The notes under the pieces were generated by a model. The model was not told the DNA's origin. It saw only the letters and a list, made by a program, of their open reading frames with translations, and did no database searches. A stretch of DNA of 64,000 nucleotides from Litomosoides sigmodontis. Taxonomy: Eukaryota; Nematoda; Chromadorea; Rhabditida; Onchocercidae. Position 1 is the first letter of the stretch, and every line of letters starts with the position of its first letter. Where the stretch lies: contig OY718803.1 in the NCBI GenBank assembly GCA_963070105.1, positions 10,940,327-11,004,326 on the forward strand. Direction: 5' to 3'. The position numbers were made by a program, and so were the translations under genes. Of this stretch, positions 1 to 64,000 are shown piece after piece.

Positions 1-2642
1 CAAATTCTAGCAACCACTTAGAAACCAGGTAGTTTCTATGGTACACTGATGATACTACAATGATTTCTATAAAAGAAACAAACTCAGAATTTTCATCCCC
101 GTTATCAATGTCAACATCACTGTTTTGATCATCTTCCGCTCCATCATCCCTTTCGTGTGCTTCCGTTTCAAGTGAACGACGTCTAAATAGTTTCCAACCG
201 AAAATATCAAATAAACTGTGAGAAAGGTAAAATTCTTTTAAATCACTTTATGAACGTCTAAGTAATTTCAATTTAGAAATTCGAAATTTAAATCTAAGTT
301 TATACTAGGCAACATCTGCTAGCTTAAACTCATGAAAATTATGTGCAAAATATAAAGAAATCTAAATCTAAACCTTCTCACAGCTCGGTTAGCAACATGT
401 GTACGAAGATGGTGTCGAAACCACACCATTCGGAATCTTTCACGAGCCAAACGTCTTCTCCGCTCCACAACTGCCCCTTCCACCTCATTATTATCCTCAT
501 TTCCATGGTCATCTACCTGCAAGGAAATATGATTTTCCCATTTTTTGCAGTATGAAGTTATCGAAATCGAAGTGAGCTGTTACCCAATACAATACATCGT
601 ACTTAGACGAATGGGATGTATATACACGTCATGTGATAGACATACGGCACATGCTATGAAGCATCACCACAAGCTGGTAGGGTCGAACATACCATGACAA
701 GAACGTCAAAGCGACTGATTGTATGTTTCAATTTACTGAAATGCGATGGAAAATGAATTACAAGGTCTGCTCCAACAATAGCTAATATTTCACGAAATGG
801 CGGCTGATGATTCTCGTAATGTACACGTTGTGCCAGTGGGTATTCACCGTCGCGAAATTCGACGATAACCTGATTTTCACGTGTTCGTTGTGGTTGTTGG
901 TCAACCTTAAAAGAAGATGAGAAAAAGGCGATAGCGAGCCAACATTATCAGTCCAATAACAAAGAATATTATAAACAGTGACATAAGTTCACTTTTTTCC
1001 TAATAATAACTCGAGGGTTATCTACTGAACACGTTGGAATTTAGCAACATTAGCAAAATAGTTTGTTACAAAGATCGAAATGTACTTACGTAATTTCGAA
1101 TATGTATTTTATGATTTGCAGCAACGGCGCCACGAATAATTTTGCGAATGGATAAAGCGCACAGAAATTGCAGTGTAGGAATCTGTCGGAATGGTGGAGC
1201 ACTCGAGTACAGCTCTTTAGATTTTTCTTCCTCAGTAGGCGGTATGAAATTCGAAAATGAAACGGACGTAATAATTTTAACTTCGAACACATTTGGTGCT
1301 TGACGACGTACTTGTAGCAGCTAAAAAACAAATTTTTCATGTAATAAAACGGTATAAATTGAAACCAAGTCTCAGTTGTTGCTACCATAATCGAACACTA
1401 AATTAGAGTCTAATACACGTAGTTATCAACTGAACATCTGTGAGGACACGTATTGTACACGGTGCACTGAAGCAAAACCTACTAATGAAACTGCAAATCT
1501 CATTGATGGTTATATTTTGAATAAATCGTAAAATAGCAAAAATGGATATCCCAAGCATAATCGAAAGTATCGTTATTACCTGATCTTCATAGGGCATAAC
1601 AAGAATACCACCAATTTTCAACAATTCCCATAAAATTCTTCGATGCGACTGTGGGACAGAGGCACCACAGTATACACGATCATATCTGCTGTAGTGATGT
1701 GGGCTAAGATGCAATCCATTACCACAGGCAAATTCTGGAATTGCCCAATCGTAACATTGCGTTTCCGGACAATGCAATGTCTCGATAACTAATGAACGTG
1801 AGTATTCTATGATATTTGAATGGATTTCAACACCATGATTAGTACCACTGCTACCTGTAAATAAGGAAGAGAACAATTAATGTACAGCTATATACAATAC
1901 ACTTTTAAAAAAATTTTTCCTGTTTAAATTTTCATATTGCAATAGTTCATTTTGATTCCTAATACGAGTGAGATTGTGCTAAGAATATAGTAGTGAGTAC
2001 AGATTAGTACTAAACTGTACACACAATATGTATATATCGACAAGCACAAAATAATGACATGACGCCAATACGAAACAAGACTTCATATTAGAGCACTAGC
2101 GCATGTCAAATATATCAAGTACTTCCGTTTCACATGTCTCTATGTTTCTTGTCCACTCTAACAAGCAATTTTAATTCCCTGAGAAAGTCAAAAAAAATTT
2201 TCTTGCTTACCTAGCAAATACCCAGCAACTGTATTCAGATAACCCGTACCGGAACCAATGTTAAGAAAGCTATTCCCTTCCTGAAGATCCAAACATTCCA
2301 AAACATTGCCATATATACATGGAGCAGAAATGTGTATACGTCCAGGAGACCCAGAATCGCTTTTCCAAGCCAAGTCCTTATACGCTATATTTCTTCCTTC
2401 AACAGGAAAAAATCTCCGACGGTCAACCAATCTAAAGTTATAAGCGATAAGAAATAGCAAATAAAGTTGTAGAAAAACTTTGATCTGAAAATGCTACGGT
2501 TACTTAATGATATCTACTACCTTAATAATACTCACACTTACCTTAAAGCAGTTTCCACGCGATGAGTGGTAACAATATTGGCATCAATAAGTTTATCTAT
2601 TAAATCGTCATTATCATATCCCGAACTTGCTGCCAGACCCAT
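1..2642 (-). CDS. PCMTD: PCMTD1/2-like protein-L-isoaspartate methyltransferase domain protein (3' end outside window)
   Basis: Exons on the minus strand are 2542-2642, 2211-2431, 1580-1854, 1090-1320, 693-905, 374-516 and 215 down to the window edge; all junctions keep phase, giving about 466 residues in the window. The start MGLAASSG is a likely N-myristoylation signal (Gly2, Ser6). The N-terminal half is the PCMT-like fold: ISAPCIYG, the SAM-binding motif FLNIGSGTGYL, then NHGVEIHS, YDRVYCGA and GGILVMPYEDQ, in the same order as human PCMTD1. Exon 4 carries TLQFLCALSI, which fits the elongin BC-box pattern; PCMTD proteins are known as SAM-binding substrate adaptors for Cullin-RING ligases rather than proven repair enzymes. 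The tail is acidic (EDDQNSDVDIDNGDENSE). The last exon stays open to base 1, so its true end is unknown. The exon 6 donor (GTTTAG) is weak. Family assignment is secure; function is inferred from the family. Confidence 0.94.
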
Positions 2643-2644
2643 GA

Positions 2645-2652
2645 CTGTAAAA
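2645..2652 (-). promoter_or_regulatory. Probable SL1 trans-splice acceptor of the PCMTD gene
   Basis: On the minus strand TTTTACAG ends only two bases before the ATG at 2642. No upstream coding exon is needed because the protein already starts where human PCMTD starts. A splice acceptor this close to the start codon is typical of trans-spliced nematode messages. Confidence 0.6.
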
Positions 2653-3351
2653 TATATATGTCCGCTTTTTTGAATAGAAAATGTATTAGCCGTCTACCAT
2701 GTAGCGAAGTGACCGATTCAGAATTTTCTTCTCTGAATTTGTAAACCACACTACCACCTGATATATTGAAAAGCAACAATCGAAAATCGATTTACCATGC
2801 AAATGGCTTGCACATTACGAAGATCACACTCAACATGTGCAAACAAAAGTATATCAAGAAAATGCACGGGCATTAATTACTTTAGGCAAATGCCCAGCAC
2901 CATGTATCAAAGAAAAAGAAAAAACGCAAACAAAAAAAATCTTCAATCCATTACCATCACATCATCTTCAAGTACATTACCGCAAGTTTGAAGTCCTCAT
3001 ATGTCACCACAAGTCCCCTACTATACAGATCGGCTAAATCTCCAAGTCCTATGTCATCTTCTATGCCTAACACGACATTTCAAGCAAAATTTTCTTAAAG
3101 AAACTGATTTAATTTAATAACAGAACTTTCTCATTCCATTTCAGCGTAACTAAATTGAATTTAAGAATTAATAAGAATTATGCCGGATAATTTTGCCCAA
3201 AAGAAACAATGAAAAAGGCGTCCCTCACTTTGTTGAACATTATTAGATCACATAATATAAACATGTGCATTTTATTCCTACATTTCTTTCTAAAGCATCA
3301 TGCCCCAAGCTCCATGAATATGTTCAAGCATAGGTGATGAACAACTTGCAG

Positions 3352-3386
3352 ACACGCACACACACGCACACACACACACACACACA
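3352..3386. repeat. (CA)n microsatellite, slightly interrupted
   Basis: About 35 bases of CA dinucleotide with two CG interruptions near its start. Confidence 0.95.
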
Positions 3387-3458
3387 TGCGTTATTTACAT
3401 GTGTAAAGCATAACATGGTTTTTTCATTTCCTACACATGCGTGTCACGTGTGCGTTAT

Positions 3459-3460
<2 letters not shown>

Positions 3461-3491
<31 letters not shown>
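3461..3491. repeat. (CT)n microsatellite
   Basis: Thirty-one bases of uninterrupted CT dinucleotide, 75 bases after the CA tract. Confidence 0.97.
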
Positions 3492-3493
<2 letters not shown>

Positions 3494-4419
3494 AAATGGA
3501 GATGTTATAGTGAAGTGAAATAGCATGCATGTGCATAGATAGATAAATAGATAGCATCAGTAAACGAGAAAGCGAAAGAATGAAAAAGCGAAACTGAAAC
3601 GATCGAAACACTTATTTTATCCTCTCCGTCCTAACTCTCAGTCAAGAAGACAAATTGTCAAATTATAAAAACAACGTAAGCGAAATTTAATGAAACGGGA
3701 GGAGTATGATCTTATCGATGTTTCGCCATATGCCAACATATCAGGTCAAACGACTAATATCTGTCCATTCACATTGCTCTTTATTAGGCCCATTAGAAGC
3801 AGCAAAATTTCCTCTCCTAGAAAATCAATCTTCTTTTTCATTAAATTGAACCCTTACGAGCAAGAAGCAATTTCAAAAATTTCACACATTGATTTTCACC
3901 ATTCACTAACACGTGCGATCTGGAAACTCCCAAAACACTAGACCCTTTTTTTCCTTGAAAATTACAATTAAATTCACAACAAGGTGGTCAGAGTTCACTC
4001 GTTGTAACTAGCTTCTGACAGTATTCAAACTACATGTTGAGGTAAAAAAAAAACCTCCTGGCTTAACCAAACGGAAAAGTTATGCGACTGAAATTGCACT
4101 CTGTTATCACTAACTACACAGCTTAATACATCGAAATTTCTTAGCGTCACGGCTCACAGCTCACCAACAAATAACGGAGGAATGAATAGAGCAACAAGCA
4201 AGATCTTTGAAACGAAAAAATTTCAACTGTTCAAAAACAACATTCAACAAGCTACAAGGAACTGCATGTTAGAGAGGAGGACATTTGGCTAATAGTTTGC
4301 CATGAACTGCCTAATGTACAAATTATTGTAGACATTTTTAGTCATTCTGAGACGCAGAAAAATTTCAGACACAACGAAAAAAGCAACCTAATAGAATGAA
4401 TTCTCACATGTCGTACAAT

Positions 4420-4900
4420 TTCTAATGCATGTTTCTATCGAACAGCAGCATCGTGCAGTAAATTTGGAAGGACGGAAACCACCAGGTCTGGATTTGAAAT
4501 CTGATAAGCCGAGGCGCAGACGCTTCCTACTAACCGTTTCCTTCAATTCAGGAGGACAGGGAGAGGGAAATGATGGAAACATACCCACTTGCGTTGCAAC
4601 ACAGCTCTTTCTCAGTCCTTCTGCCCTCATCTGCCTCTTTCCCATCAATGCCAAACAAACAAATAAAGAGATGAGTGGGTGGTGACGCTGGGAAAGAACA
4701 CGTAAAAGCAAGACAATTAGGGTGAAAAGTAGTAGTGAAGTGAGAGGAAGAATCCCGTGAAACGATAAGGAAAGTAGAGAGCAAATGCGTGTGGGAGAAT
4801 GGAGAGAAGGAAAGATGGGATCGATGGATTCATTTTCCTTCATGTTGCACTCCTCATCCCTCAAAGAGTAAGGGCAGGAGGTCAATGGTCACTTTCCGTT
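4420..4900. other. GC-richer patch of unknown nature
   Basis: This stretch is visibly richer in G and C than its surroundings and has open frames on both strands (86 codons at 4425-4685 plus; 165 codons at 4388-4885 minus). I recognise neither translation. It could be a promoter-proximal region, a decayed element or an unassigned exon. Confidence 0.3.
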
Positions 4901-5479
4901 CTCGAACTATTTCACGAGGGCATTAGTTCAGGATTATCCGTAAAATGCAGAAGCATAAATATCAAAACCTTTTTCCGCACAAATATATCGCTTATTATGT
5001 GCCACTTCACGCATACCGACGGAACACACGAGAACAATTCCACTTACCACCACAAGTAACTTCATCTACATCGATGCTTTCGTAGCAGAAGAAACAACAA
5101 ACAGATGAACTAATAATTTAAATATTTTATACTTTTTCGCTCATATGTCATTTTTCAGTAATATGTTAAAGAGATGTTTTCATTTCACTCCCAACTCCTT
5201 CACTAACTGAAATAAATGAAATTAAACATGAAAATTGGCAAGAAAATTTGCTACATTCCTTGTGTTCTAAATTATTAAATTATAAAAAAAAATATTCTTT
5301 GCTAAATTACCATCATTGCTTCCGAGATGCCTAAGACTATCTCGAAATATATTTTCAGCTCCTTTTTGAGGATTACAAGGAAAATAACTAAAATTATAAG
5401 TTGAAGGTAATTTAGCTTTTCTGTTACCTATCCATTCCTATGTTCCATGTTCTGATAAAACTTGTGATATCAATGTTGC

Positions 5480-5745
5480 TGTACAATTACAGTTACTGTG
5501 GCAAGACAAGAACAAGCGGAGAGGGAGCTACTAACACGATGTTCAATCTTAATCCCACCGGTAACACGGAGTTCAATCCCAATCCTACCGGTCAAACTTT
5601 GATAGAAAGCTGCAGCAGTTGCAAGTAAATTGCTGGACACGTCGAATGTTTTGCGGCCCTCAGCGTCCGGCATTTATCGGCGGGATGGAGTGTCGCTGGT
5701 TACTGTTAATCTCGTGGGGTGGTGAGGTTTGAACCTTACTTTATT
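5480..5745. repeat. GC-rich island with 30-bp tandem duplication; possible dispersed-element remnant
   Basis: Two adjacent 30-base units (5532-5561 and 5562-5591) match at 25 of 30 positions and share CAATC, AATCC and ACCGG blocks. On the plus strand they would encode a 10-residue repeat of the form NTxFNxNPTG, but the frame stops soon after. The island has abrupt AT-rich edges. The contrast suggests inserted repetitive DNA, but no terminal repeats or element protein can be seen. Confidence 0.5.
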
Positions 5746-6646
5746 AATATTTTACTTTACAAGCAGTAGCACAAGTGCAAATCTCATCATATCAAAGTCC
5801 TTATCCTTATCAATCACTGATTCTATCATTACAAGCACTTCAAAATTTTTATAGTGTCACTGTATTATTATTGATAAGCGACTCATAATTGTGTACAGTA
5901 TTATTTCCATCGTGTTCTTGATAATTACAGTCTTCATCCAATCTTCACTTTTATATATCATCATAACAACTATTCCGAGCAACTTCTTAGTAATACCAAC
6001 AACAAGAATTTATTATTTAACTTATAGTGATTGATAATTGTTTCTGACAGTTTATTACACGAACGGTTGCTTGCATTATTAATTAAAATGAACTGTTATA
6101 ACCTTGAAAGTTATAGCAGTAGTTTTAATTTTTAATTATAGCAATGGGTTTAATTACTCGTTGGGATTTTAAGGAATCTAATATCTGTACGACTGTACGA
6201 CAGTTTGATAATAGGATTGTTAGTAAGATTGAAACTTCACATTTTGTCCGATTCTGTGTTACTGATTTAAACTCACTTTTAAAGTTGCAGACGAAATTTT
6301 CCGACTGTAGTTCTCTCTCATTAATTTGGCTACAAGTTATTGCTACAACACATTCTGTTATCATCGCTAATTGTAATTGTATATTGGATTCTATTATGTC
6401 CATAGTCGTTATTATTGCATTTTACAATTATCGTTTCCATTTTTTCGTCAATGTATTATTGTGGTCTTTTATATATGTTAATAGTTATTCGGTCTTTAAT
6501 GATTGCTCTCAATATTATAGTTGTCTTTTACGACTGCATCATCACATCTGCCATTATTATTATGCTTTTTTTTGTTGTTACTTCGCGATCTTATTCAGAG
6601 GACATGAGTGTTTGTGAATTTATTTTAGAACACTGTGTGAAATCAC

Positions 6647-6658
6647 TTCCTGTTGCAG
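6647..6658 (+). promoter_or_regulatory. Probable SL1 trans-splice (or 5'UTR intron) acceptor of unc-73
   Basis: CTTCCTGTTGCAG ends at 6658. From 6659 the first ATG is at 6738, which is in frame with the CRAL-TRIO domain, while the coding frame upstream of it has an in-frame TAA. A 79-base 5'UTR beginning at 6659 therefore explains the start. An upstream coding exon spliced to an internal AG cannot be excluded. Confidence 0.5.
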
Positions 6659-6737
6659 AAATACTGACGATTGCTGAGGAAAGATCTAATCTAGTCTGGG
6701 ACATCGAAAGCCCGCGGTGACGGAAGCGCTGCATCAA

Positions 6738-7837
6738 ATGGTAGAGATGCGAGATGGGTGCCCAAAAGCTGAGGATATCCTTCACGTGTTACGTGATCGT
6801 GTGGCTCTACTACCTGGCACGAGAGATAGGAATGGTCGAGCCGTGATTATCTTCCCAGCTCGTGAAAATACGACATCCATCAATTCCGATTACATTCGCA
6901 ATATACTTATTTATCTCCATGCTGTTACTGCGTTAGTTTCCGCTAAACATTCTGAAAAATAAAATTTCAAAAATAATGAAGTATTAAAATAAGTGAATTT
7001 GATAACTCAAACTTAGTGATTAAATTTTTTGCATGTATGCAACAATTATTATAGCTTTCATTTCACTATTGAGCAGTTCGTGTAACGTATTTCTGTGGGC
7101 TCTCCGTAATTTATCCATTACATATAATATATTAGTCGGATATTAAGTGCTTGACTTTGTATACCTGAGACTGGTGGGGAGATAAAAAGGCCAGTGATTT
7201 AAATCTTTATGGCGCATAAGAAAATCAATGGACTGCTAGAGAGTCGCCAGTAGATGAATGTGTTTACAAATAAAAAATTGAGAAAAGAACTCATTCAGAC
7301 ATCTCGAAGTAGAAGTAATGTAGATTTTTCAGAGATGATTACAAGGATCGTGGATTTACGTTCATCATCGATATGCGTAAAGGCACGACGTGGAATAATG
7401 TTAAACCTATTCTTAAATCTATACAGGTGGATAATGATGTTATATTTTGAGAGGACACTAACTTCTGAAGAAAAAAAAAGCATGGAATAAGGATCATAAT
7501 TGAATAATACTCTGAAGGATTTGAAATTGTCGATCTTGTTGACTCAAAATTTGACCATTGATGGCCATTTTTGACGTTTTCATATTTTATTATTGGTAAT
7601 TAATTAGTTTACGAATTATAGGAACATTTTCCGGCGGAAGTGCATACTGTTTTGATCATCAAACCAGATAAGTTTTGGGAGAAACACAAAACATCAGTAT
7701 CAAGTGGGAAGTATAAATTCGATATTCAAATGATTTCGGTGGAAGGACTTACGCGATACGTCGATTCATCGCAGTTAACACGCGATTTAGGTGGCTCACT
7801 ATTTTATGATCACGATGAATGGCTTGAAACACGAATG
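6738..7837 (+). other. unc-73: unc-73 module: CRAL-TRIO/SEC14 domain exons
   Basis: Exons 6738-6931, 7333-7426 and 7622-7837. Translation contains [20 protein letters not shown] and [16 protein letters not shown], aligning with TRIO's KRGFTVIVDMRG and HVALIIKPDNFWQK, and ends in [16 protein letters not shown]. This lipid-binding-type fold lies at the N-terminus of the long isoforms. The exon 1 donor (GC|GTTAGT) was chosen because it alone restores phase to exon 2. Confidence 0.9.
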
Positions 7838-10800
7838 GTAACCAGTTTCTCACTATAATTTTCAGTTTGCAATTTTTTTGGCAAAAATGAGTTTCGTTTT
7901 ACTTCACATTAGAAGTTAGCCGGTCAGTATGCAAATTACCGATCAAAAAAATAATAAATTAGCAAACTTATTTTTTATATAAATTTTTTTAAAACCACAA
8001 ATTTGTGGTAGCTACTGTTTGAAGAAAATATGTAATCAAACATGCAGGAATTGGAAAGGTTGATATGGCAAACGATTGAAGTGATGCATAATTTCGAAAA
8101 TTTTCGTGAAGAAATGAAAAATGGTGAAATGCCAATTGATGTTACTACAGCTGAACGTGCTACAACGGCACATGTTGTGTTGAAGAAAAAAATCTTAGGT
8201 GCACCAATTGAGCGGATTCAGCACGATGTTGAACGAGTAAGTCCATGAAAATTTAATTTATTGAAATAAGTGATGTCGGTCCTACGAATTCTCGCACTTT
8301 CCTGAAGAGTTTTATAGTCTTTTAACCTCTTTCTTTTTTCTAGGTGCAACAGAGGATATCAGGTTTAACACCTGATGGTGGATATAATTCATCAAATATA
8401 CTTTTAACAACTAATCCTGACCTTGCTGCTGCTCTTCCCCATCTTGCTTCTCTTGTTAATTCGCTGCGTACCTCAAAGTTTGTTTGATTCTATTAACCTC
8501 TCCATCAAATTAATCGTCGGAAAATTTAGTTCTTTTTTTAGTTTTTACTTTATAATGTTTTTGTTTTCATTATCGCTTTCCAGAGATGAAATTTTTGTGC
8601 AGTGGGAAACGCGCCGGCAGAAACTGGATCATTGTTATCAACTCAAGCTTTTTGAACAAGATGCTGATAAAGTGAACATTTCTGTGAAATAGAAATTTTT
8701 TTGCGAAATAGCAGTTGGATTTTTAACTATTATTTTTTCGCAGTTGTCTTTGTGTTTAAGGTTTTAGTTTTTTAAAATATCTTTCTGTTTTCTTTCACGT
8801 CTGTAAGAAAGTGATTCATATGTTTAGATGTTCGACTGGATTCGCAGTCATTATGCGTTATCAACTCAACGACTTCTTGAAATCGGTGATTGTGAACAGT
8901 CAACTTCAGTATTACTTACAGAACATCTTGATTTCATCGCTGCAGCTAATGTTGGATTTTTTATCAAATGAATTTTAATTTGTTTAATACAATTGAAGTC
9001 ATGAAAATCTTGCTGATTTAATTTCTCGTCTTGGTGTTTTCTCATTCGTTAAATCTTGTATATATGTTCGGAAACATAATAGTTTTGCTGGTGTCAAATA
9101 ATTGTTAAGTTATTCAGAATACTGAAGTTAATGTATCACATGTGATGACTGTTGCTAAGCGTCTTCGCGAAATTGGAAACTATGGAAAAGTACAAATTGA
9201 AAATGTAGCAATGCATTTGGATGAAGAATGGCGACGGTTCAAGCAAATCAATGAGCAGCGTTCTCGCCTTCTTGACTTGGCGCTTTCTTTTCATCATAAA
9301 AGCCATATTGTCAGTTTTTGTTTCAAAATTTAGTTTGATGTAGTTCTTCTGTTTGGGTGATAGTACTGGCAAAGATTTGTGGAATTGCTTGGTTCATAGA
9401 AATTTTTTTTTTCTTTTAAATTACTTTTAACTGACTGTATTACAGTATTTATCGAACACACCATCATGGTCGCACAGCATTACAGTGGATAATGGGAGAC
9501 GGATGAGTCAATATTCTGGCGATGAGCTGGAGGCAGCAATTACAGAGCACGAACGTTTCGGAGAAATGTTTTTACAAGCATATGCTGAAGTAAAATTGTC
9601 AAGATTTTTGATAGAGTTTGACGAAGATTTATTAATTGGTACCTGTCAATTCTCATCCTTCTATGAATTTCATTGAAGAATTACATAATTTATAGTGCAT
9701 CTAAGCGATGTTTAATGGAATTGGTCTCTGATGCTTTTCATTTTTGTGCATAGTTAGGTGAATGGTTTTGCTTTTTTCGTCTATTTACAAGTAGATTGCT
9801 TTGGTTTGGTCTGCAGCAAATTAAAATTTGTGCGGTGCATAAGCTTGGAATAGAGGCAATGACTAAAGTGGAATTAATGTAGATAGTTTGTTAAGTGATG
9901 CATCTCATTAATGTTAAGTGAGTAATCATTGCAGGCTGTTGGTGATGGCCGCTCTTTAACACAAACCCTAAAATCTTTAGCAGGTGATGCAGTCGGTCAG
10001 AATAATGCATATAAGCATGTTGTTGATTTAATTCAACAAGTAACTCGAGCCCATAAAGAATTACATTCCCAGTGGCAAGCCAAAAAGCTGCGTTTACATT
10101 CCAGACTTGCACTGATTGCTTTCGAAACAGATACTCATAGAGTTGGTTTCTTTTATTTTTGGAAATATTTTTGAAGAGAATTTCAAATTTCTGTCCCATT
10201 TATGACTAAACGTCTCGCACCGCTAGTTTAACTAGTAAATGAGCATTTGCTTAATGGAAGTTCCGCAGAAGCAGTAGTGTATAGCCATGTTCATCCCATA
10301 GTTTAAAGTCGAAGTTACTGTCTTATCGTGAGGAAAAAACCGGGAATTGATTTGCATAAATTAAAATTACATGGTCTTATTTGACAGTGGTTATTTGACT
10401 GAACTGTTTCGAGATATTTGGTGCTTACCTAGTATTTTACTTTCTTTCGACATTTTATCAATAAATAGCAGTAGAAATATATTTACGACTTTGCGGAACA
10501 ATGCTAATGGTAGAAATAAAGTTGTCCACTACTAAAGATATGTGAAATACATGGATAACATGAACTTCGAAACGTTTTCTTTTCGATGTTTCAGGTTCTT
10601 CAGTGGTTGGATGAACATGGTGATGCATATTTGAATAAAAATACCGCGATTGGTAATAATTTATCACAGGCGAAAGTTTTACAAAGAAATCATAGTCACT
10701 TTCGATCAGTGGCTTCTAATACTTACTCAAATGCAGAAAAATTATTCACCGCATCCAATACTATTATTGAATCTGGTAAGTTTTTATTTCGCATGGAGTT

Positions 10801-13800
10801 TTGCTCTTTTGTTTTGTATAAAATGTAATTAAAATTTTGATGAGTCCGGTCTTCAAAGCTGTTAGATCACTGTGCTTAGTTTACCTTTTCATAATTGTGA
10901 AAACGCATAATTTTGTATGCAAACCCGTATCAATCCTCCACTTACGCTGTGTATCGCTGTTCCCGATAGCAGCTCGAACTTTTGTTTATCACTGTTACAA
11001 ATTCTTTCCCAGTACTGCCATGATACTTTTAACTTGCTATACTACCGGTTGTATCAGTGACGAACACGTGCAATACTTCTTGAGGAATTTTGTTCCTAAA
11101 TAATTTGCGCGAAGTTTTAGTAATCTTAGGGGTTAAAAGAAAAGTGTTTATGATTTCAGGTGAATGCGATGTACAGCAAATGAGTGTTGTAGTTGATGAA
11201 TTGAGGAGACGAATTGAAGCTTTCTCGGCGAGAGTGAGATTTCTCTTTCCTTTTTCTAACATTAGTAGAAATATCATTTCTAGAAATTCACATTTATGTC
11301 ATTATAAATGAGTGAAGTTACTTATAGGTCGAAGCACGGCGAGATTTGCTGAATAAGTCAGTTCTGTTCCACACACATTACAGTGAAATCATGGAATGGT
11401 ATGGACGAATGGAGGTAAAGAGCGGCCAATATGATTTTGTTTCAACAAATGTTCAAGAGGGCGAACGTCGCAAAGAAGAGTGGATGATTGAAAGTGATGC
11501 CACGGCGCAGGTTTTTATTTGTACCAAATACTAAATTCATGTTTCTTATCTTCAGTAGAATCGAAATCTCGAACTTTTTCTGTATATTTGGTTTGATGTC
11601 AATTTAGGCATATGCGACTACGATGGGTGAAGGAAATCAGCTGTTGAGAGCTTTGGAGCAACAAGCTAAAATAATGAACATCGATAATCGTGAAACCGTT
11701 GGCGTCGTCGAGCGTTTAATCAGTGATATCGGTCAGTGGTTAGCTTGTAACTAATTTCAAGTCACCGATGATTCTGTTTAATTTAAAACTATTTAGTTAA
11801 ACTGAAAATAGTTTTTCTTGTGTTCGAAACTGCTAATTTGTAGAGCAGCGACATGCAAAACTAGCTGATCGTTGGCCATATCAAAGAAGATCTCTTCAGC
11901 TTGGTGTAAAATTTGCAGTTTTTATCAAGGATTGCAAACAGATTATCCAACAGCTTAAGGTATGAACAAATTTACACACAGTGACTAGGACTATGTTGGA
12001 TTTTCATTTAGTATTATATCTGCTCTACTATTGCTACACATATTTCTCGATCGCTTTAGCCTCAGAACTCTTTAAAAAGTGAGACAAATATGTTGAACAT
12101 ATTCTAATGAATGATGAATTCTTTTACCAAGCTTAGATCGGATAAGGGCAGTGAAGTATCAGAATTTAAAATAAATTTGTTTGTGTGGTGCGATAAATTT
12201 GGACCTCTTTCACCTTAATATTTACAGAATTGGCGAGAGGACATGGTAGCTCTGGTGAAATCTAATAATTTCACTGAGCGTGCCGAACATATCCTACCAT
12301 ATCAAGATGATAATACTACCCAAGTCAAAAATGCCGTCACTGGAGTTAAAAATAATGCTGCTGAGCTGTTACAGGTGATCTTTTACAATCATAAAGTATT
12401 TTTTACGTAAAAAGAAACAGATCTATATTGGAAAGATTAATAAACTGATCACTCGGTTCAGTTTTGTTCTCGGATTTATAGGATTTGATATTTTTAAGCA
12501 TACTTCTGAAGACCTCAGCTGCAATTTATTTTTGTTCCTTTTTTTGCTCTGACATTTTCCAGTTTTAATATTATATTTATTTAATTTGATGTAGTTATGC
12601 GACTTTGCACTGTTTTAACATTAAAAGTATATTCACCAATAACCTTTGAAATACACGGTACTCTGTTTTGCATTAGCCGACAATTTTTCAAATTTGAAAT
12701 TTTAACAGTAAACCTCTGAAGAAAAAACTATTCCCAGTTTCCCTTCTCCAGTAACAATATCCGTACCATAACAGCGATACTGCAAAAAAATTAGTTCTTA
12801 TAGTTCGTATAAAAAGTTATATAAATTAGTTCTTATACAAGTGATGTTCATTTTATTATGCTATTGCATATTGAATTATCCATTTTATTCAGACGTTAAA
12901 TTTCTAAATTTTTGCCACCTTCTTGTCACATAACTTTATTATTTGTTATTACAAATGGCAAAAAGCAAAATAGAGAAATTATCGAGAATAATGAGTAGTA
13001 GAGCTAAATTAAATTTTTCCGTGCAGTATGAAATAGGCATCTTTTTTAAGTTCCTTACAGTTTGCTGCATAGCTCACTTTTTATTCCATGTTGTCATTTT
13101 CTTTTTTGTTTCATACAGGATTTTTCTAATAAACATTGTAAAGATTTTCCAGTTTTTTCTAATATTCAACACCGTTTTTACAGGGACTAGTAGGAACATT
13201 GAGAGTGGAAAGACTATTAGAGCTATGGATTCTTGTTATCATTGCTTTATATTAGAATTAATTGAAGGAGTAATCGTGGAAATGATGATTACTTTGCTTA
13301 TATGCTGATTAAAATCTTTGTAGACTATCCTTTAAAAGCATGAATTTATTATTTTAATGAATCTTATTTGAAGGCTCTTCGAGACAACGAATCTACGCTT
13401 GTTAATGCGGATGGTATGTTGGCCACCGACATGATCATTACTAACTTACAACAACTGACTGACTGTCAGCGTGAAGTAATGCAGGTTGGTTATCTGCTAA
13501 TGAGATACTTTATTAGTGGTTTGAAAGATGCCACTATAGCCGTCAAGAAAATTGTTTGTTAAATTTTTTCTTTCTAGATAAAGTGTTTGGTAAAGCTGAC
13601 GAAATTTTAAGGATCTTGTCAAATTCGAAATATTGTCAGTAAATCAAATATTATTTAAAAATTAGTAGTAGATTATTTTATATCATTAGCGTTTTTATTG
13701 CTGTTCTTGTTTTGTAAGGTTTTTTAGTATAATGATTGTAGTCCACCAGCTAAGCTAATAAAATTTTGCGTGGTAGTAGACGGTTCGGATGTTTCACTTT

Positions 13801-16800
13801 CTTATTTTAGGTTCGAATTTGTAGTCCCTTTACTTGCATATGCTTATTAACTACAATAAACATGAGGATAGATTTTGACATATAGAAATGTGGTTTGGCT
13901 GATTTTATTTTTGATTTATCTCAGGTAGCACAAGAAACGCATCATAGAATTGAGCAATGCATACAATTCAATCGTGCACGCGCAATGGCAGCAGTTGCAA
14001 TACAAAAAATGCAGTACGAAGAAACAAAATTGCTTCATATGAATACAATTCCGACTTCATTGGAAGAAGCCGTAGCTGCTCAAGCTGCTCACAAACAATT
14101 TCAGCACAGCATTGAGGTAGTTATTGCATATAACTGAAGCCGATTTCTTTAATTTTTGCAGCTCTAGTACTTTTTTTCAACAACAGAGGCCTTTTTTATT
14201 TTCGTATCGGTTTTATAAAACTCTGCTAAGAGATCAAGATTTGTTGGATTTTTTTAGAACCTAAAAGATGTAAATTTTAGAGCATCAGCCGTACAACAAG
14301 TGCATTTTTAAACAAAACTGACCACTTGATTAGCAGCGGTGCTGTTGATGTCCGCTCTGTGGATGATTTAAATGAAGAGGTATTAAATCGATGGAGACGA
14401 CTACTTGGTATTACAGAAGAAAGAAATAAATTGATTAAGGCTGGTGTTGTGTGCTACAAAACTTTACATCAGGGAGTAAGTTTTCTGTGATGTTTTGTTT
14501 CGTAAAAGTTTTTCTAAACTTTTTTTTTAATTCATACGTGCAAAGCAATGACTTTCCTAACCGCTATTAATAGAATAATTAATGGGATACTGTTAATTAT
14601 AGGAGGAGGGGAATCTGCTGGATTCTAATACCTGCCCAAGTAAAATTATGAATGACGTATACAATAAAAGAGCTTTTTTATTAAATGACGTTTGTATGCG
14701 TACTTGTTGATATGTTGAAAGTAATGGTTTTTTCCGTGTTTTAGCTAGGAGAAAAAAATGGAACATAAGTAACTTTGCTCGATTAATGATTGCATTTTGG
14801 TAAAATCAGTAGATTTATAGTCGAAATTTTGACGATTGTCATAAGAAATTTCAGTGAACATTAATTGACTTTACGTAGTTTGTTATCAATATTACACCTC
14901 AGTGTTATTGCCAGCTATGCAGTCGAGTGGGAGAAAATTAGTAAGCGGAACTTCTCGAATGCTGCAGCTATTTCAATTTTGTTTGAGGGAAAAACAGCTG
15001 GACAATCAAGTATTTGTCACATAGCAACAGATAGACACTCTGCGTGATAGTACAAGAGTTCATAGAGAGTAATCAGTTTCTCCAGATAATCTTTACAGGT
15101 GATGCCAATTTTGGACCAACTCGAGAAGGAATATAGTATGAGTTCGAAAGATTGGTGTCAAATTACAGACGGGGAGGATGCTAAGGATCGAGCGCGTCAT
15201 ATCTCAAGTTTATTATCGAAACATATGGAATACAAAGAAAGGTTTTTGAAGGTTTGCTCATATTTTACTTTGGTTCAGTCAGGGTAATCTGATGGTGACA
15301 TTTATTACTGTGTTCCGTAATCACATGAAATTATAGGGTTGTTCGTACGGACAGAAAACATCAGAGATGTTTTTGAAATATATTCGACGTTGTGAAGCAT
15401 CAGGAGAACATATAAGGCTGCATGAAACACGCCTTCTAGCTCTTAAAGAGAATTTACGAAAGCGACAAACGAAAATTTTGGATTTGTGGATGCGGAAAAA
15501 GGAGCAGCTTGATCGATGTCATGAAGCATGCCTCCTTGAGGCCACAGCAATTGAGGTGCTATCGAATTTATCAAGTCAATGTACAGCAATTATTTTAAAG
15601 TTAATGAATTTGGAACTAAACTAGTGTTGCGTGCAGTAAAAACTAATTTCTTTGTAGAATACCGAATGGATAGATGTTGAAGGTGAAGCATTCCTACAGC
15701 AAGTTATGGAAAGACGGATAAATTTGAAAGATCGAGAAGCCCTAGAAACGTACATGGATGAATACATGGCATTCAAGGCTGAAGCAAAGGTTTCTATTTT
15801 TCGTTTAAACTGAACAAAGGACATTATTGCTATATTAATTATCCAGTAAACAAAGTGAAATAATGAGGAAATGAACTGATGTAAACGAAAAACGGTGTCA
15901 ATTGCCGTAAACAATGCATTGGCGTTAGACTAACAAAAGGAAGTTGTGGTTCTGAAACTGATAAAATGATGTTGCTTAAATTGGTATTCGAAACTTTTTA
16001 TTGGCAATGGACTTGTAGAACTGAATAATAAGATTTATTCGGGGTTTAACGTTTTTTTCAGCAAAAGAGGTTAAAAGTTCGAATGATGCTTGAATTGGCT
16101 GAAAAATTCGTGTTGACGCGGGATCATCACTGTAATGCTATCGAACGAAGAATACTTGATGTGCGATCGTACTATGAATATTTTTCTATGCGCCTTGCTA
16201 ACTATGAAGATTTTCTTTCTGCAGCTCTGGGGCAAAAATTGGATGTAAATAAAACGGTTTGTTAATTGAAATATGCATACATTTTTAAATTTATCTTATT
16301 TTTATGATTGGAACATATCAACTAAATCATGATTGCAGATAGATGAATTTTCTTTGGATAGAAAAAGTGATTCCAATATTGAAGCGAAAATTGAGGTTGA
16401 ACTATTAGCTAATGAAGAAAAACGTAAAATGAGGTAAGGTGGAAGTTTTGCTTAGTTGAATAAGAGCTGCATGTGCAATTTGTTATCATTTGTGTATTCA
16501 TGTATATTTTATGACTAATTTTGACGTCTTTTTTTATATAAATTCGATATGGGTTTTTTAATTTTTGATTTTTCTTTTAGAGAACCAATGATGGAGTTAA
16601 TCAAATCCGAAATAGATTATATAGAGGATTTGCATAAATGTATTAAGTATTACCTAAGTGCCTATCGTTCGGCAAAAGGCTCTTTACCAGTGACGATTCG
16701 AGATAAAGAGAAAGAAATCTTCAGCAATATTGAACAACTTTATAAATTTCATAACGAGTAAGTTGATGTTTCTGACATTGTAATAACTAAAAATTTCTCT

Positions 16801-19800
16801 GTGAAAGTGAGAGGACAAAAAGTGAGAGTTCTAGTTAATTGACTTATCTGGCTCCCAGTGCAATCGTAGGTTCAATGACTTTTACTAATTGAACTTACGA
16901 TTGCCACGTTTAATTCTACCTCTTTTATGAAACCTCTCGCCAGATGATTGTTTTGTACAAAACCATGCCAGAAGTGTAACGTTGAGGTAGGAAATAGTAT
17001 TTCTTACGAGCTTTCCAGAATTGATATTTTTAGAGTATTCTTGCCGGAATTAATCAAACACGAAAATGATCCAGAAGATGTTGGGTATTGCTTCATATTT
17101 TCCGTTGAAACGTTAAATACTTTATATACGGAATATTGTGTTAACAAAGAACAAAATAATTATATTATTGCACTGCCAGAAGCTATGCAATTCTTTTCGG
17201 TTAGTGTAATGTTTAGTGCTTCAGGAAGTGTTACATTTTATTTCATCTCTTTCATCTTTCATGGTTTTGGGTGTACTACTGAGATGGCTAGATGAGTCAC
17301 TGATTAATGAGGAAGGGTAATTATGTCAAAAACGGATTTAATATGCCATTATTTTATCGAAATCCATTTGCCATCAAATTTCGTGGTCCTAATTTGTAGC
17401 GGCGAAAATGAAGTTTATCTTCCATTTCAAACAGCTTTCTTTGCCCAAAATTTTGCTGAAAATTCGGTCTTATTTCTTCCAGAAAATTCGTGAAAGAAAC
17501 GGTTTGGAACACAGCCAGGATTTGTCGTCCTTAGTAATCAAGCCTGTCCAACGAATTACACGATATCGTTTAATGCTCGAGCAGCTGCTCAAAAACTGCA
17601 AGAATAATGTCGATGAAATCAGAGCACGTTTCCTCTCCTTTTGACATTTTGTTTTTGAATTTAGGAGGATGTTTTTAGAATACTGCAAAGCAAACTGTTT
17701 CTAGTAGTTCATCGGTGAGCGGGAAAAAAATCTGATCATGTCATTTTGAAAGGACCCTGAGACTGCGTTGCATAGCACATTTAAACTTAAAATCACAACT
17801 TCCACTTCATACTTATAATCGCTAGACATTCTTGTAGTGATTTGTCTTGTAAATGCTATAATTTTCACGATCAGATATGATTTCAATATACAATGAGCTA
17901 CTGATAATATTAAATCTCTTTTCTACAGTATTTTGGTTTAAGCGTATATCTCGTTTACAAATGTTGCAGGAAGCTTACGACATTGTTGTGAGCGTCCCGC
18001 GACGGGCCAATGATCTTATGCATCTCGGCAATTTCGAAAATTATAAAGTAAATTTTTTTTGTTTTGAACTGTCGTTTACATTATTTTTGTCATTTACCCT
18101 GTTTGCTCCTGACGTTAATGAGATTGCATCTAAACATAAAGATATCTAGTTCAGTTAAAAAAAAGAATTTTGCTGTCTTTTTTATGAGGAATAACTATGT
18201 TTCTGTTCTTCGAAACGTCTACTTTTGTCTTGCTGAGACTACAATCTTTTATAAAAGTTGCAAAAGTTATGTGTGTTATGTGATGTATTGACAATATCTC
18301 GCTTTCACTCAATTTAATAAATAATGTTTTTTCCAGAAACTCGGTGTTCTTGGTGATTTTGTTATGCAAGAATCATTTCTTGTTTGGGATCCGAAAGCGT
18401 ATTTTAAGAAAGGACGAGAAAGGCAGGTCTTCCTGTTTGAATTATGTGTTGTGTTCACAAAGAAAACTGAATTATCAAGTCGAGCAATCAAATATACCTA
18501 CAAAACTCATCTAATGGCAAGCATTTTCCTATTTCAAAAACAGATCGGATGCCTAATGTCGGAAATGCAGAGAAAGGAAGTAGAATGGGAAAAGTGCAGG
18601 AATGACTGTTAACTATTTTCAAGTGCATTGAAATTTTGTAATTCCAGTGTACTTTTAATCTCATTCCCTTTGGGACACTGGAAATGGTTTGGATGGACTT
18701 ATCCGTTTGGATGGATGGACTTATGCTGTATTGATTAATGTTTGCTTATAATAACGATTGCACTTAAAATTTTTGGATAATGAGTAATCATTGCTGCTAA
18801 CTGTTATTTATGAAATATGATCGTTTGTTTTGAAAATGCTTAACTAAAACATCCTGTGAGAGATTTCAGTTGGCCGAGATCAATGTTTGTGAGCACGTGG
18901 AAGGCGATTCGAGTAAATTTGCCTTACGCCAAGGAAATGAGCCAAATACAGAAATGCGCACGGAGCTGAAAGCAGCCAATGAGCAATGCAAAGTGCATTG
19001 GGTGAAGAAGATTCGAGAATTGATGCAGGGATTGATGACTGCTAATTTCGGTATTGACGTTGCAATCACCCTAGCAGGAGTTTTTTTCAATTCTTTGAAT
19101 TAGAATTAGGGAATTCCCGTGATCAAGGTGAAAAGATTTCGATCTTTGGTCTTGGTACTGTTTCAGATATGAGACAAGTGCCTGCTCGAAATTCAGGTGT
19201 TACAACCACCACTTTAGTATCAGATCGGACGTCGAAAGACAGTGATAGCTTGCCGACGAGTAATGAAGATAGAAATTCATTGCGTAGTTGCGCTTCCTCG
19301 AGCAGCAATCACAATTTGGAGGTATGATTCTTCTATATATAGCTTTTTCCTCAAATTTTTAAGCGTATTATTACTGAGCAGTGGTTTCATTACACCTGTT
19401 ACACACGAACATTACCTTTAGCTTGAGTAGCGGCTTGGTAAACTATGCAGGTGTAAAGAAAAAAGAAATTTGCAAGCTGATGAGCTTTGTTCAACCTGCT
19501 AATGCGAATTTGCAGATTCTCGTGGATTGTTATTGATTTTTCTATTTTTTTGCAAAGCTGACATTTTTTGCTTCATTTCAGGATTTAATGCTTTCACCTA
19601 TACATTAGATGTCAAAAATGTTTTATAATTTTTGGAATAACCTTTTAATACTTTTTTAATACTTTGACGCGCAAATGAATTGGACGGTAGCTTTTTTCGT
19701 CATTATTTCACCAAAATATTTCATTTGACGATAGACAAGGAATTCTCCATTCAGTAGTCCAAATTCTTTCACTATTATTTATACCAGGAATTCTTTCGTT

Positions 19801-20165
19801 ACTGTTTATACCATTGTCCCTTTTCCTATTTTTTCAGTTTTTCTGTCTAATAGATGATGTCAGTGAGGAAAAGATAAGTAATTGATTTCATGATGTATTA
19901 TCATCAAAGAGAAAAGCATGAAGAGCGAGATGAATAGATTGATCGGTGATTGAGAACTCAGTTGCGATTAGAAGAAATTTGGGGTAGGTAGCAAAAAGAT
20001 TAAGGGCTGCGAAGTAATGCTCGAGAACTTGGGATTCTAGATATAACTGTTGCTTTATGTTTGTTCATAGTTTGCAATGTATAGCAATTTTTGGGAAATG
20101 ATTCCATGGTGGGGTGAGACAATTGTTTAGTTAGATTCTCATCAGTCATTAACAATAAATGTTGC

Positions 20166-20197
<32 letters not shown>

Positions 20198-23100
20198 TAC
20201 ATATGCCTTCTGACATATATTATATAGGATTGTGCACTGTTTTAATCACACAAAGCTTTACTTTTTTAATTAGTACCGAAATTAGAGTTGGAAGTGAAAG
20301 ATATAAAAGGAAGATGAAATAAGAATTTCTTTAATGAAGTACTATGGTAAGCCCCATGGGGTTGGTTATCTTAGAGCAGATGTTTAAGTGTGGGAAGTGA
20401 AAAATGGGAGAGTTCTTCGAAGGCCTCAGATATATGCTTGCCCACTTGCACAGTTAAAGGGTGGGTGAGATGCACATCGGTTATTTAGTAGAACCCGAAG
20501 GGTTTATCATTTATTAATAAATTAAAAAGTGGAAAATAGTAATTATTTAGCAGTAAATCTTTCACTGTGGTAATGATAGGCGGGAAATCGGAAAGGAAAG
20601 AAAGGATCGTAAATGAAGAAAAATATGCCAATTATTTTAAACTTATTTGTTTACTATTACACGCTTCGCTAACGTTGTGCATTCTCTTTCACTTATATAA
20701 TTAGTTATCCATCCATCAGGTTATTATTTGGCTGGTTCATTCGTTTGGTTTACTTTTTTATTTTCATATATAAATAGTTAAACAATGAAGAAATGAAAGG
20801 TGACAGTGGTATTTTGTTTGTTGAAGTCTTAATTTATTCGTCCACTACTTTATTTCCATTGTTTTTGTTCTGATGTTACTTTTGTACTATATAAAGCTTG
20901 TTGAACGTGTAGACATCTGTAGATGCTTAGGGAGAGCCTTAATGAAAATTGATGATGGAAAAAAGCATGAAATTAACTAGATGACATTCGATAGTTATAT
21001 TGACATAATGAAGGGGAAAGAGAAGAGAAGTAATGTATATGGAAGTTAAAAGAATAGTGCTGTTTTCCTTCAGGGAAGGAAAACATTTATTTTGTGGACA
21101 AAAAATATTTGACTGGAGAGATGGGCATTACCCAAAAAGGAAAGAAGATGGGGCAATATTGGAGTATACATGTATGTACCAGCACTTCCGTAAAGGCTCA
21201 TTTGGTTGAAACGCAGTTTGATGGAGCTATAGCTTAGCAGGGTTAGACTCATACTGAGCATGGCGGTTGGATTAAGCATCAATAGAGATAAGTTTTGTTG
21301 GTCAATTGTTTGAAGCTTGTCGCGCCAGCACTGGTTATGAATTATTCATCCGATGTGTTTTAACCAGTAAGGATTTTGAAGTTTTTATCCCAACAATTCC
21401 ATCTGTACATATATTTCTTCTTTTACATTTGGAATTCTATTTCTCTGTATCAGTGGAGAAGACATGAATTCGTAGCTTTATAAGGATGCATTTGTCTAGG
21501 CTTATTTGATCATTATTGGAATGAAGCAACAATGATTATGGAAGGAATGTAAATAACACATGAAAATGAAGTTGAGGCATGATATTGATTATTGCTTTAA
21601 TATGACTGTATTGGAGTATATTTTCATTATTATTACTACTGATATATAGATTTGTTTTACTATACTAATAAGACCTGATATTATTGTTGCTGTTGCTTCT
21701 AAACCCTAAACGATTATCGCACATCATTTGATGTCAGTTATACAAGATAATTTACTGCCTAATAAGCATCGTTTCTCACTAAGGCATATCAGGATACGAA
21801 AGTTCCCAGCGCCATTACGGTTATTCTCCTCCCTGTTGCCGCATTTCTGTCGTAAGCGATCTTCAAGACATGATCGTAACCGTAACAGTCCACCGGTTTG
21901 TTTATTTCTTTCTCTGTTGTGGCTTCCTTTAAATTATTAGATTTTGCGGTGCAATAAATTGGTTAATATTTTCTTTTTGAAATTCGGAAGTTGAGTTTTG
22001 CTTGCAAAAGTTGAACTCGAAATCTGATGTTTTATTTCTATTCTTTTTTATTCGGGAAGTGGCATCCGTGCATTAACGCCGAAATTATTGATGTGTTTAA
22101 TTATATTGAAAGAAATACTAGCAGTGTGTTGTAGATATTTGAATATTTGAATGCTTCAGTGCAATAGCATGATTATATTATCAGTGTTTTCTCAAGATAT
22201 CGTTCAGTGGAGAGATGTGGTGAAACTGTTGTTTGAGAGAAGAAAAACAATAGGTATTTTCAAAGTTACTTTTTAGTATTAGAATCAAGAAAAATTCTTA
22301 GAAGTGAAGCAGTGGAATGAGAATAAAGTTCTGAAAATTAGGATTTCATTTAGCTTTATCGCTGTTGGTATTGACATTGGAAAGACGAAGAAAAAAATTG
22401 TACTTTAAAGGCATTATTTTTTTTAAAAAGAAGCAACGAAAGCAAAGAAGAGAATTTTGCGTTTATCTTCAATTCCTATTGTCTTTTATGACATGTAGTT
22501 GTTTCCATGTCTTTTGTACATCTCAAATTTATTACAAATTCCATCCTTCTATTAATTTATTAGAAATTTCATCCATTTTTACTTGATTTTATTCGCTATA
22601 ATTTATTTCTGTTTAATAATTCTGAAAATTTAGATTAATAAAAAGAAAGCAATAGATAAATAAGCTAACCGTACCGTTAAGAAATATATATTAATGACTG
22701 GAGGAAAAATTGCATTTTCAAAGATTAAAGAATTTTTTTTTGAAAATTAATCGCTTTATGATGATGTTGTATCGTGCCATTCTCATAGATACTGCAATAT
22801 TTCTAGTTTAAGTCATATTTAATGTATCTTCAATTGTTATATACCGTATAGGTATAGGTTCTTAATATACATTTTAATATTCTGTGCTAATTTCTCTTTC
22901 CTGCAGGTTGAAATTTTACGCATAGTAATGTGATTAGATTGGATGGTATTCGCTTTTTCATCCAATCACTTCTTACTTGCTATAATTTAAGTGTGATTTG
23001 TATCCAAAACAAACCCATATCCAAACAAACTTGAAAATTCTAATTTCATATTATTTCTAATGAGATAATGAATTGGATGCGAAGAGGAATATTTTTCGTA

Positions 23101-26100
23101 TTGCTGTGATAAAGGATCACTTTATTACTGATAACAGGTTGCCCTATTTGTGAATGATTTATTGTGAACAAGCGGAAGAATTAAATTAGCGACTAAACAG
23201 CTTTACGGAATTTCTACCAGAAGAACTAATAAATAAAGTAAAAAAGAGAGGAAAGCAACAAGAGATCGCAGAAAGGAAAAATCATACACTTGTTTTTTTC
23301 TTTAATGAGTTTGAAATGCATTTGCTTTCCTGAGGGATGAGTTGAGTTGGAATGAATTCAACAATGAATTTATCAGCTATGACTAAGTTTATATTTGAAA
23401 AAGGATATACTAGCATTTTGCCAAGCATTAGATGTTTATTAAAAGTGTAGAAGTGTGGAATGAGTGAGATGCATGCAGTACGATGGCTTTTAGATATGGA
23501 AATAAGGCATATTAGATGTCTGCAGCAGTAAGTTTTCACCGTCTATTGCCTACGTATTATGCAAATTTCAATAATATTTCGAAAATTCTTTTTTTTCTTT
23601 ACTGATGTTTACTTGTTTACTTGGAAATTTTTTATTCGACAATGTTTGTTTTATTTATGCACATTATATCACGGCGCATGATTATCACTAATCGCTGAAA
23701 TTACATTAAAATGTAGCATTAATTATAGATTATTTTATATAGACAGCCAAATCTTACCACTGTTAGCAAAATAGCATATTTTGAGTATTGATAATTATTC
23801 TGATCGTATTTCACAAGTATATGCTTGAGAGTTTATTTTTAGTGCAGAAACTACTCCTATGCTTAGATGGTCTTTATGAATGTTTAATATTTAATATTTT
23901 TCAAATATTACTTCATGCCGTGGATTATATCGATATTGAGGTTTAATCTGTTTACTGAATAAAGTATAGACTTAGCAGTGCCAGTTAATGAAAATTCTCG
24001 TGATATATACATGTGTAGATTTCGATCAGTATTTACGTTTTAAGCAATCATTATTTCGTCTCGAACATACCACGCAAACGAAGGAAGAGATTACTCTAGA
24101 AGTTTTACTTGTCAAATGAGCTATTATATATTGCGGAAGTTTTAGCTAGAGCTAGTTTTCATTAACTGAAGTCAATTGGGAATTTTGGAACTATATGCAA
24201 AATTTGGAAAGAAAAATGAGTGAGTGCAGCTAATTAAATGAAGTAATCGGAAAATTTTATTCCATCATGCAAAATTTCATTATAATGAGATTTCCAAAAA
24301 ACTAATTGAAAAAAAAAAGTTATTATGGTAAAATTAGTCGGTAATTTTTATTTAAACTGAATATTCGTGTGAAATTATGTGAAAATTTTATAAAATTTTT
24401 GAATTATTGTATTAGCGCTAGCTAGATCTATTGATAATTTAGTATTCCAGTATAATGAGATTTCTTTGTGCCAAATGCTGAATCGATAGTTTGTTAGCAC
24501 GTCGATTGGTATTGTCAAGGATGAACGTGTGGTAATGGTAATCCTTCACACAATGGAATCGTTTTAGAAATACTTCTAGCCTTGGGTATAGGACATTTAG
24601 CAGTTATTTTTTTAAAGATGGAATGAAATTTAAGTAGTGAAAGTAATGGAAATTGAATGGGCATTACCAGAAAAGGGGAAGGAACTGTATTTTACGATAA
24701 CCATCTTTTTGTAATTAATTTCTCAATGGTTTATTTTACGTCAGTATCTTATTTTTAATGTCATTCAATTATACAGTATACATATTTTATTCGTCCATGG
24801 ATTTCAGAAAATATAACTTTAACATGACAATTGATTGCTTGAATTTATGGGGAACAAAAAAAAAATCTTTCTGTCAAATTTCTATGTGTCCAACAAATCG
24901 ATATCATTTTACTGAGTCTGTTTTGGATCAATATATCTATGTATCCGTAATTCCTCATATTCTCAATTTATCTAATGTTCCTTTATCTGCAGAATGAGAT
25001 GAGTTATCGGTTGCATAAGTGATGTGTTTGTAGTTGATAGGAGGACTTTTTATATGCTGAAAATTTTATTCCCATTTTCAAAATTGACATAGTCATCCGA
25101 ATTGATGAATGGGAAGGAGTATTTTTTTTTTATGTGATACTAAGGATGAGTTGAGTGAAAACTTTCACATTTTCAAGTCATTCAATCAAGAGCAAATAGC
25201 AGCATGGAATCGTAGATGTCAATAAGTAAATGAAAAAGTGTAGCAATAAAAATAGTGATTAAGTAAAGCGAATCTAATCAAGTAGTCTGAAAATTATTTC
25301 TAAGACAACTCTCAACCCTAATGGGAGATTGATATAATTGTATTCAATACAAATGTCATATTCAGCGAAGGTAAGCAAGCATCAAGAGAATATTTCAAAT
25401 TGAAGTGAGGAGTGTTTGGCAAGGGCAGGATATAAAACGTGAATCCACATGTATGTACGTGTGCTATTTGTTAAGCATTGCTATTTATTATATTAACATG
25501 AGTTTATCATTGTATGTCCAACTGTAATTTCCCACCCTTAATGTTACGAATTGTAAATCTTTGATATCTCTTTACATTACACCTTCGGTTTCATCATCCG
25601 TTTGTTTTTCTACTGATTATTATTGCTACTAGCAACTAATGCTACTAATTACTTTTGTAGCAGCTTACTCTACTGATTATTACATGTGGTTTGTTTGAGA
25701 GCTCTCCTAAATCATTAGCTTTATTCTCTTTCAGTTGCGTGTATTACACCTTTTGCTCAACTTTTTCTCTTACTTTCGCTTCATTTCTCAGTATTTATAT
25801 CGCATTGACAGCTAACGCAATTTTATAAATGCGAAGTGTTGAGTATATTAGATTATTAGTGTGTTTCATTATTGTTCCAATTTAATTTCAACTCTGTCTT
25901 CATCAATAAATAACAAAGTGAGGTATCTTCTAATTTTGCGGAATTTTATCTGCGTAATTGTTATATGGAAGAAGTAAGAGGTGAAAAAAGTGAAAGGAAG
26001 GGAGAGAATTACATTTTGTATTTCTTATCAGTTTTCTACTCTATTTTCGAACAGGCCGCTGTTGCTAAGTTAACTTTTTATTGTACAAATTTAATTATAA

Positions 26101-29100
26101 TGTAGAACCTGGAAATTTCAAAAATAATTTAGCAAGTATTAAATTTATTAATTTTCTTTCAAATCTGTAGAAGTCATTTTATTCACATGAATTAATTATC
26201 TATGGTTTTTTCCAGAAGATCGCTTTCATAGATTTTACATGATATTATTAAGTATTATTATTCCGTATTATATAAATTAGTGATGACATCTATTAGTATA
26301 TTGACGCACTATGTGATGCCACTACTTGGCATTGCAGTCTGCCGAATGTTCCTAATATTTTCCTAATATTCATTCCCATTTTTTAGCTTTTTCTTCTTTA
26401 GCATTTCTCTCTCCGTCTCTATTTATTGGTATGAAATTTAAAGTTGGATTGAATCAAATTTTCAAGTTAAATTTCCTGCGTTATTCACTCATAAATCAAA
26501 TGTTGCGTTATTCGAAATCAATAGATTCACGTACGCAATCATTATATATCGAGTTGCTAAACAATATTTTAATAAATCAGTCCGAAGTCATCAGTCAAGC
26601 GGAAGGAAACTGGAGCTGATTTGTTTGTTTGTTCACATTTTATGGATTTCCGAGTTTGCGACTTTCTACAGTGATTGATATTTACTGTTTTGGGGAGTGT
26701 AATTTGTCCATTAATAATATAAGTGAAATTTCGCATAAACCATAAGTGAAATTTCGCATAAACTTCTCGACTTTCTATTATTTTTTCAGAAAACTTAATT
26801 GAAAATAGTTCTGTTTATCTGAAATTTTTGTGTTAGACCGCGCTATAAAACAGGGGAAGGGCGAGACATAATATGAAAATGAAAGGAAAAAGTATCGGAA
26901 GGAGGAGAGAAAGGAGGGGAAAGATAATTATTGGTATTCGGATGAGGTACTTTAACATAATTGGAATGACTAAATTGAAATTGGTTCATTTCTTCGCGAA
27001 TGCTGGTTATGTAATCGCATTTGTTTATAAGAATGATATAACCCACATTAATGCCTTCCTTTAAGGGGCAATTGAATTATGTTTGAGCTGCTCACTTTCA
27101 GTAAAGTTCTGTTGGTTTGAATCATTATCCTTTCCCATATTCTTCTTTCTATAAGAGACTTGGACAAAGCAACATTTAGTGGTTAGACATTAAAGTGGTT
27201 AGAAGTTTAGGTTCATTCGTTACATGACATAGCTTGAGATTTATGCTTTTTTTTTGTTCTATTAAGTTAGCATATGATAATAAGGTTGTCTTAATTGTTA
27301 AAATTTTATCAATTATTTTCGCATTGTTATCGCAAACTATGAAGATGTGTTCCGTTGAAGGCTGTACTAAAATTTGGCGTGATCGCGTGACCAGTTCAGT
27401 TGTGTTTTTGAAATTTTTAAACCCAGACGTCGGTTTCAAATGTTCCTTCTATTAATGTGATATGCTGCACTTAATAGCGGTTTTTTTCTTTCCTTTAGTT
27501 CAGCATTTAGTTTGTGCTAATGACGAATAATAACAGCAGTAGTGTGTAAAAGTTAATTTTCTGTTTTAAATGTAGTTCTCTTGTAGGAATTTTACTTTTT
27601 GAAATAACTGCACAGATCCTTGTGTGGCGTCTGGAATATTTTGGAGGTTCAATTCTAGAAAAAGCAATAATTGTAGGAGCCTTGTATCTACGAGAATCAC
27701 TGCTCAGTAAATGATGACGTTGTATGATATTGTGTAGAGGGATTTTGAAAATTTGTAAGAAATTGGAAAAAAAAATCATCTTGGAACGATGTGATATTTG
27801 TTTTTAGGGTCATAATGAAGGTTGCGTAGCCGTTGATGATTTCAAGGCAACTGAGAAGGGACAACTTTCTGTCGCCAAAGGGCAGCGACTTGAGGTTAAA
27901 TTCCATGTCCATTTGTACGGATTGCTCCTCATGAAATCGATCGTATTCAAAAAAAAAACAGAATTTGTTGTCTTTTTTTGCAGTAATATACCAGGAAATC
28001 TTTTCGTTTTAATCGGTACCCTTACTTCTGACTACCTTTTCCTTGTTATTCCACTGAAATTCTTTTCGACTGGATACTTTGGTCACTGGTTATTAAACGA
28101 GTTTTGAAATTTCCTTGCTGAAGAAGGCAGAGCTGATAGGCCTTCTTTTTGTGTCTGATTTCTTGATCCTTTGTTTTTACTGTCTGAAACGATGGATGGT
28201 TTGTTTAAGCTATATATGTTTCTTTGCCATGGAATGATGGAAGTAAAGTTGCGTAAAATTTTTTTATGCTTTCAAGCCTTGACAATTTTGTTAACTTATA
28301 TTGCTAGCTTGCCACTTCCTTTCATTGTTTTATTAATACATGCAGATTTTTATATGATTTTTATATGTATGTTTTAGTAATTTAGAAAACAAAGTTTCAG
28401 GTGGTAGAGCATTGTGGTGATTCCCCAGAATGGGTGCTTGTTTCGATTACTTGGGAAAATGGTGAACAACAACGTGGACTTGTTCCATGTTCGGTTATTT
28501 CATCTATAGAACCAGCAGGTTGGTTGATACTGTTAATTGTCATTCCAAAATTTTCAGGGAAAAAAACAATTGGGAATTGTTGAATTGCTAAATTTTGTTC
28601 CGCTTGGTAATAATAGCACATAATGAGCAACACTTGCGGTAAAATTTGTATTGGCTCACAATTGCTGAACTTACGTTCATTTTCGAATGTATCGAATTTC
28701 AAATGTATTTGAAATTGCTTCAAATTTATTACGATATGAATGATATTAAACGTATTTGTTATAACAGTATCATATGATAGTAGAAACTTACACATACAAA
28801 CTTACATTCTTTACGGTCATTTTCAAGCATTCGAGGGACCAAATGCACTTTTAAATGTTCATTCAACTTATTAGTTTCAAGAAAAAAGGATTTAATTGCG
28901 CTAAGTCATTTTGATTACGTTAGTTACAGCTATAACTGAAGAAAAGGAGAGAATGAGAAAAGTAAGCAGTTTGGTGATGATTAGTTGGTTGAGATATGAA
29001 TGTTTACATTCTTGTCTTTTTCTCAAAAATTTTTCATTTCTATTGTTTATTTAGATGTAAGCTTTATCTTCTACTTGCACTTTAGATGTTGATGATATAT

Positions 29101-32100
29101 TGGAGTAATTCGATGACTGATATTTTTCGCTTAAGTCTGCTGTAATGGAAAGAAAGAGAGGAAGATAGTTGTTAATAATAAAATCAGATAAGATGTTCCG
29201 AAACATTTTTAATTTCGTATTTTTTATTTTTTTTTATTACCACTAATGTTTGCCGATTCTCGCATTTCACTTTTGATGCTAATCCTCTGAATAGTTCGCT
29301 TCTTAATGCGAACTTGTTGATATATCCTAGTTTGGTTGATCTTAAGTTACTAATTTTTTGATGTCTCAAATGTTTGGAATATATTTTAATTCAAGACACC
29401 GAATTTTTTTACTAAGGAAACTGACTGTCACACTTCAATTTTCTCCTTTTGTTGCTTTTTTCGTTTTTGTCTCTGTGATTATATGAACAGTGAGAAATTT
29501 ATGGATTGTTGAACTTAAAGGAAAAATACTTTCTCTCACACAGAATTTTCCAATGAGATTGAAATGTTCCGATTGATAAGAGACTTTGAGACTTATGAAT
29601 CATCGGTACCAGTTTTTGGTCTTTTTAGTAGGACAAGAAATCCCATTTTGATTTTCAGTAACAATAAGGACAGATCTACTGCTATTATTTCTGAAGTAAG
29701 ATTATATTCCAATTCATTTTTAATTATACACTTCAGCAGAAATTGTTAGTGGTATTCGTCTCACCATGTTTCGTCTCATTTTTCTTACATACCACATCTC
29801 GAAGCATTCATTGAGCTTTCTTGGTTCTCATTGAACTGCTTGTTAGCTTAAACTTTGAGTTTAATTATTTGTTTTACATTTCAGTATATTTGAAATTAAA
29901 TCTAACAGTATCTATACTACTTACTGCTTCTCAGTAAATGCTTCTTCCATGAGCTATCTCATTCATTTGATTTTCATCCGTTTCTCCATACTTCGTAATA
30001 CACATTGATAATTTCTTTAGCATAATCTTTAGCTAATCTTTAGCAAAATTACCTACATCACGGAAAATGCTAAAATGTTTGTTATGAAATAATGATTTGC
30101 GAAGCGATCCCGTGTGGCCATTTCTTCTTTCTGCTATTTCAAGGCAAAATGTACGTGGCCACTAGACAACTCTCATAGCCGTCCCCTTCTCGGATTACGT
30201 GAAGCATGAGACGAAATGAAAATAATACATTATCAATTTGCAACATTCTGTAGTTACTGAAAGTAGGAATTATAAAATAAAAAAAATGAGTATTTGAAAA
30301 CATGAGATGAAAATATATATAGTTCCAAAGAGAATTGGTGCTACTACTAGTCATGTTTTATTAGGCAAGTTGTTCTGTGGCATAAACATAAGAACAAGTG
30401 TCTGGAAAAAGAATTATTAATATAGATTTCTTTGACTAATTTATTTTTAATTCTTAAGAATTTTACTGTCTACAAAGAGTAATAATTTTTTGAAATTTCT
30501 CTAAATTTTAGAAATTTTCCGTCATGTCTATGCGATTTACGCGTTATGTTTTTAGACTTAGGATAACGCATTATGATAAAAGTTGGTAGGAATATTAAGA
30601 TGTGAAAAAGTTGGATCGGTAAATAAATTAAAAAATTATAAAGAAAAAGTGACGAGGAAAAGTTGCAACAAATATATGTAAGTGTATAATTTTTTCAAAT
30701 TTTATAAAATATTTGTTAGCATCATTGTTAATAACGTTATAACCATTCCTTTTTTCTCTTACTATTTTTTTTTCTCTTTAAAATTAAGATAAGGAGGAAA
30801 AGAAAGAAAGTGAGAAATGAATGAAAAGGAAAGGGAAGATTTTGTTAATTTTTTTTCCTCTTCCTGTGTTGGTTATTTGATGGAAAAGTGCTTCTTGAAG
30901 GAAGAAAAAACGAGAACCTTTTCATCCATTTCCAATTACCCTTTCCCGTAAGCTTCTTTCGGGGCGCATTTGCTTCTTCTTCATGTTTGTTTTTTGTTCT
31001 CCTTCTCCTGCCTTCCCATTACATATTTTTATGTGATTGAACATTTCAATCCCTCATCTTCATCATTCGTTTCTTACCTTTTTTATCTGTTAATTTTTTT
31101 CATTCTGTTTGAAAAATGATGACGGATTATTTTGTACATTACATTTTCTTTTTGAGTTTGAAATTTTTGCAAATGTTTTAAATTAACTAAGTGAATGAAT
31201 ACTTAGTGAATAGATTATGAATAAAAATACGAGTAACAAGTAAATTTATCATTCTCTCTATGAATATATTCTTCATCATATATTTCAGCTGTGAATCACA
31301 TCGTTTAATTTCAGTCATTCAAAATAATTTTCACATTCTATAAGTCATTATCCCTCTCTTGTTATTATTGTCTTTTTATATTTTTATTCTTCCATCTCAT
31401 TTTTATGTAAGATAATCCGGCATTTTGAGGATATTTTCTTTCTTTATTTCTGCAGATGATTTAACCGTGTTCTTTATAAGTAAGCTGATCATTTAGTTGG
31501 ATTCATGCGTATGTGTTGTTGTTGTTGATGATTAGTGCAGTACAATAACAGGAGATCGTATAAACCGATCGGGGCAATGATGAGACGTTCGTATACGATA
31601 GGTGCAGATGAAAGTGATAAACAGTCTGGTAAATCGTCCTGTCGTATTAGTCGTGTGCAACGTTGGTCGTTAGCGTTGCGTCGTCATTGGTTTTCATCAA
31701 CTTCGGGGAAAACCCAGGAAAGTACAGATAATGACTTTAATGAAATCACTTTTGCTGCGCCTGAAAAGACAGTCCTTGGAGATCCATTTAATAATGGTTC
31801 GTCTTTTTTTTCATTTATGCCTCGTGTAATGTGGTGGTACGGAATATTCTGTGTATAAACCGGGATTGCTGTGTTTTTTATATAGTAGCATTAAAAGCAT
31901 ATTTCTCCTAAGACTGCTGTTACCAAAAGATTTTTGATGATGTTGAATAGGAATTAATGTATTAACTTGGCTCGTGATGATTTATTTAATGCTTAGTTGG
32001 ATGTTGGTCTCATTTAAAAAAAAAGATTTAGTGAGATTACATTAAACTTTCTAGATAGTTTTATGATATACTTGAATGCATTTACTAATTTTAAATTATT

Positions 32101-35100
32101 GAGGAGTTACTGTTAATCATTCAAATAACCACCATCCAGAAATAAAAGTGTGTTGCAACGCTTTTTCTGGAAGAGATGGCAATCCTTTCTGAATCGGTTA
32201 TGAATACTGTCTTAATTAATTATTACTCGAGGATTGTAATAAATTGGAAAAGTTGTTTCAGTATTAAGTGGACATTTGTACTATTTACCTATGCTTCTTG
32301 TAATCATTTTTTCCTTCTCATTTCCTACTGGTAATTGTCCGCTGCACGTATTCGATAGAATTCATCGCTTAGAGCACAGAGATTGAAATGACAGAATACA
32401 ATTGGTATTTAATGACTTCCGGAAATGTGATCTTAGTAAAAAAATGAAAACTGCTATTCTTTTGTTGCAAATTCATTTGTTTTCGTACTCTTTTTTTTAA
32501 CTTTTCAGCAAATTAAAGTCGTGGAATTTTTTTTGAACAAATTCCTGAAGATGGTACTTTGTAATATTTTTTTAAATTCGAATCTAACTTGATGCTATAT
32601 GTGTTATGATTTGTGATAATGCTTATTTATTTTAAAAAGATTTAAGTGTAAATCACAAACATTAATACTGTTATGTAAAGAAAAAAAAAGTTGGAACAAC
32701 GGATGGCGCTATTATTACAGCGCATGGTAACGATATATTATGCGTGTTACGCATCAAAGCAAGATAACATGAAAATTTCCCATGCATGCTTGTGCTTTTT
32801 TTCCACTTAAATCCTTTTTTCCATCTGATTTATTGAGCTATTCAGTGATGAATTTAAGAGTTTAAAAAAGTACTAAAATATTGATCAGATTTTCCTGCTT
32901 GTTTTTCAGATGGTTCATCAACAAGCTGCTCAACAGATCGTTCTGTAGTAGATCCGTCATTTTCTTCAAGCAATATCCCCTCCTCCACACAAAATATTAC
33001 TAAAAGGAAAAGTTTACGGTAAGTTTTTTTTTTGAAACTATTTTAACAAATTTTTGTTTTTTGGCAATAAAAAGTATAGTGAGGAATAATTTGAAATAAA
33101 AAGCAATATCGCGTCTTCTTTTTCAAAAGTAAGCTTTGAAAACTTTTGACTTCCTGGTTAACTTTAACGAACGAGAATTTTCTACGATGACAAGTTAAGT
33201 GATTGATGATTTAGCATGTTTTTTTCTCATTCACGATATAAAAATTATCAAACTTTTCAAAATAAAATTAATAACTGTGAAATTAAATCGACATCAAAAA
33301 CTCTTTCGATGGCGCATTTGGGAGGGATACATTAAGAATGGCTGTCAATGTATATCATATTATAAATTTTTAGGATTAGTCTGAGGGAAAAATGGTATGA
33401 TTAATATGTTGTTCAGAAAATATAGAATCAGAAATAAATCATAAATTAGCAAATTATCAAATTTTATAAACTAAATGTTTTTTATGTAAAGAAAAAAGGC
33501 TGTCGAGGATAAAGGTTGAGTTGATTGTTGAGTTTAATTGTATTTTCTGTCTTATGAAAAATTTATTTTATTTTATGTTTCGATAACTTCTTTATTGCAG
33601 TTTAGGCGTTTTTCAGTTAATCTCATGTTATTTCCTCACGTTTGTTTGATTTCGATCTGAAATTGATTTACGCTTCCTGTGCTTAATGTATTATTAAAAT
33701 TCATGAATTTTTTTAAATAACGCTTCCCATTGTTTTTTTTGCGATCAAATCAACAAACAGACATTAATTAATTAACCTTTTTTAGACGTTTCTTCAGTAA
33801 CGGTCAGCAACAACAGGAACAGCAAGGGCCATCCAGCAGTGGTCATTCACGTCCTCAATCGGTATCATTAACAGCACGAAAAGGTGATGACCATCAACTC
33901 CGACATAGTGCGGCGGATCCTCTTCATTCAGGCTCATCTTCATTAACCGAACAGCAGTCACAGGTTCACTTATTACCGAAGGTCTGTTTAGTATTTGTGC
34001 TAATTTTAGGATTGAGTTTTGAAGACGCATATTGCTTGATAGTTAGTCATTCTTTACTCTTATTTCAACTTGAAAAGGAAATATTTCTTTAGTCCGGTAA
34101 ATATGCCTTATGTTCAAACTTTTTGTTGTGTTTACGATATTTATTTGTCACTATTTCTTCATTTTGTTTTCCATTTCTTTCGTTATGTTAACAATATTCC
34201 CATGCGTTTGTTTACCACTAACCTGATTCCATTAGTATTTTGGATCCCATTCGCTGGCTAAAAAACCAATTAAATTATTGAAAAATTCAATTGCACGGTT
34301 AGATTCCGTTCCATAATTTTTAACCGGAATCTGTTATTTTAATTCTGCCTCATCTTTTGGAATTATTTTTTCCATAAACACAAAGAAAAAAATAAGGAGG
34401 ACGTATTTAGCATTTGTATTTATTCTGGTATTTTTAACCGTACTAATTCCAGTTTCATCTGCTTGGTGTTAAACCGTTTTTCGAAAAGATTTTAATTAAC
34501 GAACTAGATTACCTCCATCTTTTGATTATTCATTTCCTAAATATTTCTACAATGTATAATAGACGTGCTTCCATGTACTAAATGATTTTTCTTTATTTTT
34601 TTCTTTCGTTCTTGCAAATGTTACCTTTTGTCTGTATTTTTTCTAACAATTTTTTCCGATAAATCATTGATTTTGCTACTTCCGTAATCTGAGCTTAACG
34701 TTAAGCTGTTTAAAATATAAGCTGAAAATATATTATTCATATGAAATTAACACTAACACCTTCTAGTACTTTTCAAGTCAACGAAAAGTATGTGAAATTC
34801 GGAAGTGAAATGTTCAGTTTTCTTCTTGCTCTCTTTATTATGTTCCTCGCTGCTTCTTCACATAGTTTAAAATTGAAAAATTCTCAAGATGAGATTTTTT
34901 TTAAGATAAGATTTTTAAGATGAAATTCTTAAGATTGAAAAATTCTTACGATTCTTAAGACTCTTTAACTGCTTAGTTTTATCTTTAGAAAAAAACTTGG
35001 GAAAACATCTCCTTCTTTCTTTTAATTAAAACAATGTCTTCATTTTTTATTTCATCTGTTTTGCAATAATTATCCATCTTTCTTTTTCATCGCCTTTATT

Positions 35101-38100
35101 TTCTATATTTTCTTCCTTTCATTCGATATTAACAGCCAGCTAATGAACTTTTTTTTCTCCTTCGCATAATTTGCCAAGTCAACGAAAATTTTCTCTCCCG
35201 AAATTTTTTCACAAGCTTAAATTTCTATTGAAATGAAAGAAGAGGATGCAAATCAAGAATGATGAAATTTAAAAAAAAAAAATTTTACAAATGTTAAAGC
35301 GTATGAATGATAGTGATAATAACGGATGAAGCGTAGAGTTAATTCAGTTGAAGTGTTCGAGAAGGAAAAAAGCGCAGAAAACTAGTGGAAGTATTATGAA
35401 ATGGTTCAAATGCGATAGAAACGAAGAGAAAATTAATAAGTTGTGAAGGAGGCGAAGGAAGGAGATGAAAATGACTTTAAAGTTTCGCCACACTATTATT
35501 CAGCTTCTCAATCATTTTCCCTTATCTTCGCAATTTTATCTAGCTAAGGAAGTAAGCCTGTTAATCATCAACCGGACAGTAATCGATTCGTTGATTGTAA
35601 TTTTGAGTATTAATGTTAAATTGATATATCTTGTCCGTTTCTCTCTCTCTGTATCTTCAATCTACCTTCACTGATATTCATTTATCCTTCTCACTTTTTT
35701 CATTTTTCGTATCGCATGATCATTTGAATGTTTTTCTCAGTATTTTTCATAATTTAGGCCTTTTCACATATTGTTTGTTCTTTCATCTATACTAGTAGGA
35801 TGAAAACTTGTCTATCTACACTTGTCTTTTTTTTTTACAAATAGGATGAAATGGTGATTTTTCCTCATACTTTGTCACCTCTCTCTCCCCTTCTGTTTTC
35901 CTCTTATACGTTCCAAAATGTTTATCAACGAATGAGAAAAAAGGAACCCTTTCGCTTGGATTACCTCATTTATTTGTTTGTTTACACTATATCACAAAAT
36001 GATTTAATTACCTCATCCATCTATTTCTTTTTTTCTTCATGTTTTTCTTGATCCTTTATATTTCAACTTTTTAATTACATACAGTCATTAACCGAACAAA
36101 TAATTTTTAAGTATGAAGGGAAAATATGAAAATAATTGTGCTAATTTAATTTTGCATTCAAAATGAATTGTAAATGATAGGTATATCTAGATAATGGCAT
36201 ATCGATCAAGAAAAAGAATCGTGTATGTTTGAAATAGTTTTGGGAAGCTCTTTTTCAGGATTTGGTAGAATCGGATTTAACTGTTGTTGGCAAAACATCA
36301 ACAGCCGGAGGATCTCGTAGTGTTTTATCATCGTATGACGATCAGACAACGCCTTTGACAGCTGAGCAGAAGGAAGCATCGACCGCTGGTAGATTACTAT
36401 CGGTGCATCCTTCATTAATTGATCCAGAAATTGAGTCAACAGCGTCATTCCCCGATCAGGCTGAATTTGATTTACCCCCTCCAATGAGTGAATTGAGCAG
36501 CGCGGTGGCTGATGCTGCTGCATCCAGAAACACGTCGGTAAGCGTCTCTTATTTGAATTGAACGAAAATTTCTTCCATACCAATTTCATTCCTCTTCGAC
36601 CGTTTCGGATCACGTACTTCATTGTTACTTTTTCATCCTCACTTCACCACACTTTCCACCCATTTTAACTTCTTCCTCCTATGCTATCCAATTTTCCATC
36701 CCACAATTCACTAATCAAGTTAACCCAGCAAGTTTTTTTTCGTGAAACTGCTGTTTATGAGCCAAAATATATTTCACATTCTCTTGAAAGGTTTACATGT
36801 GTCATTTCACTATTGTAATGAGCTTTTGAATGAATTTTGCAATTCCTTTAGCAGAAATTTCTTTAGTCACTCATCCACTTACTGTAACTTTGTTGGTCAA
36901 ATGCTTTTCTAAATGTTACAGGAATTATCCAAGCAGTCTTTTTTCATATTTCATTAATCTTTACTGATATTGTTCCGACAGGATTATTGGTAGTTTTATG
37001 AGCATGCCTAAAATAACGATTATCGGTAAATTTGAATCGATGCACACCACACACTACACTTTCCTCAAATAAAATTTATCCTAATTTGATCGAATAATCT
37101 TGAAATTTGTAGAAGAGTAACTGATGTTTCTGTCACTTTATTATTTTATTAAAGAATTAATGGTATTTGTTATTTATGATGAGATAATATTAACGATTTA
37201 AGAATGTTTCTAAGGTCAACGAGTGAGAATAAGGGAAACTAGTAATTATTTAATGAAAAATAAAGTATTAAATGATGGGTTGAAAAAGGAATTAACGTAA
37301 TATTGTCGGCATTTTTTATCTTCTAGCAACATAGGTTCTTTTACTTCCTAATTTTTTTTTAATTTTTAGTTTTATTGAAAATTTGATTGAGTAGTAATGA
37401 GTGAATTGATCTGACCTCAACTTCATTTTTAATCAAAGTTTAACGATTTATTTTCAAATTACTCTTTGTTGGAGAAGGGAGGGTGCAAATTCCGAGTGAA
37501 GCTTATAATACGGAAATTGCCAAACATTTCTACTCTCCTTGTTAGATATATGGACTTTTTTTTACGATTATAAAAAAACGAATTTCATGGCCTAGAACGA
37601 TGGGTGTAGTTGAAATGAATGAGATTGAATTAGAAGGCAAGCAGCAGTTTGATTTACTATTCAGTTTTTATTTATCCCTATCACTCATCTATCTATATTT
37701 TTCTCTTCTACGATTGTTAAATTATGTAGGTTTCAGGTAGGTTTTGTTTATTTTCATGCTCTTACTGCTGGTGCAACAAAAGGAATAGCTGTTTGAAACT
37801 TATCAGGTAAGTACGAGGAAGAGAGAGAAAGGAATGAAAGATTCAAGAAAAAAAAATTTTGAGAAGGGACAAATAGGGCTAGATTGCTTAAACTGCTGCT
37901 TGCGTAATGTAATTTTGACACATCTACATAAGCATATTATTATATTTTCGACTTCAGTGCGGGGAATGGGTTAGGATAAGCATAAAGAGGTGAAAGATGC
38001 GTGGATGAGAAAGTAGTGAAGCTTGCTGTTTGGAGGGAGTAGTTTGCAAAGAAATTCAAAAACAAGATTCACTCATTTGAAGCTTACAGCAGCACCAATC

Positions 38101-41100
38101 AGTCTAAGCGAAACTACTGATAAGCCAAATTTATTGAATGGTGAAAGGCAAAAAAATAGGGCGAAAGATGAGAGAAAGAGAGATAATGAAAGTCCCAAGA
38201 GTGTTTTGAACTATTTCCACACGCATGCATATTCGTACATATGGAAATTAGAGTTAGAGTAAATTAGGATAATGCGACAACTATCACATGCGAAGTTTAG
38301 AGCAAGTGGTTTGGGTGCATATGATCAAAAGGAAAAGTTGGAATGAAAAGGCTTTGCTTCTCATCTAGCCATATAAGCCTGATCATGAAGTAGGCATTGC
38401 AGCCACTTGATTCCGGAAGTGTTTTTTTACCGTGAAGAATTAGTTGATATGCGTTTTTTCTTTCTAATTTATATTCACTTACATTGAAGGGAAATAATCA
38501 TCTTCGCTAGTATTTTTTTCATTGCATTTTGAATACTTTTGATAATTTCTTCTTTTTTCACCTTAGCTCTTTATGTAAAGCTTTTGTTAGCATTAAAAAA
38601 AATAGTGTAACTTTCATTCATTCATAATATTTCGAAAGAATTTATTAACGTGGACTTTAAAATTTTAGTGGATGCTTTACACTCCTTCACTGCTGTAATA
38701 TGTTTATTAAAAAGAAAAAAAACAAAGAGAGAGTTATGAAATGAAGTAATTTGAGATGAGGCTTTCTTAGTTGAGAAGAAATTTGTTTCACTAAGAAATT
38801 TTCAATAATTTTGATTCAGTATTGCTTATTATTTAATGTTGTCATTCTGATACAATTTGTATTCCTTGAAAGCGATCAGCTTTAACTGTTTGATTTGGTT
38901 GGTGAATGAGTGATGAGTGATGTACGAGAAGGGACGAGACATATTTTCATTTTCAGCAAATGAGAGTTGTAGAGGGAAGAAGGAAGAAAGACGTGGAAGG
39001 TTGAAGTTTCCTGATGTGTTCTGCTATTGCTTTATTCAAGCTTCTAACATATTGATAGCTTTATTCTATTCATTCTTCGTTTTTCACCTGACGAAAGTTT
39101 TTCCCACGCTGTGAGCTTTGATCTTCGATCAAATGATACATATGGTGATTAAGTAAACAGGATAAGATAATGGAAGCTAAAGTAGCGGTTATGTAATACA
39201 TGTCGTGTTATATTATCTGCAAATTGTCAGTTTTTACCCTCCAGACTTTCCTCCTGCACTTTCCTCTTAGTTAATTTATTGCAGAAAGTAAGTGATAAGA
39301 GGCGAAGGAAGAGGGAGGTAGGAAGTAAGAAAAATTGAACAGTTGTTTGCTGTTTAGGGAAGTAGTAATAAGCGTTGAAGGAAAAAGGGATAAATGCTTG
39401 CTTTGAGTGAGGACAAGAGAGAGGTTATTACTTTTATCCTTCTCTCCCTTCGTTCCACATTGCTCTCAGATATTTTCTGGTTCTAAAACTCTTCTCCTCA
39501 ACCTCTCCATCTATTTTTTTCCGGTTTACGAGAGTGATGATTGAGGAGAAATGAAATACAAGCAGAAGAGGAAAGTGAAAAAAAAAACAATTAAAAAGCT
39601 TTTTCCACTGATGAACTTGTTGAGAAAGTTTTGTTTTCTGTGTTTAATTGTATTAATAAATTAAGGTGTAATTTATAGGGGAAGGGAGGAGGAACAATTA
39701 AGAAGGATGATATTTTCGTCAACGCTTTGCATAATTTGAAAAAATAAAAAACTGTTTGGAGCTTTGGCAGTCTCAGAAGAAAACTCGAGTTTTAGCTTGT
39801 GAAACTAGGAACGCAATCATTTCTTGACTGTAATTAGTATGTTGCGGTAGAGTGCATTTCGACATGACAAATAACCACTTTGTAAGCACAATGGCATTAT
39901 TTCGAAAGACCTGTTTTAAAATTGTTTTTTCGAAAAAGTGTATGGCTAAATTTTGAAATTGTTGGTTGACTTCAAACACTAAACATTGTATTGTAGATGG
40001 AGGAAGGGCACGAAAACGATGAATCAGTTCTTTGCACAGAAACAACGGAGGACGAAAATGGCGCTTCAGAAATGGAGGAGAAGAATCCGCAGGATATTGC
40101 AAGGCAAAAGCGACAGTGCGTTGTTTTTTCGAAATCTCTTTAATCTTGTAATTTAAGTAGTGTTAATAATTATGACTTGTAATTGTCAAATTTAGCTGAT
40201 AATTATCACCTTGTTCCTCATCATGAAGAATGACTTTTGTTAAAATTAAAGTTTGATTGACTATAGAATGAGTTTAGGGCTGTGATTATTCTTAATGATT
40301 GATTATTATTAGATGTGTTCCAATTCAGATATTTACTCGTGTTTATGTTTATAATGATTCAAAATTGTAATGTCAGGTATGTACTGATGGAATTGGTCGA
40401 CACGGAACGAGACTACGTGAAAGATTTGAGTTCAGTAGTAGATGGGTATATGGCAAACTTGCAAACGGTGGACTTGCCTGAGAATTTAATTGGCAAAGAT
40501 AAAATCATTTTTGCAAATATCGCCCAGATTCTTGATTTTCACAAAACGTAATTTATCATTTTATTTTATGTTTCATCACATCGAGTTTTGCGGTAGCATT
40601 GCAGTTATCGGCACAATCCTGTATTCTATTTTTTTTAGACTGTTTCTGAAGGAAATTGAAAAGTGCCTTGAAAACTATGAAGCTGCGGGTAACGCTTTTG
40701 TTAAATACGTGAGTTTTTTTTCCAAAGGTTATTCGTAATTTTTTAAGGTATCTATCAGCATGCACGATCGGAACACTTCATGCAAGTAATCACATACTTA
40801 AAAATATTAGTCGTATGAAAGGTAAAGGTTATAAGGTTTTAAAGGTTTTGACTAAGTTGCATTTGTGTATTTCTCGTTGGTCGAAAACGTTGCAGTAGCA
40901 ATAAATGATGTGAAATCTGTTGGATACAACGAGTTTTCCAGTGAACTTATGAGTAGATAGGAGGAGACAGTTGCTTTCTGTTACGTACCTCACCTTCTGG
41001 ATATCGTATACAATCGAACTTTTAGGTCGTTAAGTCAAAATAAATATCATCAATAATTAGGTTATTGCAGGAACGAAGGCTACATACATATTATGTGAAA

Positions 41101-44100
41101 TATTGTCAAAACAAGCCAAAATCTGATTTTCTGATGGCACAAGATGATTTTGAGCAAGTATGTTTGCATTTCCGTAGTGCATTTTTTTCTCTTCATCCTA
41201 TGATTTTATCAGCTAACCTTGCTTATTTTCTAGCATCCATTAAGTGATTACGTAACTGATTTTTCTACACAAAAATTATCTGAAGTATTCGATTTTTCTG
41301 TCAAAAGTGCTCTCATCGTCAGCATTCTCTTGAGTTCACTAGATTACTGGAACTCTTAAGTTTCCGATAGGTGGCTTATGATGGGATCTTTTCTCCTTGC
41401 GTGAAAGTTTCGAAGGTTTTTTTGCTGCGCTTGCATTACCAAATTGAAATAGCTTACAAATTTTGTCGATGAGTAGTTTCATGTCTCACTTTTATTTCCT
41501 ACTAATTGAACGTGCATTATACAGTATTATTTGCAATAATTTTTCTAATGAGGATAAAAATAATATTTAATCGGATTGTTACAGTTTTTTGCCGAAATAA
41601 AACAGAAATTGGGTCATAAGATATCGCTATGTGATCTGTTAATCAAACCAGTGCAGCGTATAATGAAGTATCAGTTACTGATGAAGGATGTTTTGAAATA
41701 TACAGAAAGAGCGGGTGATCAAATGGATGTCCTAGAAAAAGCTTTTCAAGTTCGTTTTATTTATTGAGTTAATATTGGTCCTCGAAGGATTAATTCCGTG
41801 GGCAAGGTTATATTTGCAAAGTTCAAATTCCAGTTTTTCAGCCAACTTCTTAAGAATTATAATTAAATCATAAGACTTTTTCTCTAGCACATAACGTAGG
41901 TAGCTTAAATCAGGGAGTTTAACATTTGATCCATCCAATTAGGTGCATGAAAACCATTATTTTATTTTTACTGTGATGTGTATTGGACTAGGAAAGGATC
42001 ATGAATTCCTTTTCATAGGTTATGCATGTAGTACCGAAGGCATGCGATGATATGATGCAAATTGGACGATTGCAAAATTTTGATGGAAATTTAAATGCTC
42101 AAGGAAAATTGATATATCAGGTTGATTCATCTATTTCATCATCCTCAAAAGCGAAAAATATCCATGACTGTATAGGATGATCAGCATAAAGTGTCTGCAT
42201 GTAATTTTAACGCAGACACAATACGTCAATGTCAGTTCTTGTCCACATGTGATATACGCGATGTAGGAGAATTTTGTAAATTTTTTTCTTAATGCTGAAG
42301 AATTTTCAGGGAACTGTGGCAATCTCAGATAATGCTCCGTCTCAGCCTTTCAAAGGAAAAGATAGGCGAATATTTCTGTTTGAGCAGTCTGCAATCATTG
42401 CAGATTGCATTTTACCGAAGAAAGAATTTGGCAATCCTACATATATCTTCAAAAGTCAAATTATGGTCAACAAAGTGAGTTCACATAAACTCTACCTAGG
42501 AATCTAGGTCTTTACTTTTGTTTCGTGTAGTTGGTCACAACATTAATCTGTAACTGAATGATTTCATAAGATATATTGTAAGAGCAAGCACCGCTTCTTC
42601 GACCCTTGCATAACTTGTCAAATGGAAAAATTTTATAACTAAATTTGAATTCAGATGGTGCTGGAGGCAAATATTCCTGATGAACCGTTACGTTTCATCC
42701 TGAAAAGTAATGATCCGATACAACCGATTGCATTCGTAGCACAAGCTAATACAGTGGAGGAAAAGGATGAGTGGATTTTGAAAATAAACAGTCAGCTGGA
42801 TCAGCAAAAAACACTTTTAGCAGCTCTGGTAGATCCCAAACGCTATCAAAATCAACTTGCCGGAAGTGTGAATTCATTGTCATTGTAAGTTCTTTCCTTT
42901 TATTCTGTCTCTCTTCTTAATCTATCTTGAAATAGCAATTTCAAAATGCTAACACCGGTTGCTGTTTTTTTTTCTTCATACTTTGTTGTAACAATATTAA
43001 ATTACTAAATGCTACAATTTAACTTAGTAAGAGTAAATTGGAGGCGAGAAACTTGCAAATGACTTTTGTTACTTGTGATGATTGGTAATTGTGTTAGTGG
43101 TGCTGGACTAGGCAGTCTTTTGACATTAAACTCTGTTGTTTTTATATCTTCATTTCGCAACAATTTTCGTTTTTTTTGATGTTTTTTTATTTTATTTAAG
43201 ATTTCAGAGAAGAAATGGACAAGAAGAAAACGTTACTTCCACGGCTAATGAGTAAAAGTAAAGAAGAAAACCACATCTCCTCGGGTGCTTCATCTTCGAC
43301 GAATCAAAATTCTAGCACGCAGGCATTGCCGTCGAAGAGCAGCTCTTCGACAAAATCATCGAAGTTATTTGGTTTTGGAAAAAAAATGAATCCATCAAAT
43401 AGTAACAAGTCAGCGGCTGTAGGTAAATTAAAATAACATCGAAGATGGTACCGGGACAAACCAGAGAACAACGATGAGTGAATGTTGTGAGCCGTCGAGT
43501 CGCATTTCAGTCCTTTAAAAATTATCTTCAGTTATCTTTTGGAATGTAATCATTTTTTTCTCCTATTTTTATTTTACATTGTTTAAGTGGCTTTTGAAGA
43601 CATCATGTTAGCTTTTTTGACAAATGAATTTTCTGGATTTTTTGCTGACAAAAAAAGTAGTAACTGTCGTTTCTCTCACGGCAATAAATAATGTATGGCA
43701 TGTCAAAATTTTGAAGAAATTTGAAAAAGATATCTTTTCTTCGGCAAACATTGTTCAGTTGATGATAGAAATAATTTTTTCTTTTTTGATGGCGTGTAAG
43801 AAGAGGGACTGAATTACGAACTTCAAAAATTTTTTAAGTATTCGACAAAAATCCTCAGAACTATTTCCTTTCTATTTGAATTGGTCATCTCCTCACTCAC
43901 TGATTTAATGATGTCGGTTTGTTCATATAATTTTCTATTGTTGCTTGTTATTTATTATGAATAGTTATTGTATGTGAGTAGATTTATACAGTTTGAATGG
44001 TACCAGTTGTTTCAAAAATTGTGAAATAGTTTTGTTGTTGTATTAAAGAATTGGTGAAAGATATGAGTAGTTCTTATTTATTTGAATTACACGAGAAAGC

Positions 44101-47100
44101 TAGTAAGGAGCACTTTTTTTTGTAGAAGAATTAGTTGATAATTATGATTTGGAAGATAATTTCGGATTCCACTTGTTGCCCAAAATTACATCGGTGTTTT
44201 CGTTTAATTATTAGCAGTGATTTTTCTTCATTCGTATCGTTTTATTCAAATTCATGTTACTTTAATTTACCAGCTTTTCACTTCTGGTAAAGCTTAACAT
44301 TAATTTCCACGAAATTATCCTATCCTGATCTTCTGCCATTTTCTTACTCATTTTCATCCATTTAGTTAGACCGTTTCATTCACACCTATCGACACCAATT
44401 TTTCCACCTGCTTTTCCTTTGCTGAATTTCATTTAATACAATGAAGAGGAAGAGGAAAAAAAATCGCTGTACATGCATTGTTACTTGTAAAAAAGTGTAA
44501 AAATGCATTTTTTCCGTGTTCTACTTTTTTCACTACTCAATAAATGAGCTTATGCACAATTTGAGTAAAGATATTATTCTCAAATGTTGCCGCTCAGTTC
44601 CTTAACGTGAGAAAGAAATTGGACGTTTTAAATATCGGCATTAATACACGTTGAATTTTTTCTTCACACTCAATAATTTCTTGCCTTGCTGTTCAAGCAG
44701 TCAGCGGTTTCCTACACAAGCAATTACTCAGCAAAGCTTTCAAAGAAAGAACAGAGCAAATTTGAAGTTTTTTTTTAAATCTTTACCTTCCCTCTGTCAT
44801 TCAACAAAATTGCCAATAATTAGCACAAATAAATGTGATAGAACACATAAGTGATTTTGTATTATTTTGCAATATAAAATTTGCGCAAATGTTGATATTA
44901 TTCATATTTTATTTTGCTTTGTATATTTTATTTTTTTAAATTAATATTTCTAATTTGATATACAATTATGGAAGAGGAACGATTCATTTGTTTTTTTTTC
45001 CTTTTTCATATTTCGCTCATTTTTATCCATCCATCCTTCATTAATGCATCATTTGTATTTGTTAGGTATATGAGATGTATTCATTGTGTCGATGAAGTGG
45101 TCATCAATCATTTCGAGAAGCAGGAAAAGGGAAGAATTGAAATACGTAAAATGTATATGAATGTTATTTAATTTATTACTGTCATTTGATCATTTAAATA
45201 TCCTTTTTTTTGTTTGCTTTCATCATTCGTTGTTGTATCATTGTTTTAATGATTGATTGATTGATTGAAGAATTGCATGCAGCGATATCTTTTCCGGTTC
45301 ATGATGATTTATTACTAGTATTCATCATCATTATTACTAATTATGACTATAAGAATAATATTGATTGTTATTATTCGTCATGTTGTATTTTTAAAGAAAG
45401 GAAATGAAGCTTTGGGATAAAAATGTATTTGTGAAGATATTTAGAGGAGGAAGGACAGTCTTTTTGCTCATTCATTATTAAATGCCTAGTTTTTTCTTTT
45501 TTTTTTAAAATTTTGACCTCTTCCCTCATCACTTCCAACATCCCCTGTTTTCCTTCCCACTCATCGCATCTCTGTCTCTCACTCCTGGGAGTTTTTTTTT
45601 TACTCGTTTTATGTTTGCAAAATGGGAATTCCTTAAAGGAAGAGAGAATTAAATAAGAAATTAATTTCTTAAGTATTTCTTCTCTTTGATCTCTGATTCT
45701 TTTCCTCATATTTTGCTTTTTTTGGAATTGATATTTTTGTGGCCAAATAAATATCGCTTCTAAGCTGTCAGCTTCACTGTAAATAGCATATGACAAGGGT
45801 TAGCATTCCACGTTGTCTATTAGGCATACAATGAATTCACTTTGCATTTCAGTTTAACTATCAAAGGAAAGTTAAATGTAAATTTCTACAGTTGAAAAAT
45901 TTGCGCCTTTCTGCCTCCGCAGGAAATACGATATTTAGCATCACTGACCTGATTGGAGTAGGTGGATGTGTGCGTGTACGCAGTCGTTTGTCAATTTCAA
46001 GTGTCGAATTTTCGGTGTCTTTTAGCGCCTGTGATAATTTCCTTACAATGAAAGTAATGTATTTAGTAGATTGATAGTTTCAGTGACTGGGAGATTCAAG
46101 CAAGTGATTGATTTCTCCCAGATAATCAGTAAGGGGAGAGAGAAGTGAAGAGATTGAAATGACAAGTGATTTCTTGTAATCAATCATTGAATGGCAAGAG
46201 AGATCTTTTAAAGTGAAATTTATTGAAGATGTTATTAACTCATCAATTGTCATGGCGTTTTTTTCCTCTTCCATCTCACATGTGCTTTGAGAGGTGAAAA
46301 GTGGATCGGAGATGTTTTTTGATGAATTAATCCTGAAATGAGTGAGGTGAGATGGCGGATTAATGATTGAGTGAGTATATTGAGAACAGCTTGCGTGTTG
46401 CTAAGAAGAGTTAGTTATTAGAAATGCTAACTTGTTTAACAGTGTTCATTTGCTTTACCTTTCAACAGTTGTTGTTCTGGCATTGCTGATGAAGCGATGA
46501 CGACAGCAATTTCTTTCAATAATTTGAAAAAATTCACTTGAGAAGTTACCGGAGCTAGAGGGAAATATGTCAGATGGAACAATAACGGTCAGTTTTATTT
46601 TCCGAATTATTGCGTTGTGCTATTCACTCTTATTTATTCATTTTGTACATACATTGAATCGCCTAGTACAAGTGATCACCATAGGAGCTTTTTCTTTCAA
46701 ATTTAAAATTTGATGAAAATTTATGATTGTATGAGATATAGCTGGAATAATTTTGCTAAAACTGTTTTTTTTTTGATTTCAATGCTTTGTACTAATATTT
46801 AGCACAAAGATAGGTACATAATTCTATTTTAACTATGTGTGATATTTTTCGAGAATAAATTTTAATAATTATATTTGAAATTACAGTGCTAAAATGCGCT
46901 TATAATTAAATGTGGTTGTGATTAGAAATAATTCATGATTCTGTTTGCTATTTAGAAGGAATTGCGCTTTGTCATTTTCAGGAGCAATCGTCGATGTGCG
47001 AAGAATGTGTGGGCGAAGTGTTTGCTGTAATGAATTGCTCATTCACTGCAGTGAAGGAAAAGCAAATTAGTGGCCATCGAGGGGAAAAGGTATGATTGTT

Positions 47101-50100
47101 GCCGAACTGAATATTATTAATTAACATATAATGAAGTTTTATTAGTGTTCACAGTGTTCGATGTTCATTATTTTGTTCGGTAATTTAAAGTTGAAAAGTT
47201 ATAGAGTTTGACTGATAACATCTGGATAGCAGAAAGATAATTAACCACAGTATGAGTAAGCTGTTGTTTGTGTATCGAAATTAACAACTGATTAACAGAT
47301 GGTTCATTGAGAGATAGAAATTATTGGTTATTATAATGTTCACGTACAAAATGGACTTCGTATAATTATATCTCGCACGTAGTAATTGCGCAATAATTTA
47401 CTTTATTGGAATAATTGTAGATTCGTTGAATTTTTGCAAGTCTTTTACAGGTGAAAATTCTCGGAGTTGATAAAAATGGATATGCAGAAGTTGAGAAAGA
47501 GGATGGCAAGAAAGGTTATATTCCGACTTATTTTTTGGATCTGAATTCGGTCCCAGGTGATAATTTTGCTCAACAAATAAGGTTTGTTCTACAATGTTGT
47601 ACTTTCGCATTTAATTTTGTTAAATTTAATGTAATGATTATAAGCTTAGGCTATACTAATGCAATAAATAAGGCCTCATTACCTTAACTATAAGAACTGT
47701 TATTAATGGGTATAAGATTTATTTAAGTAATGTATATGAAAAAAAAATAGAAAGCAAAAGCAAGAGAAACAAATCGCCATTCAAGCACTTTTTGTTTCAG
47801 ATATCGTCGGAAATGGTATCATTTAGTCGACTCAAGCCAGACGCTAATTTTTAGAAACAATCCGTCTAATTTATTAAACAATATTTCATATCTAACTGAT
47901 TTAATATCATTTCTACCTGTACAAAAGGAATCACTTTCATTGATATTCCCTTCATCTTCTCATAAGCAGCCAGTGTGTACTGAACCCTTACAAGATATGA
48001 CAATAAAATTGGGAGAAAAAATACTTTTGACATGTAAATTTTTCTCGCACGAATCACTTACGATTGTTTGGCGTGGTCCGGTAATTACAGCCAAACGTCA
48101 GTATGAAATTTTCGTAAGTGTGAAGTCTTTTCTTTTTTGCTTACTAATTCAAAATTGAAGTACAAATTGTAATTGGCAGGAAAATTAATTTAAACTCAAA
48201 AAAAAAATAAAAATGAAAGGTGGTGATTTTTTACTTCTGAGTTTGCATGAATTTTAATGATATTCTTCTGGCGTTCATATAATGAAAGAACTTTAGAAAA
48301 GATCTCATTATGTAATTTAAGCCTTCTTCATTCACAGACACTTGGATGAGATCAACTTTTCCTTACACGTATCGAAATATGTATATATTTAGAATATTTA
48401 ATTTCTAGGAAAAAATTTAGAATATATCTTGAATATTGAATTATATCTCTCGTCTATCAACGTCATTAACTTTTACACGATCGTTGCAATTCATTTGTCA
48501 AGATTAAATCGTAGTAATACTCTTATATAATCATTGGATTAAATGAATGAAAAAGGTTCTGTGTTGTTTGTAGACAAAAGAAGAAGGTTGTTCAATGTTA
48601 ACATTGAAAAAATGTGTGGAAGAAGATGGTGGACAGTATTGGGCTGAAGCTGAAAATACCTTCGGTAAATGTCATACTGTCGCGTGGATTACAGTAATCG
48701 TGCCACCCGGCGTAACACATATCACAACATGTAAGGCAATTAATCGTAATAGTGTGTTGTTACAGTGGAAAAATACAAGGAAGGGTAATTCGAAAACTCT
48801 CCACTACGTTATAGAATATAAGCGAGAAGGTAACTTTTTAATGATAATTTTAAATGCCAGTAAATCTGCACTTTTTCAATTCAGTTTTTTCATTCGCACT
48901 TATATGATTTTAAAATTTTATCTTAGAATTATTGTAATGATGACATTGCTTCAGTGTATTTATGAAAACTTCTTAATTATACACTAGTTAAATAAAATTA
49001 TCTCAAACTGTCAGTAATTTGCAGATATGATTGATTACAAGGTAGCAGTGGAAGGTGTCACTGGTATATCGACTGTTATCGCAGATCTCAAAACGGCGTT
49101 CTATTCCTTTCGTATTTACGCCTTCAATGAATATTTCAAGGGTCGAGCTGGGCCAACAGTTGACATTGACTTAAATTTGGCTTCCTCATCATCCACTATT
49201 CTTACGGATGATATCAATGCTAAGGTAATAGTTTATTTACAATTATTTTCTGATTGCTGCATCATATTTCTGTCTGTTGTAATTTGTTATGTGTATATAA
49301 GCCATTTTCACGTAGAAAATTCAATGTGTGGCTTAAGCTATACACTTTTCATTATTTTTGCTTTCCCCTGAAGTTACATTTTAATAATTTATTAGGTGAA
49401 ATATATTGATGAGGCGACATATACAGAAATCTATGCCACTGCTCGCATTGTATATAAGGGGAAATTTGCTGACGTGAAGGAAATAATACGTAAAAGTGAC
49501 AAGAAACGGTATGCGGCAAAATGTTTCATGCGTGAATACACGCAAACTGAAACGGAATGGAAAGATATTGAACGTGAAATAAGCATTATGCGTCGCATTC
49601 GACATCGTAATATTGTTTCTTGTCGTGGAAATGTTAAAATGGACAACGAACTAATCATGATTATGCAATGGTAAAATGTTTTTATTTAACAGAAAAGTTT
49701 ATTATCCTTCTGGAGAGTTGCTGCATAGCCGATTCATAATAGTTTTTTAGCGTTATTATCAAATAAAAATCAGTATGAGTCATTATATTAACAGGTTAAA
49801 TGGTCCGCATCTATTAGACTACATAATAGGTTTGGGATACGTATCGGAAGCATTAATCCAACGATTTTGCAAGGATCTTCTATCAGCATTAAAATATCTT
49901 CATTCCTTTGATATTGCTCATCTTGCTATTCAGGTAAGAGTTTTTGTCCGGTCTTTCTGCCTTAAATAAAATTCCGATATCAAATTTTTTATATTAAAGC
50001 TTTACGAAAAATTTTCCATTTTCGTTGTTCTATTTGTTTTTACTATTTTTTTCTAGCCAGAGAATTTACTAACTCATGTTAGTAATGTTGTACGACTTGT

Positions 50101-51451
50101 GGTAATAGATTTCGGTTCTAGTCGATGTAGTGAAGAAACAGCTGTTTTGAATTCTCGTACGATTGATTTTTCCTCACCGGAACAAATTTCCCATCGTGAA
50201 GTTACAACGAAATCAGATATGTGGTAATTAATTACTCACTTAGTCGGATATCATGTCAAAGTATTGCTTTTTCAAACGATATATTTACATGCAAAATTTA
50301 AAGCATACAAAAGTAAAATATACAGTAGTAGTTAATTGTTCTTATTAGCAACTGTCACAATTCGAGTGTAGACAGGTTGTCATCACTGGTGATATTTATC
50401 GCTTTACCTGGCAATTTGATATAATTCTAATCCTAGAAAAACTAAACTGCACTAATTTTAGGAGTTTTGGAATTGTCTTATATACATTAACAACCGGTAG
50501 AATACCATTCGATGATGAATACTATGAAATGATACGGCTAAAAATCCTTTCTAACATTTCAACAATTGATGAGATAGGAAATTATCGAATTCATTCAGAG
50601 GCACTTATTGCGATACTGAAATCTGTAATTGTTGGAGATGCCAAGTAATTTATTTTTCGTGGTTAGATCACCACTACTCACGAAACATTGAATTTCGTTT
50701 TTCAATGTGATTTTTAGTTTTAATGTTAGGTTTTCATCCTGATTTTCTTTCAATTTCAATTGCCGAAAATGGATTGGGGTCATTGTAATGAAGGATAGAC
50801 GTAGGAAGAAAATGGAAGGAAGAAAAATTGAACTTAGTGGACTAAGAGATGCTTGACCAAAGAAGAACCACTGAATTTGGGATGTTTTTGTTGAATTACA
50901 GACTACTAATGTTTCCTTTCATTAAGTTCAATTCAAAGAACTCAATTTAGAATTTGACTGGAATTAACGTCGGAATTAACGTAATGATGCCTTTATCCCT
51001 CCCATTAGCTGATATATATTTCAATTTACAGAGCTCGACTGTCAGCAGCAGAATGTCTGAAAAGCAAATGGATGCAAAGTGTTCGTTTTTTGAATTTATG
51101 AATCGAAATTGAAATTTACTTGAGCAGGAAGTGCTGTTTGTTACGTTCAGCTTTTCATTCACTAAAGTATGATTGCCCCGTTCACAGAGAGCATTAACAG
51201 GATTTTTACATGTATATGTGGCCTCACGAAGATGATTTAAAAGACGATTTAAACAAATCTTCCATAGTCCAATTTAGGTCTATGGAATTACTCAAAAGTC
51301 TAGCTTTCCTCTTGTAAAACATGGATGTTTTTTATTCGATTTTTCCGTTTTAAATTGCTTATAGGAAGGAAGCGGAGAACTTTTCCTCGTAGATTATTTG
51401 GAAGATTACAAGGAACGACGCAAGAAGCAACTTCAGAAGACTGGTGATTGA
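6738..51451 (+). CDS. unc-73: UNC-73/Trio/Kalirin-family dual Rho-GEF with C-terminal pseudokinase domain
   Basis: One gene of about 58 exons encoding about 3,083 residues, close to human TRIO (3,097). Approximate domains by residue: CRAL-TRIO 1-168, spectrin repeats 170-1230, DH1 1233-1418, PH1 1421-1541, SH3 1614-1680, DH2 2003-2200, PH2 2202-2333, SH3 2450-2527, Ig 2585-2672, FnIII 2673-2780, kinase-like 2785-3060. Exon coordinates are in the module entries; phase is kept throughout. By family knowledge DH1-PH1 activates Rac/RhoG and DH2-PH2 activates RhoA, acting in the cytoplasm in axon guidance, cell migration and synaptic function. The full Kalirin-like layout with FnIII and kinase-like domain differs from C. 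elegans UNC-73, which I recall as lacking a kinase. Uncertain points are the true N-terminus and the PH2-to-SH3 linker exons. Large linker introns suggest internal promoters, as known for C. elegans unc-73. Confidence 0.95.
8048..16433 (+). other. unc-73: unc-73 module: spectrin-repeat exons
   Basis: Exons 8048-8236, 8344-8477, 8584-8671, 8828-8950, 9118-9309, 9446-9589, 9935-10141, 10595-10775, 11160-11233, 11328-11510, 11608-11731, 11844-11959, 12228-12374, 13374-13484, 13925-14116, 14281-14475, 15099-15251, 15337-15555, 15658-15789, 16062-16256 and 16339-16433. Helical heptad-like sequence runs throughout, with TRIO landmarks such as [46 protein letters not shown] and [12 protein letters not shown]. 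The region covers about 1,060 residues, enough for the eight or nine repeats of the family. It acts as a scaffold and membrane-partner binding rod. Confidence 0.92.
12375..13373 (+). other. 1-kb intron within the spectrin region
   Basis: AT-rich, with no exon supported. A 121-codon frame at 12943-13308 is hydrophobic low-complexity sequence without matching splice phases. The acceptor is TTTGAAG rather than the usual TTTCAG, but the downstream exon aligns with TRIO and keeps phase. Confidence 0.7.
17624..17969 (+). other. GC-AG intron inside DH1
   Basis: The exon ends at ATCAGA|GCACGT and the next begins after TTGCAG at 17970. Only this donor gives [12 protein letters not shown], which matches TRIO EIKDGLEVMLSV residue for residue in length. 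The nearest GT (GCAC|GTTTCC) breaks the frame. Confidence 0.75.
18517..18869 (+). other. Probable GC-AG intron inside PH1
   Basis: The donor is CTAATG|GCAAGC and the acceptor is GATTTCAG. It gives [18 protein letters not shown], the same length as TRIO YKSKLFTSELGVTEHVEG. The only in-phase GT alternative (GAA|GTAGAA near 18580) would insert about 21 extra residues into a PH strand. Confidence 0.65.
20166..20199. repeat. (TA)n microsatellite
   Basis: Thirty-four bases of alternating AT with a single AA phase shift at 20190-20191, followed by shorter degenerate ATATA stretches to about 20226. Confidence 0.95.
21731..21895 (+). other. unc-73: Candidate alternative first coding exon of unc-73 (55 codons)
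   Basis: From ATG at 21731 the frame reads an Arg-rich, low-AT sequence ([15 protein letters not shown] ... [18 protein letters not shown]) ending at CCACCG|GTTTGT, a phase-0 donor that fits the phase-0 SH3 exon at 27808. As an internal exon it fails: the acceptor-like GATGTCAG at its 5' side would put a stop in the main frame. That is the pattern of a first exon for a shorter isoform starting just before SH3-GEF2. No homolog is recognised. Confidence 0.45.
26719..26763. repeat. Direct tandem duplication, period 23
   Basis: Two identical 22-base copies of ATAAGTGAAATTTCGCATAAAC-type sequence, separated by one base, within the large intron. Confidence 0.9.
28519..31535 (+). other. 3-kb intron after the first SH3
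   Basis: AT-rich, with no exon, repeat or RNA gene that I can support. Confidence 0.65.
31536..40115 (+). other. unc-73: unc-73 module: SH3-GEF2 linker exons (Ser/Gln-rich)
   Basis: Exons 31536-31796, 32910-33018, 33786-33981, 36259-36537 and 39997-40115. The translation is low complexity and basic, then Ser-rich, then acidic: [37 protein letters not shown] (compare TRIO RKWLTSPVRRLSSGK), [32 protein letters not shown] and [15 protein letters not shown] leading into DH2. The SWLALRRHW-like basic patch sits at the TRIO-equivalent position. Phase is kept across all five exons. The donor at 33981 could instead be 33963. Intron 33982-36258 is 2.3 kb with no other content seen. The ATG opening exon 39997 could also serve as an isoform start. 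Confidence 0.8.
36538..39996 (+). other. 3.5-kb intron before GEF2
   Basis: AT-rich and pyrimidine/purine-tract rich. The 79-codon frame at 38023-38262 has no splice sites in matching phase, and I treat it as chance. As a gap just upstream of the GEF2 exons it is a plausible site for an internal promoter, but no motif is visible. Confidence 0.55.
40377..42884 (+). other. unc-73: unc-73 module: DH2-PH2 (Rho-type GEF2) exons
   Basis: Exons 40377-40547, 40639-40708, 41071-41157, 41585-41749, 42019-42120, 42310-42474 and 42655-42884. DH2 reads [55 protein letters not shown] and [20 protein letters not shown], close to TRIO GEF2. PH2 reads [34 protein letters not shown], then [11 protein letters not shown] and ending [20 protein letters not shown]. 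By homology this module activates RhoA. Confidence 0.94.
43208..43436 (+). other. unc-73: Ser-rich exon after PH2 with a read-through stop
   Basis: The exon 43208-43422 encodes a Lys/Ser-rich tail ([17 protein letters not shown]). Its donor is GCTGTAG|GTAAAT. If that donor is not used, the frame adds GKLK and stops at TAA 43434-43436, followed by an AATAAA at 43683-43688. This would give a GEF2-ending isoform without SH3-2, Ig, FnIII and kinase-like domains. Which form is made cannot be told from sequence. Confidence 0.6.
43423..45922 (+). other. 2.5-kb intron after PH2 exon
   Basis: AT-rich, possibly also containing the 3'UTR of a short isoform. A balanced-composition stretch near 44699-44762 looks exon-like but meets a stop in the required phase. 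The 141-codon minus frame at 45371-45796 is Lys/Glu-rich low complexity with no homolog recognised. A short TTGA tract lies near 45250. Confidence 0.55.
45923..46053 (+). other. unc-73: Candidate unc-73 linker exon before second SH3
   Basis: CTGCCTCCGCAG precedes 45923 and ATGAAA|GTAATG ends it at 46053. It accepts phase 1 from exon 43208-43422 and hands phase 0 to exon 46982, exactly as required. Its frame ([15 protein letters not shown] ... [12 protein letters not shown]) is open and less AT-rich than its flanks. I recognise no homolog. A 29-base exon at 46559-46587 is an alternative way to bridge the phases. Confidence 0.5.
46559..46587 (+). other. unc-73: Candidate short alternative exon or first exon (MSDGTIT)
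   Basis: ATG at 46567 opens seven codons ending at ATAACG|GTCAGT in phase 0, fitting exon 46982. Used from an AG at 46557-46558 it also bridges phase 1 from exon 43208-43422. It could start an isoform with only SH3-2, Ig, FnIII and the kinase-like domain. Confidence 0.35.
46982..47581 (+). other. unc-73: unc-73 module: second SH3 domain
   Basis: Exons 46982-47089 and 47451-47581. The sequence [18 protein letters not shown], then [18 protein letters not shown] and [12 protein letters not shown] aligns with TRIO's SH3-2 (VTHDYTAVKEDEINVYQGEVVQIL ... GWIPGFVLG). The usual core Trp of the peptide groove is not obvious (GYAEVE in its place), so ligand binding may be altered. Confidence 0.8.
47801..49224 (+). 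other. unc-73: unc-73 module: Ig and FnIII domains
   Basis: Exons 47801-48113, 48574-48829 and 49025-49224. The Ig shows [30 protein letters not shown] and [15 protein letters not shown]; the second canonical Cys of the DxGxYxC motif is Ala. FnIII follows with [30 protein letters not shown] and [18 protein letters not shown]. This Ig-FnIII order is as in Kalirin and C. elegans UNC-73. Confidence 0.88.
49396..51080 (+). other. unc-73: unc-73 module: kinase-like domain, predicted pseudokinase
   Basis: Exons 49396-49670, 49795-49933, 50057-50223, 50462-50644 and 51032-51080. The N-lobe has a degenerate Gly loop ([11 protein letters not shown]), the ATP-anchoring Lys in RYAAKCF (about residue 2826) and a glutamate-rich alpha-C ([16 protein letters not shown]). 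The catalytic loop is HLAIQPEN: the proton-acceptor Asp is Ala (about 2920) and the catalytic-loop Lys is Gln. DFG is intact (VVIDFGSS), APE is SPE, and [13 protein letters not shown] and [11 protein letters not shown] follow. TRIO has HLDLKPEN here. The fold is complete but phosphotransfer is unlikely. The substitutions straddle the 49933/50057 splice junction, and both sides keep phase. Confidence 0.9.
51365..51451 (+). other. unc-73: unc-73 last coding exon
   Basis: After GCTTATAG, 28 codons ([20 protein letters not shown] ... TGD) end at TGA 51449-51451 and resemble the post-kinase LTSFIERRKHQND of TRIO. It is joined in phase 0 from a weak AGT|GTTCGT donor at 51080. If unspliced, the frame instead stops at 51099-51101. 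No AATAAA is seen in the next 100 bases. Confidence 0.65.
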
Positions 51452-53704
51452 TTTGAAGATCGCAGAATTGTTACTACATATTTATCGTTAAAATTTTTAA
51501 TGGTGAAAGTAAATTTTTGTATTTTAATAATTGACATTTTAATTTCATAAAAAAATTATTTACAGAAAGGAATCAAAGAGTTGCTCTTCATGGATTTCGT
51601 AAATTATAGCGATGACGTAAGGAGCACAACGATGAAGGATTTGCATGAAAAAGTTATTTCATTTCATAAAATAGTTAATGTTCATCAAATAGCTGGTTGC
51701 ATCCGATCTATTTGATGGTTCCTAAAAAGTACCATTCAATAGTTTTAAATTAGTATTCGTATTCCATAAAATACCAGTGCTCGCTACCAAATAAGTATCA
51801 CCGGAGGATTTCACTGGTGGATTTTGAATGTAGCTATTCTCATAACGATCACACCACAATATATTATTAAACAAACGTGCTATAAAAACTTACGACTGAG
51901 GAGTGATAGGAAATATTTTATTGTGAATTTTACCAATTTCGTTTCATTCAAAGAGCATATAAAACTTTCATAAAATACTAATCAATGTAGACATACCGTC
52001 AAGAGTTAGATTCTTTTCGCCTTTTCTTAACCTTTGAAAGGTGATTTATAAAGCACACAACTTTTCAGACAATATCACTGACAACAGCAGTCGAACTCGA
52101 AATACAGCGCATACTGGTTGGTACGTAAATATCAAAGCATGCCCTAACAATGCAAAATTGTGACATTCCATTTGCTGTGCTATAGTTTGTCAAATTAAGC
52201 GCAATTGTTAGAAAACCGAATTTTGACCATTTAGGTGGCAAGACTATTTTTTATACTTATATCAGAAAGCACATTTGAAAAGGAATAAATTTTTAACAAA
52301 AAAGAGAAATAGAAATCTTCAAACACTTCAATTGTTTTTTCTGTTTAGGATGTTATAAAACTGTTTTACCGATAAGTACATTTCAGATATGATGAAACAA
52401 CCAGCGTTCAGTAAACAATTAGAAGATAAATTTGAAATTCGGAAATGTTTACGAGTTTGTACTTGGCCTAAATTGGAGGAGCTCAAATACTATAAAATTT
52501 AGGGAGCTTTGTAAATTACCGTATTACCTATGCTATAAGCAAAAAAATCAGCTCTGAAATTTGTTTAAATTTTTTCAATGGAACTAAAAGTTTCATGATA
52601 CATTAATCAAAATTTAACTTTGAACTTAAATTTAGTGTTTAAAGTAAATTACAGCACAGAAATGAATAGAAAATGACAATTATTGGAAGAGACTTAGTAT
52701 GCAGTGAGATATATCGGGAGGATATGATATATCTATGTATTCTTATGAAAGAAAAATTTTATTGGTTTTTTTTATAATACGAATAATGTAATTATAAAGA
52801 GCAATAAAGTACTTCTAAAACAACTTTTGGAAAACCTGGAACTTGCATAGTTCATTAACTCGCGCAATGAATCTTTCTTGATTATATGAATGAGACCAAA
52901 ATATTGCGGTTTACTAAAATGATGTCAACAGAAGCAACTGCATATCAAAGTCAACAACAATTACAATATCTTGATTTTGAATTTTCAAACAACTTCATTT
53001 CATTTACGATAATGCTACCTTATGTGAATCTTGATCCTTACTTTAAACGAACATGTGTTACTTTTTCCTATGAAATCATCTGCAGCAGTTATTCCCGATA
53101 ATTCTTAAATTTCGAAAACGACGCACAATCAGGGAATTGCTGAATTTGATAAGAAATCAGAACAAGGGACGAAAATAAAAGTAAGAACTGTCAAAGAAAT
53201 CAATTTTTGAATTTTAAAATATTGATCTGAAAATCTAAAAATTAAACGTTTGATACTGAAGAAAAGTACTTGTCGGCCATACAACTCCCTGAGACAGAAG
53301 GGATAATTAAATAATATACGAAAAAATGAAAACAATCAAAAAATGCATTTCATCTCAATAACAGAATTATCGAGCTGCATAAAACAAACAATAAAAAGAA
53401 AAAAACAAAATTAGCACATCCGAAACGGGAGAGACAATTGCTGACTCTCATCAATATTCCTCAGTTTTATTCCTTAATCCTGTTTAAAATGAGAATAATT
53501 CCGATACTCTTTCCACTTCACACCCATCTCCCATATACGGCCTGTCTCACGAGTTTTACTGTATGAACAAAAAATAACAGACTACCTTGCTTACCGCCAA
53601 ATAATACTTGTACGTACGCTAACACATCGTCATTTACATATAGCGCACACAGAAAAAACAGTGAAATTGATATTAGTTAAATTTGGATTACGGTAGTTAT
53701 GTTC
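51452..53704. other. Convergent intergenic region between unc-73 and smu-1
   Basis: About 2.25 kb of AT-rich sequence holding the 3' ends of both genes. The 71-codon frame at 52886-53101 shows no homology I recognise. No repeat or RNA gene is seen. Confidence 0.65.
53466..53471 (-). promoter_or_regulatory. Candidate polyadenylation signal of smu-1
   Basis: AATAAA on the minus strand (plus-strand TTTATT), about 234 bases beyond the smu-1 stop. It is the nearest clear match, but such hexamers are common in AT-rich DNA. Confidence 0.35.
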
Positions 53705-56700
53705 TTACGGCTTCCATAATTTCAACAACCCATCTTCTGCATATGATGCTATTAAATTCTGATGTGGATGATGGCACAGACCATTTACTCGATCGTCATG
53801 TAACTGCAAAGCAAAAAATATTAAGTGAAAAGGAATATGAAAAATCAATTTATTTTTTGGATTCTCAACTTCATATGCTAAATGATAACTATTTACTTCC
53901 GTCTACTCTTATTTGTAAAAGCCAATAAACATACCGGTAAGGTACTTTCTAGATTTCCTGTAATTAGTGAAAAACAGTAAAGTACATGATCTTCTCCAAC
54001 ACAATACACCCAATCGCCACGTGGAGATAGTGTGCAAGCAATAAAATTGCCATTTTCAGTTTTACCCGAGGTCATTGATTTAACAATCTGCAATATATGA
54101 AAAAATTCATGAAAACTATAAAATATCTTAACAAATTCCAAATATTAAAATAATTTACATCTTTACCTGTCCTCTGATATTTACAATAGCAATCGTATTT
54201 GACCGGTTGCAAATGATGAACTGATTATCAGATTTGGGGATTGGATTCACACTATTAACAACTGTATCACTTGCTACTCGTACTGTATTCACGCATTCGC
54301 AAGTTTTTAAATTCCAAACTCGTACCGTTCCATCACTTGAAGCAGAAACGCACATGTGCCCATCCTGAAAATTATAAACCTGAAAATGTGGACTAAAATT
54401 GATAAAGTAAAACGCATAACGCTTTTCTCTCTGTATCAGTCCACATCAACTGTCAACATATTTCATCCCATTTCTTAGAGATTACCCAGCTTACCTCTGT
54501 GTATTTCGCATCATTAACATAATTTGTATGTCCTCGAAGTTCCTTCAGACATTTACCACTCTTTAATCCATGAACTCTGCAAAAAGTAACAAGAATACTG
54601 TTGATGAAGCAACGAAATTTAAAAAGATAAAATCAATGCATCATATATATATATATATATATATATAAGCAACAGTTTTCAAGATGCTTATTCCAATTTA
54701 TAATAACGAAAAATTAGAAGACGTACTTAACAAGAGTATCAAATGATGCCGAAAGAACATGTGAATTGTCTTTCGAGAAATGTACACTAGTAATGCCCAT
54801 ATTATGTGCTTTCTCAATGCGTCTCAGACATTGCCCCGTTTGTATTTTCCATACCTGAATTGCAGAAAGCTGTAAAATCTCCAAGACAATTATTAGACAG
54901 AATATATATTTAAATATGTGTTTGAGATTTATTAAATTCTGCTATAAAGGATAAAATACAGAAGTATGTCCCCTATCACATTACCTGTTACTCCACATGT
55001 ATGACAAAAAGGATTTGTCGCTTTCTATAAACTAAGTATAGCACAACATGCAACAAAAAGAAACCTTTATTTTGCCTTCCATACTAGCTGTGACCAACAT
55101 TTCCGAATCACGACTGAAGCATAAACTCAAAACTAAACCATCCATCATCATAAAATTATCCTGCGCCTGATACTTCAAATCTTTCCGTAGTTTTCCATTC
55201 ATATAATTCCAAACCTGAAACACGGAATCGTAAAATTCACTGATAGAATAACCAAATCGATAAAAGATTACATCTGGAATTTTGAAAATAAGAAGAAAAC
55301 TACCCGACCTCAATAAAACCATCCACTGAACCGGTAACCAAATATTGTCCATCTGGTGAAAACTGCGAGCAATGAGGAAAACTTGTTTTACCAAATTTAA
55401 TCTGACGTGCCATTTGTGTTGGGTAGCGTTCCTCCTCCTGCTCACGAATTGCAGCTTTACCACGAAACAAATCGATCTGTGTGCCTGAATGTTATAAAGA
55501 TCAGATGTATTCATAACGCAGAGCTGTGTTAAACATTTTTTACAAGAGAATAGGCCTACAGAAATCGATAAAATGAAAAGCGAGAAGATAGAGAAAAGTT
55601 GAAGTTGTCACTTCAATTAATGAAGTATACCGGGTGGAAGAAGTCCTTGATGCTGCTGCCATTTCAGTGCTTGCGCTAAAAGTGCCAATAATCTGGATGG
55701 TGGTACAACATTCACTTCGGCGGATAAAGACTGTAAAAATTTTTTCAACTGAATTAATAGAAAATAAGTACTGTATAATAACAATTACGTAATACATAAT
55801 AACTAAATAATTATGATTAAATAAGTACTGCTATTCAAAAAGGATGTATATTCAACCACACGCTCTGATTAAATTTAAAGCCAACTTGTGCAATAGCAGC
55901 TCTTCGCTTTTCTTTCGAACTACCGTCAGGATATACTTCACGTGGATCGAAGTAAGAACGAGCCAAAAGATTGTCTAGTCGAGCGTATCTAAAATGAGAG
56001 AAAACTCCACTATAAAGAGGTATATGATTACCTCATTTTAAAGATATCGTACAGGGAAGGAAATGGCAGACCGACACCTTAAAAACTGAGAAGCTACCAG
56101 TCATGGTCAATAAGCAATGTTTAGGGTATGCCATTAGTTTGCTGTTATACTTAAGCACACTGCTTGATGGTATACTTGAGTAGCAGTGTAAGTCAGAGAA
56201 TTAAAAATCAATGACAGTACCTCTCTGGCTCAGTCGTTTTGAGCAATTGCATTGGATCAGTTTGCCGCAAAAGAAGTCGAGCTGAACCCAATTCACGTAA
56301 TTCCGTTAATTCGATTACAATCTGAGAAGATAGAAAAATCCTACCATGTTGGTTTCTTAACTAATTACAAATACGAGATGTGAGTAAAGACGAAGTTAAT
56401 TTTTCCTAATTTCTTTAATTTCGCCATAACTACGCAAGCAATCTACAAGTCCATTGAAAATTAAATCGTAAAACAGCACCTGCTCGTACAAATCGATTAA
56501 TTTTTTCGCTGGTAGCTTCAACGGTTGAATAACTTTAAGTACAGTATCCCAATGCCCATTTTGTATATCGTGCACGAAAGAATCAATGCTGTCTACTGTA
56601 TTCAACGTGATGTTTGTTTCTTCCTAAAATAACTATGCATTCAGAAATCGCAGTTGACTCAATCAAAAGTAAATCAAACATTTCGCTTAAAAGGATTATG

Positions 56701-57156
56701 TTTATTTGATTTCGCTGGTTAGATTCCACTAAGTGAGACGCAATCAACGGAAAAGATTCAATAAGCCGAATGTTCGTACTCAAACTTCTCAATTGTGTAA
56801 GAAAATTGCGCCATCAACTCAGTAGATTTAATAATTCTATTAGTCACACAAATATGGTGTGACTAATATGATGAAGTGAAGTGTCAGCAAACAAAATCTC
56901 TATTTAACACAAAGTCTCCCGAAAATTTTATTAAAAAAGAAGCTCAAATAAGGCAAACCTGTAAAACTGCCAGTGTGCGCATCAAGTTATTCTCTTTTAA
57001 GTATTGTTCCACAAGACGCACAACGCTAAATTTGAGAAATTTTAACAAGGAAAAGGAAAATGGGGAACATGAGTGGAAGGCATAACAAGCAATAAATTCA
57101 GAGTATGAAAAAAATAACAAAACTAACTCCGAAGCTTCTATTTCAATCGATGTCAT
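53705..57156 (-). CDS. smu-1: SMU-1, WD40-repeat spliceosomal factor (SMU1 ortholog)
   Basis: Thirteen minus-strand exons: 57128-57156, 56959-57025, 56480-56623, 56221-56321, 55886-55988, 55631-55730, 55309-55484, 55065-55214, 54727-54854, 54495-54576, 54167-54364, 53935-54087 and 53705-53803. They total 1,530 bases, 509 residues (human SMU1 is 513). The N-terminus [20 protein letters not shown] is a LisH, then CTLH ([23 protein letters not shown]), the conserved [20 protein letters not shown] and seven WD40 blades from about residue 205, with [35 protein letters not shown]-like [18 protein letters not shown] and the C-terminus [13 protein letters not shown]1 works with RED/SMU-2 in spliceosome B-complex activation and alternative splicing in the nucleus; in C. 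elegans smu-1 modulates unc-52 splicing. Every junction keeps phase. Confidence 0.97.
54643..54667. repeat. (AT)n microsatellite in a smu-1 intron
   Basis: Twenty-five bases of alternating AT inside the intron between exons 54727-54854 and 54495-54576. Confidence 0.95.
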
Positions 57157-57162
57157 CGTTAC

Positions 57163-57170
57163 CTGAAACA
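57163..57170 (-). promoter_or_regulatory. Probable SL1 trans-splice acceptor of smu-1
   Basis: TGTTTCAG on the minus strand ends six bases (GTAACG) before the ATG at 57156. The protein already begins at the family's usual N-terminus, so a leader rather than a coding exon is expected upstream. Confidence 0.6.
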
Positions 57171-59498
57171 AGTGAAAAGTTATAGTTATTTCGCAGTATG
57201 AATAAACACTCCATGCTTCTTCGTAAACAATTCCTACCGCTAAATTCCACGGATCCTCGAAAACTTTATACTTTTTTACATCAAATCTTGCGCTAAAACC
57301 AGAAACCTACCAAGACAAGAACTGTCCACCAACGTCAATGTTTTTTTTACAATTATTTGAAAAAACGTCATGAATGTTTGATAAGGTGATGTAAAGTGAA
57401 CGAAAAAAGAATCGGGTAACTAATCCTTTGCTCCAACGTCTTGCAAAATTACGAGTTATGATTCGTAAAAGAGTATCAATTACGAGTGACAGCATTTTTA
57501 GCTTAAGTTTTATTTGCGAGATCGGAACTCATAATACAATCGCATAATCCTTCTTATTATGAAGAATGCCTCCTCAGGTAAAACGTGGTCTTAGAATGAT
57601 CTTTGTTGATTTACGTATCTCAGCAGCACGATAATTTTCATAACATAGTTCGACAAAATATTTTTCGATATATTGGTTTCTTGACCGATTATTATTACAT
57701 TGCTTTTTACGATAAAATCAATGAGCGATGATAGTTTTATTTTCCAATCTGAAGTGATAGAGTGCGTCAAACAATAAAGGATAATACGTGGAAAATCCCA
57801 AAGATATAACAGACACCATCAATCATAAAATCATTGCATTTTTAGCTTGTTTGATTAAGCGCACATAATCAGATGTAAATAATGATATGAAACACCTGCA
57901 TGCTTGTGCCGATATCCGACCATCATAGCATCTTTTAAACAATATGAAAATCAAAAAAAAAAAAGAAAGAAGGCAGAGAAGAAATCATGGAATTGACAAA
58001 ATAAATGAATATAAGGTCCAAACGAATCTATGAAGTTAGCCTAAAAAAAAATTATCATACAACCAACAAAGCACTCGGTGAAATTTATTAATTTTTCCAA
58101 TAAAAGCAGAATCAGTATATTGCTAACCAAAGACTATAAATGAATCAAAATTTTTAATTTGAAAGTTCCAAGTTGAAAATAATATTGATTCATCGCCTTT
58201 TTTTAACCATAAATTATTTTTATTCTTGAAGAGCCTAAAGATGCACCGAACGTGACATAAACAATAAATTAATAAATCAGCAATAAATATATTTATCATC
58301 GCTATATAATTGGAATTTGAAAATTTATATTTAATGGAAGATAGAGCAATAAAAATCATGCTAATAAATCAACCGACCAAAAGAAGTAAGAAATTGCAAT
58401 AAGGAAAGTAAAGATACAAATTTCTGATGAATAAATAAACGAATAACAAGTTTTTTCTCCAAATGTATGAAGCAATACAATTTGGTAAATGACAGTGATA
58501 TGAAAATTGAAAATCATTATGAAACATGTCAAAATTGTTAAAAGCATGTCACATGTAATTCTTTAAAAAGTTTCATCTATTTTCCGCCTATACAATGATG
58601 AAAATCGATATTTACTGATAATTTTCAAACATTACAAAGTGATCACAATTCAGTATTCGTAATCCAGCGGAGAATTGACAATTCAGCACTATGTTATCCA
58701 TTTTTTTCAAATCCAGTTCAAATGTGTATTAATCAGCCAAAGTTTTTATTGAGAATACGTTGTTGGCACTAAATAAAAGAAGCTAAAACTGAATGATATA
58801 AAAAGGCAGACGTCTTCATTCTCTTTATACAAGTAACCTTTTAGCAATAAACCAGTGCTCTCTTTCATGATATTTCCGCATCAACGAGTTAAAAAATCAC
58901 AATACATTTGACTTCACTTACTTTTTATCTGTTCTCAATAAATACGTTTGGCACTTCCTTCTCCTAAGTGGTGGTCCTTTTATGAAGGAGGAACTAAGAA
59001 TTAAAAAATAGTGGAAAGAATGCAAAAAATATTGAATTGACTAGGTCACCTACAAGAACTAAATTATTGAGAACCAAGCTCATATCTACAGTACTGCAAC
59101 ACTACTGGTGCATTATGCCATCATGTCAGTATTCCTATTCTAACGTTTTGGTAATGCTGTTCATAGTTGTCTGCGTAGTTTTTGCTTCCTGCTTTTTTTC
59201 ACAGTTTCTAAACAAAAGTAAAGTAAAATTCCAGAATACAAAATGGTTAGTGGTACATAAGTCGTATTCAACGCCAGCGATTTCAAGTATTTTTGCACGA
59301 AAACCACAAATTGTCTTATCACTTAACGTAACGTGTCTTGAAATAAACTCCTTACCTATCCATTTAATAAATACAGATCCAGCATCGTAACAACTATATG
59401 ACGGTATTCAGTAGAAAAATGAGCCGAACCAAATTAGTTAAATAAATCAATTGCATTTGCAGCAAAATTGATATGTAGGTTTAGAAACTATAGGAACA
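57171..59498. other. Intergenic region between smu-1 and the GRASP gene
   Basis: About 2.3 kb, very AT-rich, with no gene supported. Frames such as 59037-59390 plus and 58123-58547 minus are hydrophobic chance frames. It holds the 3'UTR of the GRASP gene and whatever drives smu-1. Confidence 0.65.
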
Positions 59499-62400
59499 TC
59501 ACATCATACCTTGTGGAGGTAAACCGAACTGATTATTTCCAGCCATCTGGAAACCTTGTTTAAATGTCGGATTTACCGCTGAATAAGTGCTCACATCTGA
59601 TTGTTGCTGTTGTCCAAATATTTGCGGTGACGTCGGTAAACCAAAAGTCATTGGCGGAGGTGCTAGATGTGTAATACCCATAGTGCTTAATGGTGGCATT
59701 GGGAAAGTTAAACCCGAAAACTGTGAAGGAGCTGTAAACGGAGATGCGGATATTTGCGGAGGTAATGGTGGGATTATGCATGATCCTTGCTGCTGGCACG
59801 GCAAGTTTGAAAACATCTGAGGTACTACACCTGCTATCGTTGACTGGGGAGACGAAGACGAAGCTGCAAAGGTAAGACGTTTCCCGCTTTCTCATAACAT
59901 AAACTACAGTAATTGAAACGCTTTTCATTAAGATTATTTTAAAAATTTCCTAAACATATAACAGCAAACATCGAATCAGAAATGTGATGCTCACGGTTAT
60001 AAACAGGAGGATGTGATGGATATTGCTGATCATGCATATATTGCTGCTGCTGCGATGAGTAATATGACTGCTGATGGATTGATGCTGATGTTCTATCATA
60101 GTGCTGAAGTAATACCTCCTCTTCTATCTTCTTCCTCTTTAGAAAAACTTCGACAAAAACTTCATGGTATGTTAAAAGTTATAAAAATCAAAACCTCGGC
60201 TTATCTTAATAATACATGTGAGACTCAAATAGCGCTTACTAACATATTTCGCAATACTTCCTTGAAAATTACTCCGTATTAAAGTAGCGCCTTACCCAAC
60301 TTATTAGTTCTGTATTTACTTGAGTTTATAAAAGCTTAAAGCTGAATGTTGAAGAAATGTAAAAAAACCTCCGTATCCACTGAATCTATGAAATTTTGTT
60401 GCTGCTGTTGAACTTCTTGATTTACATTTGCATAATTTATACCACTATTTTGAACAGGGTAGGGCTGCTCAGTTCCAGAAGATGTCGATAAATCAAACGT
60501 TGGAAGTGCACACGAAGGAGGCGGTATAACGCTCATTTTGGTACTGCTCGTGGTTAACGGTTGTTCCTGCAACAAATGTGATAGAAAATAACTAACACCA
60601 AATTGTAAATAAATTTTTTGAAATTTAATTAGCTATACAAATAGCAACTTTTCTTCATCAGTACCGTTTTCACCTACTCTCTTTTGAACATCAAAAACTT
60701 TCCATAGTCTGCATTCGATATTTATTTTGTGATATAGAGACAAACCCAGAACAGAAATATTTTCTTTAGTCAAAATTTCCCATGACATAAACTTAACCAT
60801 GATAGACTGTATAGGTGCTGAGAATCTTGCAGAACATATTTCGCTTGAATAAGGGACAGTAACTAATGCCGCTTTAGCTGCTGTATGATCAGATACTGCT
60901 GGCTAAAGGTATCAATTATTACAATACAAAGTTGAATACAGAAGTTTCAAAATTTTTCAAAAAAGAAACTACACTAAAAAAAGAACAGAAAGTGTAAGTT
61001 AAACAGAAAGAGTAACTACGACCTAATTACGAAAAAACCAAACCTGTCTCAGAATCGGTGACATAAATGAACTTGGATCTGGGAATTTTGAAACAGGTTG
61101 TACAGTATCAATTTGTGGAATACCTGTGTTGCCTAAAAATGAATTATGCACATAAAGACGAATATTTGTTTCGATGACTTCGATAGAAATTGGCTATAGA
61201 GAGAGTAGTAATCACACTCTATTACGACTATTTCTAATGTTTGAAATTTTAGGTCGAAGTATATCACATAGAATTTATAAGCGTAAAACATAACAGTTTC
61301 ATAATTTGCTTCAAAAGTTAAGTAATGCTGTTCATAATGCCATTTATCAATTCTTAATACTGCAAGCAGTACATATCAAAAGTACATATGAAATCATTGT
61401 ACAGACAAATTTTAACCATCGTGATCCAAATAAGAGGAAATATCTTATTCAAAAACCTATGAAAAATGTTCGAGTGACATTACATACCTGGTTGGGGAAT
61501 GTTAACAGCGCTATTGGCGGTGACAGAAGGTGCTAAATGGCCCGAATTATCAGCGCTCATCAACGATGAATCTGTACCATTTAACTGTTGTTTAAGCATA
61601 GCAGCAATTTCTTCACCCTTCAGTGGACCTCGTCGATCACCTGGTATGCGATGCAGATAACCGTAACCGATATCACATCCTAAGCATCCTTCGCCGCCCC
61701 AAGCTGAGTTGGGTGTAAGCGAGACCTGAAAAAAAAAACGTATCTCCATTTAATTAAAATTTTAAGAACCTGACATACACTTCCCAACGAATAAAAAAAC
61801 GTCGCACTATTAAATTCAATTTCTCAAACATGAGAAAATAAGACACACCTCTCGTACAGAATCACTCTCCGTATTATAAACATATAACTTGATCGGTTTT
61901 CCTTCGTTAGCTTGTAGATGAGCAATAAGATCATCGGCCTAAACAAGATAATATATAAGCTTGCTGCAATCTAGTATATTCCAGTAGCAAAACAAGGAAT
62001 CGAAATGCTTAGCCATTCATCGTTAAATCCTTGCAATGAGACATTCATGACCAATTTATCTCTTAAGCCACAATTCCTTTCTTTCACTTTATTTCTTATT
62101 TTTGTCTTAGTATTCAGTTCAAACACAACTAAGAAGGAGGAATGATTCTAATAATACAATTGAAAATATCAAAAGATCATAATTTTTAAAGAAAAAATCA
62201 AAAACTCCGACATCCAGATTCTGCTTTTACCAGATCCCAAGTTTTCACAAATAAGACTTCACATCGGTTAAGAACTTTAACAAATGAGTTAATAACCAAC
62301 TAATTATTTATTAAAATATATTCATAAAATGGCAAACCTGGTTTAAGACAGATTCTGCTCCAAGGATATAGTCAAAGTTCGATTGTAAGCCAGCGATTTC

Positions 62401-63868
62401 TGCCGGAGAATTGGGTTGAACTTGCACAACATGCCAAACATTTTCACGAGCACCTTCAAATGAGCAGAATCGAATTGAAATACCGAGTAGTCCTTGCCCA
62501 CCCCACATTTGAGATGGTGTGATTTGCGTCTGCCGAACTGTTTGAGTTTTGCTAGAAATGAAAAGTAATTACTGGAAACAAGTATACAAACTGACTGCTT
62601 CACTGACGGAAAACTAAATTTAAAATGTAAATACTCAAGAAAGAACGTAATCACCCATTTTGACGTAATCACGCCATCGTACAAAATGTAAGTGAAGAAA
62701 TCTTACCAAAAAAGAAGCAATGTCCCACAAAAGACATTTAAGGCTTTAACGATGTTAATATACTAGCAGACAGGTAATAAAGGTATCCAATGAATAAACA
62801 ACTTACCTATTATAAACGGTGAGTTCTAACGGCCGTTCCACATGTTGCTTTAAAATATCCTTTAAAGTATCATTATCTGAATCCTGAAATAAAAACCATA
62901 TTACTATAATAACTACTTCTCACCCACATATAAAAGCATCTCAAATTCTATCTGCATTTCACAATAATACACCAATGGCTACTCGACATTCTGCAACCTT
63001 TACTACGTATTTTCTTTGATAACCAAAACGTTTCTATTAGCACGACTACCGACACCATTAAACATAACATTATGAGATCCCAATAACATCGTCATGTCAA
63101 TTAGCAAATACTAGGATAAGTCGAGTTATCAACTACGATGTTATTCTGTGCCGACATATAAAAAATGACACAAATTTGCCTTTCATGAGCTTGTTCACTT
63201 TTTTCAGGTGTTTTATGTACAATCTAAGTTACGAAATAGTTCGGCATCTGCGGTCCTGTAATACTCAACGCGCAGTGTACTTGACGGCACTGTCCTAACC
63301 TCCGAAAAAAAATGGAGCAAAGTAAATACTTACCAGCCGTGTGTTTCCAATACAAACAATAAAATCGAAAAATGGTTCTAGTCCAGCAGCTTGCCCAGGT
63401 GAATTGTCTTGTACCTAAATGTTTTTTGGAGTTGATTTCTTGCGCAAAAACAAAGAACAGGAAATGATCATAAACGATGAATGAAACGCAATACGAAAAT
63501 TTTGAAATAGTATTGAGAAATTTGATGTGGCAAGGTGAATGAAAAGTTAATTAATCGAACTGTATTATTCTATATTACTTTTATTTTATTCGATATAATA
63601 TCAGTTCAAAAGCAACTTTATAGCAATCGCTACATTTAAATTCAAATTCTGATTAAAATTTCGGCATTGGCAGAAGTATAAAGAAAGCTCATAATTTTCC
63701 GTAATACCAATGTGCAATAATCGGCTGTAAGAAGATATCAGCCCATAACTCATACCATTTAATAAACAATCACTAGAAAGAAAATGTAAAAAGAAATAAG
63801 CTAACTCTTAATACGTGATAGCCATCGGTACCACCACCAGGAATATTTGCGCTCCCAGAGTTCCCCAT
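59499..63868 (-). CDS. GORASP: Golgi reassembly stacking protein (GRASP55/65 family)
   Basis: Eleven minus-strand exons: 63806-63868, 63334-63414, 62807-62883, 62338-62551, 61849-61938, 61488-61725, 61044-61132, 60798-60902, 60369-60566, 59995-60103 and 59499-59863; 1,629 bases, 542 residues. It begins [20 protein letters not shown], with Gly2 as a myristoylation site. PDZ1 is about 5-105 ([20 protein letters not shown]) and PDZ2 about 108-210 ([35 protein letters not shown], then [20 protein letters not shown]). The rest is a low-complexity Pro/Ser/Gln tail ending FGLPPQGMM. GRASPs tether Golgi cisternae by PDZ-mediated oligomerisation and also act in unconventional secretion. The exon 10 ends (acceptor TTACTTCAG, donor AACC|GTGAGC) were chosen by phase. 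The PDZ half is certain; the tail exons have no alignable homolog that I recall. Confidence 0.96.
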
Positions 63869-63888
63869 TGAATGTGTTGCAACAAAAT

Positions 63889-63897
63889 CTGCAATGA
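63889..63897 (-). promoter_or_regulatory. Probable SL1 trans-splice acceptor of the GRASP gene
   Basis: GTCATTGCAG on the minus strand ends 20 bases before the ATG at 63868, leaving a very short leader. No coding exon is expected upstream. Confidence 0.5.
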
Positions 63898-64000
63898 CCA
63901 ATTAGCTACTGTTTGGAATTAAAATACATGGTAGCTGCGTTATCATTTACGTATATGCACAGCATAACTCGAAACTAGCTTTTTCTCTTTTTATGTCCTA

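What the first reader, a model, noticed from the sequence alone, without database searches (positions are those of the whole stretch)
49396..51451. UNC-73/Trio ortholog carries a C-terminal kinase domain that looks catalytically dead
The kinase-like fold is complete and in frame with the Ig-FnIII module, but the catalytic loop is HLAIQPEN instead of HLDLKPEN. The Asp that acts as catalytic base is Ala and the catalytic-loop Lys is Gln, while the N-lobe Lys, DFG Asp, SDMWSFG and the C-lobe Arg are kept. The first Gly of the Gly loop is also lost. From memory, C. elegans UNC-73 and Drosophila Trio lack this domain altogether, while vertebrate TRIO and Kalirin keep an Asp. This lineage may therefore show an intermediate: a retained, probably ATP-binding pseudokinase on a Rho-GEF scaffold.
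Basis: partly seen in the sequence, partly recalled or inferred. Interest (0 to 1): 0.85.

Follow-up and report, generated by a model that had tools for sequence, protein, structure and literature searches.

The report
Filarial Trio carries a dead kinase
The giant Rho-activating protein Trio of a filarial worm keeps a complete protein-kinase domain that has lost the residue needed for catalysis, and its relatives have lost one or another catalytic residue too, which suggests that the domain now works as a docking part rather than as an enzyme.

Summary
At 49396-51451 (+) six exons encode a complete CAMK/DAPK-like kinase domain at the C-terminus of a Trio/UNC-73 gene, with HLAIQPEN in the catalytic loop. 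The assembly size matches Litomosoides sigmodontis GCA_963070105.1. Another record of that species has the same Ala and Gln, the domain is single copy, and no nearby alternative exon with Asp was found. Thirteen nematode orthologs were found (nine filariae, Thelazia, three ascarids). In 7 of 9 onchocercid filariae the catalytic Asp is Ala and the loop Lys is Q/R/E. Onchocerca and Dirofilaria keep HLDIKPEN but have NFG for DFG. So each of the nine lacks exactly one of the two catalytic Asp. Three of three ascarids change the loop Asn to Asp. None of 13 has every canonical residue tallied. The domain is only slightly more diverged than the neighbouring Ig domain, and its conservation peaks at the hinge-alphaD-alphaE face; a C-terminal helix is conserved too. 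Best reading: a retained pseudokinase acting as a scaffold, like titin kinase and fly obscurin PK1, with catalysis probably lost more than once by different residues. Relaxed decay is the main rival. Inactivity, ATP binding, selection (dN/dS) and transcripts are untested.

The parts
6816..7822 (+). exons encoding the CRAL-TRIO (Sec14) domain of the Trio/UNC-73 gene
   Evidence: gene model, Pfam PF13716/PF00650 above cut-off, coordinates
8413..16130 (+). exons encoding the spectrin repeats
   Evidence: Pfam PF00435, 3 stretches
16432..19043 (+). exons encoding the first RhoGEF (DH) and PH pair
   Evidence: PF00621 93.9 bits and PF22697 63.7 bits
27808..28514 (+). first SH3 domain
   Evidence: PF14604 25.6 bits, below its cut-off of 30; 91% identical to Dirofilaria P0012
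40114..42807 (+). exons encoding the second RhoGEF (DH) and PH pair
   Evidence: PF00621 125.1 bits and PF22697 78.7 bits
43208..43418 (+). exon after PH2; donor GCT|gtaggt at 43418 is phase 0 and joins 46982 in frame (long form feasible)
   Evidence: the D. immitis model P0012 has these parts in one protein
46567..46587 (+). alternative first exon MSDGTIT, start of the annotated short protein (SH3-Ig-Fn3-kinase only)
   Evidence: P0006 begins MSDGTITEQSS; ATG 46567 and donor 46587
47024..47546 (+). second SH3 domain
   Evidence: PF07653 31.8 bits
47967..48699 (+). Ig (I-set) domain
   Evidence: PF07679 42.2 bits
48703..49176 (+). fibronectin type III domain
   Evidence: PF00041 28 bits
49396..49670 (+). 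kinase exon 1: Gly loop YKGKFA (49453-49470), AAK Lys, alphaC Glu
49795..49933 (+). kinase exon 2: hinge, alphaD, alphaE (most conserved stretch) and the altered loop HLAIQ; GCT at 49925-49927, CAG at 49931-49933
50057..50223 (+). kinase exon 3: PEN, DFG (within 50105-50119), SPE (within 50171-50185)
50462..50644 (+). kinase exon 4: SFG and C-lobe (SDMWSFG spans the 50223/50462 junction)
51032..51080 (+). kinase exon 5: end of the C-lobe; the weak donor at 51080 allows a read-through end at 51101
51365..51451 (+). last exon: C-terminal tail EGSGELFLVDYLEDYKERRKKQLQKTGD and stop
   Evidence: tail conserved in relatives

Best explanation
The C-terminal domain of filarial Trio is an orthologous, retained pseudokinase. 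It keeps the fold of a CaMK/DAPK-type kinase with a C-terminal helix, but is predicted not to do normal phosphotransfer because one of the two catalytic Asp is missing; in this species it is the catalytic base (Ala), together with the loop Lys (Gln). It most likely works as a protein-docking module of the Ig-Fn3-kinase cassette, through the hinge-alphaD-alphaE face and the C-terminal helix, positioning or restraining the neighbouring RhoGEF2 or a partner, much as titin kinase and fly obscurin PK1 act as scaffolds in muscle. Shown: sequence, exon structure, single copy, residue losses across species, conservation pattern. Inferred: inactivity, docking, effect on GEF activity. ATP may still bind; because sister lineages lost different catalytic residues, phosphotransfer is probably not the conserved function.
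Against: No DNA of relatives was at hand, so dN/dS was not computed. Over more species the kinase is somewhat more diverged than the Ig domain: 0.77 against 0.80 within nine filariae, 0.57 against 0.67 to Thelazia, 0.41 against 0.47 to ascarids. N-lobe (0.69) and Fn3-kinase linker (0.56) are the least conserved parts, as decay would give. No binding partner, transcript or biochemical result was seen. Loss of the whole domain in C. elegans and fly shows it is dispensable somewhere. The titin paper sees the opposite trend, with active invertebrate and inactive vertebrate titin-like kinases. Residual activity without the Asp cannot be excluded.
Confidence: 0.65

Rival explanations
1. Relaxed constraint: catalysis is no longer needed and the domain is slowly decaying towards the loss seen in C. 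elegans and fly, so each lineage picks up its own catalytic lesion without gaining a function.
For: Different lesions in different lineages: HxA, NFG, DFR in Thelazia, PED in ascarids; the loop-Lys column is at the 5th percentile of conservation; the kinase is somewhat more diverged than Ig and SH3 in all three comparisons; fly and worm lack the domain (PMC3541206).
Against: All nine onchocercid proteins keep the core of the domain (the Setaria and Elaeophora models end inside the C-lobe, the A. viteae model lacks the tail); a non-random conserved stretch (4 of 5000 shuffles) and a conserved tail piece.
Confidence: 0.25
2. The domain is still an active kinase by an unusual route, with another residue standing in for the catalytic Asp.
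For: beta3 Lys, alphaC Glu, loop Asn and DFG Asp are all kept in 7 of 9 onchocercids; WNK kinases show that sequence rules have exceptions (PMC4718504 passage).
Against: Base and loop Lys are both lost here, and Onchocerca and Dirofilaria lost the metal-binding Asp instead, so no common mechanism would fit all nine; a passage of PMC10129394 says mutation of the catalytic Asp to Ala normally abolishes activity.
Confidence: 0.07
3. The kinase is not part of a long Trio protein here but of a separate short product (SH3-Ig-Fn3-pseudokinase) from an internal promoter, so any regulation of the GEFs would act in trans. This can hold together with the best explanation.
For: The annotated proteins of L. 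sigmodontis, A. viteae, W. bancrofti and S. digitata start at the MSDGTIT-type exon, and that of O. volvulus ten residues upstream of it.
Against: Donor 43418 joins 46982 in frame; the D. immitis model P0012 has SH3, DH2, PH2, SH3, Ig and kinase in one protein. Both forms may exist.
Confidence: 0.3
4. Assembly or gene-model artefact at the catalytic loop.
For: The loop ends at a splice site; the Thelazia and Parascaris models look wrong at this very junction.
Against: Ala in 7 onchocercid species and in another L. sigmodontis record; no alternative exon with Asp seen in the introns; single copy.
Confidence: 0.02

Closest known systems
TRIO / Kalirin C-terminal kinase (vertebrates)
   Same: Same domain order as Kalirin12: Sec14, spectrin repeats, two RhoGEF, two SH3, Ig/FnIII, kinase
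   Different: The filarial copy lacks a catalytic Asp; mammalian Kal Duet 12 is described as having an active kinase domain (PMC3541206 passage); the vertebrate sequence itself was not compared here
Titin kinase (vertebrate pseudokinase scaffold)
   Same: Ig/Fn-kinase cassette; best profile match in the PDB; DFG Asp altered as in Onchocerca/Dirofilaria (to Glu there, Asn here); non-catalytic scaffold (PMC4042850 passages)
   Different: Sarcomeric protein; here a RhoGEF scaffold, and in this species the other Asp is lost; in titin-like kinases it is the vertebrate members that are inactive
Drosophila obscurin/UNC-89 PK1 pseudokinase
   Different: Muscle protein with two kinases; keeps GxGxxG; binds ATP without Mg
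CASK CaM-kinase domain
   Different: Altered DFG (GFG); MAGUK protein (recalled); not an ortholog

Membership tests
TRIO/KALRN/UNC-73 | Sec14, spectrin repeats, DH-PH, SH3, DH-PH, SH3, Ig, Fn3 in this order | tested here: met
   SH3-1 scored below its cut-off (25.6 against 30)
TRIO/KALRN/UNC-73 | all domains in one polypeptide | tested here: inconclusive
   phase-0 junction possible; relatives annotated both ways; no transcripts seen
TRIO/KALRN kinase domain | C-terminal CAMK-group kinase after Ig-Fn3 | tested here: met
pseudokinase | lacks at least one of beta3 Lys, HRD Asp, DFG Asp (definition in PMC4718504, passage) | tested here: met
   HRD Asp is Ala
pseudokinase | no phosphotransfer | not testable with these tools
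   needs purified protein
DAPK/MLCK/titin (DMT) class of CAMK kinases | nearest in sequence to DAPK and titin kinases | tested here: met
   DAPK3/DAPK1 best by phmmer, titin then DAPK1 best by profile; Trio and Kalirin kinases were not among the PDB rows seen
DAPK/MLCK/titin (DMT) class of CAMK kinases | C-terminal helix packed on the kinase | tested here: inconclusive
   model has a helix at 591-606 and some fold alignments run to residue 609 against CaMKII, CASK and DAPK chains; only range ends were seen, and it is a prediction
scaffold pseudokinase (titin-like) | binds a partner through the kinase or Ig-Fn-kinase cassette | not testable with these tools
   only a conserved stretch was found
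nucleotide-binding pseudokinase | binds ATP | not testable with these tools
   beta3 Lys, loop Asn and DFG Asp kept in this species

The most novel reading that the evidence does not exclude
In this nematode clade the Trio kinase has been switched off several times independently, by whichever of the two catalytic Asp was hit, and then kept: selection favours a folded but silent kinase on this Rho-GEF. Mapped by hand on the published filarial tree, the pattern needs either two identical double changes (Setaria, and ONC4+ONC5) plus a separate DFG loss in ONC3, or one loss followed by regain of both residues in ONC3 together with loss of the DFG Asp.
Probability: 0.33. Interest if true: 0.72.

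Novelty: new variant of a known kind. Interest (0 to 1): 0.55.

Why it matters
The kinase of Trio/Kalirin is a little understood part of this Rho-GEF family; one paper says that fly and worm orthologs lack it and so offer no insight into its role (PMC3541206, passage). Nematodes that keep the domain while losing catalysis, by different residues in sister lineages, are a natural separation-of-function series: whatever is conserved between the HxA and the NFG species points to the non-catalytic job. It also warns that a filarial protein named 'CAMK/DAPK/DAPK protein kinase' (Loa loa) is probably the end of a Trio protein without kinase activity, which bears on kinase-inhibitor target lists.

Tried and rejected
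A hidden alternative exon with Asp was looked for by eye in three + frames of the five introns of the kinase region and by a pattern in 46000-64000 (one match, at 63068, not a catalytic loop), then by the shorter pattern H.[DE][LIVMF] in 49000-52000 (two matches, one inside the known C-lobe, one in an intron, neither a catalytic loop). A second, active copy was looked for in the genome: 5 of the 19 matches are this locus, the next best is 30% identical at E 1.1e-9. Full-length orthologs were sought with a 3295-residue query: 5 matches among 5016 candidates, none recognisable as a nematode Trio. A first structure prediction from 12 sequences failed (mean pLDDT 42) and was not used; adding distant kinases (47 rows) gave a good kinase, but part of the Fn3 domain is missing from P0006 and stayed unmodelled. 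An outgroup row, DAPK2 of Denticeps (P0119), keeps HxD, loop Lys, Asn and DFG, but its N-lobe is aberrant in that model and it was left out of the counts, as was the window row (same species as P0006). A Trichinella kinome paper (PMC5015942) and a kinase survey naming Brugia, Onchocerca and Loa (PMC8080662) have no occurrence of 'Trio' in the held text. Nine searches of the held library (one search was for filarial phylogeny) listed no paper that, by title, start of abstract or the passages read, describes a nematode Trio kinase or a Trio pseudokinase; listings were capped and subscription papers are mostly not held. The tree from the C-terminal region alone (609 columns, six catalytic columns left out) put Onchocerca+Dirofilaria next to Wuchereria with poor support (28/26), so the published species tree was used.

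Not tested: dN/dS (no DNA of relatives), expression, codons of relatives, Brugia (possibly inside the 10-member cluster of P0008), nematodes beyond what the three length-limited protein searches could see, and the catalytic loop of vertebrate TRIO. On checking the draft I found that the kinase is slightly more diverged than the Ig domain, not equal as the single comparison suggests; I lowered the best explanation from 0.68 to 0.65 and the novel case from 0.35 to 0.33, and raised decay from 0.22 to 0.25.

Full report
What was checked. The stretch 49396-51451 (+) was read directly. Six exons with GT-AG borders (49396-49670, 49795-49933, 50057-50223, 50462-50644, 51032-51080, 51365-51451) join to 900 in-frame bases ending in TGA. 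Pfam gives Pkinase at 166.4 bits, E 1.1e-48, for a 270-residue version with the alternative read-through end. By sequence the nearest solved structures are DAPK3 and DAPK1, and by profile titin and DAPK1. The catalytic loop reads HLAIQ|PEN with a phase-0 intron between Q and P; GCT (Ala) is at 49925-49927 and CAG (Gln) at 49931-49933. The first Gly of the Gly loop is Tyr; beta3 Lys, alphaC Glu, loop Asn, DFG, SPE, SDMWSFG and C-lobe Arg are present.

Where it sits. A simple gene model built here and Pfam show CRAL-TRIO, spectrin repeats, RhoGEF-PH, SH3 (below cut-off), RhoGEF-PH, SH3, Ig, Fn3 and kinase in order from about 6.8 kb to 51.45 kb on one strand. This is the Kalirin12 order given in PMC3541206 (passages). 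Exons outside the domains are uncertain. The exon after PH2 can splice in phase from 43418 to 46982, and the D. immitis protein P0012 holds these parts in one chain. The annotated proteins of L. sigmodontis, A. viteae, W. bancrofti and S. digitata start instead at the MSDGTIT-type exon (46567-46587 here), and that of O. volvulus ten residues upstream. Long and short forms are both possible.

Which organism. The genome has 65,877,608 bases, the figure printed for L. sigmodontis GCA_963070105.1 in PMC12693587 (passage). P0006, named L. sigmodontis and listed with a longest contig of 59,188 bases, hence another record, is identical to the window over the kinase and tail. The domain is single copy, and no intron of the region or pattern nearby offers an exon with Asp. 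Of the eight best kinase loci that one search returned, six show a recognisable loop, all with Asp; two did not match the pattern.

Relatives. Three protein searches gave 13 distinct nematode orthologs with a kinase: nine onchocercid filariae, Thelazia, and three ascarids. One search gave 5 matches and none of these 13; one search gave 106 matches at E <= 0.001 with 9 of them; one search gave 19 matches at E <= 1e-20 with 12, four of them new. In some searches only the 7990 candidates sharing most words were scored, and all three searches are limited by protein length, so absence of other nematodes is not shown. That ascarids, Thelazia and filariae form one nematode clade (clade III) is recalled. 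PMC12198301 (passages) holds that bilaterian TRIO kept one kinase (kinase-A), so the domain is ancestral rather than gained here.

Residue table (13 proteins; the window row and one DAPK2 row left out of the counts). HxD Asp is kept in 5 of 13, with one gap (Thelazia, whose model lacks the loop); loop Lys in 5 of 13, one gap; DFG Asp in 11 of 13; DFG Gly in 12 of 13; loop Asn in 10 of 13; first Gly in 3 of 13; beta3 Lys, alphaC Glu and APE Glu in 13 of 13. Among the nine onchocercids, seven have Ala for the catalytic Asp with Q (5), R (1) or E (1) for the loop Lys and an intact DFG: Litomosoides, Acanthocheilonema, Cercopithifilaria, Elaeophora, Setaria (Q), Wuchereria (R), Loa (E). Two (Onchocerca volvulus, Dirofilaria immitis) have HLDIKPEN and NFG. 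So each of nine lacks one catalytic Asp and none lacks both. All nine have Tyr for the first Gly. Thelazia has Ser there and DFR. The three ascarids keep GRG, HxDxK and the DFG Asp (Toxocara reads DLG) but have Asp for the loop Asn; whether that alone stops activity is not known to me. No protein had every canonical residue tallied. The Elaeophora and Setaria models end early, the A. viteae model lacks the tail, and the Parascaris model contains an insertion at the Q|P-equivalent junction that looks like unspliced intron.

History. Published trees place Setaria outside ONC3 (Onchocerca, Dirofilaria), which is sister to ONC4+ONC5 (PMC4654488, PMC12693587, passages). Counting by hand, the HxD and loop-Lys changes need two steps each whether Setaria and ONC4+ONC5 lost them separately or ONC3 regained both (further changes to R and E aside). 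Since ONC3 then lacks the DFG Asp, regain for catalysis seems odd; separate losses are my preference, as an inference. The association of HxD, loop-Lys and DFG states is perfect in nine species but rests on few events, so it has no statistical weight by itself.

Constraint. Between this species and D. immitis identity is 0.91 SH3-1, 0.88 DH2, 0.91 PH2, 0.80 SH3-2, 0.75 Ig and 0.76 kinase. Over more species the kinase is somewhat more diverged than Ig: 0.77 against 0.80 within nine filariae, 0.57 against 0.67 to Thelazia, 0.41 against 0.47 to ascarids. Within nine filariae the N-lobe is 0.69, hinge-alphaE 0.91, catalytic loop to SPE 0.75, rest of the C-lobe 0.78, tail 0.79; the tail piece ELFLVDYLEDYKERR is at 0.93 and 0.64 to ascarids, level with the alphaF stretch EVTTKSDMWSFGIVL (0.65 to ascarids). 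The best 40-residue window (0.92, IMQW to KYLH) is reached by 4 of 5000 column shuffles. An active kinase would be expected (established knowledge, not tested here) to be most conserved at the Gly loop, catalytic loop and DFG; here the HxD and DFG Asp columns lie at the 28th percentile and the loop-Lys column at the 5th.

Mechanism. Shown: a complete, conserved, non-canonical kinase domain. Inferred: no normal phosphotransfer; a docking role through the conserved alphaD-alphaE face and tail helix. ATP binding is open in both types, since PMC4718504 states that neither Asp166 nor Asp184 is absolutely required for it (passage). Precedents in the same kinase class: titin kinase, an inactive scaffold with EFG for DFG that strengthens binding of MuRF1 to the neighbouring Ig-Fn domains (PMC4042850, passages), and fly obscurin PK1, whose catalytic Asp is Gly and whose loop Asn is Asp (PMC10129394, passages). 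Decay under relaxed constraint remains possible and needs DNA of relatives to test.

Verdict. It is a new variant of a known kind (pseudokinase scaffold of the titin/obscurin/DAPK class) in a family where fly and worm were said to have no kinase at all.

Noticed in passing
46567-46587: A short exon coding MSDGTIT starts the annotated SH3-Ig-Fn3-kinase protein of L. sigmodontis; equivalents start those of A. viteae, W. bancrofti and S. digitata, and lie ten residues in for O. volvulus. This suggests an internal promoter giving a GEF-less form.
   Followed up: partly
43208-43436: The exon after PH2 has alternative donors: 43418 joins the second SH3 in phase, while read-through ends in a stop after SNKSAAVGKLK, which would give a GEF2 form without Ig and kinase.
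   Followed up: partly
51080-51101: A weak donor (AGT|gttcgt) allows two C-termini: the conserved helical tail, or a short read-through end VRFLNL that resembles the end of the A. viteae model (NVCF).
   Followed up: partly
P0014, P0112, P0114: All three ascarid Trio kinases found (Anisakis, Toxocara, Parascaris) have Asp for the catalytic-loop Asn (PED), the same change as in Drosophila obscurin PK1.
   Followed up: partly
P0111: A Loa loa protein is named 'CAMK/DAPK/DAPK protein kinase', but it aligns as the C-terminal part of Trio and has Ala for the catalytic Asp.
   Followed up: yes
53705-53902 (- strand): Downstream on the other strand lies a frame with a weak WD40 match (26.4 bits, just below the cut-off of 27), probably part of the next gene.
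   Followed up: no
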